Shown: positions 1-51,890 of the stretch, one piece after another
How positions within the stretch are numbered: position 1 is the stretch's first letter
How the letters are laid out: the number at the start of each line of letters is the position of its first letter
IMG/VR virus record: IMGVR_UViG_3300010413_000050
Span: 1-51,890 of that record
Origin: a virus
Length of the DNA: 51,890 nucleotides
Strand: one strand, 5' to 3'
Made by a program: the position numbers and the translations under genes
Notes under the pieces: model-generated
What the model saw: the letters and a program-made list of their open reading frames with translations, nothing else
What the model was told of the DNA's origin: nothing
Databases searched by the model: none

Positions 1-144
1 AGTGGCTCGTGAAGTTCTTGATGAACCCCACACCATACAACCGGGAGAGCAACACGGCAGGGCTCGTGAGGTGCGATGCGAAGGAGCAGCGGCTTTTGGC
101 GAACCCGCAGGGCATCGCGGACAACTGGTCTTCGTACATCAAAG
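1..144. repeat. Terminal redundancy of a circular genome, left copy
   Basis: These 144 bases are identical to 51747-51890. The reading frame at the right end continues exactly into the left end when the two copies are merged, so this is the overlap of a circular or circularly permuted assembly. It is unlikely to be a packaged direct terminal repeat, because it lies inside the primase/helicase coding sequence. Confidence 0.93.
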
Positions 145-512
145 GCGCGCCTGCGCCCGGGACGTCGGAGATCGCGACCGCGCTCCGGTCGCTGTCCGTG
201 CCGGTAGTGGCGAAGGACGGGAGAGAGAAGATGCGCGTACAGCTTCGGTGGGGAGGGAGGCATACGAGGTACTCGGTGGTGAACTTCGAGGCGCTGCTCG
301 CCTGGAGTCGACGGCACAACATCGGCGACCCTGCGAGCATGTGCTTCGCGCTTGGTATCGAAGCGACCGAGGCACACCTACGAACGCGGGAGATCGTCGA
401 CGAGGACGTCGAGGAGACCCCGGACAACGTCGCCGAGCTTCGAAGGAAAGGGCAGGTGCCGACGGGCGTCCGCGAGGACGGCGGTCTGGACTATGGCGCC
501 AAGGAGGATTAA
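3..512 (+). CDS. Primase/helicase, C-terminal part (continues from 49709-51890)
   Basis: This is the last part of the AEP-type primase / SF3 helicase that begins at 49709 and crosses the circle junction. With the 144-base overlap merged, the whole gene has 850 codons (849 residues). This segment carries the C-terminal helicase extension and ends in GAKED followed by TAA. A GTG at 9 and an ATG at 21 lie in frame, but neither is the real start because the frame is open through the junction. The stop codon lies within the strong ribosome site (AAGGAGG) of the nuclease gene at 514, so the two are translationally linked. Confidence 0.88.
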   Translation, partial: WLVKFLMNPTPYNRESNTAGLVRCDAKEQRLLANPQGIADNWSSYIKGAPAPGTSEIATALRSLSVPVVAKDGREKMRVQLRWGGRHTRYSVVNFEALLAWSRRHNIGDPASMCFALGIEATEAHLRTREIVDEDVEETPDNVAELRRKGQVPTGVREDGGLDYGAKED

Positions 513-513
513 G

Positions 514-1281
514 GTGAAAGTCAGCCCCACTCAGATCGTCAAAGCGCGCCGGTGCTGGCGGATGATTGGTTACGAGTACGTCGAGGGCTTCCGGCCGCCG
601 CCTTCGTCGAAGCAGGAGTTCGGCCTCGAGGTCCATCGCCAGCTCGAGCGCTGGCTTCGTGACGGCGTGCTGCCCGACGACACGCCCGAGGGAAGGACGG
701 CGAAGCAGGGCATCGTCGGGCGCTGGCTACCGCCTCCCGGCCCGGAGCTCCTCGTCGAGCACGAGTGGCAGATCGACCTCGGCGGCGACATCATGCTTGG
801 GGGGATAGCGGACTGCGTGCAGAAACCGAGCTCGAGAGGCGGCGTGCCGCTCGTGATCGACCACAAGAGCACGTCGAGCTTGCAGTGGGCGCTGACCCCC
901 GAGCAGCTCGAGCAGGACGTGCAGGCGATTTTATACTCGCTCTGGGCGGCGTTCGAATGGGACGCGCCGGCGGTCGACGCGCGGTGGATCTACTACTCGG
1001 CGAGCAATCCCAAGGGCGGGGGGGTGAGAAAGCCGACGGGCGCGAAGCCCGTGAGCGTGCGTTTTGATATGCGCCTTGTGCCGGTGATCGAGCGGGTGCA
1101 GGGGATACTCGGCGACGTCGAGGAGATCGTGAGGATAAGGCGCGCGGGGATACCGGGGAAGGCGCTGTCGCCGGACCCTGCCGCGTGCGAGATGTTCGGG
1201 GGGTGCTTCCACAAGGGGAGATGCGACGACCTGGGCGCCGAGGACCGGGTCTACGCAAAATTTGCCAAAAAATATACTTGA
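514..1281 (+). CDS. Cas4/RecB-like PD-(D/E)XK exonuclease with Fe-S cysteines
   Basis: A 255-residue predicted nuclease, probably for DNA end processing or recombination beside the replication genes. Motifs seen in order are a single Cys near the N-terminus (KARRCW), a conserved EVH, the GGIADC segment carrying the first active-site Asp, VIDHKS as the D-x-K catalytic motif, and a Q-x3-Y helix. Three Cys follow at the C-terminus (ACEMFGGCFHKGRC). One N-terminal plus three C-terminal Cys is the Fe-S signature of Cas4/AddB-type nucleases. The GTG at 514 is chosen because AAGGAGG sits six bases upstream; the in-frame ATG at 493 would overlap the previous gene. The stop overlaps the -35 box of the next promoter. 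Confidence 0.85.
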   Translation: MKVSPTQIVKARRCWRMIGYEYVEGFRPPPSSKQEFGLEVHRQLERWLRDGVLPDDTPEGRTAKQGIVGRWLPPPGPELLVEHEWQIDLGGDIMLGGIADCVQKPSSRGGVPLVIDHKSTSSLQWALTPEQLEQDVQAILYSLWAAFEWDAPAVDARWIYYSASNPKGGGVRKPTGAKPVSVRFDMRLVPVIERVQGILGDVEEIVRIRRAGIPGKALSPDPAACEMFGGCFHKGRCDDLGAEDRVYAKFAKKYT

Positions 1282-1306
1282 CGCATTTGCGACAAGCTGC
1301 TAGAAC
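1278..1306 (+). promoter_or_regulatory. Sigma70-like promoter, shared phage motif
   Basis: TTGACG and TAGAAC are separated by 17 bases, just upstream of the gene at 1329. The spacer contains GCGACAAG followed by GCTA, also found at the same spacing in the minus-strand promoter at 18903-18931. The overlapping upstream TATACT (1273-1278) recurs in the promoter at 17160. Confidence 0.5.
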
Positions 1307-1328
1307 CAAAAAAGAGGAGGACTGAACC

Positions 1329-2156
1329 ATGACCGACCAACCATCATTACTCGATCGCCTGAGACAGCTCAATAAAGGCGCGGCGGAGCCGTCGACCCAG
1401 GTCCCGGCCGAGGCACCGAAGAACGGCTTCAACGCCGAGGGAGTCGCTCAGCGAATGCGCGATTTGGGCCAGGGCGACGGCATCAATCCGCCCGAGGGCG
1501 CCGCTCCCGAGCAGGAGGGCGCGCAGGGCGCCCCGCAGGAGTCGCCGAAGCTCGGACCCATGCCCGCGCCCCCGGGCGAGCAGGAAGGCGCTCAGGGGCC
1601 GCCTGCGGCCTCGGAGGACGGCAAGACGCCGTGCCCGCACTGCGGGAAGGGCTACAAGCACCTTTCGAAGCACCGCTGCAAGCTGGCGCCGGGGTTGGAG
1701 GCCGCTTACGTCGAGCCGCCGGTCGAGGCCGAGCCGAGGAACGCCGAGCCGCCGCCTCCCGCGGTCGAGGTAATCATCACGCCATCGGAGCACGTCCTAG
1801 CACCGCCTCCCGCCGCCGAGATATGGAACGAGCCACGGGAGGCGCCTGCGGCGTCTGACGGCTACCTGCTCCTGATAGACGCCATCTACGAGGCGGCGGA
1901 CGACACGGACATCGTCTACCTCGGCGACATCGTGGCGCCGCTATGCGAGGCCGTGGCGCGCGAGAACCGCGTCGAGCAGTGGCAGCTCGTCGAGTACGCG
2001 CGCGGTCCGGGGTTCCTCGCACAGAAGCTGGAGAAGTGGATCGTCGAGGAGGGGATCGAGGGCGCGGTGTACCTTGACTCGATGACGGCCGAGGGGAAGG
2101 CGTGCAAGGAGGTGCTCAGGAGACACGCGCGGGCGGTCATTCAGGGGGTGCGGTGA
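1329..2156 (+). CDS. Pro/Ala/Glu-rich protein with C2H2-like zinc knuckle
   Basis: A 275-residue protein not recognised as a known family. The first ~100 residues are low-complexity Pro/Ala/Gly/Glu. A CPHCGKGYKHLSKHRC segment near residue 100 looks like a C2H2-type zinc finger. After a second Pro/Glu-rich linker there is a folded C-terminal domain of about 95 residues containing DIVYLGDIVAPLCEAVAREN. The start has a strong GAGGAGG site and lies just after the promoter. Its stop overlaps the next ATG (TGATG). The finger suggests nucleic-acid or protein binding, but the function is unknown. Confidence 0.72.
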   Translation: MTDQPSLLDRLRQLNKGAAEPSTQVPAEAPKNGFNAEGVAQRMRDLGQGDGINPPEGAAPEQEGAQGAPQESPKLGPMPAPPGEQEGAQGPPAASEDGKTPCPHCGKGYKHLSKHRCKLAPGLEAAYVEPPVEAEPRNAEPPPPAVEVIITPSEHVLAPPPAAEIWNEPREAPAASDGYLLLIDAIYEAADDTDIVYLGDIVAPLCEAVARENRVEQWQLVEYARGPGFLAQKLEKWIVEEGIEGAVYLDSMTAEGKACKEVLRRHARAVIQGVR

Positions 2157-2899
2157 TGAAAGCGCCCAATGATGTGGCGCAAATCGTCGAGCGCTTGCTG
2201 TCCGTCTATCGCGTCGAAGTCGAGGCGATGGTGCCACCTCCCGAGCAGCCCGGCACCGAAGAAGTGAGCCGGGCATTCAACCGCTCGATCGCTGTTGAAC
2301 TTGCCAAGATACATGAGCGCATCGACAGCATGCTTCCCACGCTGTCGGTGACGGAGGTGGTCAAGAACTTCGCCGAGCACCATGAGCGCCTGGTGACTTT
2401 GGAGAAAAGCAAATCGAATACCATGACGGTCGCGCTCAACCGCGTCGAGGAGCTTCGCGAGCAGTGCGCGAAGGAGTGGTACGAGATCAAGAAGCGCTTT
2501 GACCAATACGACGGTATGTTCGAGGCGGAATATAAAGTCAGGGCGCGGGGGTTCGCGGAAATGCGGGAGCGCCTCGCCGAGCAGGACAAGCGTCTCGCCG
2601 AGCAGGACACGCACACAGCGAAAGTTCATCAACGGACCCATGGGATCGTCGATAGGCTCGATCTCTTGCATCAACGCCTCGACGAGCAGGACAAGCGCAT
2701 CGCGGCGTTCGTCAACTCCGACGCCGCGGACCCGGGGGGCTGTTCGGTAACCGAGAACGGTATTCACGTTCTGGAAATCATCATCAGCAAGACGACGGCG
2801 GAGCGCTGGCGCTGTGTTGCCTGTGGTGAAGTGTTCAACCGCGAGATGCTTCGCCATGCTTCCCTGGCCGACCTCAAGGCGTGGGGGGTGCTGCCATGA
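2156..2899 (+). CDS. Coiled-coil protein with C-terminal zinc knuckle
   Basis: A 247-residue protein of unknown function. The middle is a long coiled coil with repeated AEQDKRL/DEQDKRI blocks. The C-terminus carries WRCVACGEVFNREMLRH, a likely zinc-binding knuckle. The segment AVELAKIHERI is matched by AVELARIDERL in the next gene, and both have a C-terminal C-x2-C, so the two are probable paralogs of different length. The ATG at 2156 shares bases with the previous TGA, and its own stop overlaps the next ATG. Confidence 0.75.
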   Translation: MKAPNDVAQIVERLLSVYRVEVEAMVPPPEQPGTEEVSRAFNRSIAVELAKIHERIDSMLPTLSVTEVVKNFAEHHERLVTLEKSKSNTMTVALNRVEELREQCAKEWYEIKKRFDQYDGMFEAEYKVRARGFAEMRERLAEQDKRLAEQDTHTAKVHQRTHGIVDRLDLLHQRLDEQDKRIAAFVNSDAADPGGCSVTENGIHVLEIIISKTTAERWRCVACGEVFNREMLRHASLADLKAWGVLP

Positions 2900-3201
2900 G
2901 CGACATCGCGGACAGCATAGCCAAGACGTTAAGAGAGGCGGGAGTGGTAGATCGCAAGCCGACGCTGGGGGAAATCACGGGAGCGATCGCCGTAGAGCTC
3001 GCCAGGATCGACGAGCGCCTGAAGAAGCTGGAGCTGCTTCGCGACATCATCAAGAGATGTGCCGTGCACTTTTTCGAAGTCGACGGGAAGACCGAGCGCG
3101 CGACCTGCAAGCACTGCGGGTTCACGGTCACGAAGCAGACCCTCGTCGAGTCCGGCTACCTCGATTACGTCGAGCAGGTGAAGAAAGGAGAAGGACCATG
3201 A
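2896..3201 (+). CDS. Small zinc-knuckle protein, paralog of the preceding gene
   Basis: A 101-residue protein. The N-terminal half is helical with AVELARIDERL, shared with the preceding gene. The second half holds TCKHCGF, a C-x2-C knuckle. It lacks the long coiled coil of its neighbour. It is coupled to both neighbours by four-base ATGA overlaps. Function unknown. Confidence 0.72.
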   Translation: MSDIADSIAKTLREAGVVDRKPTLGEITGAIAVELARIDERLKKLELLRDIIKRCAVHFFEVDGKTERATCKHCGFTVTKQTLVESGYLDYVEQVKKGEGP

Positions 3202-3374
3202 CCAACGAAGAGCAGACCCTGTTGGAGCTCCTGAAAAGGATCAACGAGTTCGAGCGGCGGTGTCGGCGACTGAACGCACCGCCGGTCGTGTACAAGCGCC
3301 TCGGTCAGTTGCGAGACGAAGTCGCTCGATGGGGCACCGAGGAGATCGTGATCGACGAAGGGAGAGCGGGGTGA
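3198..3374 (+). CDS. Small hypothetical protein (58 aa)
   Basis: A short, charged, mostly helical protein (MTNEEQTLLELLKR at the N-terminus). AAGGAGAAGG lies upstream of the ATG, which overlaps the previous stop as ATGA. Its stop overlaps the next start as TGATG. No family recognised; accepted because of the ribosome site and the tight coupling on both sides. Confidence 0.62.
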   Translation: MTNEEQTLLELLKRINEFERRCRRLNAPPVVYKRLGQLRDEVARWGTEEIVIDEGRAG

Positions 3375-3745
3375 TGGAAGTACATATGCATAAGAAATGG
3401 CAATGGGGTGGACCTTCTATTACGATCGAGCGTGTGATTGATTTGCCCTTTGTTCCTCGAATTGGAGAGCACATCCATATTGAAATCGACGGGGGGGATT
3501 ACGACACAGGGATGCGGATTACAGAACTCATCCACGTTTTTGCCGACGATGTATATCACGTCAGTGCATGGGAAGTGATAGAAGTTGGAACGGGCATCGC
3601 CGGACCCTCGATGAAAAGAGAAATGGAATGGCTAGAAAAAAACACTGCCGAGATTGTGCGCGATGAACTGAATCTCGGATGGAAATTAGGGTCAAGCAGT
3701 TGGCGCGGCGTGCAAGAGCAACTAAAGCAAAATGAAAATTCCTGA
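3374..3745 (+). CDS. Hypothetical protein, lower GC than neighbours
   Basis: A 123-residue protein with a beta-rich first half (ITIERVIDLPFVPRIGEHIHIEI), ending in a charged helical tail. Its codons are visibly more AT-rich than those of the genes around it, which suggests recent acquisition. It starts at the ATG overlapping the preceding TGA. Function unknown. Confidence 0.68.
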   Translation: MEVHMHKKWQWGGPSITIERVIDLPFVPRIGEHIHIEIDGGDYDTGMRITELIHVFADDVYHVSAWEVIEVGTGIAGPSMKREMEWLEKNTAEIVRDELNLGWKLGSSSWRGVQEQLKQNENS

Positions 3746-3851
3746 CGACGAGCGGCGCGAGCGCGAGAGCGCCGTGGTCACATTCGTATGCGGCGTCCTG
3801 TGGCTCGCGTGTCTCATGGCCGCCGCGATCGTCTCGCGGTGTGGAGGATGA
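3732..3851 (+). CDS. Tiny single-pass membrane protein (39 aa)
   Basis: A charged N-terminus (MKIPDDERRERES) is followed by one hydrophobic segment (VVTFVCGVLWLACLMAAAIV) and a short RCGG tail. It overlaps the end of the previous gene by 14 bases. The following gene begins two bases after its stop, and that gene's ribosome site lies within its 3' end. Coding is inferred from the clean membrane topology and from filling the gap between two genes. Confidence 0.5.
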   Translation: MKIPDDERRERESAVVTFVCGVLWLACLMAAAIVSRCGG

Positions 3852-3852
3852 G

Positions 3853-4125
3853 ATGAGCGGACTAGGACCTGTGGCATTCGCCGCGTTCCGCGAGATGCTG
3901 GAAGCGCTGGCGGAATGGCGGAAGCGGAAGAAGGAAGCGCGCGCAAAGCGAAAGCGCGAGAAGCTGATGGCGCGGATGAGGAAGCAGTTGGCGCGACGAG
4001 ACGCGCTGGAACTTGAACTGCGCGCGGCCGATAACGAACTGCGCAGGCGTGCGGGATGTGAGCGCCTGGCCGATAGGGTCGGCCCCGCGAAGCCTCTGGA
4101 CGATAACCCGTACGGGGAGGACTGA
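3853..4125 (+). CDS. Highly basic helical protein (90 aa)
   Basis: A strongly basic amphipathic helical stretch (RKRKKEARAKRKREKL) covers the middle third, and the C-terminus ends NPYGED. It may bind nucleic acid, but no family is recognised. The ATG at 3853 is preferred over the GTG at 3841 because GGAGG is five bases upstream. The stop is part of a GGAGGACTGA boundary that recurs elsewhere in the early region. Confidence 0.62.
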   Translation: MSGLGPVAFAAFREMLEALAEWRKRKKEARAKRKREKLMARMRKQLARRDALELELRAADNELRRRAGCERLADRVGPAKPLDDNPYGED

Positions 4126-4126
4126 G

Positions 4127-4381
4127 ATGGAAAACAAAATCGAAGCGACCACGGTCAAGGAGTTCCTGGCCGAGGTGAACGCGAAGACCGAGGAGCTACT
4201 GCTTCAGGCCCTGAAGCTATACGGCAAATCGGACAAGGGCACCGGGTTCGCGCGCGAGTACACGTTCCCAGAATACGCCGGAACGTTCCGCCGCGAGTTT
4301 TGGGTCGGAGACGAGTGCCTGCTCGGTGTGCACATCACGGTCGGCGACGGCAAGGTCACCGCGAGATGGGACGTACGATGA
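4127..4381 (+). CDS. Hypothetical protein (84 aa)
   Basis: A helical N-terminus is followed by a beta-rich half with FRREFWVGDECLLGVHITV. The GGGGAGGACTGAG boundary supplies its ribosome site. Its stop overlaps the next ATG (ATGA). Not recognised. Confidence 0.65.
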   Translation: MENKIEATTVKEFLAEVNAKTEELLLQALKLYGKSDKGTGFAREYTFPEYAGTFRREFWVGDECLLGVHITVGDGKVTARWDVR

Positions 4382-4563
4382 AAACAAGAAAAACACCAGA
4401 GCCGAAGACCGACACCTGCCAGCGGTGCGGCGATGTTCATCCGGAATACAAGCTGAAGTACGGACGCGAGGCGCTCCCCAACGCGAAGAAGGGCGAACCC
4501 AATTCACGCTTGTGTCGAGTTTGCGATCGATGCCGCAAAGGATTTGTGAGGCTGTATAAATGA
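4378..4563 (+). CDS. Small four-cysteine zinc-binding protein
   Basis: A 61-residue basic protein with CQRCGD near residue 14 and CRVCDRC near residue 46. Two C-x2-C pairs can form one treble-clef or zinc-ribbon site. It is one of several small zinc proteins in the early operon. ATGA overlaps join it to both neighbours. Function unknown. Confidence 0.66.
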   Translation: MKTRKTPEPKTDTCQRCGDVHPEYKLKYGREALPNAKKGEPNSRLCRVCDRCRKGFVRLYK

Positions 4564-5696
4564 CTAAGAATCGATTTCATCCGTTCGACCCCGAGCAGGT
4601 AGAGCTAACCGGCCCTGCCGTCGATAAGCTCGACGAACTGATAAAGAAGCTGCACGCGGTCCTCCATGCGGTATCGGAACTCAACCGCGACAATCGCGAG
4701 ATGTCTGACGCTGCCTGGCAACAGAGCCTTGTCGATGCCGTAGAAGAGTTCAACGCGCAGAACGGGACCTTCTTCGACGAGAACGAAGCTGTCACAGCAT
4801 GGCTACGAGGGCGATTGAAAGAGTGGGCGGAATATATAAAAACGCAAAGCACGGAAAGAGGTGTCGCCATGAGCGAGCGCTGGCTCTGTCCGAAGTGCGG
4901 ATTGCGTCTACCAAAGCCGCATGAATCTACGTTCGCAGTTTGTGACTGTGGAACTAAAATGATCGAGGAGACCGGCGACCTGCAAGGCCGACACATCGGC
5001 GAGTGGAACGCGCTCGCCGAGGAAAACGAGCGGCTCGAATTCGAAATGGCAGAGCTTCGGGCAAGGTTAGGAACAATACGTGCGTGTGCAACTCTCGAAG
5101 AAAGCGAGCAGCGCGAAGTTCACATTTTAAAAGATGCCTTACAGAAGTCCTGTGGTTGCGCACAGGTCGACGACAAAGAGGCAGTCGAGTGCACGGAACA
5201 CGCGGCGATGGGGGAAGAGAACGAGCGGCTAAAAAAGCAGGTGCGCGAGATGGGAGGTGAACCGGACAACTCCGAGCAGGGCGATGCGTTCGTGCGAAAA
5301 CTCATACTACAGAGTCACGAGTTGCTAGAGGAAAACGAGCGGCTAAAGAAAGAACTGCACCGCCATCAAGAACTGTTTGCCCACAAAAACGAAGCCGACG
5401 ACGGCACCGCGCTTCTCATTCACTCCCTACGAGAGCAGATAAACGATCTTGAAGCGAAGCTCGGCTATCCGCCGGTGACGGCACACTGGACGCGCGAGCC
5501 GCCGACGAAGCCGGGGTGGTATCATGTCGTTCGAAGCGCTGGAGGCTTCGGAATCGTGCACGTGACTCAAGCACTAGAGACCAAAGTCACAATTACCACC
5601 ACTGTTATTCAACGTGCTGGAGCTGGAGATATTGCTTGGTTCTGGTCCGAGACCGTGCGCCTGCCCGCCCCGCCGAAGGATGGAGACGATGACTAG
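4560..5696 (+). CDS. Zinc-ribbon, coiled-coil protein with PPTKPGWYHV domain
   Basis: A 378-residue multi-part protein of unknown function. Residues ~1-100 are helical. A zinc ribbon follows (CPKCGLRL...CDCGTKM). Next is a long coiled coil with three copies of an ENERL(K/E) block. The C-terminal ~80 residues begin PPTKPGWYHVV, a beta-rich module seen in many phage hypothetical proteins. The last residues LPAPPKDGDDD are encoded by a boundary sequence related to the PPKEEP boundaries at 5895 and 8576. Confidence 0.72.
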   Translation: MTKNRFHPFDPEQVELTGPAVDKLDELIKKLHAVLHAVSELNRDNREMSDAAWQQSLVDAVEEFNAQNGTFFDENEAVTAWLRGRLKEWAEYIKTQSTERGVAMSERWLCPKCGLRLPKPHESTFAVCDCGTKMIEETGDLQGRHIGEWNALAEENERLEFEMAELRARLGTIRACATLEESEQREVHILKDALQKSCGCAQVDDKEAVECTEHAAMGEENERLKKQVREMGGEPDNSEQGDAFVRKLILQSHELLEENERLKKELHRHQELFAHKNEADDGTALLIHSLREQINDLEAKLGYPPVTAHWTREPPTKPGWYHVVRSAGGFGIVHVTQALETKVTITTTVIQRAGAGDIAWFWSETVRLPAPPKDGDDD

Positions 5697-5895
5697 CGAA
5701 CAACTCTATTGGCATTGTGAGTGTGGGAATAACGAGCCAGCACAGCCAGAATACGAGCACTGGGATTCGGAACCATGTTGTCTGTGCGAGAACGGCGTGG
5801 CTCGCGTCGTGACGATTAAAGAGGCCGCAGCATGGGAGCGAGCGATTGCGCTGGGTCATTTGTGGAGGCCCGAGCCGCCGAAGGAGGAGCCATGA
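5689..5895 (+). CDS. Small cysteine-rich protein ending PEPPKEEP
   Basis: A 68-residue protein with CECG and CCLC pairs, likely one zinc site. The ATG at 5689 overlaps the previous stop by eight bases; an ATG at 5680 is also in frame. The final codons PPKEEP are also the AAGGAGGAG ribosome site of the next gene, and an almost identical junction recurs at 8556-8577. Function unknown. Confidence 0.6.
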   Translation: MTSEQLYWHCECGNNEPAQPEYEHWDSEPCCLCENGVARVVTIKEAAAWERAIALGHLWRPEPPKEEP

Positions 5896-6200
5896 CCGTC
5901 GAAGGGATCAAGGCGATGCTATCTTCTTGCGAGCAGGTGCTCGCCGAGACGAAGAAGGAGCGCGATGGACTACGCGGCGATGTTCAGCGGCTCGTCGAGG
6001 AGAAGGAGCAGGCCCATCGCCTGAACGACAAGCTCGTCGACGAAGTGGCCCTGCTCCGGGAGCGAAACGACAAGCTCGAAAAACTGTTTCGCAAGAAGCA
6101 GCAGTCCTTCGACGTGTTCGAGCTGCTCAAGGAAAACAAACGGCTGAAGAAGCGCGTCGGCGAGATTAATCGACACTATCCTAAAGGAGAACGAAAATGA
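5892..6200 (+). CDS. Coiled-coil protein (102 aa)
   Basis: Almost entirely a predicted coiled coil, with heptads such as LRGDVQRLVEEKEQ and LRERNDKLEKLF and a basic tail (NRHYPKGERK). AAGGAGGAG lies five bases upstream and the start overlaps the previous stop. Function unknown. Confidence 0.66.
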   Translation: MTVEGIKAMLSSCEQVLAETKKERDGLRGDVQRLVEEKEQAHRLNDKLVDEVALLRERNDKLEKLFRKKQQSFDVFELLKENKRLKKRVGEINRHYPKGERK

Positions 6201-6568
6201 GTAAGAAGAAAAGCGAAGACCTCGAAGAGTGCAATCCTCACGAGGAGAGCTGCAAGTGTGAGCTAACCGAGGAGGAGATCCGCGAGGCGTCGGACGCGCT
6301 CGCGCGGAAGTTCGTCGAGATCGAAAACGCCGAAGCCGAGAAGAAGGAGGTCGCGTCGCAGTTCAAGGCCGACATCGACCGCCTGAAGAACGCCGCGCGC
6401 GAGCTCGCCGCCAAGGTGCGGAACAAGTACGAGTACCGAAAGACGGACTGCGTCGACGTGTTCGACTTCTCGAAGAACGAGGTCCGTACCTACCGCGTCG
6501 ACACCGCCCAGGAACTTCGCAAGCGGACGATGACGGTGAAGGAAAAACAGCGAGAGCTCGACGTCTAG
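6197..6568 (+). CDS. Conserved phage early protein of unknown function
   Basis: A 123-residue protein with an acidic Cys-containing N-terminus, a helical middle, and a C-terminal module (VRNKYEYRKTDCVDVFDF...TYRVDT...RTMTVKEKQ). That module resembles a phage family often found beside replication and recombination genes, but its function is not known. Its stop TAG overlaps the GTG of the helicase (TAGTG), so translation is probably coupled. Confidence 0.7.
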   Translation: MSKKKSEDLEECNPHEESCKCELTEEEIREASDALARKFVEIENAEAEKKEVASQFKADIDRLKNAARELAAKVRNKYEYRKTDCVDVFDFSKNEVRTYRVDTAQELRKRTMTVKEKQRELDV

Positions 6569-8268
6569 TGGCCTCTCTCCTTGAAACCTTGATGGAGCGC
6601 ACGGGGCAGACGAAGGTCCCGAGGTACGCCAAGGAGGCGTTCGGCTTCCGCGCCGTCGTCCAGCGCTCACAAGAGTTCCAGCGCATCGCCGCGCTTCCCC
6701 GGCGACAGTGGCAGACCGAGCCCTGGCTCTCGAACGTCGTCGAGATAATCAACGACGCCCTGCGCCTTCCGGCCGCCGAGCTCGGCCTGTGGCCGATCCA
6801 ATGCGCGGCGCTTCACGATGCCGTGGTCGAGGGCGGCGCGTTCCTGCCTATCGGCGTCGGCCAAGGCAAAGCGTTTATTTCCATCCTCGCGCCCGTGGCC
6901 ATGGACGCCGAGCGCCCGGTCCTGTTCGTCCCCGCCGACCTGCGCGACCAGACCCGCGAGCACGTCCTGCCGCTCATGCGCAAACACTTCCGGCTGCACC
7001 CGCGCCTGCGCGTGATCGGTTACTCGGAGCTGAGCCTCGCGAAGAATGCCGAGATGCTCGAAGACCTGAAGCCGGACCTCATCGTTCTCGACGAGGTGCA
7101 CTCGGTGAAGAACAAGGGCGCCGGTCGGACGCGCCGGCTCGTGCGCTACTTTCGCGAGCACCCGGAAACGAAGTGCGTCGCGATGTCGGGCACGGTATCG
7201 AACCGGTCGATCAAAGACTTCGCGCACATCGCCGAGTGGTGTCTCAAGACGCGGTCGCCCGTGCCGCGTGCCTGGCAGGAGCTGAGCGACTGGGCGGATG
7301 CTATCGACGAGGGGGTGGACGAGGACAAGCGCGTCGCGCCCGGTGCGCTCGAGGCGTTTTGTCACGAGAACGAGAACGTGAGGCAGGGCTTCCGGCGAAG
7401 GCTTGTCGAGACCCCCGGGGTCGTCGCCTCGGCCGAGCACGACCTCGGCGTGTCGCTGCGTGTGCGGCGGTATCTGATCGAGGTGCCGGCGGCCGTGCGC
7501 GAGGCGCTTTCGAAACTGCGAAACACTTGGGAGACGCCGAACGGCGACATCGTAACCGAGGCCGTGGACCTGTGGCGGCACGCGCGAGAGATCGCCTTGG
7601 GGTTCTGGTATCGATGGGAGCCGCCCGCACCTCGGGACTGGATGAACGCGCGGAGAGAATGGAAGGCGTACGTGCGCGAGAAGCTGAAGCACTCGAAGAC
7701 GCTCGATACCGAGTTACAGGTCTGGAACGATTGCGAGCGAATGCAGGAGGCCCCGGACGAGTGGCACGCATGGGTCAAGGTGCGCGATTCGTTCAAGCCG
7801 AATTCGATCGCCGAGTGGATCGATGATTTCGCCTTGCGGGCGTGCGCGGAGTGGATTCGCGACGGTGGGATCGTCTGGACGTCGCATCGCGCCTTCGGTG
7901 AGCGCCTCGCGAAGCCGAGGTTTTCTCAAGGTCTATACTCGTATTTCGGCGCGGGGACGTCGAAAGAGCTACTCGACTACAATCTGAGCCGCGTCGCGCT
8001 TTCGATCTCGTCACACGGACAGGGGAAAAATCTTGAGCGCTACTCTCGCAACCTGATCGTCGCGCCGCCGTCGAGCGGGAAGACTTGGGAGCAGGTGATC
8101 GGGCGCACGCATCGCGAGGGGCAGGAGGCCGACGAGGTGGAAGTCGACGTGTTTCTTCACGCGCCGGAGCTAGAGGATAGCTTCGCGCAGGCGCGCGCGG
8201 ATGCCGTGTATCTGGAGGACGCGCTCGGCAATCGACAGAAACTAAACTACGCGGACGTCGTAGTGTAG
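6568..8268 (+). CDS. SF2/SNF2-like DNA helicase
   Basis: A 566-residue helicase, probably for replication or recombination. Motif I is at residues ~95-102 and reads GVGQGKA, with Ala in place of the usual Thr/Ser after the Lys. Motif II is LDEVH (~164-168), motif III is MSGT (~206-209), and motif VI is QVIGRTHREGQ (~509-519), the SNF2-type Q-x2-GR-x-HR-x-GQ pattern. A helical insertion separates the two RecA lobes. The GTG start overlaps the previous TAG. Family A polymerase, SSB and a resolvase follow in the same operon. Confidence 0.85.
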   Translation: MASLLETLMERTGQTKVPRYAKEAFGFRAVVQRSQEFQRIAALPRRQWQTEPWLSNVVEIINDALRLPAAELGLWPIQCAALHDAVVEGGAFLPIGVGQGKAFISILAPVAMDAERPVLFVPADLRDQTREHVLPLMRKHFRLHPRLRVIGYSELSLAKNAEMLEDLKPDLIVLDEVHSVKNKGAGRTRRLVRYFREHPETKCVAMSGTVSNRSIKDFAHIAEWCLKTRSPVPRAWQELSDWADAIDEGVDEDKRVAPGALEAFCHENENVRQGFRRRLVETPGVVASAEHDLGVSLRVRRYLIEVPAAVREALSKLRNTWETPNGDIVTEAVDLWRHAREIALGFWYRWEPPAPRDWMNARREWKAYVREKLKHSKTLDTELQVWNDCERMQEAPDEWHAWVKVRDSFKPNSIAEWIDDFALRACAEWIRDGGIVWTSHRAFGERLAKPRFSQGLYSYFGAGTSKELLDYNLSRVALSISSHGQGKNLERYSRNLIVAPPSSGKTWEQVIGRTHREGQEADEVEVDVFLHAPELEDSFAQARADAVYLEDALGNRQKLNYADVVV

Positions 8269-8276
8269 GAGAATCC

Positions 8277-8576
8277 ATGGACAGCGTAACAACTACTCGG
8301 GAAACGTTTGACATTATCCATACCAGGGTAAAAGAGATCGAAGCCGAGCGCGACGCCCTAGCCGCCAAGGTCGCCGAGCTTGAAGCGGACAATGAACACC
8401 AGATGCAAGAGCTGTACAAGGCCGTCGAGGAAACAAACAGTTGGATCACTAAATATAATACGCAGCTTGAGCAGGTGCGGGTAGCTTTACGAAAAAAAGG
8501 GCAGTGGGATTACGATACGTTACTAGAAATCAAGGCCATCCTATCCAAGCCCGACCCGCCGAAGGAGGAGCCATGA
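8277..8576 (+). CDS. Coiled-coil protein ending PDPPKEEP
   Basis: A 99-residue protein, mostly coiled coil (VKEIEAERDALAAKVAELE). The C-terminus PPKEEP is identical to that of the unrelated protein ending at 5895, because the same boundary DNA encodes both the tail and the next ribosome site. Function unknown. Confidence 0.64.
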   Translation: MDSVTTTRETFDIIHTRVKEIEAERDALAAKVAELEADNEHQMQELYKAVEETNSWITKYNTQLEQVRVALRKKGQWDYDTLLEIKAILSKPDPPKEEP

Positions 8577-8887
8577 GCACACTTGATAATTGGCTAGCAA
8601 TAACAACGCATTACTTTGAGATTCCAGAGGGATATGAAATTGCAAATCCGCTAAGTGAAAAAGTTGAGCAGTTAGAGAAGAAACTACGAAAAATCACGAA
8701 TGATGCAGCCTATTACCGTCGTGTTCTGCGAGGCATTTTTGGAGCGCGGTTTAAGGGTGCCGCAAAAAAAGCATTCGACAAGCATTATATTCGTATGACC
8801 GATAACGACATCAACAAATTAGTGGACGAGGTGGAGGCAGTTTTCCCCAAGATCGAGGGCATCGGTGATTATGAGCCGCAGGACTGA
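8573..8887 (+). CDS. Hypothetical protein, AT-rich
   Basis: A 104-residue protein, helical, with VEQLEKKLRKI and DNDINKLVDEVEAVF. Codon use is much more AT-rich than in flanking genes (TTA, ATA, AAA are common), a sign of separate origin. It starts four bases into the PPKEEP boundary. Function unknown. Confidence 0.62.
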   Translation: MSTLDNWLAITTHYFEIPEGYEIANPLSEKVEQLEKKLRKITNDAAYYRRVLRGIFGARFKGAAKKAFDKHYIRMTDNDINKLVDEVEAVFPKIEGIGDYEPQD

Positions 8888-8917
8888 CAAGCCCGCCCCA
8901 CCAAAGGAGGAGCCGCG

Positions 8918-9340
8918 TTGAACGACCTCGATCTCATGCGATTGTGGCTAACCTACGTGCCATCGATCTACGCGTGCCCGGTATGCCGCGAGGCGTCGCC
9001 GACCCGGAACACCGACGAGGGCGTGTACTGCTTTCCGCACTGGTCACGGCTACGCCCGTGCGACGAGTGCGGAAGACCTTCGACTTCGTGGATGAAGATC
9101 GACGGCGAGAAGAAACGGCTTTGCCGTCGCTGCATCATCGGCGACGACCTGCCGCCGCAAGTACACTACCGCACGGCCTCGTCGCTCGCCGCGGCGCGGG
9201 AAAAAGCGATTGGAAATTTTAGCCCGATTACCGGGCGACCGAGAAAAGAAAAAGCTTGTCAGAATTCCGACAGCGTGCTACCGTCGTCGGGCAAACAACG
9301 GAACCGCCTTCGGGCGCAAAACAAGGAGACAGGAAAATGA
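8918..9340 (+). CDS. Zinc-finger protein with TTG start
   Basis: A 140-residue protein with three C-x2-C pairs: CPVC near residue 20, CDEC near 49 and CRRC near 70. Two or more zinc sites are likely. The C-terminal ~40 residues are basic and low complexity. The TTG at 8918 is chosen because AAAGGAGG lies seven bases upstream and no ATG fits. This boundary is again related to the PPKEEP junction. The gene is coupled by ATGA to the SSB gene. It could be a nucleic-acid-binding accessory factor. Confidence 0.65.
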   Translation: MNDLDLMRLWLTYVPSIYACPVCREASPTRNTDEGVYCFPHWSRLRPCDECGRPSTSWMKIDGEKKRLCRRCIIGDDLPPQVHYRTASSLAAAREKAIGNFSPITGRPRKEKACQNSDSVLPSSGKQRNRLRAQNKETGK

Positions 9341-9927
9341 ATCTACCGAAAGGATGGCCAGGCGGCCAGCAGCAACCCGACCCGCAGGTCACTCAGCAGT
9401 CCCCGCCGTACGCGGCCGCGCCGCAGTCGCAACAGGACGAGGACTTCTACTCGCGCATTGCGAACGCCGAAGACCGTGACAGGAGAATCACGCGCTACCC
9501 GATACCGGGTGCGTATCCGGTGCTACTCGTCGACTTCGTGAAGATGATCCGCACTCGGAAGGACGAGGACTTCTTCGTCGCCGAGTTCGAGATTCTTCAG
9601 AGCAAGGTCGCCGAGCGCCCCGCCGGAACGCGCATGTCGTGGATGTGCAACCTCAAGCACGACTCGTCCCCGCGAAACATCAAGGAGTTCATCTGCGCAC
9701 TCATGGCGGTCGACAAGGACGCGGTCACGCCCGAGGCGGTGAAGTACGCCTGCGGGCCAGACAATCCCTGCCACGGTCGGCTCGTGCGATTGGAGGCGAG
9801 CGAGATCACGACGAAGGCCGGAAACCCGTTCACGGTCTGCGACTGGTACACGCTCGGGGACGAGGTGCAGGCGAAGGTCGTTGAGCTCCGCAAGGCCGCG
9901 GGGTTCGACGTCGACATACCGTTCTAG
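9337..9927 (+). CDS. ssb: Single-stranded DNA-binding protein
   Basis: A 196-residue predicted ssDNA-binding protein for replication. The N-terminal ~40 residues are Gln/Pro-rich. A beta-rich OB-like domain follows (GAYPVLLVDFVKM...VAEFEILQSKV), then RLEASEITTKAGNPFTVCDW. The C-terminus ends FDVDIPF, the acidic tip with a terminal IPF that bacterial and phage SSBs use to recruit partner proteins. The ATG at 9337 is preferred over an upstream frame extension because AAGGAG lies upstream and the start overlaps the previous stop. Confidence 0.78.
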   Translation: MNLPKGWPGGQQQPDPQVTQQSPPYAAAPQSQQDEDFYSRIANAEDRDRRITRYPIPGAYPVLLVDFVKMIRTRKDEDFFVAEFEILQSKVAERPAGTRMSWMCNLKHDSSPRNIKEFICALMAVDKDAVTPEAVKYACGPDNPCHGRLVRLEASEITTKAGNPFTVCDWYTLGDEVQAKVVELRKAAGFDVDIPF

Positions 9928-9929
9928 TC

Positions 9930-10205
9930 ATGGGAGATATGGCAGACTGGACGATGGTCGATCTTTGGGATGACCCGGATTTTCAAGACGCCGAACGGGA
10001 GCCCGTCGTGATAGATTTCGTCCGCGTCCTGCACGAAACCGAAGCGGCCTGGAAGCTACTGCTGACCGAAGCCGACGTGTTCGAACGGATTGCGGGAGAC
10101 TCGGACAATGGTGTCTGGTTTCCGAAATCGCAGTGCGTTCTCAAAGATGACGAGTGCCTGATTGTCGTGCCCGCGTGGCTCGCGATCGAGAAGGGTCTCG
10201 TCTAA
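9930..10205 (+). CDS. Conserved phage protein (WFPKSQC ... WLAIEKGL)
   Basis: A 91-residue protein. The C-terminal two thirds (WKLLLTEADVFERI...VWFPKSQCVLKDDE...PAWLAIEKGLV) matches, from memory, a small family common next to phage recombination and replication genes, with no proven function. ATGs at 9930 and 9939 are both possible. GGGAG is too close to 9939, so 9930 is listed. Confidence 0.62.
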   Translation: MGDMADWTMVDLWDDPDFQDAEREPVVIDFVRVLHETEAAWKLLLTEADVFERIAGDSDNGVWFPKSQCVLKDDECLIVVPAWLAIEKGLV

Positions 10206-10265
10206 CCATTCAACCGAAAGGAGGCCGGGGAAAGCGAAACCCATCGGTTGCAAAAACAGGATCTC

Positions 10266-10298
10266 GGCGCGGGTCGGGCTCGATACCCGGCTCGCGCC
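10266..10298 (+). ncRNA. tRNA minihelix-like hairpin
   Basis: GGCGCGG (10266-10272) pairs with TCGCGCC (10292-10298), and TCGGG (10274-10278) stacks on CCCGG (10286-10290). The seven-base loop CTCGATA resembles a T-loop. The 7+5 bp, seven-base-loop geometry copies a tRNA acceptor/T-arm minihelix. It lies in the 197-base gap before 10403. It could also be a plain processing or pausing hairpin; there is no T-run. Confidence 0.35.
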
Positions 10299-10300
10299 CC

Positions 10301-10386
10301 GGGCGCGGCGAAGCTAGCGTGCGTGATGCTGGCGGGCATGTACCAAGCCTTACTTACGACCGGGTTCGAATCCCGGACGCGCCCCA
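10301..10386 (+). ncRNA. tRNA-like element, no valid anticodon arm
   Basis: The T-arm is canonical: CCGGG, TTCGAAT loop, CCCGG (10360-10376). The ends pair (GGGCGCG at 10301 with CGCGCCC at 10378-10384). GCTAGC/GCTGGC (10313-10318 with 10328-10333) can form a six-bp D-arm-like stem. The remaining stem, GGGC/GCCT around a nine-base loop, does not present a normal seven-base loop with T33. It is either a degenerate tRNA, a tRNA-like RNA, or a captured host tRNA 3' end as in an attachment site, though no integrase was found. Confidence 0.38.
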
Positions 10387-10402
10387 AGGAAAAAAAAGAA
10401 AC

Positions 10403-10705
10403 ATGAAAAAAACGACAGGGAAGTCTCCTCCTGAAAAAATGGAGAACGAACGACTGAGAAGGCTAGTCTGGAAATGGTTCGAGTGGGAGGGCTTAACGGT
10501 AAAACAGGCTGAGGGGTTCTATAGCTATGCTAAAAAAATATGCAACGATTGCTACCGAACAGAGCGTCTTGCCGATCTTGAAGAGCGTCACATGAAGGTG
10601 CGTGAACATTGCGAGATAATGAAACGCGGTCACGAACACCAGAGACATAGCATCAACGTGCGGCACGCCGATGCGATTTTACATGTCCTTGACAGAAAAA
10701 AATGA
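10403..10705 (+). CDS. Hypothetical protein, basic, His-rich C-terminus
   Basis: A 100-residue helical protein with CNDC and several His residues (EHCEIMKRGHEHQRH). A zinc site is possible. It is more AT-rich than its neighbours and has only a weak ribosome site (AAGGA, 12 bases upstream). Its stop overlaps the polymerase start (ATGA). Function unknown. Confidence 0.6.
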   Translation: MKKTTGKSPPEKMENERLRRLVWKWFEWEGLTVKQAEGFYSYAKKICNDCYRTERLADLEERHMKVREHCEIMKRGHEHQRHSINVRHADAILHVLDRKK

Positions 10706-12642
10706 AACCCGTTATCGCCATCGACACCGAGACGCACCGCTTCGGCCCAGGCCGCATGGCACCCCCGGTGGTCTGCCTCTCATGGGCGTTCGACAACAAG
10801 TCGGGCCTGCTCGTCGGTCGCGATAACATCCGCAGGTTTCTCGAAGACGTTCTCAAGCAATCCGCCGAGGGGGCGCTCGTCATCGTCGGTCACTACATGG
10901 CCTACGACATGGCCTGCCTCGGCGCGACGTTCCCCGATCTCCTGCCCGTCATCCTCTGGGCATACGACCGCGACGGCGTCGCCTGCACCGTCAACCGCGA
11001 AAAACTTTGCGACATCGCCGCCGGGTGCTTCCGCTTCGCTATCGACGCCGAAGGCAACCAAACGAAAAATGACTATGACCTCGCCGACCTCGTGCGCCTG
11101 CACTTCGGCGAGACGCTCGCGAAAGGCGAGGACACCTGGAGGCTTCGGTACGGCGAGCTCGATGGCGTGCCGCTCGACCAGTGGCCCGAGGACGCGAAGG
11201 AGTACGCGATCAAAGACGCGGTCGAATGCCTCCGACTATATAACGCACAAGAGGAAACCAAGCGACGCTTGAACTACTTCATACCGACCGAGTTCGACGA
11301 GGTGCGCGCGGACTTCGCGCTCAAGCTCATGTCGACCTGGGGCATCCGTACCGACCCGCCGCGCGTGCTGTCGTTCTGGAACGAGACCGCCGCGCGCATG
11401 GCCGAGCTTGCCGAGGGGCTCGTCGCCTGCGGGCTCGCGCGCGAGAAGAAGCCGAGCAAGCAGACCTCGCTATTCGAAGAGGAGCAACCCGACCGCCTTT
11501 CGCTTCCGGCCGTGAGCCAGATCATGGACGCGACTCGCCGTCTCGTGAAGGACACCTACCGAGGCGATCCGCCGTTGACGCCGAAAGGATCTATCTCGAC
11601 GGCGGCCGAGGTGCTCACACGCTGTCGATCGAAGGAGCTGCAAAAACTCGTCGAGTACAAGAGTTTAGAAAAGAACGCCTCGACGTTCCTGTCCAAATAT
11701 TTCGAGCCGGTCATCCATGCGAGGTTCAACGGCATCGGCGCGGCGTCCGATCGCACGTCCTGCGCGAAGCCGAACTTGCAGCAGCTCCCGCGCGCGCCGG
11801 GATTTCGAGAATGTTTCATCCCGCGCTCGGGTCGGGTGTTCTGCTCGACGGACTTCGACACGCAGGAGATGAGAACGCTCGCGCAGTCGTGTCTCGACAT
11901 CTGCGGGAAGTCGCGGCTTGCCGAGCGCTATCGGGAGAACGCGCAGTTCGACCCGCACCTCGAGTTCGCCGCGGCGCTTGCCGAGGTCTCGCGCGAGGAA
12001 GCGCTTCGGCTGAAGGAGGCGGGAGACAAACGGATAAAGGATTTTCGGCAGCAGTCGAAGTGCGCGAACTTCGGCCTGCCGGGAGGGCTCGGCGCCGAGG
12101 GGTTCGTCAGCTACTCGTGGTCGAGCTGGGGCGTGAAGATTTCTCAGTTCCGCGCGGAGGAGCTGAAGCGGGAATGGTTTCAGCAGTGGCCCGAGATGCA
12201 CTCGTACTTCGAGCATGTGCGGAACGTCATCGGCTGGAAGCGCGGATCGCTCGGCACGATACAGATTCCGCAGTCAGGGTTTCAGCGCGGCGGTGTCGGG
12301 TACACCGACGCCTGCAATAGTTATTTTCAGACCCTCGCGGCGCACTGCTCGAAGCGGGCGTTGTGGGAGGTGACGAAGCGTTGCTATGGCGTGTATCACT
12401 CGGCGCTCTACGGATCGCGGCCTGTGGTGTTTGTGCATGACGAGGTGATCACGGAGACGCCGGAGGAGATGGGCCACGAGGTGGCGGTCGAGATGCCGGT
12501 GATCATGATGGAGTCGATGAACAGGTACACGCCGCAGATTCCGAGCATGGCGTCGGCGGTACTGATGGCCCGATGGAGCAAGGGCGCCGAGCAGGTGCGC
12601 GATGAAAGAGGGAGAATGATACCGTGGAGAGAAACCATATGA
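10702..12642 (+). CDS. polA: DNA polymerase, family A, with 3'-5' exonuclease
   Basis: A 646-residue replicative polymerase. Exonuclease motifs: DTET at residues 8-11, Asp69 in GHYMAYD, and YAIKDAVECL near 168. Polymerase motif A is STDFDTQEM (~382-390), with DFDTQE in place of the common DYSQIE. Motif B is the RQQSKCANFGLPGG segment in the fingers, and motif C is VFVHDEV. The length is short for Pol I and fits phage-type polymerases lacking a 5' nuclease domain. The ATG overlaps the previous stop. SSB and helicase lie upstream and a RuvC-like resolvase downstream. Confidence 0.92.
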   Translation: MKPVIAIDTETHRFGPGRMAPPVVCLSWAFDNKSGLLVGRDNIRRFLEDVLKQSAEGALVIVGHYMAYDMACLGATFPDLLPVILWAYDRDGVACTVNREKLCDIAAGCFRFAIDAEGNQTKNDYDLADLVRLHFGETLAKGEDTWRLRYGELDGVPLDQWPEDAKEYAIKDAVECLRLYNAQEETKRRLNYFIPTEFDEVRADFALKLMSTWGIRTDPPRVLSFWNETAARMAELAEGLVACGLAREKKPSKQTSLFEEEQPDRLSLPAVSQIMDATRRLVKDTYRGDPPLTPKGSISTAAEVLTRCRSKELQKLVEYKSLEKNASTFLSKYFEPVIHARFNGIGAASDRTSCAKPNLQQLPRAPGFRECFIPRSGRVFCSTDFDTQEMRTLAQSCLDICGKSRLAERYRENAQFDPHLEFAAALAEVSREEALRLKEAGDKRIKDFRQQSKCANFGLPGGLGAEGFVSYSWSSWGVKISQFRAEELKREWFQQWPEMHSYFEHVRNVIGWKRGSLGTIQIPQSGFQRGGVGYTDACNSYFQTLAAHCSKRALWEVTKRCYGVYHSALYGSRPVVFVHDEVITETPEEMGHEVAVEMPVIMMESMNRYTPQIPSMASAVLMARWSKGAEQVRDERGRMIPWRETI

Positions 12643-12899
12643 CCCTGAAAGAAGTGGCGGAGAGAATGGAAGGAACAGATGAGATTGTCACCGCCGTAGT
12701 GATTCCGATTCTTTTACAATCCAAAGAAGGACATCCTCGATTTGGTGAGGTCGTTTGCCCCTCGAACTTTGACGTAGAAGAAGTAGTGTCGCTGCTGCTT
12801 TCGTGCGCAGCTTGCCTAGTAGTCCGCGGGGGCGGTCCACCATTCGCAGCGGTTTCGGCGTTGTTCGGTCACCTCGAAAGGTTTGAAGAGGTGTATTAG
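12639..12899 (+). CDS. Hypothetical protein (86 aa)
   Basis: A mixed alpha/beta protein with DEIVTAVVIPILLQ and VVCPSNFDVEEVVSLLLSCA. The ATG at 12639 has GGAGAGA upstream and overlaps the polymerase stop; a GTG at 12624 is an alternative. Its TAG overlaps the next GTG. Function unknown. Confidence 0.64.
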   Translation: MTLKEVAERMEGTDEIVTAVVIPILLQSKEGHPRFGEVVCPSNFDVEEVVSLLLSCAACLVVRGGGPPFAAVSALFGHLERFEEVY

Positions 12900-13363
12900 T
12901 GCAAGGTGTCTTGATAGCCATCGACCCCGGGCGCGTGCTCGGCATCGCCGTGTTTCGAAACACGATCCTGCTCGACATCGGCGTCATGACGGCGCCGCGC
13001 ATCCGCGATCTTCACTACGGCCTATTTCAGTTTTTCAAGCGGCACGAGCCCGCGGCGGCGATTATCGAGGTGCCGCAGGTGTACCGACAGCGCAAGCAGA
13101 AGGGCGACCCGAACGACCTGATCGACGTCGCGGTAGTCGCCGGTGTCGCCGGTGCGGTCGCCGCGCCGTGGTGCGAGCCGCTATTCATCAAGCCGCACAT
13201 CTGGAAAGGGAGCAGGCCGAAGGACGTCGACAACGAGTACACGCTAAAATGCCTGAACGATATTGAGCGCGCGATCGTCGACCGCGCGGGGCTTGGCAAG
13301 ACGAAAGGCCATAACGCGATCGACGCCATCGGGATCGGGTTGTGGGCGCTGGAGAGGAGATAG
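12899..13363 (+). CDS. RuvC-like Holliday-junction resolvase
   Basis: A 154-residue protein of the RNase H fold. IAIDPGRVLGIAVF carries the first Asp (residue 9), AAIIEVPQ the catalytic Glu (57), and KGHNAIDAIGIG the C-terminal Asp (142). This order and spacing match RuvC-type resolvases, which cut branched DNA before packaging. The GTG overlaps the previous TAG. Confidence 0.82.
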   Translation: MQGVLIAIDPGRVLGIAVFRNTILLDIGVMTAPRIRDLHYGLFQFFKRHEPAAAIIEVPQVYRQRKQKGDPNDLIDVAVVAGVAGAVAAPWCEPLFIKPHIWKGSRPKDVDNEYTLKCLNDIERAIVDRAGLGKTKGHNAIDAIGIGLWALERR

Positions 13364-13570
13364 ATGTCACCATTACCCTATGTAGACCCCGCGCGCACGC
13401 GGCGACTCCTACGTCTGCTCAAGCGGCCAAGGACCGTGGCCGAGCTTGCCGTGCGACTGAACGTCTCGCGGCGCACGGTTGAGCGCTACCTGCGACGGCT
13501 CGAGGAGGGCGGCGCGCGGCTAGTCCGCGTCGGCACGTCCTGCCCGTCGCGCTACCAGGTGATCGAATGA
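13364..13570 (+). CDS. Small winged helix-turn-helix protein
   Basis: A 68-residue DNA-binding protein. RTVAELAVRLNVSRRTVERY is a clear HTH, followed by RRLEEGGARLVRV as the wing, much like the N-terminus of DeoR- or HTH_11-type regulators. It starts right after the resolvase stop with AGGAG upstream. It could regulate early or late transcription; its target is unknown. Confidence 0.75.
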   Translation: MSPLPYVDPARTRRLLRLLKRPRTVAELAVRLNVSRRTVERYLRRLEEGGARLVRVGTSCPSRYQVIE

Positions 13571-14058
13571 GAGCAATAACCATTTGGCCCGAATGGGTTT
13601 GGGCGATCGAGAACCTCGACAAGAACGTGGAGAACCGCACATGGTATCCGCGGTCTGAATTTGGTATATGGCCCAGCCGTCTCGCTCTACATGCGGGGAA
13701 GTACATCGGCGGCCGTCCGGGCCGATGCTCTGCCGACGAAGGCGTGAGCGGCGTGATACGCATGGCCGAGCGCGCGGGATGGAAAGTGGAGATCGTGCCC
13801 GGACATGCGGTGCGCTTCAAAAAAGATCAGAACGAGGTTTGGCTCGACAATTTTGCAGTTATTCGCGGGGCCGTCGTCGCGGTCGCTCGCATCGAGAAGG
13901 TAGATCGATGCTATCCAAAACCATGGGCCGCTCCCGGCCAATGGCAGTGGCACCTGACAGATATCACGCCTCTCGCCAAGCCGGTTCCGTGTAGAGGGCA
14001 TCAAAAAATTTGGAGCCTGCCGCCCGACGTAGAGGCGGCGGTGAGAGCACAGCTATGA
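13567..14058 (+). CDS. ASCH/PUA-like domain protein
   Basis: A 163-residue protein. IWPEWVWAIENLDKNVENRT near the N-terminus and LALHAGK near residue 43 are signatures of phage ASCH-domain proteins, with beta-rich VVAVARIEKVDRC later. ASCH domains are related to PUA folds and are thought to bind RNA or modified nucleic acid. Its role here is not known. It overlaps the HTH gene by ATGA. Confidence 0.75.
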   Translation: MRAITIWPEWVWAIENLDKNVENRTWYPRSEFGIWPSRLALHAGKYIGGRPGRCSADEGVSGVIRMAERAGWKVEIVPGHAVRFKKDQNEVWLDNFAVIRGAVVAVARIEKVDRCYPKPWAAPGQWQWHLTDITPLAKPVPCRGHQKIWSLPPDVEAAVRAQL

Positions 14059-14318
14059 AGCTCGGCTACTTCAACCTATCGCAAAAGATCATCGACCGGA
14101 TGCTACGGTCGGAGGCGTTCGCCGCGGCCGTCGGTCGCGCGGTCCGCGAGCACGCGTTACGATTCGCGACCGCCGAGGCGGCCCTGAACCACGGGGTTCG
14201 ACTCGCGAGCCAGCACCTCGCCGAGGGCGTGGCGTTCTCCGTCGTCACCGAGCACGACAAAAACCGGATGCCGAGAACCGCGATCATGCTAATCGACGAG
14301 GGCGGCGGCTGCCTGTAG
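14055..14318 (+). CDS. Hypothetical protein (87 aa)
   Basis: A helical N-terminal half (NLSQKIIDRMLRSEAFAAAVGRAV) is followed by beta strands (FSVVTEHDKN...AIMLIDEGG). The start overlaps the ASCH gene stop. No family recognised. Confidence 0.62.
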   Translation: MKLGYFNLSQKIIDRMLRSEAFAAAVGRAVREHALRFATAEAALNHGVRLASQHLAEGVAFSVVTEHDKNRMPRTAIMLIDEGGGCL

Positions 14319-14350
14319 TGGCATGCCGCTTGCAGCAGAAAAGGAGTGCG

Positions 14351-14626
14351 ATGAAAGACCCGCTCGACATACGAAACAACCGGCGGGGACTGGGCTGGAT
14401 TGCAGTATTCCTGGACCCCGACCCTGAGAGTTTCGACGGTCAGGCGTGCGCGCGCCTTCGAGAATCGATCCTCCGCGCGTCAGCCGCCGCTGAGCGCCCG
14501 TCAATCGCCGCCACGGCCCGAACCCTGGGTATCGGCCGCGACCGCCTGAGGCGCCTCCTGAGCGCCCTCAGGCTAACCCCCCAAGACCTGCGCAATTATT
14601 GCGCGGCTATGCAAAACACTTCATAG
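14351..14626 (+). CDS. Small protein with C-terminal Fis-type helix-turn-helix
   Basis: A 91-residue protein. The C-terminal half (SIAATARTLGIGRDRLRRLL) is a good HTH of the Fis/NtrC type; the N-terminal half is unknown. AAGGAG lies four bases before the ATG. Four matching 15-bp palindromes lie in its 3' end and the 145 bases downstream, so it is a candidate for the protein that binds them. That link is inference from position only. Confidence 0.68.
   Translation: MKDPLDIRNNRRGLGWIAVFLDPDPESFDGQACARLRESILRASAAAERPSIAATARTLGIGRDRLRRLLSALRLTPQDLRNYCAAMQNTS
14590..14604. promoter_or_regulatory. 15-bp palindrome 1, GCGCAAT-type operator candidate
   Basis: GCGCAAT-T-ATTGCGC, seven-base arms perfectly matched around one base, inside the 3' end of the HTH gene. 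It is the first of four sites with the same geometry. Confidence 0.55.
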
Positions 14627-14662
14627 GACTAAAGGGGCGGAATGATTAGAGTTCTGGGAATC

Positions 14663-14677
14663 GCGCAATTATTGCGT
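14663..14677. promoter_or_regulatory. 15-bp palindrome 2, GCGCAAT-type operator candidate
   Basis: GCGCAAT-T-ATTGCGT, one arm-end mismatch, in the non-coding stretch between 14627 and 14832. Its centre is 24 bases from that of the next site, about two helical turns. Confidence 0.55.
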
Positions 14678-14686
14678 AGTAAAATT

Positions 14687-14701
14687 GCGCAACTATTGCG
14701 T
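14687..14701. promoter_or_regulatory. 15-bp palindrome 3, GCGCAAC-type operator candidate
   Basis: GCGCAAC-T-ATTGCGT, imperfect arms with the same 15-base layout as sites 1 and 2. Confidence 0.52.
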
Positions 14702-14755
14702 GGTCCGGTTTCGGGGCGAGGACATGCGGCGCGAAATCATTAGGCTTTTTGGGGC

Positions 14756-14770
14756 GCGCGATAGTCGCGC
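14756..14770. promoter_or_regulatory. 15-bp palindrome 4, diverged operator candidate
   Basis: GCGCGA-TAG-TCGCGC keeps the GCGC ends and 15-base length of the other three sites, but with A:T to G:C changes in the arms. It lies 62 bases before the start at 14833. Confidence 0.42.
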
Positions 14771-14832
14771 GGTTTGGCACGGCGATTGCACTCTCTAAAG
14801 GCATGAACGCGACACACAAAGGAGAGAGCACG

Positions 14833-15084
14833 ATGTCACAGAAAATTTTCTGCCCTATCGATTTCGAGTTTTCTTGGACCGACAACTGGTACGAGTGGGA
14901 CCGTGAGGCCGCGCACAAGGCCGCTTTGAAGGCGCGCAACGACCTCGCCAAGAGGATGAAGGACGCGGGACGTTTGGTACAGAAATTCTCGCTCAAGGAT
15001 CAACTCGTGCGAAGGGGCGGAATTGGATCGGGTCGCCCAGACGTCGAGTTCTTTTGCAACTGCTATGGCGTCAATTTCAGCTAA
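14833..15084 (+). CDS. Small hypothetical protein (83 aa)
   Basis: Starts MSQKIFCPIDFEFSWTDNWY with AAAGGAGAG upstream; the middle is a basic helix (HKAALKARNDLAKRMKDAG). It begins after the operator-rich gap, so it is probably the first gene under that control. Function unknown. Confidence 0.62.
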   Translation: MSQKIFCPIDFEFSWTDNWYEWDREAAHKAALKARNDLAKRMKDAGRLVQKFSLKDQLVRRGGIGSGRPDVEFFCNCYGVNFS

Positions 15085-15128
15085 CCCTGACCGGCTTCGC
15101 GGGGGTTCGACTCCCCCGCAGGGTTCCA
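15084..15128 (+). ncRNA. tRNA acceptor/T-arm mimic ending in CCA
   Basis: ACCCTGA (15084-15090) pairs, except for its last base, with GCAGGGT (15118-15124). The T-arm is GGGGG, TTCGACT loop, CCCCC (15101-15117). A discriminator T and CCA follow (15125-15128). The spacing from T-arm to CCA is exactly that of a tRNA, but only ten bases replace the D and anticodon arms. It follows the stop codon of the preceding gene. It could be a tRNA-like RNA, a captured tRNA 3' end, or a structured spacer. Confidence 0.42.
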
Positions 15129-15144
15129 AGAGAGGAGAGAACTC

Positions 15145-15417
15145 GTGAAACCCTGGGAGATAGAGAACCGCGTTCGGCGCGCCTGCGAAGAGCACGGCCT
15201 CGACCCGCCGCCGCCGATACTCGGCGACGTGACCGAGTGGCTACTCGCCGCGTTCGAAACGGCGACACGCGATCTCGGGTTCAAGATCGAAGACGCCCAG
15301 ATTCAGCAGTCCCGCGCCGAGGACGAGACCTCGAATCTCGAATACGAGGTCCACGATCTCAAGACAGAAATCCGCGAACTGAAAAACCAGATCGTAAGAC
15401 TGAAGGAGAAGCCATGA
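15145..15417 (+). CDS. Coiled-coil protein (90 aa)
   Basis: GTG start with GAGGAGAG upstream. Begins MKPWEIENRVRRACEEHGLD and ends in a coiled coil (EYEVHDLKTEIRELKNQIVRL). Its stop overlaps the next ATG. Function unknown. Confidence 0.62.
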   Translation: MKPWEIENRVRRACEEHGLDPPPPILGDVTEWLLAAFETATRDLGFKIEDAQIQQSRAEDETSNLEYEVHDLKTEIRELKNQIVRLKEKP

Positions 15418-15851
15418 GCGAACGCATCGACAACATAGATGTTCTCGACTGGTCTGCGCATACTGCGAAAGAAAGAAAAATGATTCGTCGCCTGCTTGAC
15501 CGACGCAAGTACCTCCTGACGCAGTCTCAAAAATATGCGGACGGAAAACGGACCTACTATCGGGATGAAGTGATGGCTATCGAGTGGGCGCTTTTGATGG
15601 CCATCGAAAACAAGGACTTCGCCGCGCAGCTTGTGCGGGTGCGGGAGATAGCGGAAAGAAGCGATAAGTACGGTAAGCAGTCTCTTGCTATCAGAGAAAT
15701 CTTGGCCCTTTTGAATGGGCTCACTTGTTGTAAGGGAGAATACAATCACTGCCCTGAATGTGGTGGTCACAGGCGGCTAGATGAAGATACGTGGGTTTGT
15801 GATCATTGTCGCAACAACAAGCACCTGCCCGCCCTCGCCGAAGGAAGGTAG
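15414..15851 (+). CDS. Helical protein with C-terminal zinc ribbon
   Basis: A 145-residue protein. Residues ~1-105 are helical and charged. The C-terminus has CPECGGHRR and CDHCRNN, forming a four-Cys zinc ribbon, preceded by CC and C residues. AAGGAG lies upstream and the start overlaps the previous stop. Function unknown; one of several zinc proteins in this operon. Confidence 0.64.
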   Translation: MSERIDNIDVLDWSAHTAKERKMIRRLLDRRKYLLTQSQKYADGKRTYYRDEVMAIEWALLMAIENKDFAAQLVRVREIAERSDKYGKQSLAIREILALLNGLTCCKGEYNHCPECGGHRRLDEDTWVCDHCRNNKHLPALAEGR

Positions 15852-15854
15852 CGA

Positions 15855-16199
15855 ATGAGAATCTGGGACATACCGGTCGCCGACCTCTGCCGTGCGCACC
15901 TACTCGGCGAGCACCGCGAGCTCCACGCGATCTGGTCCATCTACCTCAACAACAAAACCGGCTACCGTAACCACCCCGAGGTGAAGCGCTGGCAATTCTG
16001 TCTTCAGAAACTAGACGACCGACACGAGGAACTGAAATCCGAAATGTCGAAACGCGGGTACTCCCATCAAAGCGAGCTGGCTCCGATCACCTACTGCGAT
16101 TTCACATGGTTCAAGAAGCTACCGGAGATCATCACCCCGATAGACGAACAACGCGCGCACCTGCTCGCCAAAGCCTGCGGGTGCTGCAAGGAGGACTGA
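15855..16199 (+). CDS. Endonuclease V-like pyrimidine-dimer glycosylase family protein
   Basis: A 114-residue protein of the Pyr_excise family, related to T4 DenV, which cuts at UV-induced pyrimidine dimers. LCRAHLLGEHREL aligns with the T4 segment LADQHLMAEYREL, keeping the His, Arg and catalytic Glu (Glu22 here, Glu23 in T4). The residue after the initiator Met is Arg, while T4 uses the amino group of Thr2 as nucleophile, so chemistry may differ or be lost. Many phages carry this shorter variant. It ends CCKED, encoded in a GGAGGACTGA boundary. Confidence 0.72.
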   Translation: MRIWDIPVADLCRAHLLGEHRELHAIWSIYLNNKTGYRNHPEVKRWQFCLQKLDDRHEELKSEMSKRGYSHQSELAPITYCDFTWFKKLPEIITPIDEQRAHLLAKACGCCKED

Positions 16200-16200
16200 C

Positions 16201-16383
16201 ATGGCAAAGCGAAAGAAGAAAACCACACTCAGCGACAAGAAACGCAGCAAGCAGACAGCCCAATACAAAGAGGGCGGCGGAAGCTCGAAGTACGCGAAGA
16301 AGAAAGCGTACCTTCGTAGTCAGCGCGTGGACGGCGTTGAGCCATGGGGGTTCGATTTCCCCGAGCCGAAGCCGTGGAAGTAG
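16201..16383 (+). CDS. Small very basic protein (60 aa)
   Basis: Starts MAKRKKKTTLSDKKRSK, with a second basic patch, and ends DFPEPKPWK. The GGAGGACTGA boundary provides the ribosome site. Its charge suggests nucleic-acid binding; no family recognised. Confidence 0.56.
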   Translation: MAKRKKKTTLSDKKRSKQTAQYKEGGGSSKYAKKKAYLRSQRVDGVEPWGFDFPEPKPWK

Positions 16384-16396
16384 GAGGACTGACAAA

Positions 16397-17026
16397 ATGA
16401 ATATACCGAAAGACATCGACGTCCGCGCGGCGTCGGAGCCCGCGGTCACCGAAGCCGAGCAGGTCAACGATCTCTGCATCGGCTTCAACGTCACCAACAA
16501 CGACAGCCTCAAGGCCGCAGTGAAGTGGATCGCCGAGATCAAAACCCACGCCACGACCATCGAGGAAAAACGCCGGTCGTTCGTCGACCCAATCCGAGAA
16601 TCGATCGACCGCATCAACAACTTCTTCAAGCCCGCACTCGACCGCCTCTCAGACGCCGAGCGCACCCTGAAAAACAAGGTGAGTAGCTACACGATCGCCG
16701 CCGCCGTCGAGCGCGACCGACTGCTCGCCTCCATTGACCCGAACGCGGGCGTCGATGAGAAGTGCGGCATCCTCGCCAAAGCCGATACCTTCGCCCCTCC
16801 CAAGATCCCGGGCCTCGCCTTGCGCGAGTCCTGGCAAGGCAAGGTCACCGACCCCGCCGCCGTCGTGAAATGGGCGGTCGAGAGTGGCCGGCTCGAGCTC
16901 CTGAACGTCGACCCGAAGGCGCTCGTCGTGCTGGCCAGGGCCGCCGACCGCGACCCGGAGATCCCCGGCTTCAAAGCCTCCCGCGTTCGCTCGGTTGCAA
17001 TTACCCCTTCGAAGGTGCAGAATTGA
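16397..17026 (+). CDS. Conserved phage recombination-region protein
   Basis: A 209-residue protein. The N-terminal ~110 residues are helical (EEKRRSFVDPIRESIDRINNFFKPALDRLSDAE, split here for reading), likely a coiled coil. The C-terminal part has SWQGKVTDPAAVVKWAV and a final IPGFKASRV segment. This two-part layout is familiar in phage genes found near recombination functions, but its activity is not established. The start sequence resembles that of the SSB gene (MNIPKD versus MNLPKG, with the same upstream AAAATGAAT). It is the last gene of the early operon. Confidence 0.66.
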   Translation: MNIPKDIDVRAASEPAVTEAEQVNDLCIGFNVTNNDSLKAAVKWIAEIKTHATTIEEKRRSFVDPIRESIDRINNFFKPALDRLSDAERTLKNKVSSYTIAAAVERDRLLASIDPNAGVDEKCGILAKADTFAPPKIPGLALRESWQGKVTDPAAVVKWAVESGRLELLNVDPKALVVLARAADRDPEIPGFKASRVRSVAITPSKVQN

Positions 17027-17050
17027 TCCGTCAGTTCTCCCTTTTTCCTT

Positions 17051-17134
17051 GGCCCCGGGCCGGAGCGTGGACACCGCGAGCATGCCCCCGCCCGTCACTT
17101 CCGACCATAGCACTTCGGTCCGGGGCCTTCTTTA
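17051..17134 (+). terminator. Candidate terminator after the early operon
   Basis: GGCCCCGG (17051-17058) pairs with CCGGGGCC (17120-17127), followed by TTCTTTAATT. The 61-base loop can form an inner hairpin (CGTGG-ACA-CCGCG). It lies between the last early gene and the lysis-gene promoter, as expected. The loop is long for an intrinsic terminator, so it could instead be a structured RNA. Confidence 0.42.
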
Positions 17135-17135
17135 A

Positions 17136-17165
17136 TTGACGCACCTCGTTCGAAAAACGTATACT
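17136..17165 (+). promoter_or_regulatory. Sigma70-like promoter of the lysozyme gene
   Basis: TTGACG and TATACT separated by 18 bases, 40 bases before the start at 17205. The TATACTTGA segment also occurs at 1273-1281. GGAGGAGG follows as ribosome site. Confidence 0.62.
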
Positions 17166-17204
17166 TGAAAAATCCCAACACAGAACCAAGGAGGAGGTAC
17201 CGCT

Positions 17205-17849
17205 ATGCGGAATAAAAATTACAGACACTACCTTGAAGTGATCGTGCTCCTGACTGCGATCGTCTTCGCCGTGTGGTTGCTGTGGTACGTGAACACGGCA
17301 CACTCGGCCGAGCTGCCGCATCCGATCGAGCGCGCGATTCTCCACGTCGTCCACTACGGCATCCCCGCCCATGACGTCAAGCCGAGACCGAACCACCCGC
17401 TGACCAAAGACCCCGCGAGAATGGCCGAGCTCGTGTCGGCTATCGACGAAGCGAGCCGTGCCTACGACATCGACCGCCCTGGATTCTTCATGGTCTCCAT
17501 CGCCTTCAGAGAAAACTCGTTCTTGCCGGACGACGTCGGCGGACTCGGCGAGCGCGGCGTGTTTCAGATGATCCCCGCAGTCGCGGCGCGTGTGCATGAC
17601 GAGATCGATAACCGTTGTACGCTGGACACTGTCCGCGGCTCGGCGTTCTGCGCGGCCGCTTGGCTCAACCACTGGCGCCAAAAATGCGGGAGCCTGCGCG
17701 GGGCGTTCGTCGTCTACGCGACCGGACAGAAAGTCTGTAAACCGTACTCGGAAAAAACGCGATGGGTTGTTCGAGACAGATTTGGAATCGCGAAAAAACT
17801 CAGACGGGCCGTAGCTCCGTCCATGGCAGACCCGCGAGCTCGGCTTTGA
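17205..17849 (+). CDS. Secreted transglycosylase-type lysozyme (endolysin)
   Basis: A 214-residue cell-wall hydrolase. Residues ~10-29 are a hydrophobic segment and AHSAE looks like a signal-peptidase site, so it is exported or signal-anchored. The catalytic domain has FRENSF with the likely catalytic Glu103, followed by GGLGERGVFQMIP, the Gly-rich and Q-x-x-P motif of soluble lytic transglycosylases. Four to five Cys could form disulfides outside the membrane. It has its own promoter and strong ribosome site. Its last 50 bases overlap the end of the convergent gene on the other strand. Confidence 0.8.
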   Translation: MRNKNYRHYLEVIVLLTAIVFAVWLLWYVNTAHSAELPHPIERAILHVVHYGIPAHDVKPRPNHPLTKDPARMAELVSAIDEASRAYDIDRPGFFMVSIAFRENSFLPDDVGGLGERGVFQMIPAVAARVHDEIDNRCTLDTVRGSAFCAAAWLNHWRQKCGSLRGAFVVYATGQKVCKPYSEKTRWVVRDRFGIAKKLRRAVAPSMADPRARL

Positions 17850-18531
17850 TCTGAAGCTCGCTCATGAACGGGAACCGGTAGCGCAGGTGTCCCTTCCTCG
17901 CCTTCCCCCTCAACTTCTTGACCCACGCCTTCCAGTACTCCGACCCCGGCGCCACGAGCCACGCGCCGCCGACCCCGCCCTTGTTCAAGTCCTCCACCAT
18001 CGAGCCAAGAAACCTCACCACGAAGGGCTGCATCGACGTATGGCCGGCGAACTTGTGCGCGTCGACCTGGCATCGCTTCACGCCCCACCGCACGAGCTCA
18101 TCGCGCAAGAGGTCGGCGAAGCCGCCGTCCGTGCCCGGGCCGACGTCCTTGTGGTTACGGTCTCGGACGTCGTTCTCGGCCGCGAGGCAGGCGTACAGGA
18201 CAACGCGCAGGTCTTGCGAGCAGCTCACCGCGAGCCGGCCGGCGAACTCGGGAATATCGTCACGGTTGAACCCGAACTGAATCCCGTCCGGCCAGCCGTG
18301 CCCGAACAGCGCGAGGCAGTCGAGCGGCTCGTTTCGGTTCGCCGCGTGGATGGCTTCGAGCGTCCTCCGCATCCGGACCGCCTTCGGCATCCCGACGAGC
18401 GGCATTCCGACCACGCGGTCCTTCGGGACGTCGTGCGTCCGGGCGAACGCCTTGGCCTCGGGCTCGAACGCCCCGGTCGCGTCCGACTTCCCGGGCGTGT
18501 TCTTCGCGCTGTACAGAACGAGCGTGTTCAT
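17800..18531 (-). CDS. Caspase-like (clan CD) fold protein
   Basis: A 243-residue protein that looks like a caspase/gingipain-type cysteine peptidase. LFGHGWPDG carries the candidate His78 after a beta strand, and VVLYACLAAEN carries the candidate Cys115 after the next strand. This His-Gly then Ala-Cys order is typical of caspases, CHAT and DUF4347 proteins. An alpha/beta pattern surrounds both. It is the last gene of the late operon, coupled by ATGA to the gene at 18528. Targets are unknown; roles in lysis timing, virion maturation or host killing are speculation. No closer family could be named. Confidence 0.55.
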   Translation of the reverse strand: MNTLVLYSAKNTPGKSDATGAFEPEAKAFARTHDVPKDRVVGMPLVGMPKAVRMRRTLEAIHAANRNEPLDCLALFGHGWPDGIQFGFNRDDIPEFAGRLAVSCSQDLRVVLYACLAAENDVRDRNHKDVGPGTDGGFADLLRDELVRWGVKRCQVDAHKFAGHTSMQPFVVRFLGSMVEDLNKGGVGGAWLVAPGSEYWKAWVKKLRGKARKGHLRYRFPFMSELQIKAELAGLPWTELRPV

Positions 18532-18848
18532 TCGGCCTTCTCTTCGACCGGCGGGTCGAGCATCTCGCAAACGCGCATCACGAGCACCGTGTTCGCGTAC
18601 CCCTCGCCGACGAGCTCCTTCAGCTTGGCCGCCTGCTCCGCGTCGATCTCCACCTCGTCGTTTTCGAAGATGCGTTCGGCGAGCTTGCCCTGCTTGATCT
18701 TGTCCTTGGCCGACATCTTCTTTTGCGGGTTGACCTGCGCGAGCACCGTTATCAGCACGTCGCGCAAGGTCTGCGTCTTGCCGTCGTCGCCGGTGAAAGG
18801 CTTTCCTCCGAGAGCGTATAGCTCTTGCGTCACATCGAGTTTTATCAT
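18528..18848 (-). CDS. Conserved phage protein of unknown function (106 aa)
   Basis: Starts MIKLDVTQELYALGGKPF, then LRDVLITVLAQVNP, a helical charged middle, and EMLDPPVEEKAE at the end. This layout (a short GKPF hairpin and a TLRDV helix) is familiar from phage late regions but has no known role. AAGGAG lies upstream of the ATG; an in-frame extension to 18896 has none. A promoter lies just upstream. Confidence 0.66.
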   Translation of the reverse strand: MIKLDVTQELYALGGKPFTGDDGKTQTLRDVLITVLAQVNPQKKMSAKDKIKQGKLAERIFENDEVEIDAEQAAKLKELVGEGYANTVLVMRVCEMLDPPVEEKAE

Positions 18849-18902
18849 CGTCGTTCTCCTTTTGTGTTTGCGGAGTTTCCGCGAGAAGCGTCCCATCGAT
18901 AG

Positions 18903-18931
18903 AAGGTAGCTACTTGTCGCTATGCTGTCAA
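18903..18931 (-). promoter_or_regulatory. Sigma70-like promoter for the last two late genes
   Basis: Read on the minus strand, TTGACA and TACCTT are 17 bases apart. The spacer has GCGACAAG and GCTA in the same places as the plus-strand promoter at 1278-1306, which supports both. It would drive the genes at 18848 and 18531 independently of the long late transcript. Confidence 0.52.
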
Positions 18932-18936
18932 GCGGA

Positions 18937-20370
18937 TTAGGCCTGGTCGAAGAGGCCGACGTCGACGAGCGCCTGCACGACGTCGGAGAGCGCGGCCCAA
19001 TTGTTATAGCTCGCTTTCGCGAGCTGCGCGACGGGCGTCTTGTTCCAAAAACCGAGCTTCTGCGTCGTCGCCGTTCCGATCTTCGTCCCTGTCGAAGCGC
19101 TCAACACTATGTCGGTGTCGATGATTCCGACAGGCGATTTCGTGTAAACGGAGTAGGCGAAGTTCGCATCGTCCATCTTGATGCCGTATCGCGTCGCGCT
19201 TCCGACCGCGTTCGTGTTCTTGATGTCGAGCCCGGTGATGGTCGCGCCGCTCGCGTCGTCCGTGTCGCCGGTCAGCTCGATGCGCTGGCCATAGATGTAA
19301 TCGGTTGCGACGAGGCCAACGGCCGGGCTCTTGATAATCGTTTCAAGTCCGGTCGTCCCCTCGGCCGAAAACGTGTTTCCGCTCGGGGTGACGTCGATTC
19401 GGACGAGTTGCGAGGAACCCTGCTTGGTTGACCAGAAAACCACCTGGTCTCCGGCGTCCTCGTGCGCGAGATAGTAGACGCGGAACTGACCGAAAGCACC
19501 ACCGGCCGAACCGTCGTCGACGAACTCCATGACGGGGCTGCCCGATGAGTCGATGATTCTGGCTTCCGGAGTAGCAAACCGAATCTCTCCCTTCGTCGCG
19601 TTCGAAGTCGAAATGAGAGTGAGGTTATTACTCGCGGCATTACCGCCGTAAAGCGTCTGTCCGCCGGCGCGTCCCGCTAGAAGCGCGTATTGAGAATGAT
19701 CGTCTCCAGTCAAACCGGCGAGCGCGGAGTGTGAGAGAATATCGGTACCTCCGCTCGCGTGCGTGCTCGCGTGCGCCGACGGGGTAAATGTCGACGGAAC
19801 GTCGGTCAAGTTGTTGTAGCTAACCGTTCCTCCACCGGCCGCGTCCGCGTGATTGTGCGTCGCGTTCACGAAGCTCGCGATCGTCGGAGTGGTCAGCGTC
19901 TTGTTAGAAAGAGTCTGTCCGTCGGTCGTGCCAACAATCGCGCTCGACACGCCATGCGCTGCGCTTGCACCGATGTGAGAGTCAATTTGCGCATGAGTGT
20001 TCGAGCCCGCGCCCGCGATGTTCTGATGGGAGAGCAGGTCACTTCCGCCGACTTCATGGCTCGAGGCGTGCGCGGCCGGCGTCGGCACGGCCCACGAGAG
20101 CTTCACGCCAGAGCCGCCGTCCGTCGCTACCAGAAGTGACTTGCCGATGTCTCCGAGGACTGCAGCCGGAGGCGTGAACGTCGCCCATGTCGGCGTCGTG
20201 TCGACCAGCCGCCACATCGATCCGTCGTCGGCCTGAAGCGCGAGCCGTCCTACGTGCCGAGCTTCGAGCGAGGTATCCGCTTTTCTCGTCGCCTGGTCGG
20301 CGTACTCCAGATCGTTCGGAATATGAATCGAGCCAACGGTTTCGAGGTCGTGATATTGATTCGTTGACAT
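18937..20370 (-). CDS. Tail fibre protein
   Basis: A 477-residue fibre. The N-terminal half holds short fibre motifs: AAHASSHEVGGSDLLSHQN, then HASTHASGGTDILSHSAL and DDHSQYALLAGRAGGQTLYG, known from many phage tail fibres. A beta-rich C-terminal half follows with GIDLK/GIKMD-type segments. It likely attaches the virion to the host surface. It is the most promoter-distal large gene of the tail operon, next to two small adhesin-associated proteins. Confidence 0.8.
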   Translation of the reverse strand: MSTNQYHDLETVGSIHIPNDLEYADQATRKADTSLEARHVGRLALQADDGSMWRLVDTTPTWATFTPPAAVLGDIGKSLLVATDGGSGVKLSWAVPTPAAHASSHEVGGSDLLSHQNIAGAGSNTHAQIDSHIGASAAHGVSSAIVGTTDGQTLSNKTLTTPTIASFVNATHNHADAAGGGTVSYNNLTDVPSTFTPSAHASTHASGGTDILSHSALAGLTGDDHSQYALLAGRAGGQTLYGGNAASNNLTLISTSNATKGEIRFATPEARIIDSSGSPVMEFVDDGSAGGAFGQFRVYYLAHEDAGDQVVFWSTKQGSSQLVRIDVTPSGNTFSAEGTTGLETIIKSPAVGLVATDYIYGQRIELTGDTDDASGATITGLDIKNTNAVGSATRYGIKMDDANFAYSVYTKSPVGIIDTDIVLSASTGTKIGTATTQKLGFWNKTPVAQLAKASYNNWAALSDVVQALVDVGLFDQA

Positions 20371-20371
20371 G

Positions 20372-20560
20372 CTATGCCCACTTTCTCGAAATGAGCCGGT
20401 CGCCGTCCTCGCGCTGGACGATCGGCGTGTCGGTGTTGCGCGAGACGAGGAACACGATTTGCGGTCTGTACTCCGGCACGCCCGCGTCAATAACCACTTC
20501 GTCCGTCGCCTCGGCTCCGTCGATTACTATCTCTTCATATGGTGAATATCGCTTTGCCAT
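20372..20560 (-). CDS. Small fibre-region protein (62 aa)
   Basis: A short protein with EEIVIDGAEATDEVVIDAG and RPQIVFLVSRN. It lies one base upstream of the fibre gene. It may be a small fibre-assembly or attachment protein, but no family is recognised. Confidence 0.6.
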   Translation of the reverse strand: MAKRYSPYEEIVIDGAEATDEVVIDAGVPEYRPQIVFLVSRNTDTPIVQREDGDRLISRKWA

Positions 20561-20561
20561 C

Positions 20562-20882
20562 TTAGGCTATCTCCCTACGCACATCGAGAATCATCCGAAA
20601 GCGTCGCGGAAGCGTCATCTTCTTTCCACCCGAATCCGTGAACTCGATCTCGGCATAATTGCGCCCTTGCCGCAGGTCGCCAGCCTGCCAGGTCACGCGC
20701 CCGACCTCGGGGTCTGAGCCATCCGGAACCACCGTCCGCGTGATGTCGGCGCCGTTGAATCTGTCGACGTGCATCTCGATCGTCGAGTAGTCGCCGAGGT
20801 CTAGTCCCAAGAAGCGTAGAGTCAAATCCGGAAGCGTGTCGTTTTCTACCAGGTCGACAATGATTTGTCTCGGAACCGGCAT
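20562..20882 (-). CDS. BppU N-terminal-like beta-sandwich protein
   Basis: A 106-residue beta-rich protein. VENDTLPDLTLRFLGLDLGDYSTIEMHV and a later VTWQAGDLRQGRNYAEIEF resemble the immunoglobulin-like N-terminal domain of baseplate upper proteins. It sits beside a second protein of similar design (20886-21239), so the two may form a hetero-oligomeric fibre connector. Confidence 0.6.
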   Translation of the reverse strand: MPVPRQIIVDLVENDTLPDLTLRFLGLDLGDYSTIEMHVDRFNGADITRTVVPDGSDPEVGRVTWQAGDLRQGRNYAEIEFTDSGGKKMTLPRRFRMILDVRREIA

Positions 20883-20885
20883 CTC

Positions 20886-21239
20886 TCACACCTCCTGCTC
20901 TACTGTGAAAACGCCTTCGAGATGGACGTACTCGTCGGTCCCGTTCTTCCGCCGAATCTCATAGACCCAAGCAACACAACAATCGTTTTGAATTCCGGTC
21001 CAGTCGCTAGGCGTGAGTGAGAACGTGGTGACGCCCTTGGTCGGCTCGGAGTGCTCCCCCGTCGAGTTCGTTTTTTGAATTTTCTGGGTTCCGCCTTTTT
21101 GGTCCTTGACTGTGAACACGACGTCCTGTCCGGTGATGTCTATCGCTCTGCCATATCCATCGGTCAGGTAAAAATCGAAGCTCGCATTCGCGCCATAAAC
21201 GACCGAGAGATTGACTACCGAAGGAGTACACTTGCACAT
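20886..21239 (-). CDS. BppU N-terminal-like beta-sandwich protein, second copy
   Basis: A 117-residue protein with VVYGANASFDFYLTDGYG, VVFTVKDQKG, a threonine/serine stretch and WVYEIRRKNG...HLEGVFTVEQEV. This matches the strand pattern of BppU-type domains. The ATG at 21239 has AAAGGA at good distance; a TTG at 21245 is less likely. Part of the adhesion gene group. Confidence 0.62.
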   Translation of the reverse strand: MCKCTPSVVNLSVVYGANASFDFYLTDGYGRAIDITGQDVVFTVKDQKGGTQKIQKTNSTGEHSEPTKGVTTFSLTPSDWTGIQNDCCVAWVYEIRRKNGTDEYVHLEGVFTVEQEV

Positions 21240-21241
21240 GG

Positions 21242-22888
21242 TCAAATCCTTTCAACCACCGAGCCGCCGAGTCCGTCGGTATACACTCTTCCTCCGACGC
21301 CTTCTATCATAACATGCCCACCGAGTCCGTCGGTATACACTCTTCCTCCGACGCCTTCTATCATAACATGCCCACCGAGTCCGTCGGTATATACCCTTCC
21401 TCCGACGCCGCACAAGGTCCAATCATGCGCGATGTCCTCTGCCGTAGCGGTAGCCGTCGACGTGCCATCGGACAGTCCTGCGGCGACGTAGACGCAGACC
21501 CCAGCGCCCGCGACGATGGACGTTCCGTCGGACAGACCCGCTCCCTCGTGAACGGTGCCGCCGCCCTGGTCGACCTGCCCGGTTCCGGTTGCGGTCGAAT
21601 AGCCGTCAGATTGCCCTTCGCCGCCAAGCTCGAGCAGCGCCGAGCCGACGACCGCGGAAGTCCCGTCCGATTGACCTTCACCGACAACCGTGAGAATCGC
21701 CGAGCCGACGACCACGGACGTCCCGTCCGCCTGTCCTGCTCCGGTGTGCTCGACCGTCGAGCTGCCTGTCGCGGTCGAATCTCCGTCGGCCTGGCCTGCG
21801 CCGACATAGACGCACTGTGCGTCTCCGGTCGCGACCGAGGTTCCGTCCGATTGCCCGGCACCGGCGTACGTGCAAAGCCCGGCTCCAGTAGCCGTCGAGT
21901 CTCCATCGCTTTGCCCCTCGCCGAGCAGCTCGCTTCCGATTGTCCCGGTGCCCGTGGCCGTCGAAGTGCCGTCGGACTGCCCCGAACCGACGAAGACGCC
22001 GACACCGGCCGCCGTTGTATCCGAGGTACCGTCGCTCTGCCCGGCTCCAGGCAGGACGAGAGCACCGGCTCCGATGGCCGTCGAAGTGCCGTCGGATTGC
22101 CCTGCGCCAACGAACTCGCCGACCCCTGCTCCGGTCGCCGTCGAGCCGCCGTCGGATTGAGTCTCGCCGTTGAGATCCTTCGCTCCGGTAGCGGTCGCCG
22201 TCGAAGTACCGTCGCTCTGGACATCTCCCGCGAGGTCGAGACCACCGAGGCCTGAAGCGGCCGACGTGCCGTCGCTTTGTCCGGCACCGACGAAGACGCC
22301 GACCCCGGCCCCGGCCGCAGTCGAAGTGCCGTCGGACTGCCCTGCTCCGGCGAGCGTCGCAATCCCGGTCCCGGTAGCGGTCGACGTTCCGTCGCTCTGC
22401 GCCTCTCCGTTGTGGACGGTGCCGGAATCATAGGTGACATTCCATTCGAGCGCGCCGATCTCGACCGTCGACTTCTTGACGACGGTCCCGTAGATATACG
22501 CCTCGACGAGCGATCCGTCGGCGGTGCCGAGGCTCGAAGCGTTCCAGGTCGCCGAGATAATTTCGCCAGACGACGAGCTTATCGTTCCGCTCGCTATCTC
22601 GCCGAGGTCGCCGCCGTTCTCGTACAAGTGGATCGAGTACGAGGGATCGTCGCCTCCGGGCTGATTGTTGTGGCGAACCCACCACCGAAACTCCTGCAAG
22701 CCCGCACCGGTAGTCGGGTTTCCGGTCGGCGTCGGGAACGTCGTGCGAAGCATAACGTCGCTCTGCGCCGATGTCGCGGTAAGCCAGTTCGAATCCGGCG
22801 AATCGGGATCGTCCTGTATGTCCGAAACCGACCCCGACAAATTCGTCGACGCGGCGATCGCGTCGGGCGATTGTCGTTCGGTCGCCAC
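21242..22888 (-). CDS. Large repetitive fibre/adhesin with 16 GQSDGTS repeats
   Basis: A 548-residue protein. The first ~150 residues are a beta-rich domain (EFRWWVRHNNQPGGDDPSYSIHLYENG) like a jelly-roll or carbohydrate-binding module. Residues ~155-490 hold 16 repeats of about 20 residues with the core GQSDGTSTATG. The C-terminus has three near-identical 18-residue repeats (GVGGRVYTDGLGGHVMIE). Such repeats build long beta-solenoid or fibrous shafts in phage and bacterial adhesins. Length variation by recombination is likely. A virion-surface role is inferred from position in the tail operon. Confidence 0.72.
   Translation of the reverse strand: MATERQSPDAIAASTNLSGSVSDIQDDPDSPDSNWLTATSAQSDVMLRTTFPTPTGNPTTGAGLQEFRWWVRHNNQPGGDDPSYSIHLYENGGDLGEIASGTISSSSGEIISATWNASSLGTADGSLVEAYIYGTVVKKSTVEIGALEWNVTYDSGTVHNGEAQSDGTSTATGTGIATLAGAGQSDGTSTAAGAGVGVFVGAGQSDGTSAASGLGGLDLAGDVQSDGTSTATATGAKDLNGETQSDGGSTATGAGVGEFVGAGQSDGTSTAIGAGALVLPGAGQSDGTSDTTAAGVGVFVGSGQSDGTSTATGTGTIGSELLGEGQSDGDSTATGAGLCTYAGAGQSDGTSVATGDAQCVYVGAGQADGDSTATGSSTVEHTGAGQADGTSVVVGSAILTVVGEGQSDGTSAVVGSALLELGGEGQSDGYSTATGTGQVDQGGGTVHEGAGLSDGTSIVAGAGVCVYVAAGLSDGTSTATATAEDIAHDWTLCGVGGRVYTDGLGGHVMIEGVGGRVYTDGLGGHVMIEGVGGRVYTDGLGGSVVERI
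21267..21410 (-). repeat. Three tandem 54-bp direct repeats
   Basis: The unit beginning GTCCGTCGGTATA recurs at 21271, 21325 and 21379, exactly 54 bases apart, and encodes the three C-terminal 18-residue repeats of the adhesin. The first two copies are nearly identical and the third has a few changes. In-frame copy-number change is expected. Confidence 0.85.
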
Positions 22889-22891
22889 TCA

Positions 22892-23290
22892 CTACGCCTC
22901 GGTCAGCGTGATGTTTCCGCTTGGAAATTTGAACGTATCGCCGTTGTTCACCGTCTTCGACGCCGTGAGGTCTCCCCAGTACAGGAAGTTGCCTCCGGTC
23001 ACCGCGTCGAGTATGGCGAACGCGACCACGGTTCCCCAATCCGCCGTAGCGGTAGGGAACGCGATCTCGGCGTTCGTCGACACCGACCCACCGGACGGCG
23101 ATGCCCACTTGCCGGAGCTGCTCTGTCGAGCGTACGAACCGCCACTCACTTCGACGCCTCCACCCGCGTCCGTCGGAGCGGTCGTGTAGAGCGCGACGTA
23201 AGGCGTCGGCGCCGTGCCGAGATCGTTCGTCTGCCCCGAGGCCCACTTCATAACCTCGGCCTCGTAGTAGTCTGATTTAGAACCGGCCAT
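22892..23290 (-). CDS. Phage tail/virion surface protein (EVSGGSYARQ type)
   Basis: A 132-residue protein. YVALYTTAPTDAGGGVEVSGGSYARQ is a recognisable signature of small beta-rich proteins found beside phage fibres. The end GDLTASKTVNNGDTFKFPSG gives the second half of the sandwich. It probably sits on tail or fibre, though the biochemical role is not established. Confidence 0.66.
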   Translation of the reverse strand: MAGSKSDYYEAEVMKWASGQTNDLGTAPTPYVALYTTAPTDAGGGVEVSGGSYARQSSSGKWASPSGGSVSTNAEIAFPTATADWGTVVAFAILDAVTGGNFLYWGDLTASKTVNNGDTFKFPSGNITLTEA

Positions 23291-23306
23291 TTTCTACACT
23301 CCTTTT

Positions 23307-23612
23307 TTAGTGAACGCCATTGCGCAACGAAAACTCTCGGAGCGCTTCGACGACTTGAGAAACCTGTTCGTGTTCCGCAGTGATTTGACTTTTGAAAAAA
23401 TCTCGATGCTCATCGAGTGACGCTCGAAAGTCTTCGCGCTCCTGTTTCAACGAATCGCGAAAATCGTCGCGCGTTTGCGTGAGCGCCTCTTTGAAATCTT
23501 TCGCCAACCTCGGAATCGTCCTTGTGAAGGTGTGGTACACGAGCCACACCACGACGCCGAAAGTTCCGAGACCGCCGACCAAATTGAGAATGATTTCTGT
23601 ATTACCCTCCAC
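23307..23612 (-). CDS. Single-TM coiled-coil protein, holin candidate
   Basis: A 101-residue protein. The N-terminus has one membrane segment (ILNLVGGLGTFGVVVWLVYH), followed by a long charged coiled coil with EALTQTRDDFRDSLKQEREDF-like heptads. This resembles BhlA/UviB-type holins and related one-TM lysis proteins. The GTG at 23612 is chosen because AAGGAGG lies six bases from it and the membrane segment follows directly. No other holin was recognised. Confidence 0.55.
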   Translation of the reverse strand: MEGNTEIILNLVGGLGTFGVVVWLVYHTFTRTIPRLAKDFKEALTQTRDDFRDSLKQEREDFRASLDEHRDFFKSQITAEHEQVSQVVEALREFSLRNGVH

Positions 23613-23949
23613 TACCTTCCTCCTTCCTGCTTGACTTTGCAACGCGCACCTTGGTCTTGTCCGCGGAGAATAGCAGATCGAAACCTCTCGATGGAACACC
23701 GAGACGGTCCTGAATCTCAAGAGCGATCCTTCCCATCTCCTGCTCAAGCGCTCGGATGTGCTGTTCCGCAAGGCGCTGCTTCAGCGCAAGATTCTCGATC
23801 CGCAGAGTCTCGACCTCTTCGAGTGAGTACTCTCCTTCGAACGAAGGCTCGGTCACTTCCTTTTCGGTCACCGACTCGCGTGCTTTGATCAAGCGCGCGA
23901 CGTTCTCCTCGGGAGTCGCTTCGGCTTTTTTCTCTGGCTCGCCCATCAT
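23602..23949 (-). CDS. Coiled-coil protein (115 aa)
   Basis: A charged N-terminus (EPEKKAEATPEENVARLIKAR), then a leucine-rich coiled coil (VETLRIENLALKQRLAEQ) and a basic tail. It overlaps the preceding gene by ATGA and the next by 11 bases. It may be a structural or lysis-related accessory; function unknown. Confidence 0.6.
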   Translation of the reverse strand: MMGEPEKKAEATPEENVARLIKARESVTEKEVTEPSFEGEYSLEEVETLRIENLALKQRLAEQHIRALEQEMGRIALEIQDRLGVPSRGFDLLFSADKTKVRVAKSSRKEEGSGG

Positions 23950-24245
23950 TCCACCGTCCCTTCGAAATGCCCCGCGTCGATCAGATACTGAAAGAGCTTC
24001 GTACCAACGCCAGTCATCACCGTCGACATGAAGTCCTGATACCCCTGCCCCGAGAGAGTAATCGACAGCCGTGTCTTGTCGGGAATCGGAATGCTCGGCT
24101 GGAACCCGTTCTCGTCTTTGACGCCGAGCAGAACCTCCAGGTGTACTCGTTTTCGTTCGAGGTCGAACACCGCGCGGTTGATGTTGACATGGGTCAAGTC
24201 GTCCGCGACGTCGCCCATCTTGAAAGAGTTGGTCAAAAGAAGCAT
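23946..24245 (-). CDS. Hypothetical protein (99 aa)
   Basis: Mixed alpha/beta: MGDVADDLTHVNINRAVFDLERKRVHLEVLLGV (written here as one segment of the first half), then a second half with LSITLSGQGYQDFMSTVM. It lies between a fibre and the coiled-coil gene. Not recognised. Confidence 0.6.
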   Translation of the reverse strand: MLLLTNSFKMGDVADDLTHVNINRAVFDLERKRVHLEVLLGVKDENGFQPSIPIPDKTRLSITLSGQGYQDFMSTVMTGVGTKLFQYLIDAGHFEGTVE

Positions 24246-24258
24246 CGAGTCCTCCTCG

Positions 24259-25419
24259 TTACAGCGTCGCTTCGATGAGCGTCGCGGTCATTGTGCTCTC
24301 GTCTGCCACGGCGTCGATGGTCTCGCCAGCGGCACCGGTCATCGCCCACACCTCAATGTACTCGGACACCGGATCGAATTCCACGATGCAAGAGAGGTTC
24401 GCGGCGTGGGAGTAATCGGTATCGGTGTCGACCAGGAACTCACACCAATCCTCGAATCCGGAGCCGTCCTTCATAACTTTCGCCGATACGAGGTAGGCCG
24501 CAGGATAGCTCGAGTTGTTGAACTGCAAGCTGACGTTGATGAGATACTTTCCTGCGATTGTCGCCTTGAGCTGGCTTGAAGTGACCGACATATTTTTCGA
24601 GATGCTCGCAGTATCGGGCGTGATATTCGTCCACGAATTTGTAACTTGCGTCGTCGAGTTCAGTGCACCGAACCAGTAGGCATAATCGGGGTAAGTCGGC
24701 TTCCAGTTCGCCCCGTCATAGATGTACGCCCGGTCGTCCGTGGTGTTGTAATGGATGTCGCCTTCAAGTGCATACGTCGGCGTTGACGCTTCTCCGAGAA
24801 GACGAATGTCCGCACGGTCGCCGCCTCCGGAAAATTCTCCACCGACCGCATCGTTCCCGGTTCCGTCGCCCTGACCTCCGAACCCCCCCGCACCGATTCC
24901 GCCGTTTTGATTCCCGGAGATTGACGTGTGTCCGGTTCCGTAAGTCCCGTAACTTCCTGGGGAAGTCCCTTTGCCTCGAACACCGAGCGACGATCCTTCT
25001 CCGTAGATCCCGTTCACACCCCCGCCCGCGACACCCGCTTCGTCTCGTTCGGTAGTAGAGAACCAAGAAGTGAACCCGTTCCGCCTTGCGACGATACCCG
25101 GCTGCCCTGCCGTCCGCCCGTAGAAGTTGAGCGGTGCATCGATAGTATCGTCGTCCATGAAGACAAACGCGACGCTCCCGGTTCCGGGTACCTTGATCTC
25201 CAGAGAGTCTTCCGGGTTCGTGCTCGGCCCGTCGTCGAACCGCTCGTCTATCCACTTCAACCAGTCGCCAGTGATGCCTTGCAGCCAGTTCTCATACCCA
25301 TAAGGCGGAGCCTCTTCGAACGTCCAACCCGTGTCCTTCTTTCCGCTCGACGGCTCTGTTCGCGTACCGGTGTCTGCCCATCGCGGGATCTTCGTTGGTT
25401 TGGTGTATGTCGCCGCCAT
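24259..25419 (-). CDS. Tail fibre / receptor-binding protein with C-terminal beta-sandwich head
   Basis: A 386-residue protein. The N-terminal ~60 residues (IPRWADTGTR...GYENWLQGITGDWLKWID) resemble the baseplate-attachment part of phage fibres. A Gly-rich shaft follows (GGIGAGGFGGQGDGTG). The last ~120 residues form a beta-sandwich (AGKYLINVSLQFNN...VMKDGSG), like C1q/TNF-type heads of receptor-binding proteins. It follows the DUF2612-like baseplate gene, as in other simple myoviruses. Confidence 0.75.
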   Translation of the reverse strand: MAATYTKPTKIPRWADTGTRTEPSSGKKDTGWTFEEAPPYGYENWLQGITGDWLKWIDERFDDGPSTNPEDSLEIKVPGTGSVAFVFMDDDTIDAPLNFYGRTAGQPGIVARRNGFTSWFSTTERDEAGVAGGGVNGIYGEGSSLGVRGKGTSPGSYGTYGTGHTSISGNQNGGIGAGGFGGQGDGTGNDAVGGEFSGGGDRADIRLLGEASTPTYALEGDIHYNTTDDRAYIYDGANWKPTYPDYAYWFGALNSTTQVTNSWTNITPDTASISKNMSVTSSQLKATIAGKYLINVSLQFNNSSYPAAYLVSAKVMKDGSGFEDWCEFLVDTDTDYSHAANLSCIVEFDPVSEYIEVWAMTGAAGETIDAVADESTMTATLIEATL

Positions 25420-25979
25420 TAGTACACGCCTCCGTATTTGCCCTCGTCAAAACCTTGTCCGGCGGTGTCGAACCTGAACCGCTCCGCCTCCGGAACGCCG
25501 TGATAGATAAGATGCGAAAGCACTCCTGCCGCAGTCGCCGCGTGAAGCTGGTCCCCAATTCGATGCGCTTCGTCCTCGTCTTCCACCGCGTCGACAAGCT
25601 CCACAGTCAACGCCGCAGGAAAATACTCGGTCAACACGACCGCACTCCCCTCGCCCAGCACTTCGAGCAAGTGAAGCAGGTCAATCGGTGTGCCTTCCGA
25701 TAGGTTTACCAAAATCCGACCTCGGATAGCGAGTCGATAGTCATCGTCGTTCCGACCAAGCCGTCCTTCACCGACAATCGCTCCGAGTGTATCGAGCTGA
25801 GCACCGATCGCCGTGTTCAAGTCGCGCTCTTGAAGCAACTCAAACAGCGCATCTTCGAGGTCCTGTACCTGGTCGACGAAGGCCCCAATCACCGCCGCGA
25901 TGTTAGGCTTCCCCTTGTACTGCTCGACGAGGTTCGCCACCGCCTGCGTCACATGCGCCGATACTTTCGCGAGTCCCAT
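25419..25979 (-). CDS. Baseplate wedge protein, DUF2612-like
   Basis: A 186-residue protein following the J protein. QDLEDALFELLQERDLNTAIGAQLDTLG and GRNDDDYRLAIRGRILVNLSEGTP are hallmarks of DUF2612-type proteins that connect baseplate and fibre. ATG at 25979 gives the TGATG overlap typical of this phage; a GTG at 25982 is also possible. Confidence 0.8.
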   Translation of the reverse strand: MGLAKVSAHVTQAVANLVEQYKGKPNIAAVIGAFVDQVQDLEDALFELLQERDLNTAIGAQLDTLGAIVGEGRLGRNDDDYRLAIRGRILVNLSEGTPIDLLHLLEVLGEGSAVVLTEYFPAALTVELVDAVEDEDEAHRIGDQLHAATAAGVLSHLIYHGVPEAERFRFDTAGQGFDEGKYGGVY

Positions 25980-27469
25980 CACGCCACCGTCACATCGATG
26001 TCAAGAGAGCTGAACGTGGCCAGCTCCCGAGTTGCAATCGCAATGTTCACCGTTCCTGTCGGCGGGTCGGTGTCGTCGATCTTGAACACCGTCACGTCGA
26101 TAACCCCGGCGATATCGAGCGGAATCGCCTTGAAGACCAGGGCGATGACATCTTGACCCGAAAGCAGCGAGTCGCCGTAGGCCACAAGCGCCGCCTTGAT
26201 TTGTTCCGACCCATCGCTCGGGAACAAGTCCGAATCGGTATCGACCGTCAAGTCGATGTAGATTGGGATGGGCGTCGGCTTGCTCCACTTGATTGTGTGG
26301 TCGATGCCCTGCGTATCTGTGACCGTGTCCGACTCGGAGCCATAGGTCTCGATCCCCGCGGGCTTGTTCTCCCAAATCGTCTCGGCGACCTCCTGCTCCT
26401 GTGCAGCCGTCCAGCTCACGCGCTGAACCACGCACTCGAAAGAGTGCGGAGGAAGGCCGTCGCCGTCGGTGACGTCCGTCGTGTTCTCCAGCACCGTCAC
26501 CTGAAGCACGCCGTCGATTTCAAGAAGGTTAGCTCGAATCGCCTCTACCGTCGACGACCCCGCCGCTTGAAGCAGAGATTCGCGACGAGCGCGAAGCTCC
26601 TCGTCGGTTTCCAGGTTGGTCCCGACGACCGCGTCCGCCGTGTTGAACCCCTTCACCTCGGTCGTCGAAAAACCAAGCGCACCGTTCGCCGTGCCGCCAG
26701 TCACCTCGATAGCAGAACCCGTGCCCTCGGTATCTGACTTCAGCCGCACGTAACCGTTTTGATCGGAAGCCGTCAGCCCGGTGATGTCTGCGGCGATAAC
26801 CGTCGCGACCTCCGCCGCCGTGGCGTTGTTGATGTCGACAAAATCCCCGGTGTTGAACGTCGCGGTCTGCACCGCGCCCTGGTCGACCTTTATCGTCAGC
26901 GTCCATCCGTCGGTGAGGTTGTAGGTCTCCGCGTTGCCCGAAGTCAGTTGAGCCGCCGCGCTCCACCCGGATACCGGAGTTTGAATCGTGTCTATCGTTC
27001 CCGCGAGGCCGACGATCTCGCCGTTGTCCTCGGACTCGGCATCGACCGATAGCGTCGCATTGTAGCCGAGAGAATTGGTCAAAGCGGTCTTGGTGACGAA
27101 CCGCGCGCCCTCGCTGCCTACCGAGACCACCGAGCCCGCAGGCACGGTCACCCCTGAGTCGAGGAACATCTGGTCGAGGGTCACGGTGGACGGCGTCGCC
27201 GCCAAACGATAGACGCCCGTGAGCGCGCAGATGTTGTCGAGCGCGTCGCCACTTGCCGAGTCGGGCTGAAATGCACGATACACCGCTTCGGCGACATCCC
27301 AAAGCTCGCGGAGCTTGTCTCCGATGACTCCGGTGATCTGCCCGAAGACGTTGGTCGCGAGGAAGCTCAGTGTCGGAGAGATCGAATCGCGCAAAGCGGT
27401 CTCTATCTCCGACTTGATGACGGTGAGCGTCTTCTTTACGAAACCCGTTGTGTCCACGCCGTAGGTCAT
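25979..27469 (-). CDS. Baseplate J-like protein with inserted beta domain
   Basis: A 496-residue baseplate wedge protein. The N-terminal part (SISPTLSFLATNVFGQI...GDALDNICALTGVYR) and the C-terminal part (SLLSGQDVIALVFKAIPLDIAGVIDV) match gp47/J-type wedges that form the periphery of contractile baseplates. Residues ~175-275 form an extra module (TDGWTLTIKVDQG...INNATAAEVATVI...GSAIEVTGGTA), of a kind also found in tail fibres and flagellin-like proteins. It is coupled by ATGA to the gp25-like gene. Confidence 0.87.
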   Translation of the reverse strand: MTYGVDTTGFVKKTLTVIKSEIETALRDSISPTLSFLATNVFGQITGVIGDKLRELWDVAEAVYRAFQPDSASGDALDNICALTGVYRLAATPSTVTLDQMFLDSGVTVPAGSVVSVGSEGARFVTKTALTNSLGYNATLSVDAESEDNGEIVGLAGTIDTIQTPVSGWSAAAQLTSGNAETYNLTDGWTLTIKVDQGAVQTATFNTGDFVDINNATAAEVATVIAADITGLTASDQNGYVRLKSDTEGTGSAIEVTGGTANGALGFSTTEVKGFNTADAVVGTNLETDEELRARRESLLQAAGSSTVEAIRANLLEIDGVLQVTVLENTTDVTDGDGLPPHSFECVVQRVSWTAAQEQEVAETIWENKPAGIETYGSESDTVTDTQGIDHTIKWSKPTPIPIYIDLTVDTDSDLFPSDGSEQIKAALVAYGDSLLSGQDVIALVFKAIPLDIAGVIDVTVFKIDDTDPPTGTVNIAIATRELATFSSLDIDVTVA

Positions 27470-27819
27470 AGGATGAACTCCTCGTTGTACTCTATCACGC
27501 CGTCGTCACAAGTACCACGAAATGAAACGGACAATAGCCGCGTGGTCCCGTCAAAATCGATATTCATGTCCTCGATCGAGAGCATCCCCGGGACCTTGAT
27601 GATTGCCTCGCGGTAGAGCTGCTCAAGCTCAGCGAGCCGCGGCTTCTGTCCGAGCACGCGGTCGAAATATGGAACCCCAACACGGGTGTCGAGGAACCAT
27701 TCGCCCTGAAACGTCTTCAGCGACGTGGTGACGTGCTGCGCCACGGCGTCAACGCCATCGACAAGCACGAGGTCGTCATTCTCTATCGCGAGGTCGCCGC
27801 CTGTCAGTTTCAAATCCAT
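27466..27819 (-). CDS. Baseplate wedge protein, gp25/W-like
   Basis: A 117-residue protein with VAQHVTTSLKTFQGEWFLDTRVGVPYFDRVLG, the core of gp25-like lysozyme-fold wedge proteins. It lies between the spike and the J gene, its standard place. Confidence 0.85.
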   Translation of the reverse strand: MDLKLTGGDLAIENDDLVLVDGVDAVAQHVTTSLKTFQGEWFLDTRVGVPYFDRVLGQKPRLAELEQLYREAIIKVPGMLSIEDMNIDFDGTTRLLSVSFRGTCDDGVIEYNEEFIL

Positions 27820-28503
27820 CTAGTCCGCCTTCAAATTGGTCGACTGTATCGTCGCCGCTACCCACGGCACTGTCGGAGTCGTAGTCGGACTACCCGGCGC
27901 CGCTGAAGTGTGGACGTGGGTATTGAACGCCGTGACCAGAAGATTCGCCATGGCCACAAACCCGCCGACCGCCGCGATGGCGCCCTTCGTCACTATCTCC
28001 ACCGTCGAAGTCTTCGCACGCACCTGCGCCCCCTTCTCCTTTCCGAACACCGCCGCGCCCGAGAGAATCTCTTTCAACGCGCTGGGCACGGTCGCGAGAC
28101 CGGGTATCGCAATCGCATCGCTCAAGTCATGCTTGCGAAAGTCTTTCGGATTCGTGTCGACCTTTCCGGTCGTGAGGTTCCACTCGTCGATCGACCTCTC
28201 GCAAATGAGCAGAAGCACAGTGTCGCCGACGGCGAGCGGAAGGTGCATGAAAAAGCCACCGGCCCTTGGCCAAAGCACCGGGACTTCTGGAATCACCGGA
28301 AGCACGTCGACGCCCTCGCTACCATCGTCGTTGATGTACGGGAGCTGAACGGTCGGCTTCACGTCGGCGCGCTGAGTTCCGGCGTTGTACTTCACCACGA
28401 GGCCCGGAAGCGCGACGTGTGTGTCGGCGAGACCCTGATCGACTGCCGCCTTGAGAAGCTCGGCAATGGTCGGGCTTCGCGTTTGTCCTAAACGCCCCGT
28501 CAT
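27820..28503 (-). CDS. Baseplate spike, Gp138 N-terminal domain type
   Basis: A 227-residue membrane-piercing spike protein. LPGLVVKYNAGTQRADVKPTVQ is the OB-like Gp138 N-terminal signature. The C-terminal part has a short beta stretch and NTHVHTSAAPGSPT, whose H-x-H resembles metal-binding spike tips. The ATG at 28503 overlaps the hub gene stop. Confidence 0.8.
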   Translation of the reverse strand: MTGRLGQTRSPTIAELLKAAVDQGLADTHVALPGLVVKYNAGTQRADVKPTVQLPYINDDGSEGVDVLPVIPEVPVLWPRAGGFFMHLPLAVGDTVLLLICERSIDEWNLTTGKVDTNPKDFRKHDLSDAIAIPGLATVPSALKEILSGAAVFGKEKGAQVRAKTSTVEIVTKGAIAAVGGFVAMANLLVTAFNTHVHTSAAPGSPTTTPTVPWVAATIQSTNLKAD

Positions 28504-29360
28504 ATCGTCGCCGCCTTCCCCTCGAACTCGGTATACCAGTCCGTTCCCCAAGTGTCGCCGACATATTGCGTCCGCCCGACCTTGAACGTGCCGCTCTTGT
28601 CCGCCTGCTGCGACACGATCCACACCCGACGGCCTGGCCGAATCGCGCCCTGCAGCAAAGAGCGCGCCGTGATGCTTCCCTTCTCGCCCTTTTCCGGTGC
28701 GCCGATGAGTCCGGTGAACTCGTTCAACGTGACCAGCTCCTCAACCGTCGTCTCGTCTGGAGCGAGAACCTGAAGCTGTCCGTCTTGAATTGACCAAGTG
28801 TAACCGGCCGCCGTGACATACTTGTCGAGAATGTCGGCGATGCGCCCGTTCACAACGACCCCGGTCTTGAACGCCGTCAGCCCGCGACGAGGTGCAGCAA
28901 ACTTCACCGCGCTATTCCCAAGCCCGAGGCCAAGCCTCGCGGCGCATGCCTGCAGAAGAGAGAACAAAGTCGTACCTGGACCGAACGCCAAGCTCATTCG
29001 ACGCGATCCGAACTCAAACTGACCATCACGAGCTTCGAACACCGTAACCCAATCGGCACCCTCACGCCGACTGTCTGCCCACTCCAGAGAGCCAAAGAAC
29101 AAACGATCCTTTCGATTGAGATATCCCGCATCGATGGACACCGGCAGACCCTTGACCTGTATCGCTTTCCGCTTCTGCTTCGAGAGGTTGTAGATTTCAA
29201 TCGAGGCGGAGTTCGGAGTTCGATCTTCTGTTTTCTCGATAGAGAACCGAGTTCGTAGAACCGGAGTCGGCGTGCCGACCGGTTTCTCAAGCCGGGAAGG
29301 AATCACGATCGAACCGACCATCAGGCGGCAGTCTCGATCAAATAACGGGCGCACGGTCAT
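28500..29360 (-). CDS. Baseplate hub protein
   Basis: A 286-residue hub-like protein. SIEKTEDRTPNSASIEIYNLS and WADSRREGADWVTVFEARDGQ match the first domain of simple myovirus hubs (Mu gp44 / Pam3 type). Later segments (FKTGVVVNGRIADILDKYVTAAG, split from context) fit the second hub domain. It is ATGA-coupled on both sides to plug and spike genes. Confidence 0.75.
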   Translation of the reverse strand: MTVRPLFDRDCRLMVGSIVIPSRLEKPVGTPTPVLRTRFSIEKTEDRTPNSASIEIYNLSKQKRKAIQVKGLPVSIDAGYLNRKDRLFFGSLEWADSRREGADWVTVFEARDGQFEFGSRRMSLAFGPGTTLFSLLQACAARLGLGLGNSAVKFAAPRRGLTAFKTGVVVNGRIADILDKYVTAAGYTWSIQDGQLQVLAPDETTVEELVTLNEFTGLIGAPEKGEKGSITARSLLQGAIRPGRRVWIVSQQADKSGTFKVGRTQYVGDTWGTDWYTEFEGKAATI

Positions 29361-29701
29361 GACAGCGCCCCTATATCTGCCACCGGAGCGTAACCCATCA
29401 CAACGTCCTCGCCGAGCTCGTCGAGCCCGGGGTCCGATGGCACGTCGCGCGTATCGAGAAACAGGATCTCTCCGAGCGGCCGGTCCTCCGAACGGTCGAG
29501 ACGAATGGTCGGCCAGTTGATAACGACCTTTAGGCCGGACCGAATGCGGTTGCCTGCCGTGTCGAACAAATTCATATACCAAAAGCCCTCGCGGGAGTTG
29601 AACTGAAACGAGCACTGAAAGTCCGTGCCGTCGAGTTCGACAACGAAATAGAACGCTCCCAAGGTTCCCGCGTCGGTTATGGGTATGATTTCGGTCGTCA
29701 T
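29357..29701 (-). CDS. Baseplate plug protein, Pam3 gp18-like
   Basis: A 114-residue beta-rich protein (DGTDFQCSFQFNSREGFWYMNL, broken here by context, then GLKVVINWPTIRLDRSED and a final MGYAPVAD). This pattern matches DUF6983 / Pam3 gp18-type plugs between hub and tape measure. Position fits. Confidence 0.72.
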   Translation of the reverse strand: MTTEIIPITDAGTLGAFYFVVELDGTDFQCSFQFNSREGFWYMNLFDTAGNRIRSGLKVVINWPTIRLDRSEDRPLGEILFLDTRDVPSDPGLDELGEDVVMGYAPVADIGALS

Positions 29702-30337
29702 CTACGCACCAAATAAACTCCCGGCTAGACTGGAGAGGAGAGAACCGGTCTTCGCGTCCTGCGCACTGCTCGCCGCGTCCTTGCTTTTCTTGCCTGCGTT
29801 CTGCGCCTTCTGCTGCGCCTTGTCCACCGGAACCGGAACGTCTTGGCTCAACGACAACGCGAACTGAACCTCGCGCATCGAAATGGTGCAGTCGAGGACG
29901 TTGCCCGTCGCCGCCTCCCGCCGAACAGCGATTGTCTCAATGGCCATGTTGGTATAGGTACGAAGCGATGTCTTCACCTGACAAAGCGCTTTGTTGCGCT
30001 GAATACTTCGAAGCGCCTCGTATGCTGCCGTGACTCTATCCGAGCTCGGCGTCTTGGCTCCGACAACGGGGCTGTTCGCCGGAGCTAACGCTTGCAGGCT
30101 CGCCGCAAAAATGATCGGGGTGTTCGTCACTATCTCGCTAATCTCGATGGCGTCCGGAAGCTGGCGGATATGGTCAGTGATACCGATGCCGGTCTCGACG
30201 GGATGACTCACGACCTCGGCCGAGTCGGTGTGCGTCTCGCCCACGCTCGCATCAAACCGCACACCAAGCGGAACGGCAGGAGGAAGAGTAGTTATCTCGA
30301 CCTGCTGCTTTCGAAATATGAGATCCGTCAAGCCCAT
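29702..30337 (-). CDS. Dit-like baseplate protein
   Basis: A 211-residue protein. VVSHPVETGIGITDHIRQLP is the Dit-like N-terminal signature. The C-terminal ~40 residues are Ala/Lys/Ser-rich with a short hydrophobic tail. It lies directly after the tape measure, where Dit-like adaptors begin the baseplate module. Confidence 0.78.
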   Translation of the reverse strand: MGLTDLIFRKQQVEITTLPPAVPLGVRFDASVGETHTDSAEVVSHPVETGIGITDHIRQLPDAIEISEIVTNTPIIFAASLQALAPANSPVVGAKTPSSDRVTAAYEALRSIQRNKALCQVKTSLRTYTNMAIETIAVRREAATGNVLDCTISMREVQFALSLSQDVPVPVDKAQQKAQNAGKKSKDAASSAQDAKTGSLLSSLAGSLFGA

Positions 30338-30341
30338 TGAG

Positions 30342-32087
30342 CTACCCTATCGGAATCGGCGACTTGTTTGTGAATGCGCCCATCGCGTCTCGGTTCACTT
30401 TGTCCATCTGCTTCTTCACTTGGCGTCCAACCTCGGCCGCGAGCTGCCCTTCGTTCATGCCCGGCCCGGCGTTCACGCTCACATCGATATTCGTGCTCTG
30501 TGTTACTGAAGGAGAACCGCCAGGCCCGACAGTCACGACGCCGCCCTGTGCCTGCGCAGCTTGCGCCGCTCCGACCAGGGCGCCGATGTTGGGCATCTGT
30601 AAAATCTTTCCTCCTGCCGTTGGCAGCTTTTCGGTCAGCCCAAATACGCGATTGATCGCGTTCTCCACAGGTGTAATGAAGTTGTCGACTATCCAGTTTT
30701 TGATACCCGTCAACTTCTCGACAAATTGCTCCTTCCATTTTTCCATGCCGGCAGCCACTAAGATCGTAAACGTCTCCCATCCTGTCGACCACCATTCCTT
30801 CATCTTAGCAACGGCATCCTGAACTACGTACGCGACTTCAAACCATAGCTTTTCCCATACAGGGAGAGTATCTTCCCCGGCCGCCTCTAGGTCGGACAAG
30901 AATAAAGCGAGCCCTTCGCGAGCCGCTTGGATGTACCCGGTGATATCTATTCCGGTCATGTCCTCCAAAGCGCTTATGAAATTACCAATCACGCTGGGAG
31001 CGCCATCGAGATAGGCCATCAGGTCCTCTACGATTAGCAATACCAAACCGATTAGAATGGCCCATTTTCCCCAAGCGCCCGCTCGAAGAAGTTTGATAAT
31101 CCCATATAGAGCAACACCGACAGCGGCCCAATTTTTGATGAAAGAAGGAAGTCTGAAAACCAAACTCGCAATAACTCCAATCAGCTTGCCGAAGAACCCG
31201 ACTATTCTCGAAATGAAAATCCCGGCCTTCTCGAAGCTCGATCGGACTCCGAGCATCCCCTTCACCATTTTCTCCAATGAAGGAAGAATTCTCAATCCGA
31301 TGGTCGTCATGATATCGCGGAACATTGCGCCAAGCGCCTTGGTCGCATTGGCCCATCCGCCGGCCGTCTTCGCCGCGTCGCCCTGCGCGGCGGAAGTGGC
31401 TTCCATAATATATCCGTATCGAAGCGCCGTCTTCTCGGCGTTCGTCATCTTCTGAATGCTTTTCGTTATTCCCTGAGAGTGGGCGTACTGCTTCAGCGTG
31501 GCTTCGTTTAGAACGACACCGAATCGCTTCAGAGGCTCGGCCTCGCCAGTGATTCCAGAGCGCAGCGCCATGAGCACGTCGGGTTCGGCCGCGTTGAAAA
31601 AACTACCGAGGTCGACGACGAGCTGTCCAAGGCCCATCGACATCTTCGCCGATGCCTCGGCGTTACCGTCCATCATGGGCGTGAGCACCGCTCCGAGCGT
31701 CGCAGCATTTTCGCGCATCGCGAACTCGGACCGCCCGGCTTCTTTCGCGAACGAAGCCGCCCAATCTTTCACCGCCGATTGGTTCTCCTTGAAAGCAGCG
31801 TCTAAGACGTTTAGAGTTTCGTTCGCATCGCTCGCGAAAGAAACCATGTCTTTAATTCCTTCGATTACTTTGAACGCGGCGAAGAAGCCTATCATCGAAG
31901 TCGCTAGATTTTTCCAACTTTTAGCGACCTCGCCAAAAATATTTTTGAGAACTGACACGCGCTGACCAGTCCTTTGCACGCCGGCCTCTACGGCACCGGT
32001 CAGCTTGGTCATGTTCCCTTCGGCTTTTTTGAAGCTTCCAGAGTCGGGCTTGATGCCCAATAATGCGACTAGCTCACGAACGACCAT
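30342..32087 (-). CDS. Tail tape measure protein
   Basis: A 581-residue protein that sets tail length. It has the typical helical N-terminus, hydrophobic stretches (MIGFFAAFKVIEGI; WAAVGVALYGIIKLL; WAILIGLVLLIVEDL) and a Gln/Gly-rich tail before the C-terminal helix (VGRQVKKQMDKVNRD). It overlaps the frameshifted chaperone end by 14 bases. Its short length predicts a short tail, roughly under 100 nm by the usual residue-to-length rule. Confidence 0.9.
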   Translation of the reverse strand: MVVRELVALLGIKPDSGSFKKAEGNMTKLTGAVEAGVQRTGQRVSVLKNIFGEVAKSWKNLATSMIGFFAAFKVIEGIKDMVSFASDANETLNVLDAAFKENQSAVKDWAASFAKEAGRSEFAMRENAATLGAVLTPMMDGNAEASAKMSMGLGQLVVDLGSFFNAAEPDVLMALRSGITGEAEPLKRFGVVLNEATLKQYAHSQGITKSIQKMTNAEKTALRYGYIMEATSAAQGDAAKTAGGWANATKALGAMFRDIMTTIGLRILPSLEKMVKGMLGVRSSFEKAGIFISRIVGFFGKLIGVIASLVFRLPSFIKNWAAVGVALYGIIKLLRAGAWGKWAILIGLVLLIVEDLMAYLDGAPSVIGNFISALEDMTGIDITGYIQAAREGLALFLSDLEAAGEDTLPVWEKLWFEVAYVVQDAVAKMKEWWSTGWETFTILVAAGMEKWKEQFVEKLTGIKNWIVDNFITPVENAINRVFGLTEKLPTAGGKILQMPNIGALVGAAQAAQAQGGVVTVGPGGSPSVTQSTNIDVSVNAGPGMNEGQLAAEVGRQVKKQMDKVNRDAMGAFTNKSPIPIG

Positions 32088-32349
32088 GCGACTCCATCGC
32101 CTTTCTCTCCGCCTCTTCTCTCAAATCGAGCGCGGCGTTCGCGTCGAAGACGTCGTTCAAATCATAGTAGGTCCCTATCTCTCGCAACGTCGCGACGCGC
32201 TCGACGACGAGCCGCCACACAAGCCAGTCTATGTGCTCGGGGACAGGGACTCCAGTCCCGTCACTGCTCCGGCGCCTCGCTCTAGAATCCCTGTCAGCAA
32301 GGCGCCCACCGATTTTCCCCACTGCACCTTCATTCCCCACGCGAGCCAC
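32074..32349 (-). CDS. Tail assembly chaperone, -1 frameshift extension
   Basis: This frame overlaps the 3' end of the chaperone gene and is entered by a -1 shift at 32313-32319. The joined product would have about 213 residues: 134 from the upstream frame, then 79 (IGGRLADRDSR...HIDWLVWRLVVERVATL...MESHGRS). The C-terminal half is the conserved-looking part; translation from an own start is less likely. It parallels lambda G-GT, where the extension recruits the tape measure. Confidence 0.72.
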   Translation of the reverse strand: MARVGNEGAVGKIGGRLADRDSRARRRSSDGTGVPVPEHIDWLVWRLVVERVATLREIGTYYDLNDVFDANAALDLREEAERKAMESHGRS

Positions 32350-32714
32350 TGGTACATCTCCTCGAGCCTGCCGAGGAAGTGCGCGTCGAACTGCCCTCGA
32401 TCGAGCTTGCCGGAGCCCTCGACGATAGTGACTTCCTTAAGCGCTCGAATCACGTCGTCGAGCACCTTCTCGTCGAGCTCCCCGAACAGAGCCGCCGCGG
32501 CCTTGGTGAAGAACTCCGTCGGCACCTCCTGCTCGAGCGCGTCCTTCCCTCCGGTCTTGGCCGCCGAGAAGAACGTATCAAACACCGGGCCGAGAGCCGG
32601 CCCGACCATCTTGATGACCCGAAGAAAAAGCTTGTGACTCTGCATCGGCGGGAGCATGTGCATCGTGTACTCGTGCTCTCCGATCGTCGTCTTGTGCGGC
32701 TCAACCTGTGACAC
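32229..32714 (-). CDS. Tail assembly chaperone
   Basis: A 161-residue helical protein between tube and tape measure. EHEYTMHMLPPMQSHKLFLRV and VPTEFFTKAAAALFGELDE fit chaperones of Mu-like and Pam3-like phages. The GTG start overlaps the tube-gene stop (TAGTG). Confidence 0.8.
   Translation of the reverse strand: MSQVEPHKTTIGEHEYTMHMLPPMQSHKLFLRVIKMVGPALGPVFDTFFSAAKTGGKDALEQEVPTEFFTKAAAALFGELDEKVLDDVIRALKEVTIVEGSGKLDRGQFDAHFLGRLEEMYQWLAWGMKVQWGKSVGALLTGILERGAGAVTGLESLSPST
32313..32319 (-). other. Programmed -1 frameshift slippery site G GGA AAA
   Basis: On the minus strand the chaperone is read ..TGG GGA AAA TCG.., so the heptamer G-GGA-AAA is in the correct phase for -1 slippage, as in lambda G-GT (G-GGA-AAG). 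The shifted frame is open to 32074. Confidence 0.75.
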
Positions 32715-33157
32715 TAGCTACCTCCGATGAACGGAATCGCGTGGTTCGTTCTGAAGACCCACTCTCTGTTCGCGTCGGGCGCACGGTTGAACCCGGTCGC
32801 CGGTGGCTTCTGAATCCACGCCTTCTCCGCCGTCTGCAACGTCCGGCCGTTGTTGTCCTTCAGGAGCATCGGCTGAACCCCATCGCCGTTCGGCGAGAGA
32901 ATGTCGAGGGCGTGAATCGCCGAAAGCAGGTCGTTCGTCACGCTCGTCTGCATCAACAGCGCCGTGATCGTCGCGGAGTTGTTGTTCGACTTCCCGCGCG
33001 CGGCCTCGCCATCGACGCCCATGACGAGGCTGAAGAAGTCCTCGTCGTACTCCCAGTTGATGAACGTACCTTCCGCGAAGCCTCCGAGAATGATCGGACC
33101 GAAGGTCAGAATCACTTCGTCGGGAGCGTACGGGAAAAGCCTGTTGTTTACGGTCAT
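32714..33157 (-). CDS. Tail tube protein, DUF3277-like
   Basis: A 147-residue protein directly after the sheath. LTFGPIILGGFAEGTFINWEYDEDFF and ARGKSNNNSATITALLMQTSV match DUF3277-type tube proteins. It forms the inner tube of the contractile tail. Confidence 0.85.
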   Translation of the reverse strand: MTVNNRLFPYAPDEVILTFGPIILGGFAEGTFINWEYDEDFFSLVMGVDGEAARGKSNNNSATITALLMQTSVTNDLLSAIHALDILSPNGDGVQPMLLKDNNGRTLQTAEKAWIQKPPATGFNRAPDANREWVFRTNHAIPFIGGS

Positions 33158-33168
33158 GACTTACCTCC

Positions 33169-34656
33169 TTAGACCGACACTACGCCGGAGACTGCGACCG
33201 TATGGATGGCTCCCGCGAGCGTCGCCGTGAACTCGACGTCGGGCAGGAGGCGATTCGCCTTGTCCGCCGCGGGCACGTCCGCGACCTTCGGCACCGTCAC
33301 CGTAGGCTCGGGGTCGGCCGCGTAAAGGTCGTTCCCTACGCCCTCCATGAGCACCGCTTTCACGGTGCCCTGAATTACCGACGCGCCCTTGTCTGTGTAC
33401 GGGATCTTCTTGGCGTTCGCGAGTACCGAGAAAATGTTCTCCTGCATCCGGACCTTCGTCCAGTCGATGCCCCGGACCACGTCGATCCACTCGTTATCGG
33501 ACACCTTCCCGTCTTGCGTGATCGAGATGCCGGCGAGTCGGTTGTAGAAGTTGCACTTCTTCGCGCGCAGGTAACCTATCTGCGTCTCGCTCAGCTCGGA
33601 GTACGTGACGCCCGCGAGCGTCTTGTACTTCCAAGTGATCGAGCCCGGGTCCTGCGGCAGTCCGTACCCGGCCCACGCGGCGCCCGCATACTGGTCTTGT
33701 CTCGGGTGCCACATGAGAGCCGTTCGCCCGTAGCTCGCCGCGTTCAGCGCCGAGGCCAAGTCGCTGCTCCCGCTCTCGATGATGTCGACGTCCGGCGAGG
33801 TTGGGAAATAGATCTTCGTCTGCGCTTCGGCCCATGCCGACGCGGCCTGAATCACCGCCTTGCCTTGGTTCGTGGTGACCAAGCCGTACCAGTCGTCATT
33901 CTCGATTTGAATCGCGGCTAGATCCTCGGCGATGCCGCTCGGCGAACCGTTCGGCGTGATGTCGTTCAGACCGAGGTAGTTGAAGAACTCCGCGTAGAGC
34001 CTGAACTGGTCGGCAATGGCGTCCGACTCGACATCGACATAGGAGGTTCCGTCCGTCGCCGTGACGTTCTGGTCCGCGCCGACGTAGTCCCACGTACAGG
34101 TGTTGTCAACGATCCCTGTACCAGTGCCCGTCGGACCGCCCGAACCCGCCGAGGTGCCAGCCGTCGTGCATATATACACCTTCACCGGACCGCTGTCGTT
34201 CGTGACGTAGCCGCCTACGGCGTAGCTCGTCGACGCCTGCCAAGCGGCTGGCTCGAGCGCGGCCGTCAGACCCGCCGTGATCTCGGCGACGGTCGGCGTG
34301 TCGTCGGTCGTGTAGTACCTCGCCTGTCCGTTGAGGTACGTCTTGTAGACCGTCGACGCCAACGGCGAAGCGTGTGGCGTGATCCGTATCTTCTGCTTTT
34401 GCGTGTTCGCGCACCTGCCGACGTAGACTCGCGTCGGGCTGGGGTCTTGCGCGAAGCACGCCGCGGCCGCGAGGTAGACGAGGTCCGTTGTTAAGAACCC
34501 GTCGGCGACCATCGCCGCGAGCGAAGCGTACTGTCTCACGCGCTCGGGAAAAACTGTCGTGTACCCTGCAACCAACGGATACCCGAACCCCGCGCGCGTG
34601 GGGGTCTTCGTTCCGGTCGTGATTTCGATGGTTGCGACGTCATCCAAAACGGACAT
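33169..34656 (-). CDS. Tail sheath protein, DUF3383-like, with inserted module
   Basis: A 495-residue contractile sheath. The N-terminal segment and the C-terminal half (MWHPRQDQYAGAAWAGYGLP...WTKVRMQENIFSVLANAKKIPYTDKG) match DUF3383 sheaths. Residues ~137-197 form an insertion (AWQASTSYAVGGYV...CTWDYVG) that resembles carbohydrate-binding-like W-x-A-x3-Y modules; it would face outward. The presence of this gene makes the particle a myovirus. Confidence 0.88.
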   Translation of the reverse strand: MSVLDDVATIEITTGTKTPTRAGFGYPLVAGYTTVFPERVRQYASLAAMVADGFLTTDLVYLAAAACFAQDPSPTRVYVGRCANTQKQKIRITPHASPLASTVYKTYLNGQARYYTTDDTPTVAEITAGLTAALEPAAWQASTSYAVGGYVTNDSGPVKVYICTTAGTSAGSGGPTGTGTGIVDNTCTWDYVGADQNVTATDGTSYVDVESDAIADQFRLYAEFFNYLGLNDITPNGSPSGIAEDLAAIQIENDDWYGLVTTNQGKAVIQAASAWAEAQTKIYFPTSPDVDIIESGSSDLASALNAASYGRTALMWHPRQDQYAGAAWAGYGLPQDPGSITWKYKTLAGVTYSELSETQIGYLRAKKCNFYNRLAGISITQDGKVSDNEWIDVVRGIDWTKVRMQENIFSVLANAKKIPYTDKGASVIQGTVKAVLMEGVGNDLYAADPEPTVTVPKVADVPAADKANRLLPDVEFTATLAGAIHTVAVSGVVSV

Positions 34657-34669
34657 TTCGAAACCTCCT

Positions 34670-35245
34670 TTATGACAGGTCGCCGATTATCTCGTCGACT
34701 CCAAGCGCGGTCGACTCGACCGCGACCTTCTTGATGTATCCGACGAACTCGCTCACGTTCATCACGCAATTGAATTCGACATCCATCCCGGCGCGCGATA
34801 CGAACCGCTCGTTCGTAAGCGCGGAAATATCAGTAACCGGGTTCGACCTAATTACTGATATTTCCGCCGCCTTGAACAACGCCTGTTGCGACGGCAAAAA
34901 AAGCGCCACTCGGGCTTTGTTCAAATACGACCTCGCGTTGCCCTCTGGCTTGTTCAGGTCCTCGCCCTCGACATACGCCTGACAAGAAACCGTCATCAAG
35001 CACGGTGCGCAAACGGTCTGTTCAACTTCGTACCCGGACCCACGGCCGAGCTGCGTATCGTCGCGAAGCTCGAACGCCTCGGGAATCGGATTGGGTCCAG
35101 ATGTGATGAGCAACGACCCGAATGGATAAGACGGCTGTGGAACGCTCTGCCTTCGCCAAATCGTCTCGAGTCCTGTCGCGTCGGCGAACCACTGATGGAT
35201 CGCGTTCTCGATCGTCTCCATGTCTATCGGCGACTCGATACTCAT
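34670..35245 (-). CDS. Neck/tail terminator protein, LIC_12616-like
   Basis: A 191-residue protein. TIENAIHQWFADATGLETIWRRQ followed by PYPFGSLLI-type sequence is the signature of the LIC_12616 family, placed between head completion and sheath genes and thought to cap the tail. The ATG at 35245 overlaps the preceding stop. Confidence 0.76.
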   Translation of the reverse strand: MSIESPIDMETIENAIHQWFADATGLETIWRRQSVPQPSYPFGSLLITSGPNPIPEAFELRDDTQLGRGSGYEVEQTVCAPCLMTVSCQAYVEGEDLNKPEGNARSYLNKARVALFLPSQQALFKAAEISVIRSNPVTDISALTNERFVSRAGMDVEFNCVMNVSEFVGYIKKVAVESTALGVDEIIGDLS

Positions 35246-35628
35246 TGCCCTACCTTCACGGCCAGCACTTTGTAGTAGTTGCCAACCTCGCCCCAATTCG
35301 TAACCGAGTGGACCTCGTAGTCGACGTCCTCCCAAACTACGACGTCGGGTTGCTGCGACTCGCTCACGCTCGCGGTGAGAAGCTCTGTCTGCGTATAGAG
35401 CCTGATGTTCTCCCGCGTCCTTCGGTCCTCGTCGACGTCCTCCAGGTCCTTCGGCGTCGCGGGCTGAACGGAAGCCGAGATGGCGAGGTCGACGGACTGA
35501 CGAGTCTGCCAGCGCCCGTGGTCGTCATAGGCTCCGGACAGCGGGCGCCGAACGACGATCGCCGAGACCATCCCGTCAGGGGGTAAACAGGCGAACGCTC
35601 GCCCGAGGCATTTTTCCAACAGCGTCAC
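35242..35628 (-). CDS. Head-closure-like protein
   Basis: A 128-residue beta-rich protein (VSAIVVRRPLSGAYDDHGRW...VWEDVDYEVHSVTNWGEVGNYYKV). The position between the gp10-like protein and the terminator suggests a stopper or head-closure role. No firm family match; coupled by ATGA on both sides. Confidence 0.62.
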   Translation of the reverse strand: MTLLEKCLGRAFACLPPDGMVSAIVVRRPLSGAYDDHGRWQTRQSVDLAISASVQPATPKDLEDVDEDRRTRENIRLYTQTELLTASVSESQQPDVVVWEDVDYEVHSVTNWGEVGNYYKVLAVKVGQ

Positions 35629-36140
35629 CGCTCAACCCCCGACAGGTCGACGACCTGCACGCTGAACGAATTCCAGAACTGACCCGTAACCATCAGAGGC
35701 GTGTCGCCGTAGTCCGCTCGAGGTTTACCTGTGCTGGCCTCTCCTTCCCACGTGCTATCCGCGATTCCAGGTTCCAGACCGGCTTTTATTTTTCGAAGAA
35801 TGTCGGAACGATACTTCTCTCCGAGGAGCAGGGTCTCTCCGTCGACCTCCGCCTCACCGCCCAAAATACGCTTGGCGCTCTTGGCCGCGATTCGCTCGTA
35901 CTTCTGAATGTTCTCGTCGAAGGCCGACCGCATCGGCGAGCGCTCCGGTATCTTTCCATCGATCGTTCCGTACTCATGGACCGCCGCATTCGTCGCATTC
36001 GTCCATCCGCCCTCGTAAGTCGCCTCCGCCTCGGCACCCTGGACACCGACCTTCGCAGTTCGTCCCGATCGGGTTCGTAGCAGCGCGCGCTTGATCTTCG
36101 CCCAACCACGATCGATTATTTTAACTCGCCCGCCTGGCAT
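35625..36140 (-). CDS. Tail completion protein, HK97 gp10-like
   Basis: A 171-residue protein. AAVHEYGTIDGKIPERSPMRSAF is the H-E-x-G-T ... IP-x-R motif of gp10-type neck/tail completion proteins. The ATG at 36140 overlaps the small upstream gene by 20 bases; an in-frame extension to 36200 has no ribosome site. Confidence 0.78.
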   Translation of the reverse strand: MPGGRVKIIDRGWAKIKRALLRTRSGRTAKVGVQGAEAEATYEGGWTNATNAAVHEYGTIDGKIPERSPMRSAFDENIQKYERIAAKSAKRILGGEAEVDGETLLLGEKYRSDILRKIKAGLEPGIADSTWEGEASTGKPRADYGDTPLMVTGQFWNSFSVQVVDLSGVER

Positions 36141-36321
36141 CTCGAATCGCCTGCTCCTTCTTGACTTGTTCTTTCGCGGCCTCCCGCAACACCTGCCCAA
36201 ACTCCTCCTCGGTCGCCTCGCCCCGCACCGCCTTCTTGACTATCTCGATGCCGAGCGTTGCTTTGACCTCCGCGCAGTTCGTGACGAGCAACGTCTCTAT
36301 CCATTCCGGCAGATGAATCAT
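36121..36321 (-). CDS. Small hypothetical protein (66 aa)
   Basis: Helical (IETLLVTNCAEVKATLGIEI) with a basic C-terminus. It lies between the decoration/beta-helix gene and the gp10-like gene, with GGGAG upstream. Function unknown. Confidence 0.58.
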   Translation of the reverse strand: MIHLPEWIETLLVTNCAEVKATLGIEIVKKAVRGEATEEEFGQVLREAAKEQVKKEQAIRDARRAS

Positions 36322-36324
36322 GCT

Positions 36325-38061
36325 TTACTCCCTCGTCACGTAGGAACCGGCGGTGTCGTTCCAAGATACTCCCGCTCCAGGCCACGTCGCGTGAGTCGTT
36401 CCGCCAAACGGGAACTTGATTGCACCTGCCGGCGCAAGAATGTCGGTGTTGCCGTCCTTCAGAATGAAGTGGCCGTCTCGGCCGACCTCCAACGAGTAGT
36501 TGCCCGCGCCGAGACCAGAGGCGTTACCCTTCAATGAGTAAGAATAAATAGTCGCCGGACCCTCGACCTTCATCGCAGGTGTGTTAGCCGCCTGCGCGCC
36601 CCGCTCTACCCAGGCATAGTACAAAATCATGTACCCGTCTTCAGTGTTCAGGCCACCGCCGTTGTAGCCCTGCTGTTCGACGTAGAGAGTGTCGAGGTAG
36701 GCGTAGTCGGCTCGAGCCACAATGCATTCTCCGCACATACAGTGCGTGATGTCCGTCGCCTTTCCCAGCGTGAATATCTGATCCCTTGTGGTGATGAGCT
36801 TCAGGTTCGAATCCCACGATTGGACCGACCGATTTCCGAGCGTGTCGGTCTCGACATAGGTCGCTAGGCTGTAGGAACCTTCGAGCCCGGATTGATCCAA
36901 AAGACCGGTCGGCCCCGCTAAATTCCAATAGGATGTGGATATCTCCACGGTGCCGGAGCCGAACGCGGTGTCGACGAAGGAACAGAACGGCGTACGAATG
37001 TCGATGTTCTCCAACACATACGCACTTCGACTGGCGTACGAACTCGTGAACTTGATTCCCGCGATTACAAATTGTGCACCGTATCCTAGACCAAGTCCGA
37101 GAAACGGCTTGGACGACCATTCACCACGGATGTGCATCCGCTTGTTCGTCGAGATCGTTACTGCCTGCTCGACAATCGAGAACGTGTTCCCGACCTGCCA
37201 CGGCGAGCCACCGTCGATGCCTACCCGAATCTCGTCCGTGTCGTTGTAGAAAATGGCAGACATCTCGTTCGCTCTCGGCCCGTTGGCGAACAGCGCGAAC
37301 TTTCCTCGATAGGCGTCGGGCGTCCAGCCCGGCGAGCCGCTCGCCTGAATGTCGTTACCAAAATACATCCACGACCACGCCTGCTGAGTCAGCGGCGTCA
37401 CTGCCGCGATCGTGTGCGGACCCGACAGAGTCGTCGGCGTGAGACCGCTTGCGTCGACCACGATTGTTCCACCGTCAAACCGATGAGCGATGAGGTCCGG
37501 CCAATCGGTATAGGTGCCCGCAGTCGGTCGAATCGTGACGACGTGCTTCACCACATAGGGAACCACGCTAAACGCCTTTGTGAACGTCGCGAACGGTGCC
37601 GACGCCGAACCGTCTCCGGTCGTGTCGCTCCCGCTCGTGCCGTCGACATAGATGTCCATATCCGCAAATGTCTCGCTCATCGAGACCGGCGAGATACCGA
37701 AGCCCTGCGGCTTCAGCTTCACCGGCACTCGCCCTCCGACGGTGCCGCTCTCAATCGCGCGCCCGACTACGAAAGCCGAACCGTCGGCCGGAACCGCGCG
37801 CCCGCTCGAATCGGTCATCACGAGTTCGCCCGCGGAGACGGTGTCGCCGAGCTCGACCTTCGTACTTCCCGAGACGCTCACGACGGCCGGCTGCCCCGTG
37901 TTCGCTTTGTTCTCCAAGACACCGTCGACTACCTCGCCCGCGACGGTACATTTCGAGACCGCGTTCTCCGCCGTAACCTTGACAAATCGAAATTGATGCG
38001 CGGTGAGGTCTTCGGCCGCTACCGCTCCGGGGAGGTTTCTCAAAATGCCTTGATAAGACAT
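36325..38061 (-). CDS. Capsid decoration domain fused to a beta-helix
   Basis: A 578-residue two-part protein. Residues 1-~115 resemble the DUF2190-type capsid decoration protein at 39856-40239: ISLVAAADLSAKQFTFIVV there aligns with AAEDLTAHQFRFVKV here, and VVGVLQNKPEAGQ with VVDGVLENKANTGQ. From ~134, DIYVDGTSGSDTTGDGSAS and PFATFTKAF open a right-handed beta-helix of the pectate-lyase type that runs to near the end. It would display a large spike or enzyme on the capsid. No catalytic residues could be identified. Confidence 0.7.
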   Translation of the reverse strand: MSYQGILRNLPGAVAAEDLTAHQFRFVKVTAENAVSKCTVAGEVVDGVLENKANTGQPAVVSVSGSTKVELGDTVSAGELVMTDSSGRAVPADGSAFVVGRAIESGTVGGRVPVKLKPQGFGISPVSMSETFADMDIYVDGTSGSDTTGDGSASAPFATFTKAFSVVPYVVKHVVTIRPTAGTYTDWPDLIAHRFDGGTIVVDASGLTPTTLSGPHTIAAVTPLTQQAWSWMYFGNDIQASGSPGWTPDAYRGKFALFANGPRANEMSAIFYNDTDEIRVGIDGGSPWQVGNTFSIVEQAVTISTNKRMHIRGEWSSKPFLGLGLGYGAQFVIAGIKFTSSYASRSAYVLENIDIRTPFCSFVDTAFGSGTVEISTSYWNLAGPTGLLDQSGLEGSYSLATYVETDTLGNRSVQSWDSNLKLITTRDQIFTLGKATDITHCMCGECIVARADYAYLDTLYVEQQGYNGGGLNTEDGYMILYYAWVERGAQAANTPAMKVEGPATIYSYSLKGNASGLGAGNYSLEVGRDGHFILKDGNTDILAPAGAIKFPFGGTTHATWPGAGVSWNDTAGSYVTRE

Positions 38062-38073
38062 CGCGCTCTCCTG

Positions 38074-38547
38074 CTACCAAATCCAGTTCGGGTCGTCGGC
38101 GTCGCTCTCGTTCGTCACTCCGTCGGACGGGCCGCCCGGGATGTCGTTCATCGCCCGGCTGAAAGCCGGCTGCACGGCATCGGCGTCCTCGGAAAGCGTC
38201 TGCTTCTCCGAGATGCTCAGACCTCCGAACTTCGGAAGCACAATCGCCGTGCCCTTCGTGATGCCGTTCGGGTCGAGGTCTTTGGCTCGCGCCGCGTACT
38301 CCTTCGAGACGGCCGCCGCGTTCGATGTTTGCACGTCTCCGACGCGCACGCTCACCGCGCAAGATGCGTACTTCGCAGCTAACGCCCGGCAAACGAGCGC
38401 GGCCGCATACTTCACCTTCGGATACTCAGTCAACGCCCATGCGATTTCCTCGTCGGAGGTCTGCTGATCGTTCGTATCAGTATCCCCGACGAGGTATCGC
38501 ACGGCGTCTTTGTCACTGGCCGAAGGGTCTGTGTAAGACCACGTCAC
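38074..38547 (-). CDS. Head-tail connector, gp6-like adaptor
   Basis: A 157-residue protein. DPSASDKDAVRYLVGDTDTND and TSDEEIAWALTEYP are typical of gp6/gp15-like connectors bound under the portal. The GTG start overlaps the neighbour by three bases. Confidence 0.8.
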   Translation of the reverse strand: MTWSYTDPSASDKDAVRYLVGDTDTNDQQTSDEEIAWALTEYPKVKYAAALVCRALAAKYASCAVSVRVGDVQTSNAAAVSKEYAARAKDLDPNGITKGTAIVLPKFGGLSISEKQTLSEDADAVQPAFSRAMNDIPGGPSDGVTNESDADDPNWIW

Positions 38548-38877
38548 CTACTTCGGCTTCTTCCTCTTCGGCGCCTTGCGCTTCGGCGCTTGGCGTTTCT
38601 TCTTTTCCTTCGGCCCCTCGGCGGGAGATTCCTCGACCGGCTCCTCGGGTTTCGTCTCGACGGGCTCCGGAAGCGGAGCGGGCTCGACGACGGGCTTGGC
38701 CACGGCGCGGATATTCTCCACTACGGGCTTTGGCTCGTCGTCGACCCACTTCACGTATTTCTCGGAGTCGCGCCAGATCGGAGACCACTCGGCCGCCTCG
38801 GGCACGGGGTCGCCGGCGTTCACGTAAATGTGAACGCTACCCCGCCGAATGAGCTGCCGGCGTGTCGCTACCCACAT
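38548..38877 (-). CDS. Small head protein with Pro/Lys-rich tail
   Basis: A 109-residue protein. The N-terminal ~45 residues (ATRRQLIRRGSVHIYVNAGDPVPEAAEWSP) form a small beta domain often found between capsid and connector genes. The C-terminal half is Pro/Glu then Lys-rich (KKKRQAPKRKAPKRKKPK) and could touch DNA inside the head. Two bases separate it from the capsid gene. Confidence 0.66.
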   Translation of the reverse strand: MWVATRRQLIRRGSVHIYVNAGDPVPEAAEWSPIWRDSEKYVKWVDDEPKPVVENIRAVAKPVVEPAPLPEPVETKPEEPVEESPAEGPKEKKKRQAPKRKAPKRKKPK

Positions 38878-38879
38878 GA

Positions 38880-39842
38880 CTAGGACATCACGTTGTTGAA
38901 GAACACGCCGAGGTCGGACGCCACGAGCTTCATGTCGTAGGCGATCGAACCCTCGATCCTGTCCGACTCGTTCTCCTCCATCCGGAACCGCTTGATCCGG
39001 GTGCCCTCGGCCGTCCCGCCGAGGTAGCCGTTCCACGAGAAACAGTACCCGGCGCTCGGTGCCATCAGGCTCGGGCGAGGAGCGGCGTAGTACAGCGCCA
39101 CGTCCTTCGAGTAGATCCAGGACATGACCGCCGTCGCTCCCTCGTTCGCCGTGTCCTCGACCGCCGAGGCCACGACCACGCGGTCGAGCTCGAGAGCGCT
39201 CGCCAACAGGTCGAGCGTGACGATGCCCTTCTGCGTGTACTTGATCCGATCGAGCAGCTCCGTGTGGTCCTGCAGAACGCTCCACACGTCGCGGGAGAGC
39301 GCGAGCACGTTCGGCCGATACCCGGTCTTCTTGTGCATCGCGTCCATCTCGGCCCGAATGTCGGCGAACGGCGTCGAACTCGCCGCGTCCCACAACGGGG
39401 ACACGGTGATGTCGGAGCCCGTCGAGCTGCCGGTCCAGATGCCGGTGGTGAAGAAGTTCGCGGCCCAGTCCTTCTCGCGCTTCAGCGCGAGCCCACGGGT
39501 CACGAACTCCGTCGCCTCGGAATCGAGGTTCAAGGGCGCATCGGCATTGCTGCGGATCTGGTCGTCCACGTCCTTGTGCAGCGCTTGCACCTTGGCAAAG
39601 TACGAGTCCGTGGAGATCTCGTATCCGCTTCCGGCCGACTCCGTGCCGGGCGCGCGATACTGCGCGTCGGTCCGGAACCACTGCTGCTTCGGGTACGTGA
39701 AGTATTGATCGCTCTGCTTCTGGACGGGGATGTTCGGAAACACCTTCGTCGCGATGAAGTCCTCCTGCCGCTGCAGGTAGGCGATCGAGATGTTGGTCAA
39801 CGGTCTGTTGACATGGACGTCACTTGCTGTCGGCTGTGGCAT
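38880..39842 (-). CDS. Major capsid protein
   Basis: A 320-residue capsid protein of the E-like/HK97-fold type. DVHVNRPLTNISIAYLQ, FIATKVFPNIPVQKQ and a C-terminal GVFFNNVMS fit this family. There is a perfect AGGAGGTGA ribosome site, as expected for the most expressed gene. It is flanked by decoration and connector genes. Confidence 0.88.
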   Translation of the reverse strand: MPQPTASDVHVNRPLTNISIAYLQRQEDFIATKVFPNIPVQKQSDQYFTYPKQQWFRTDAQYRAPGTESAGSGYEISTDSYFAKVQALHKDVDDQIRSNADAPLNLDSEATEFVTRGLALKREKDWAANFFTTGIWTGSSTGSDITVSPLWDAASSTPFADIRAEMDAMHKKTGYRPNVLALSRDVWSVLQDHTELLDRIKYTQKGIVTLDLLASALELDRVVVASAVEDTANEGATAVMSWIYSKDVALYYAAPRPSLMAPSAGYCFSWNGYLGGTAEGTRIKRFRMEENESDRIEGSIAYDMKLVASDLGVFFNNVMS

Positions 39843-39855
39843 ATCTCACCTCCTC

Positions 39856-40239
39856 CTAGGTGTTCAGATAGCCGGTCGGCGCGAGTAACATCGTGCCGAT
39901 CTCGCCATCCGCCCCGCCGGACAGAGCTTGTCCGCGAGCGAAGTTTCCGGGTGAAGCGGCTGCCACGGCGACGTCCGCCTTGCCGGCGGTCGTGCTCATG
40001 AGCAGGTCGTCGGGCGTGATGGTCGCGCCGAACTGGATCTTCGTCACGCCTTCGTACGCCACCTCAGCGATCTGCCCCGCCTCGGGTTTGTTCTGGAGAA
40101 CGCCGACGACGTTGCCGCCAGCGGTCGTGTTCGCTGCCGCCTTGCCGTTGCTGTCCACGACGATGAACGTGAACTGCTTCGCAGAGAGGTCCGCAGCGGC
40201 GACGAGCGAGATGCATTTCAAGTCATGTTCGAATGCCAT
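39856..40239 (-). CDS. Capsid decoration/stabilisation protein, DUF2190-like
   Basis: A 127-residue beta-rich protein. ISLVAAADLSAKQFTFIVV and VVGVLQNKPEAGQIAEVAYEG are DUF2190 features. It lies between scaffold and capsid genes. A longer paralog fused to a beta-helix is encoded at 36325-38061. Confidence 0.8.
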   Translation of the reverse strand: MAFEHDLKCISLVAAADLSAKQFTFIVVDSNGKAAANTTAGGNVVGVLQNKPEAGQIAEVAYEGVTKIQFGATITPDDLLMSTTAGKADVAVAAASPGNFARGQALSGGADGEIGTMLLAPTGYLNT

Positions 40240-40248
40240 GTCTCCCTC

Positions 40249-41172
40249 CTATCCCTGCGCCGGGTGCTCGGCGAGGTACTGGTTGTACAGCTCCTTGCCG
40301 CGCGGTGACCCGAGGACCTTCGCGATGGCCTGCTCCTCGGTGAAGTTGATGTCGGTAGACTTCTCGACGAGACCCTTCGCGAGCTTCTCGATCTGACCCC
40401 AGGAGCTCGACTCGGCGCTCTCGCCGAACTTCGCGCCCGCCTCGGCGAAGACCGCCGATTTCTGCAGCGCCTCGGAGGTCGCCTTCATCTGCGCCCACTG
40501 CTTCTCGGCGAGCTTCGCGTCGACCTTCTCCAGCTTGAGGATGAGGTCAGCCTGCTCCTCGGCACTTTGGCCGGGGCAGTAGGAGAGTTCGTCCTTCGCC
40601 TTCGCCACGAGCTCTTGCCGCCTGCGCTCCTCGCGCTCGGTGTCGAGGCTCTTGCGGATCTCCTCGTTCTGCTTCGTGAGCGCGGAGATCTGCTCCTCGT
40701 GCGCCTTGCGGATATCGGCGAGCTGCTTCTCGACTTCGGTCGCCTCGGGCTTCTCCTCGCCCTCCGCCTTCTTGGCCTGCGCCTTCTCCTTCGGCATCGG
40801 GTAGCCCTCCTCCTCCTTCGGTTTCTCTTCGGCCTTCGCCTTCGGTGCGGGGTAGCCCACCAGACCGGCGAGCTTGTCCATCACGTCCTTCGGCAAGACG
40901 TCCTTGTGCGAAGCGAGCAAACGAAGCGCGCCCTTGACCGCCGCGACGGCCTTGTCGTCGAGCTTCGCTTTCGCGATCCACTCGTCGAGCTGCGCCTCTT
41001 CGTCGAGCTCCATCTCCAGGACGGCCTTCAAGACCTCTTCGTAATCCTGCATGATTTGCTCCTTTTCACGTTTGAAAACCGGGAACCGCTTCTTCTTGTT
41101 GGCGCCCCGGTCGACTAAGCTCACCTCGTCGGCGAGCAGATCGGACAGTTCTGTCAACGGCTTGTCGGTCAT
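40249..41172 (-). CDS. Scaffolding-like head protein
   Basis: A 307-residue protein. The N-terminus DEVSLVDRGANKKKRFPVF is the motif seen next to XkdF-type proteases. The middle is Lys/Glu/Ala-rich coiled coil, typical for phage scaffolds, and the C-terminal helix (AIAKVLGSPRGKELYNQYLAEH) may bind capsid. It is coupled by ATGA to the large protease-repair fusion, which probably cleaves it. Confidence 0.76.
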   Translation of the reverse strand: MTDKPLTELSDLLADEVSLVDRGANKKKRFPVFKREKEQIMQDYEEVLKAVLEMELDEEAQLDEWIAKAKLDDKAVAAVKGALRLLASHKDVLPKDVMDKLAGLVGYPAPKAKAEEKPKEEEGYPMPKEKAQAKKAEGEEKPEATEVEKQLADIRKAHEEQISALTKQNEEIRKSLDTEREERRRQELVAKAKDELSYCPGQSAEEQADLILKLEKVDAKLAEKQWAQMKATSEALQKSAVFAEAGAKFGESAESSSWGQIEKLAKGLVEKSTDINFTEEQAIAKVLGSPRGKELYNQYLAEHPAQG

Positions 41173-44100
41173 GTGGTCGGCCTTTCTATGAGATCAATGA
41201 ACGTGACTGAAGGCATCTCCTTTCGAGACATCGGACGTCGAAGACCGAGCCCGCCAGGAGAAAAGCAATTGAGCTTTCCTGCTTTGAATTGCTTCCAAAG
41301 ATCTTCGTCCAACTTCACTCCCATCGGCCAACTGCCAGAATGAATGATGTCGTCACCAAACTTCCGGCGATACACGCGGTGTGGTTCACCGCGCATAGCC
41401 TTGCGGTAGTCTTCGTGCGAGGGGTAAGGCTCTACCCAACTCTCGACCACCGTTGCGTTGGCTTTCTTCTGATGCTGGAGACCTACGACGCGAGACCGTT
41501 CAAGGTATCGGTGCGCGGTCTTCTCAATCTCTTTCGGTGGGTTCCAATCGTCGTGGGCGTCTTCTTCGGGGCCGTTCGTCCCGTATGGGTCGAGGACAAC
41601 TCCGTAAACGATGCGTTTGACTTCGTCCGCCTTGGCGATGGACACCGACTTCGAGACGACCTTGCCGCTCCGCACATCGATGATCTGCGGGCGGTCTCCA
41701 GGCTTCGACCAATAAAGCCAGCGTTGCCGTTTTCTCTTCAGCTCGCTTATGACATCAGCGAGGTCGCGGCTCTCGGCCCACGGCGTCTGGTCTTCCGGCT
41801 TATCAATCAGCCACCGACGCCGCCCGCCGATAGGGGCGAACAGGATTAAGTATCTACCCTTCAAGTGTTTGCCGTCAAGAAAAATTTCTACCGCGTGCTG
41901 CCGCGCCATGCCCATCTCGTACTTGCCGCCGTCCAGCTTGAAGAACTTCGAAGACTTCTCCGCGGTCGCGCCGACCTCCCCCGGGCCAGTGACCAACGGC
42001 TTCCGCGCGCCGGCGTCGAGCCACTCTCTCGGCTGCGCGAGCTTCGGCGATAGCTCGATGTTGTCGCCCTTCTTCCAGCCGATCAGCTTGTCGCCCATCT
42101 CCCGGCCGCGGTTGTCCTCAGTCTTCCCGAGAAACACCGTGAAGCCCCATAGCTCGTCGCCGTTCCCGCTCAACCGCAGGTCGCCGTGTAGCGAGTGGTC
42201 GGTCTTGAGAAGCGCCTCCTCGCCGAGCTTCGTCTCCTCCTCGTCGAGCCCGCGCCAGTGATGTTGATAGGTGAACTCGCCCCTTCCCGTCTTCGGCAAG
42301 GCATCGTTCCAGTTCTTGTCCCAATGCCCGAACGCCGCCGCGGCGCGCGTGCCGCCCTCGGCCATCGGCCGGAGCAACGGCTTCGGCAACTGCTTCGCGA
42401 CCGCCGACTTCCGCAGGCGCTCGCGAATGCGCTGCAACTTCCGCTTCACCTCGCCCGAGTCACCGAACCGCCGGACAGCCGACGGGTGCGGCAGGACGAA
42501 GTCGGCGTTCCGATAGTTGGACACCGCCGCCTCGGCCGTCCGCCCGAGCGCCACGATGATCTCGGGCGCTTTACTATCGAGCTGGTCTTTGAGCCAGTCC
42601 CTCCACTCCTTCACCTCGTCGACCGTCGGCTCGCGCGTCCTGCCCTGCTCGTCCTCGAGCAGCGCCGGCACGGCGTTCGTCAGAAGCACCTCGCTCCGCT
42701 TGAGACCAAGCGGCTTGAGGTACACGTCGTTGAAGGTCTCGCCGCCCGGGCCGGTGAACGGCTCTCGCCGCGCGACCTCGATCCGCCCCGGGCTTGCGCC
42801 GACGAACGCTATCCTCGCGCCCTTCGGCCCGACCGTCGGCACCTCGGGCCTCAACGCCTTGATGACGTTCGCAGGCAGGTACTCCTTGACATTGCCCTTC
42901 TCGTCGACCTCCTTGACCCGTAGCACGAGCTCCTGCGCCGCACGCTTCACCACGTCGTCGACGGTGTCGAGCCCGCCCTCGGCATCGCCGAGCACGCGCG
43001 GCACCCAGGCCGTCAGCGCTACGCCCTGCGGCGCGATGATCTTGTTCACGGTCTCGGCCTCGATGCGCACGAGGTCGCCGGGCCGAAGCCGGCGCCCGGT
43101 CGAAAACGTCTCACCGACCGGCACGAGCTTCTCGGGCGTGAACGTCGCCGGCGTGTCCTTCCCCGGCTTCACGGCGTAGTTGTAGGTCCAGACCCCGCCC
43201 TTTGTCCGGTTCGCCTTCGTCACCTGCGCTGTGAACACCACGGCGTTGTGGAACTTGACCCAGTCGTCTCCGGTGACGTGGTCGAGCTTGTACGGCGAGA
43301 GCATCCTCTTCGCAACGATTCCCTCCGACCCCGGGAGCTTGCGGATCTTCTCGACCGCCTGCTCGATCTCCCCCGGCGTCTTCGCGAGCTGCCCCGGTGC
43401 GACGTTGATCCGCCGCTTCAGATCTGGCACGCCCATCGTCCCGGGTCCGACTTTCTTGAGGACCTCAATCCGAGATTGCAGCGGCTTGCCGTGCAGATCG
43501 CCACCCCACCATAAAACGTCGTAGACGTTCGCGACGAGGTCCGAGTCGTCGGCCTCGTCCTTGCTCGCGAGGTATCCGGCCGCCGCCTCCCTCGGGAGAT
43601 GCTTGCCGCGCTCCCAGCGCTCGAGCTCGGCGACGAGCACGGCGTTCCCGACGGGGAGTTTCTTTACCTCGGCGACGAGGCCGGGCAGGCGGTCGGTGTT
43701 GTCGTCGCCGTCCTCGCTCAAGATAGACACGTCGCTCCCGACCTTGTGGATCTGATGGTTCGCGCCGTCGTACTTTTTCTGAACCCAGGCCGGGAGCCAC
43801 TTCTCCTCGCGCTCGGTGTATAGCTTGACGAGCCCCTCGACGGTCTGCGGCTCCTCGGCGAACGCCGGCCGGGTCGGCTTCGGCTGATAGAAGAAGTGCC
43901 CGGGGACTAGCTCGTCGTTCTTCTTCGAGCGCTCCGCCTGCGCGCGTAGCTCCGCAGTCGCCGCCCGCGCCTGCTTTATCACCCGCTCGCGCTCCTCGTA
44001 CTCGGGAGGCGTACACTCGATCTTCTCGACGTGCGGCTCGCGCCTCCGCACCACCAAGTCAAACATCGGAATGTAGTCGGTGAAACTACCCTGCGGCGCG

Positions 44101-44765
44101 TCGATCAACTGCACCTGCGGCCCGCGCTTGTTCGGACTCAAGAACCGCCGCAACGCCACGCCCAACGACCGCCCGTCGATCCCGTAAGTCCCCGTCTCCG
44201 TGTCGTAGCTCGACCGGACCACAACGTCCACGTCGCCCGGCTTCTCGGCAACCGCCGCGCTCCCCGCGATGCTCACCCAGTCCCGACACAACAAGATCTC
44301 CTCGGGTATCTTCTCCAGCCGCTCGCCGATGAACTTCGGTAGCTCGCCCTTCTTCCCGCGCACGCTGTCCCGCCGCGCCTTCTTCAGCGACTCCAACTCC
44401 TCGACCGCGCGGACCAAGTCCGTTCGCTCGACCTTCCGCCCGCGTCGCTCGCGCTCGGTCTTCACCCACAACGCCGCGTTCACGAATTCCTCGACCGCCT
44501 GCCGTCGTCGCCTCGCGTTCGCGTACCACTGCTGAAGCCTCAACCAGATCGCGTCGAGCTCCTTGTCGTCGACCTCGCGCAACCTCGCGGGCTTGATCTC
44601 GGTAAGCGCCAGCTTCTCGAAAATACCCGGCTCGTCGACCCTCGCCTTCGCGCGCCCTCCCGCACTCGCCCTCGCGCTCTGCACAAGCATCGCATACGCC
44701 CATCCGGGTAAATGCTCCTTCGCCTGCTTCAGCGCCTCTTCGAGATACTCGCGTGTGTGTGCCAT
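41169..44765 (-). CDS. Fusion: nucleotidyltransferase - DNA ligase - UDG - LigD phosphoesterase - XkdF protease
   Basis: A 1198-residue multidomain protein. Residues 1-~155 are helical. About 165-245 is a pol beta-type nucleotidyltransferase (GSAAVAEKPGDVDVVV, then MFDLVV). About 300-510 is an ATP-dependent ligase core: KYDG (adenylation Lys ~331), LVAELE, EGIVAK, WVKFH; an OB-like domain follows to ~600. About 648-790 is a family 4-like uracil-DNA glycosylase (VGASPGR...EPFTG, LLTNAVP, IIVALGRTA, LPHPSA) without the Fe-S cysteines. About 825-1000 is a LigD-type 3'-phosphoesterase (TDHSLHGDLRL, ELWGFTV, LKGRYLILFAP). About 1050-1198 is an XkdF head-protease domain (YGVVLDP, RVVGLQHQ, SGSWPMGVKL). 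It sits in the protease slot between minor head and scaffold genes. A GTG three bases upstream could also start it. Confidence 0.82.
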   Translation of the reverse strand: MAHTREYLEEALKQAKEHLPGWAYAMLVQSARASAGGRAKARVDEPGIFEKLALTEIKPARLREVDDKELDAIWLRLQQWYANARRRRQAVEEFVNAALWVKTERERRGRKVERTDLVRAVEELESLKKARRDSVRGKKGELPKFIGERLEKIPEEILLCRDWVSIAGSAAVAEKPGDVDVVVRSSYDTETGTYGIDGRSLGVALRRFLSPNKRGPQVQLIDAPQGSFTDYIPMFDLVVRRREPHVEKIECTPPEYEERERVIKQARAATAELRAQAERSKKNDELVPGHFFYQPKPTRPAFAEEPQTVEGLVKLYTEREEKWLPAWVQKKYDGANHQIHKVGSDVSILSEDGDDNTDRLPGLVAEVKKLPVGNAVLVAELERWERGKHLPREAAAGYLASKDEADDSDLVANVYDVLWWGGDLHGKPLQSRIEVLKKVGPGTMGVPDLKRRINVAPGQLAKTPGEIEQAVEKIRKLPGSEGIVAKRMLSPYKLDHVTGDDWVKFHNAVVFTAQVTKANRTKGGVWTYNYAVKPGKDTPATFTPEKLVPVGETFSTGRRLRPGDLVRIEAETVNKIIAPQGVALTAWVPRVLGDAEGGLDTVDDVVKRAAQELVLRVKEVDEKGNVKEYLPANVIKALRPEVPTVGPKGARIAFVGASPGRIEVARREPFTGPGGETFNDVYLKPLGLKRSEVLLTNAVPALLEDEQGRTREPTVDEVKEWRDWLKDQLDSKAPEIIVALGRTAEAAVSNYRNADFVLPHPSAVRRFGDSGEVKRKLQRIRERLRKSAVAKQLPKPLLRPMAEGGTRAAAAFGHWDKNWNDALPKTGRGEFTYQHHWRGLDEEETKLGEEALLKTDHSLHGDLRLSGNGDELWGFTVFLGKTEDNRGREMGDKLIGWKKGDNIELSPKLAQPREWLDAGARKPLVTGPGEVGATAEKSSKFFKLDGGKYEMGMARQHAVEIFLDGKHLKGRYLILFAPIGGRRRWLIDKPEDQTPWAESRDLADVISELKRKRQRWLYWSKPGDRPQIIDVRSGKVVSKSVSIAKADEVKRIVYGVVLDPYGTNGPEEDAHDDWNPPKEIEKTAHRYLERSRVVGLQHQKKANATVVESWVEPYPSHEDYRKAMRGEPHRVYRRKFGDDIIHSGSWPMGVKLDEDLWKQFKAGKLNCFSPGGLGLRRPMSRKEMPSVTFIDLIERPTT

Positions 44766-45820
44766 CACTCAACCCTCTCTAAAGTCTCCGTGCAGCGGCA
44801 GCCCGGATGTGCTTCTTCGCCCGGCATCTCTACTGCTCCGATGTACATGCTCTCATAAGGCTCGTTCAGCTTCGCCGTCTTGCCGTCCAACTCCAAACAG
44901 ATTTCACATGGAGCCTCGGGGTTCCCCGACGGCCCGGCGCTCAACCAGCGCCGCTGTACTTCGGGCAACGCGCCCGACTCCTGCGCAACGCGCCAGGCAT
45001 CGTTCCGTCCCTGCGCCTGCGCGGTTATCGTCTCGGTCCTCGCGATCATCTGCGCGCGCTTCCCGAGCAGCTCGTCGCGATACCTCGCGCCCTTCTCCTG
45101 TACCTCGGTCTCGCTGAACCCCGCCGTCCTCAACGCCTCCTTGCGGTTGACCACGGCCTTGTTCCATCGTTTCGTCAGCCCGACGTTCTCCTTGATCTCG
45201 TCGAACACCTCCTCGGCCCGCAGGCCGCGCTCGAACGAGTCCGCGAGGATGTCCGTCACCACCTCGCGCTGACTTTTCGAAATCTCGCGGATCAAATGCG
45301 TCGACCGCTCCTCCATCCACTTCACGCTGTACGGGTTCACCGGAACCATCATTCCCCGCGCGGCCGCGGCGACGTCCTCCCGCGCCTTCACTACCTCGGT
45401 CTTCTCGGGCACCGGCTCGGGGTCGACGGAAAACCAAACCTTCGTCTTGAACTTCTTGTTCATGCGCTCGGCCGCGTCGCGCCCGGCCTCGGTCATCACC
45501 GTCGAGTACGCCCGCAGAATCTTCTCGCGAAAGCTCTCCCAGATCGGCGACTCCTCGTCCTGCGCCGTGGGTACCGCCTCGAGCACCTGTACCGGCGACC
45601 CCGTGCGGACCGCGCGCTTCAAGTCTCGCTCGACCTTCGCCGTGTCGAACATTTCCCGAAGCGCCGCGAGGAACGCACGCGCGAACGCGCCCTCGTGCTT
45701 CGCCGCTATCTTGTAGGCGTCACGCCCCTCGGGCGTTCCCGGGTCAGGCTTGTACCACTTCTGTCTTCGGCGCTTGAAGATGCGGACGTACTTGTATTGC
45801 TCGATGAAAGCCACGCTCAC
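44765..45820 (-). CDS. Minor head protein, Mu gpF / SPP1 gp7-like
   Basis: A 351-residue head morphogenesis protein. The C-terminal domain has MIARTETITAQAQGRNDAW, CEICLELDGKTAKLN and HPGCRCTETL, the PF04233 signature (R-T-E ... C-x-x-C ... H-P-x-C-R-C). The GTG at 45820 overlaps the portal stop, and a second GTG lies at 45814. Confidence 0.87.
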   Translation of the reverse strand: MSVAFIEQYKYVRIFKRRRQKWYKPDPGTPEGRDAYKIAAKHEGAFARAFLAALREMFDTAKVERDLKRAVRTGSPVQVLEAVPTAQDEESPIWESFREKILRAYSTVMTEAGRDAAERMNKKFKTKVWFSVDPEPVPEKTEVVKAREDVAAAARGMMVPVNPYSVKWMEERSTHLIREISKSQREVVTDILADSFERGLRAEEVFDEIKENVGLTKRWNKAVVNRKEALRTAGFSETEVQEKGARYRDELLGKRAQMIARTETITAQAQGRNDAWRVAQESGALPEVQRRWLSAGPSGNPEAPCEICLELDGKTAKLNEPYESMYIGAVEMPGEEAHPGCRCTETLERVE

Positions 45821-47259
45821 GCGCTCCGCGGCAGGACGTTCCCGCAGCTCGGACACTTCTTCGGGCTGCCGCCGTACGCCTCGCCACACATCGGACAGTA
45901 CCTCACCGGCGGCCCCTTGCTCGGCACCCCTCCAGGAATCACCTTCGACGTGCGCGCCTTCTGCGTCGGCTCGTCGCTCCCCTCCTCCTTCTCGGGCATC
46001 GGCAACCCCGCTATCTCGAACACCTTGCGCTGCAACGCCTCGCGGTTCTCCGGCAACAAGTCCGTCACCGCAAGCGCCTGCAAGAACGCTCCGAGGTCGG
46101 CCAGCGGTAAGCTCTCGATGTCGCCGTGCACTAACGTCGGCCAAAGCTCGCGCTTGACGCCGTTCGCCTCCATCAACCGCCCGATACCGTACCGCGTGAA
46201 CGTCGACGCGATGCTCCCGAGGTACGCGCCGATCGCTACGCCGAACAGCTCCGTCTGACTCGACGCCAACGCCCACGACCCGACGCTCCCCGTGCCGAGC
46301 TGAAGAAATTGCGCGAGCACGCTCTGAAGAATCGAGTTCTTGTAGTAGGTCTTCACCTTGTCGGTGTCGAACTGCCGCGAACCTCCGGACGTCAATAGCT
46401 TGAACTTGTACCCGGTCGGCTTGTTCTCCTCGTCGACCTCCGGGGGAACGATCGCATACTCACGCTCGTCTCGTCGCACCTGCGCCATCAACGTCTGCAA
46501 CGCAACGACCTGCGCCTTGTCCTCGGCGCTCGCGTCCGGGGAGAGCATCCGTATCGGCACCTCCATCACCGGAAACCCTGCGAGGTCGCGCTCGATACCT
46601 ATCGCCTCGATCTCCGAAATGCGCTTGAGATAAAACCAATCAATCACCGCGTTCCGATACAGGCTCCGGCCCTGCGGGTTGCCCTTCGTCGTCGTCGTCC
46701 GGAACAGCAACGACTTCTCGATCGGCACGAACGCCGACTTCGCGCTGCTCGGGTGCTGCTGATGCATCCCCCTCAACCCGCCGTCCTCGTCGAACTCCCA
46801 ACGATCGAGCGTGTCCTGCGCGCGCAGCGCGAGCTTGCGCCAGCCGATCTTCCCGTCGTCGAACGCCGAGCGCTGCGCCGCGTCCCGCGCGTCCGGTCCA
46901 CGCCTCACCTTGTACACCTCCTCGAACAACGCCCAGCCGTACTTGAACATGCTCAGGACCTCGGTGATGAAATCCTCGAACGTGTGGCTCATGTCGGTGA
47001 TGCAGCCCTCGACGAACTCGGCCTGGTCCCGCGCCTCCTTGCTCGGCTCGCTCGGCTCAACGCGCCAGTCGACTTGTCGCACTAGCGCTTCGAAAAGATA
47101 CTGAATCGCGCCGATGGTCGACGAGTTGTCGCTCATCTCGCGATAGATCTTCTGGCCGAAGTCGCCGCGCAGCTTGAGGTGGAACTCCTCGTCGATGATT
47201 CCCCCGAACTGCTTCAGACCACTGAACCCGAGCGTCTTGAAATCAACCTTCTTCGGCAT
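45817..47259 (-). CDS. Portal protein, DUF935-like, with C-terminal zinc ribbon
   Basis: A 480-residue portal. SSTIGAIQYLFEALVRQVDWRVE, FEDFITEVLSMFKYGWALFEEVY and NPQGRSLYRNAVIDWFYLKR fit DUF935 (Mu gp29-like) portals. The last ~30 residues add RYCPMCGEAYGG and KKCPSCGN, a four-Cys zinc ribbon not usual in portals. The ATG at 47259 has GAAGGGA upstream. It lies between terminase and minor head genes. Confidence 0.87.
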   Translation of the reverse strand: MPKKVDFKTLGFSGLKQFGGIIDEEFHLKLRGDFGQKIYREMSDNSSTIGAIQYLFEALVRQVDWRVEPSEPSKEARDQAEFVEGCITDMSHTFEDFITEVLSMFKYGWALFEEVYKVRRGPDARDAAQRSAFDDGKIGWRKLALRAQDTLDRWEFDEDGGLRGMHQQHPSSAKSAFVPIEKSLLFRTTTTKGNPQGRSLYRNAVIDWFYLKRISEIEAIGIERDLAGFPVMEVPIRMLSPDASAEDKAQVVALQTLMAQVRRDEREYAIVPPEVDEENKPTGYKFKLLTSGGSRQFDTDKVKTYYKNSILQSVLAQFLQLGTGSVGSWALASSQTELFGVAIGAYLGSIASTFTRYGIGRLMEANGVKRELWPTLVHGDIESLPLADLGAFLQALAVTDLLPENREALQRKVFEIAGLPMPEKEEGSDEPTQKARTSKVIPGGVPSKGPPVRYCPMCGEAYGGSPKKCPSCGNVLPRSA

Positions 47260-47275
47260 GTGCTGTCCCTTCTCG

Positions 47276-48682
47276 CTATGCGCTGGCCCGCGCGAAATCC
47301 GTCGGCCGCGTCCTCGTCCCCTCAAGCGGTATCACAATATTCGAAACCGAACGCCGCGACAACCGCGAAAGCGCCATCGTCATCGCGTCAACCTGGTCGT
47401 CGTTCTTCGCGTTCGGAAAGCTGATCGCCTCGTGCAAGAAATCTCGCATCCACGGCTTGCCCTCGGGTAGATACACGTTCCCCGCCTCGATGAGCCCGCT
47501 CACCGCGATGAGCCGCGCCTCCTTGCTGCCCCTCGGCGGGATGCCGACCACGCCGTCAAGCTCGCTCTTCAACGTCGCTATTACCGCCTCACCGTTCGCC
47601 GCCTTCTCGACGATCTTCTCGCGCGCCTTCGGGTGCTTCGCCGACATGCCGCGGATCGCGTCCAGCGTCCCGGGGAAGTCGACCTTCATCCGGAACTGGT
47701 CGACGAGGTAATAGTTCGGCCGCGTGTACCCCCACACCTGCCCGACGACGTAGGACGTGCCCACCGTGAACGTGAGGTCCCAGGACTGAATGACGCGCGA
47801 GAACGTCGGCGGCTCGCGGTACCACTTGAACCAGTCGCGCTTGAGCACGCCGCCCTCCGGCGGCGCGGGGTGCTGCTGATACAGACCGCTGAACAAGTAC
47901 GTGCCCATGCCCTCCCCGGGCGCCGAACGAATCCTCTCGAGCGCTTCACGGTCGAACCGCTCGGGGCATAGCGGCGCGCCAGGCTCGCGACCGAGCGGGT
48001 CGTCGTCCTCGGCCAGCGCCGGCAACGCGACGAGCTCCCAGTCGTCCGCGTGCTCGTTCACGAGATACCCGGTGAGGTCCTCCTCGTGCCAGCGCGTCAT
48101 TATGATCACGATGCTCCCGCCCGGCTCGAGCCGCGTGTACAGGTCCGCGTTGAACCGCTCGACAATCTTCCGACGGATGGTCGGCGAGCTCGCCTCCTCC
48201 CAGTCCTTATGTGGGTCGTCGATGATTATCAGGTCGCCGCCTCGGCCAGTGATCCCGCCCTGCGCGCCGGCGGTCTTCATCCCGCCGCCCTCTACCGTCT
48301 CCCAGTCGTCCTCGCGCGACTTGGCCCGGGACACCTTCGTCACGAGCAGCGGGTTGCGCTCGAACTCCTCGCGCACCTTCCGGCCCCACCCCGCGGCGAA
48401 GCTGTCCGCGTACGACGTGAGCAGCACGCGGCGCTCGGGAAACCACTCGAGGAACCACGTCGGAAGCCAGTGCGAGAACGACTCCGACTTGCCGTGTCGC
48501 GGCGGGGCGTTGATGATTATCCGCGCGCCGCCGTGGAGGATGCTCGGCTGTATCGCGCGGAGCAGCGCGTCGAGCCAGCGGTACGGCTTCCACGCGCCGC
48601 CTGACGCCTTCGCCGCGAACCGAGGCAAGACCATCCTCCAACTGTATCGAAGCGCGTCAGCGCGCGACAGGGCGGCGCTCAT
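47276..48682 (-). CDS. terL: Terminase large subunit
   Basis: A 468-residue packaging motor. ATPase: NAPPRHGKSES (Walker A, ~59), LIIIDDPHKD (Walker B), IMTRWHEEDL. Nuclease: VIQSWDLTFTV and NAKNDDQVDAM. The intact set indicates an active motor and nuclease. The ATG overlaps the small-subunit stop. Confidence 0.93.
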   Translation of the reverse strand: MSAALSRADALRYSWRMVLPRFAAKASGGAWKPYRWLDALLRAIQPSILHGGARIIINAPPRHGKSESFSHWLPTWFLEWFPERRVLLTSYADSFAAGWGRKVREEFERNPLLVTKVSRAKSREDDWETVEGGGMKTAGAQGGITGRGGDLIIIDDPHKDWEEASSPTIRRKIVERFNADLYTRLEPGGSIVIIMTRWHEEDLTGYLVNEHADDWELVALPALAEDDDPLGREPGAPLCPERFDREALERIRSAPGEGMGTYLFSGLYQQHPAPPEGGVLKRDWFKWYREPPTFSRVIQSWDLTFTVGTSYVVGQVWGYTRPNYYLVDQFRMKVDFPGTLDAIRGMSAKHPKAREKIVEKAANGEAVIATLKSELDGVVGIPPRGSKEARLIAVSGLIEAGNVYLPEGKPWMRDFLHEAISFPNAKNDDQVDAMTMALSRLSRRSVSNIVIPLEGTRTRPTDFARASA

Positions 48683-49167
48683 GCCTCGACACCTTCGGCC
48701 GCCGTGGCGATGACGTCGGCCGCCTGAACCACGTTCTCATCGAGCAGGAGCGCGCGGAGCTGCTCGCGCTGCGCGGCGAACGACATCTCGACCTTCCCCT
48801 CGACGATGCGCCGCTCGACGAAATCACCGTTCATCTTCCCGAGCACCTCGAGCGCCCGCACACGGCTCGAGAACTTCGCCATCGGGTTCAAAGCAATATC
48901 GGTCAAAAGCTTTTCGCGTTCACGTCTCGTGAGCGCGTGGACGGTTGCCCGCTCGTCGCGAATGCGCAAAATCTCGGCGACGACCCACGGTTTTCGGAGA
49001 AGCTCGTTGCCGATGGCCTGGAACGATTTGGCTGTAGTGCCGTTGTAGCCAGCCATCCTCGCGGCCTTGGTGGCGTCGGCGTCGGCCTCGCCAAGGTACG
49101 CTTTTACAAAAGCCCGCTGCTTCTCGGAAAGGTCCTGTGAGGGGCCTCGTTTTTTTGGAGCGGCCAT
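48679..49167 (-). CDS. terS: Terminase small subunit
   Basis: A 162-residue DNA-recognition subunit. LSEKQRAFVKAYLGEADADA and NELLRKPWVVAEI form the HTH-type N-terminal domain of terminase small subunits; a helical C-terminus follows. It is the first gene of the late operon. The ATG at 49167 has only a weak ribosome site, and an extension to 49251 looks non-coding. Confidence 0.84.
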   Translation of the reverse strand: MAAPKKRGPSQDLSEKQRAFVKAYLGEADADATKAARMAGYNGTTAKSFQAIGNELLRKPWVVAEILRIRDERATVHALTRREREKLLTDIALNPMAKFSSRVRALEVLGKMNGDFVERRIVEGKVEMSFAAQREQLRALLLDENVVQAADVIATAAEGVEA

Positions 49168-49289
49168 AGGTAGAAGTCTAAGTGGAAAGAGCGGGATTTT
49201 CAAGTATTTACGGAAAATGCCGGAGTTTGTAGAGTAAATAAGATAAGACAAGGCCGAACGGAGAAGGGAAAAACGGGGACTCGATCAGA

Positions 49290-49295
49290 ATTTTA
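49290..49295 (-). promoter_or_regulatory. Candidate -10 box of the late operon
   Basis: On the minus strand TAAAAT lies 123 bases before the small-terminase start. No good -35 exists; its place is taken by GTGTTAC iterons, which suggests an activated promoter. Weak evidence. Confidence 0.3.
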
Positions 49296-49301
49296 TCCAA
49301 A

Positions 49302-49342
49302 CGTAACACCGTAACACCCGGGGTGTTACGTTTCGTGTTACG
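49302..49342. repeat. Iteron cluster: four CGTAACACC-type repeats in mirrored pairs
   Basis: Two forward copies (CGTAACACC at 49302-49310 and 49310-49318) face two reverse copies (GGTGTTACG at 49322-49330 and CGTGTTACG at 49334-49342). The inner pair forms a 9+9 bp palindrome around CGG. Single GTAAC units recur at 49380, 49388, 49511 and 49517. This is a binding-site cluster in the divergent control region: an origin or a switch operator. Confidence 0.62.
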
Positions 49343-49453
49343 CCTCCGAGGCGCGCGGCAGGCGGCCGAGAACCGATTCGTAACGCTGTAACAGGATTTC
49401 TATATTACCTAATGCGTGGGCGGACGCGCACGCGGGCGCGCGTAGTAGTACGT

Positions 49454-49467
49454 CATGGACGTCCATG
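49454..49467. promoter_or_regulatory. Perfect 14-bp palindrome
   Basis: CATGGACGTCCATG in the divergent control region, about 30 bases before an AT-rich stretch (TATAATAAGAAAAG at 49484). A regulator or replication-protein site is possible; nothing in the window identifies its partner. Confidence 0.4.
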
Positions 49468-49548
49468 GCCCCTCCGCGCGAGCTATAATAAGAAAAGAAA
49501 ATAAGGGGCTGTTACTGTTACGGTCGGGAGCCGAAGCATTATTTTTTC

Positions 49549-49577
49549 TTGACCTCCGCCGCGGACGGTGGTATTGT
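49549..49577 (+). promoter_or_regulatory. Promoter of the early operon
   Basis: TTGACC and TATTGT separated by 17 bases. Predicted start of transcription is near 49584, so the transcript would begin almost exactly at the first arm of the interleaved repeats at 49585. The T-rich stretch before the -35 may act as an UP-like element. Confidence 0.6.
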
Positions 49578-49584
49578 CTCTGTT

Positions 49585-49684
49585 CATGACACGGAAGCTC
49601 AGTAATCATTAAGGTTTTCGGATTCCCGCGGCGGGGAGTTCAAGGGTCAATTTCGGCCTACCGTGTCATGCTCCCCGCCGCGGG
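49585..49684 (+). ncRNA. Structured leader: two interleaved perfect inverted repeats (pseudoknot-like)
   Basis: Arm A CATGACACGG (49585-49594) is complementary over all ten bases to A' at 49661-49670. Arm B CCCGCGGCGGGGAG (49625-49638) is complementary over all 14 bases to B' at 49671-49684. The order A-B-A'-B' cannot form both stems as simple nested hairpins; it gives a pseudoknot or a choice of two stems. A' and B' touch with no gap. The ribosome site GGAGA (49698-49702) and GTG start (49709) of the primase gene follow directly. No T-run, so it is not an intrinsic terminator. Confidence 0.66.
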
Positions 49685-49708
49685 CGCCGGCCTGATCGGA
49701 GAACTGAC

Positions 49709-51890
49709 GTGCGGACCAGTCTCACTTTCACGTACTACAAAACGGCGTTCACAAACCAAGGACAATCGATATCGCGATCATGGGAAACATGGCGCGACGT
49801 TCTTTCGAAACATGAAATCAGAGGAAAACCGTCCGATCGCGCCGCCTCGAAAGACGTTCTCGACAAACAGAAAGACGGCCCGGCACTCGTTTTTGGCCAC
49901 ATCCCCCCACATCTCCCCCGATCGAAGCACAACACCCAATTCGCCGACGCACTCGTCCTCGACCTCGACGGGCTCGACGATCGCGCGCTCGAAAAAGTCC
50001 TAGAACGTCTTCGTCCCTTCGAGTTCGTCGTGTACTCCTCATATACTCACGGCGCCGACATCGCCCGCGGACTCTGGAAGCTCCGCGTCGTCGCGCCGCT
50101 TGCGGTCTCGGTGCCTCGGGCCGACTTCCCAAAGGTATGGTTCGCCTGGAACAACTTCACGTTTCGCTCGACCGATCCCGCGACCAAAGACGTCTCGAGG
50201 CTCTACTACCTCCCGGCGACCTTCGATCCCACCCTCGCCGTGACGTTCCACAACGAAGGGCGCTGGCTCGACCCTTGGAAAGACCTGCCCGTTCAGGCCG
50301 TAGCGGCTCAAGACAGCCCCGGCGAGAGCCCCGCGCTGATCCGCATCCGCAAGGGACTGCAACGCGCCGAGGGGGTGTTAGACAAGGACAAGCCCGCCTT
50401 CAAGGCCCTCGCCGACGGGCTCCCTTTTGCCGAGCCCGACAGCGAGAAACGCCACATCGACATGAGAACCATGACCTGGTGGCTTGCCGACCGCGACTCC
50501 TGCCTCTCCCGTGCCTCGATCAACGCCATCTTCGGCCCGTCGATCTCCACGATGCTCGAGCAGGCGTCCGACGCGCCGACGCTCGATCAGGTCTGGTCGG
50601 CATACGAGACCGCGGTCGAGAAGCTCGCCGACGAACGCGAGACCCGAGCTCGCGCCGTGCAGCGCAAGCACGCCGGCGACGCCTACTCCGCCGAGGAGCT
50701 CGAGCGCATCGCCGAGAAGCAGGGCTGGACGATGGAGAAGCTCTCGAGGTTGTGGGTGGTACAAAAAGACGGCGCCGCGTGGTTCCTCGATGAGAACGGA
50801 GAGTATCGAGGCCCGTTCGGCCGCGACGACCTTCTCATGGCGTGTCGTCGGTTTCTACCTCGTACCGAGGCGCGGCTTGTAGAAATCACCCGTGCGGGCG
50901 CCAAGCCTCGCGCCCCGGCGACGGTGATGGCGGAGGTCGGGACGCTCGCGAACAAAGTGGTCTGCGACCTGACCGCGCAGTACACCCGGTTCAACGCCGA
51001 CTCGGGGACGATGTTCGAGGCGACCGCGCCGGTCCGGACCGACCTCGAGCCCCGGTATCACGAGAAGGTCGACAAATGGCTGCAAGTGCTCGGAGGTAGA
51101 CACTACGAGAAGTTGAAGGCGTGGCTCGCGGTCCTGCCCGACTTGAACAGGATGCTTTGCGCGATCTACTTCGACGGCCCGAAAGGCGTGGGCAAGTCGA
51201 TGTTCGCCCGCGGAGCCTCGGCGCTGTGGTCAGAGACCGCGACCCCCGGCGACATTGAGCTCTTTCTCGGGTCGTTCAACGATACCGTGGCCATGTGCCC
51301 GTTGATATTCGCCGACGAGGACCTCCCAAAGCATGCGACGAGGGACGTCACAGCGAAGTTGAGGGAGGAGCTCGCGAAGACCTCGCGACAGCTCAAGAGA
51401 AAGTTCCGGCACCCGGCCGAGATGCGAGGGGCGATCCGGCTGACGCTCGCGGCGAACAACGAGCTTTTGATCGCCGTGCAAAAGGCGATGACGCCGAACG
51501 ACCTCGAGGCGTTCGCCGAGCGGTTTTTGTACATCCGGATTCCCGACGAGATGAAGGACTACTTCAAGGGCTGGGAGCGGCGCGAGGTCGAGCGGATGAT
51601 CGTGCGCGACATTGCCGAGCACGCGCTGCACCTCCACGCGACGATCGCGGTCGAGGATTCCGAGTCGCGGTTCGCCGTGAAGGGCGACGTCGACGACATC
51701 CATCAACTATTTCTGACGAGCGGGCAGATCAACGGTCTTGTTTGCGAGTGGCTCGTGAAGTTCTTGATGAACCCCACACCATACAACCGGGAGAGCAACA
51801 CGGCAGGGCTCGTGAGGTGCGATGCGAAGGAGCAGCGGCTTTTGGCGAACCCGCAGGGCATCGCGGACAACTGGTCTTCGTACATCAAAG
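49709..51890 (+). CDS. DNA primase/helicase (AEP-like primase + SF3 helicase), continues at 3-512
   Basis: The main replication initiator-type protein, 849 residues when joined across the circle. N-terminal ~60-190: an archaeo-eukaryotic-type primase pattern (ALVLDLDGLDD with the D-x-D, then YSSYTHG, LRVVAPL, and VSRLYYLP). A helical linker follows. The C-terminal part is a superfamily 3 helicase: Walker A FDGPKGVGKS (~488-497), Walker B PLIFADED (~535), motif C LTLAANNE. GTG at 49709 has GGAGA six bases upstream. It is the first gene of the early operon, behind a promoter and a 125-base structured leader. Confidence 0.87.
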   Translation, partial: MRTSLTFTYYKTAFTNQGQSISRSWETWRDVLSKHEIRGKPSDRAASKDVLDKQKDGPALVFGHIPPHLPRSKHNTQFADALVLDLDGLDDRALEKVLERLRPFEFVVYSSYTHGADIARGLWKLRVVAPLAVSVPRADFPKVWFAWNNFTFRSTDPATKDVSRLYYLPATFDPTLAVTFHNEGRWLDPWKDLPVQAVAAQDSPGESPALIRIRKGLQRAEGVLDKDKPAFKALADGLPFAEPDSEKRHIDMRTMTWWLADRDSCLSRASINAIFGPSISTMLEQASDAPTLDQVWSAYETAVEKLADERETRARAVQRKHAGDAYSAEELERIAEKQGWTMEKLSRLWVVQKDGAAWFLDENGEYRGPFGRDDLLMACRRFLPRTEARLVEITRAGAKPRAPATVMAEVGTLANKVVCDLTAQYTRFNADSGTMFEATAPVRTDLEPRYHEKVDKWLQVLGGRHYEKLKAWLAVLPDLNRMLCAIYFDGPKGVGKSMFARGASALWSETATPGDIELFLGSFNDTVAMCPLIFADEDLPKHATRDVTAKLREELAKTSRQLKRKFRHPAEMRGAIRLTLAANNELLIAVQKAMTPNDLEAFAERFLYIRIPDEMKDYFKGWERREVERMIVRDIAEHALHLHATIAVEDSESRFAVKGDVDDIHQLFLTSGQINGLVCEWLVKFLMNPTPYNRESNTAGLVRCDAKEQRLLANPQGIADNWSSYIK
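51747..51890. repeat. Terminal redundancy of a circular genome, right copy
   Basis: Identical to 1-144. Merging the two copies closes the circle inside the primase/helicase gene in frame. Confidence 0.93.

Follow-up and report, generated by a model that had tools for sequence, protein, structure and literature searches.

In polyvalent proteins that have an assemblin-like peptidase, this peptidase always lies at the C-terminus (Iyer et al. 2017, PMC5512222). Nudix domains fused to a head peptidase are also known (PMC9503650), and both papers infer that enzymes fused to head peptidases are packaged. A DNA ligase, UDG (uracil-glycosylase) or LigD-type 3′-phosphoesterase (PE) at the head-peptidase position goes unmentioned in the passages searched in the two papers. 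The prohead protease of SPN3US cuts head proteins, some of which are thought to be ejected (PMC10052503). Here, we analysed a viral contig 51,890 bp long (the window, meaning the whole stretch of DNA studied), in which the head maturation protease is the last domain of a chain carrying a set of DNA-processing enzymes. The first 144 bases of the window are identical to the last 144, the pattern of a complete contig that is circular or has terminal redundancy, and no tRNA genes were found in the record. The head genes, by coordinates and strand, are as follows.

47276..48682, minus strand: terminase large subunit (annotation of neighbours)
45817..47325, minus strand: portal protein (annotation of neighbours)
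44765..45787, minus strand: MuF-like head morphogenesis protein (annotation of neighbours)
41169..44768, minus strand: fusion gene, MNT-like / ligase / UDG-like / PE / XkdF protease (ORF and Pfam)
40249..41172, minus strand: scaffold-like protein of 307 aa with a LTELSDLLADEVSLVDRGANKKKRFP motif at its start
39856..40239, minus strand: probable small head (decoration-like) protein (position and sequence)
38880..39842, minus strand: major capsid protein, MCP (PHROG 1005, E=4.6e-94)

The neighbours on the same strand as the fusion thus comprise terminase large subunit, portal, MuF, scaffold-like, small head protein and MCP together with a contractile tail sheath, indicating a myovirus head operon.

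The fusion gene is a single frame of 1199 aa from a GTG or 1198 aa from an ATG, and the plus strand of the interval 41169-44768 holds 12 stops. The ATG at 44765, which overlaps the MuF stop (TGATG) and has AGAGGG upstream, appears the likelier start. The initial annotation had reported an uninterrupted frame of 1198 codons; its coordinates and its length from this ATG are right, but the frame lies on the minus strand. Residue numbers throughout follow the 1199-aa version (GTG start). From the N- to the C-terminus the chain holds an MNT-like region, an ATP-dependent ligase, a UDG-superfamily domain, a LigD-type PE and XkdF, and its parts are placed as follows.

44349..44768, minus strand: N-terminal helical domain, residues 1-140 (AlphaFold, family alignment)
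43983..44336, minus strand: putative minimal nucleotidyltransferase (MNT) region, residues 145-262 (motif conservation; profile support marginal)
42975..43910, minus strand: ATP-dependent DNA ligase NTase core and C-terminal extension with a putative OB fold, residues 287-598 (Pfam, alignment, PDB profile)
42402..42851, minus strand: UDG-superfamily domain, residues 640-789, with A658 replacing the motif-A Glu, N698 and H761 (Pfam, alignment, PDB profile)
41844..42284, minus strand: LigD-type 3′-phosphoesterase, residues 829-975, with Q835, H837, H861, D863 and R865 (profile, alignment, AlphaFold)
41214..41651, minus strand: XkdF / Peptidase_S78_2 head maturation protease, residues 1040-1185, with H1099 and S1170 (Pfam, alignments, fold)

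The ligase, UDG and XkdF matches exceed the Pfam curated cut-offs, and profile searches of Pfam and PDB, of the kind that the initial annotation named as a possible refutation, matched ligase, UDG and PE. Four of the segments that it named (ligase, UDG, PE and XkdF) are present, while its nucleotidyltransferase is recognised by motifs only. We regard these domain identities as almost certain and that of the MNT region as probable.

The protease domain was matched by Pfam Peptidase_S78_2/XkdF at residues 1043-1173 (E=1.5e-15), its predicted fold matches XkdF models, and the catalytic H1099 and S1170 are invariant both in 9 and in 19 aligned sequences. A genome-wide search recognised no other XkdF protease and no other ligase, so the C-terminal XkdF of the initial annotation is the sole XkdF-type protease found in the phage. 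An EVSLVDRGAN motif at first seemed to supply the final strand that the protease lacks; this assignment was dropped, as a similar motif in Lactococcus phage 28201 lies N-terminal to the protease. Since the sole XkdF and the sole ligase share one chain, making the protease means making the enzymes, and head maturation by XkdF would need the whole fusion to be made. The gene lies between portal/MuF and scaffold/MCP in the window and in its relatives. That the enzymes are made with the head, as had been suggested, agrees with this slot between MuF and scaffold and with the attachment of enzymes to the protease in many phages; together with the sole XkdF and its conserved His and Ser, these make co-assembly into the head the natural reading.

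The ATG of the scaffold gene overlaps the stop of the fusion (ATGA), and the same protease/scaffold overlap occurs in most close relatives and in phage PaP1. We considered a frameshift joining protease and scaffold and rejected it, as no slippery heptamer was seen by eye at the overlap and the stand-alone XkdF of PaP1 has the same junction, which makes translational coupling the simpler reading. Because the overlap is shared with a bare protease, the fusion gene appears to have arisen from a normal protease gene by N-terminal extension, and carriage of the whole chain into the procapsid would follow from this.

A first IMG/VR scan gave four relatives on separate contigs at 60-65% identity, three of them full-length and one ended by the contig end. 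Across all IMG/VR scans, which detect just sequences sharing the search patterns so that abundances are lower bounds, ligase, UDG, PE and XkdF occur together in at least 14 distinct contigs, a count that includes the window and takes L010 and L045 as two ends of one contig. The search for the fusion in other phages, also proposed at the outset, thus returned at least 13 contigs besides the window, drawn from different metagenomes, in which the gene order MuF-fusion-scaffold-capsid is conserved. About eleven further contigs carry ligase, PE and XkdF without UDG, and those examined carry modules of the Dam-type or Dcm-like methyltransferase, 2H phosphoesterase or TGT-like kinds. When IMG/VR was scanned with the capsid protein of the window, the same slot was found to hold XkdF, either by itself or extended by unnamed sequence (L072, L075-L078), ChaB-XkdF (L073), UDG-XkdF (L066, L067), a long His-rich N-terminus with UDG-XkdF (L049-L054), rubrerythrin with UDG-XkdF (L061), MNT-UDG-PE-XkdF without ligase (L047), or the full kit interrupted by a methyltransferase-like insert (L055-L057). 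The XkdF tree, several forks of which are weak, requires at least 13 changes among these architectures; L047, lacking the ligase, lies within the full-kit clade, and L066 and L067, with UDG only, group with L055 and L057. As judged from this tree and the slot survey, the protease slot gains and loses enzyme modules repeatedly in related phages. No cultured phage in INPHARED has the fusion, and among named or cultured viruses MNT, ligase and PE were found together in ANMV-1 alone, adjoining the portal gene and without XkdF in that chain. A genome-contig scan for cellular or prophage copies gave UDG alone, in a Verrucomicrobia MAG, and tblastn against plasmids gave separate UdgX and LigD alone among the matches listed.

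Short interdomain linkers of the UDG-type members share a motif, [VI]xK followed by Q, A, S, T, N or E. It is present in 37 of 46 such linkers, against a mean of 7.6 and a maximum of 18 in 1000 shuffles, and its density is 15.4 per 1000 residues in linkers versus 5.0 in domains; as the linkers come from related sequences and the motif was picked post hoc, once they had been inspected, these figures amount to a prediction and not a test. By junction, the motif was found in 6/6 linkers for MNT-ligase, 12/13 for ligase-UDG, 13/14 for UDG-PE and 6/13 for PE-XkdF, and similar sites recur in the scaffold. The HK97 capsid protein is cleaved at K103/S104 (PMC10275583). The earlier suggestion that the enzymes are cut free by the fused protease therefore gains a candidate processing site, [VI]xK/[QAST..], albeit one found after the fact.

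We propose, at a probability of about 0.55, that this head maturation protease with a DNA-processing kit joined to its N-terminus is a virion-carried DNA-repair polyprotein of the polyvalent kind. The proposal builds on the domain content, the gene position, the conserved residues of protease, ligase and PE, and the gain and loss of modules. The chain holds at least two functionally unrelated domains in a variable architecture, and it has the terminase-portal phage context and C-terminal assemblin-like peptidase by which PMC5512222 recognises polyvalent proteins. The protease domain would bring the enzymes into the procapsid along with the scaffold, and entry of the fusion is a step that we consider quite probable. 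During maturation, the protease may cut the interdomain linkers, perhaps at [VI]xK/[QAST..], leaving the ligase, UDG-like and PE domains inside with the DNA; we hold this cleavage to be slightly more likely than not. These domains would then be ejected with the genome, and in the new cell the incoming DNA could have its 3′ ends healed by the PE and its nicks or ends sealed by the ligase; the UDG-like domain could serve as a uracil- or damage-directed binder or a weak glycosylase. Packaging and release are likely, whereas for ejection and DNA repair, argued by analogy, we would put the chances a little below even. We infer delivery into the host with the genome, as for polyvalent proteins, and repair there, from the readings published in PMC5512222 and PMC9503650 and from the way giant phages process their head proteins (PMC10052503).

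The enzymes might instead work in the cell that makes the virions and not in the next one: bound to the inside of the procapsid and the portal region, they would seal nicks and heal ends of the phage DNA during packaging, and on maturation be degraded or expelled. Ligation and end-healing would suit the repair of nicks left in replicated DNA, the gene sits in a late head operon, and propeptides generally leave the head once a head protease has cut them (PMC10052503). However, the DNA methyltransferases, 2H phosphoesterases and TGT-like domains of the relatives better fit roles in early infection or conflict, and the published readings of similar fusions favour injection; we consider action in the producing cell unlikely.

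In the ligase segment, Pfam DNA_ligase_A_M matched residues 327-506 (E=3.5e-17). In an alignment of 12 divergent members, the nucleotidyl-transfer motifs I, III, IIIa, IV and V are all present, and K332, D334, G335, E381, D417, E482, G483, K487 and K505 are invariant; the second motif-V Lys is H507 in the window and K in distant members. About 90 residues downstream of the core are also conserved and may form an OB fold. The nearest solved ligases in a PDB profile search are of the archaeal/LIG1 type (3gde, 2e-22), compared with 2e-8 for LigD. The LigD POL domain (archaeo-eukaryotic-primase-type) had no match in the fusion in Pfam and related profile searches, and no Ku was found in the 51.9-kb record. 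With archaeal/LIG1 enzymes nearest and no POL domain or Ku found, the fusion has a DNA ligase core but is no LigD, and we rejected membership of the LigD/NHEJ systems; the parallel with LigD drawn in the initial annotation does not extend to the ligase.

For the PE, in contrast, the LigD-type assignment held. As a single sequence, the segment 828-1000 matched Pfam LigD_N at E=0.1, and 9 of 16 family members matched that profile (best 6.8e-5). A profile of the PE family found three PDB chains only, all archaeal LigD-type PE (3p4h at 1.6e-4, 3p43 and 5dmp). The AlphaFold model of residues 801-1199 has a pLDDT of 83, and at E<=1e-3 it gave seven PDB matches, all LigD PE, with 3p43 at E=1.4e-6 and a TM of 0.79 on the target. 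The domain is thus confirmed by its predicted fold. The PaeLigD active site consists of the structural Q40, the Mn ligands H42, H48 and D50, and R52 (PMC8656161). Q40, H42, H48, D50 and R52 align to Q835, H837, H861, D863 and R865, of which the last four are invariant and Q835 near-invariant in 19 sequences; the sulfate-binding H84 and Y88 of PaeLigD have no recognised counterpart in the window PE. An insertion of about 17 residues between H837 and H861 is confined to the UDG-type clade.

The UDG domain is real by homology, with Pfam UDG matching residues 645-769 (E=1.4e-20) and a PDB profile search ranging from 1e-17 to 1e-11 for solved structures (family-4 UDG 4zbx at 1e-17, UdgX at about 3e-11). 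The Tth UDGa pocket of E41, G42, E47, F54, N80 and H155 (PMC5387724) corresponds to A658, S659, E664, F671, N698 and H761. Motif A reads GASP, AASP, GASA or GSAP in the 14 aligned UDG members, none of which has the Glu, while H761 of motif B and its adjacent Pro are invariant among aligned members. Substitutions of E41, alanine included, strongly lower Tth UDGa activity (PMC5387724). The UDG region of the window protein has no Cys, and hence no Fe-S cluster is expected; in L068 and L070 the domain is degenerate. As both the motif-A Glu and the Fe-S cysteines are missing, glycosylase activity appears doubtful, and uracil excision, as originally stated, is uncertain.

At the N-terminus, residues 1-140 are predicted to be helical, are conserved family-wide and match no named family; they form the sole confident part of the N-terminal AlphaFold model. 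In the following region, an MNT-type active-site pattern (G-S/G...DxD...D) is present, with G169, D179 and D181 invariant and D237 near-invariant in 21 members. Pfam NTP_transf_2 gave a marginal match in one member (E=0.024), a profile search of the PDB gave no match, and the model is of low confidence (pLDDT <50), so that a pol-beta-type nucleotidyltransferase at about 145-262 is plausible and unproven.

These residues bear on another possibility, that the domains fused to the protease act chiefly as structural or DNA-binding core proteins, such as an internal scaffold or genome organisers, with catalysis lost or irrelevant. The UDG-like domain without its Glu and cysteines, its decay in some relatives, the His in ligase motif V and the PE without recognised H84/Y88 counterparts all point that way, and they weigh against the repair polyprotein, as do the post hoc linker motif and the absence of the fusion from INPHARED cultured phages. 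Nevertheless, even very divergent members keep the ligase Lys/Glu/Asp/Lys and the PE Q-H-H-D-R sets invariant or near-invariant, and modules vanish whole instead of eroding; a mainly structural or DNA-binding role is decidedly unlikely. It could also be argued from the 2H phosphoesterase and TGT-like modules of relatives, and from the interpretation of polyvalent proteins as conflict proteins in PMC5512222, that ligase, PE and MNT target host RNA or nucleotide signals and not phage DNA. Such a counter-defence effector is very improbable, with a ligase resembling DNA ligases (LIG1/archaeal), a PE of a DNA-end-healing family, and UDG and methyltransferases that are DNA enzymes. An assembly chimera, annotation artefact or chance run of motifs, suggested by the metagenomic origin and nothing further, is ruled out for practical purposes by the other contigs, in which the domains follow one another in the same order and the gene junctions are conserved, and by purifying selection on every domain (dN/dS about 0.1-0.45).

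Phage DNA enters the cell unprotected, before phage repair proteins exist. If the repair polyprotein is real, attaching such a kit to the head protease would deliver ligation and end-healing with the genome at little cost, and the differing sets of DNA enzymes on the same protease in relatives suggest that this protease acts as a loading dock by which DNA-repair enzymes are packaged with the genome. As a generalisation, which we advance tentatively and would not yet favour, the head protease of this phage lineage may be a general dock, a self-processing polyprotein from which N-terminal enzymes (ligase, PE, UDG-like or, in relatives, methyltransferases) are cut out at the linker motif in the procapsid, packaged and injected to act in repair before phage expression. 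Relatives form a natural gradation, from the bare protease through additions of UDG, PE and ligase to that of a methyltransferase, so that comparison of homologues can put the question to the test, and looking at what is fused to the head protease offers a route to packaged enzymes. The many stand-alone head proteases miscalled 'DNA methyltransferase' plausibly reflect annotation transfer from fused relatives.

We did not find a fusion of ligase, UDG and PE with a head protease described in the openly searchable literature. The initial annotation knew of no phage protein with this combination, which stands for the exact combination in the papers searched but needs narrowing, as the polyvalent class with its C-terminal peptidase and the Nudix-head peptidase fusions were already known and ANMV-1 has MNT, ligase and PE beside its portal gene. 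That ANMV-1 protein (AJP62006, in KP703175), annotated as 'ATP-dependent DNA ligase' alone, resembles the fusion in holding the MNT-like region, ligase and PE in one chain and differs in lacking UDG and XkdF. Bacterial LigD likewise joins a ligase and a 3′-phosphoesterase in one polypeptide and shares the PE fold and metal residues, whereas the window fusion has a LIG1/archaeal-type ligase joined to a head protease, without POL or Ku. The UDG-like domain shares motif B (HP), the pocket Asn and an acidic residue with family 4 UDG and UdgX, but its motif A is GASPG and not GExPG, and it has neither the Fe-S cysteines nor the KRRIH loop. In the polyvalent proteins of PMC5512222 we recognise the same large multi-enzyme chain, terminase-portal phage, C-terminal head peptidase and shuffled modules; the searched text of that paper names neither ligase nor UDG nor LigD-type PE, and the modules of the window form one coherent DNA-repair set. 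In Pakpunavirus PaP1 and similar phages, XkdF (gp048) is a protease alone of 156 aa, and it occupies the same slot of portal, XkdF, scaffold, small head protein and MCP, with the same 4-nt ATGA overlap.

Optional modules and repeats occurred inside the relatives of the window's head-protease fusion. An optional ~100-aa module of PHROG 2859, with the motif GGTEVGVARARDLSNRR...WLLWGGDxGxxWA, changed position among the fusions, lying either at the junction of the putative minimal nucleotidyltransferase (MNT) and the ligase or at the N-terminus, and His-rich repeats (GxHAHxL...), possibly metal-binding, were placed between fusion modules or ahead of the uracil-DNA-glycosylase (UDG)-like domain:

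Loci L004, L005, L010, between MNT and ligase: PHROG 2859 module
Locus L059, N-terminus: PHROG 2859 module
Locus L029, residues ~455-600: His-rich repeats
Loci L049, L053, L054, residues ~190-310: His-rich repeats

Since the XkdF-fused UDG-like domain has wholly lost the HP motif in L068 and L070, its sequence indicates that it is degenerating or non-catalytic in role in some phages.

Ligase-phosphoesterase (PE)-XkdF fusions were also observed in L011, L012, L014, L015, L031-L034 and L037, with Dam- or Dcm-type methyltransferases and 2H phosphoesterases as added modules; the N-terminus is TGT (queuine tRNA-ribosyltransferase)-like in L032 and looks similar in L033. These fusions form a head-protease-linked DNA/RNA-modification protein family.

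One gene of the window has a product that in part resembles the small head protein (39856-40239; PHROG 673):

36325-38061 (-): 578-aa protein

The resemblance covers its N-terminal ~120 residues, after which comes a beta-helix-like region; the protein may decorate the capsid surface and bear a fibre or adhesin domain. Because positions 1-144 and 51747-51890 are identical (144 bp), the record is probably a complete genome, circular or terminally redundant.

Annotated genes of known viruses included the following:

ANMV-1 virus (L006) 1913-3193: 'MutT-like phage hydrolase'
ANMV-1 virus 3200-5800: 'ATP-dependent DNA ligase'
Pseudomonas phage PaP1 (L125) 2902-3372: gp048, stand-alone XkdF protease, 156 aa
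KIL1 (L126) 2881-3330: 'putative methyltransferase', in the equivalent slot

The ANMV-1 'hydrolase' matched portal proteins (PHROG 146, 2e-30), and the 'ligase' also contains a PE domain and an MNT-like region. PaP1 gp048 is annotated as 'N6 adenine-specific DNA methyltransferase', for which 156 aa leave no space, and the KIL1 protein likewise looks like a stand-alone XkdF protease. This label, also borne by PHROG 1530, may have originated from methyltransferase-XkdF fusions.
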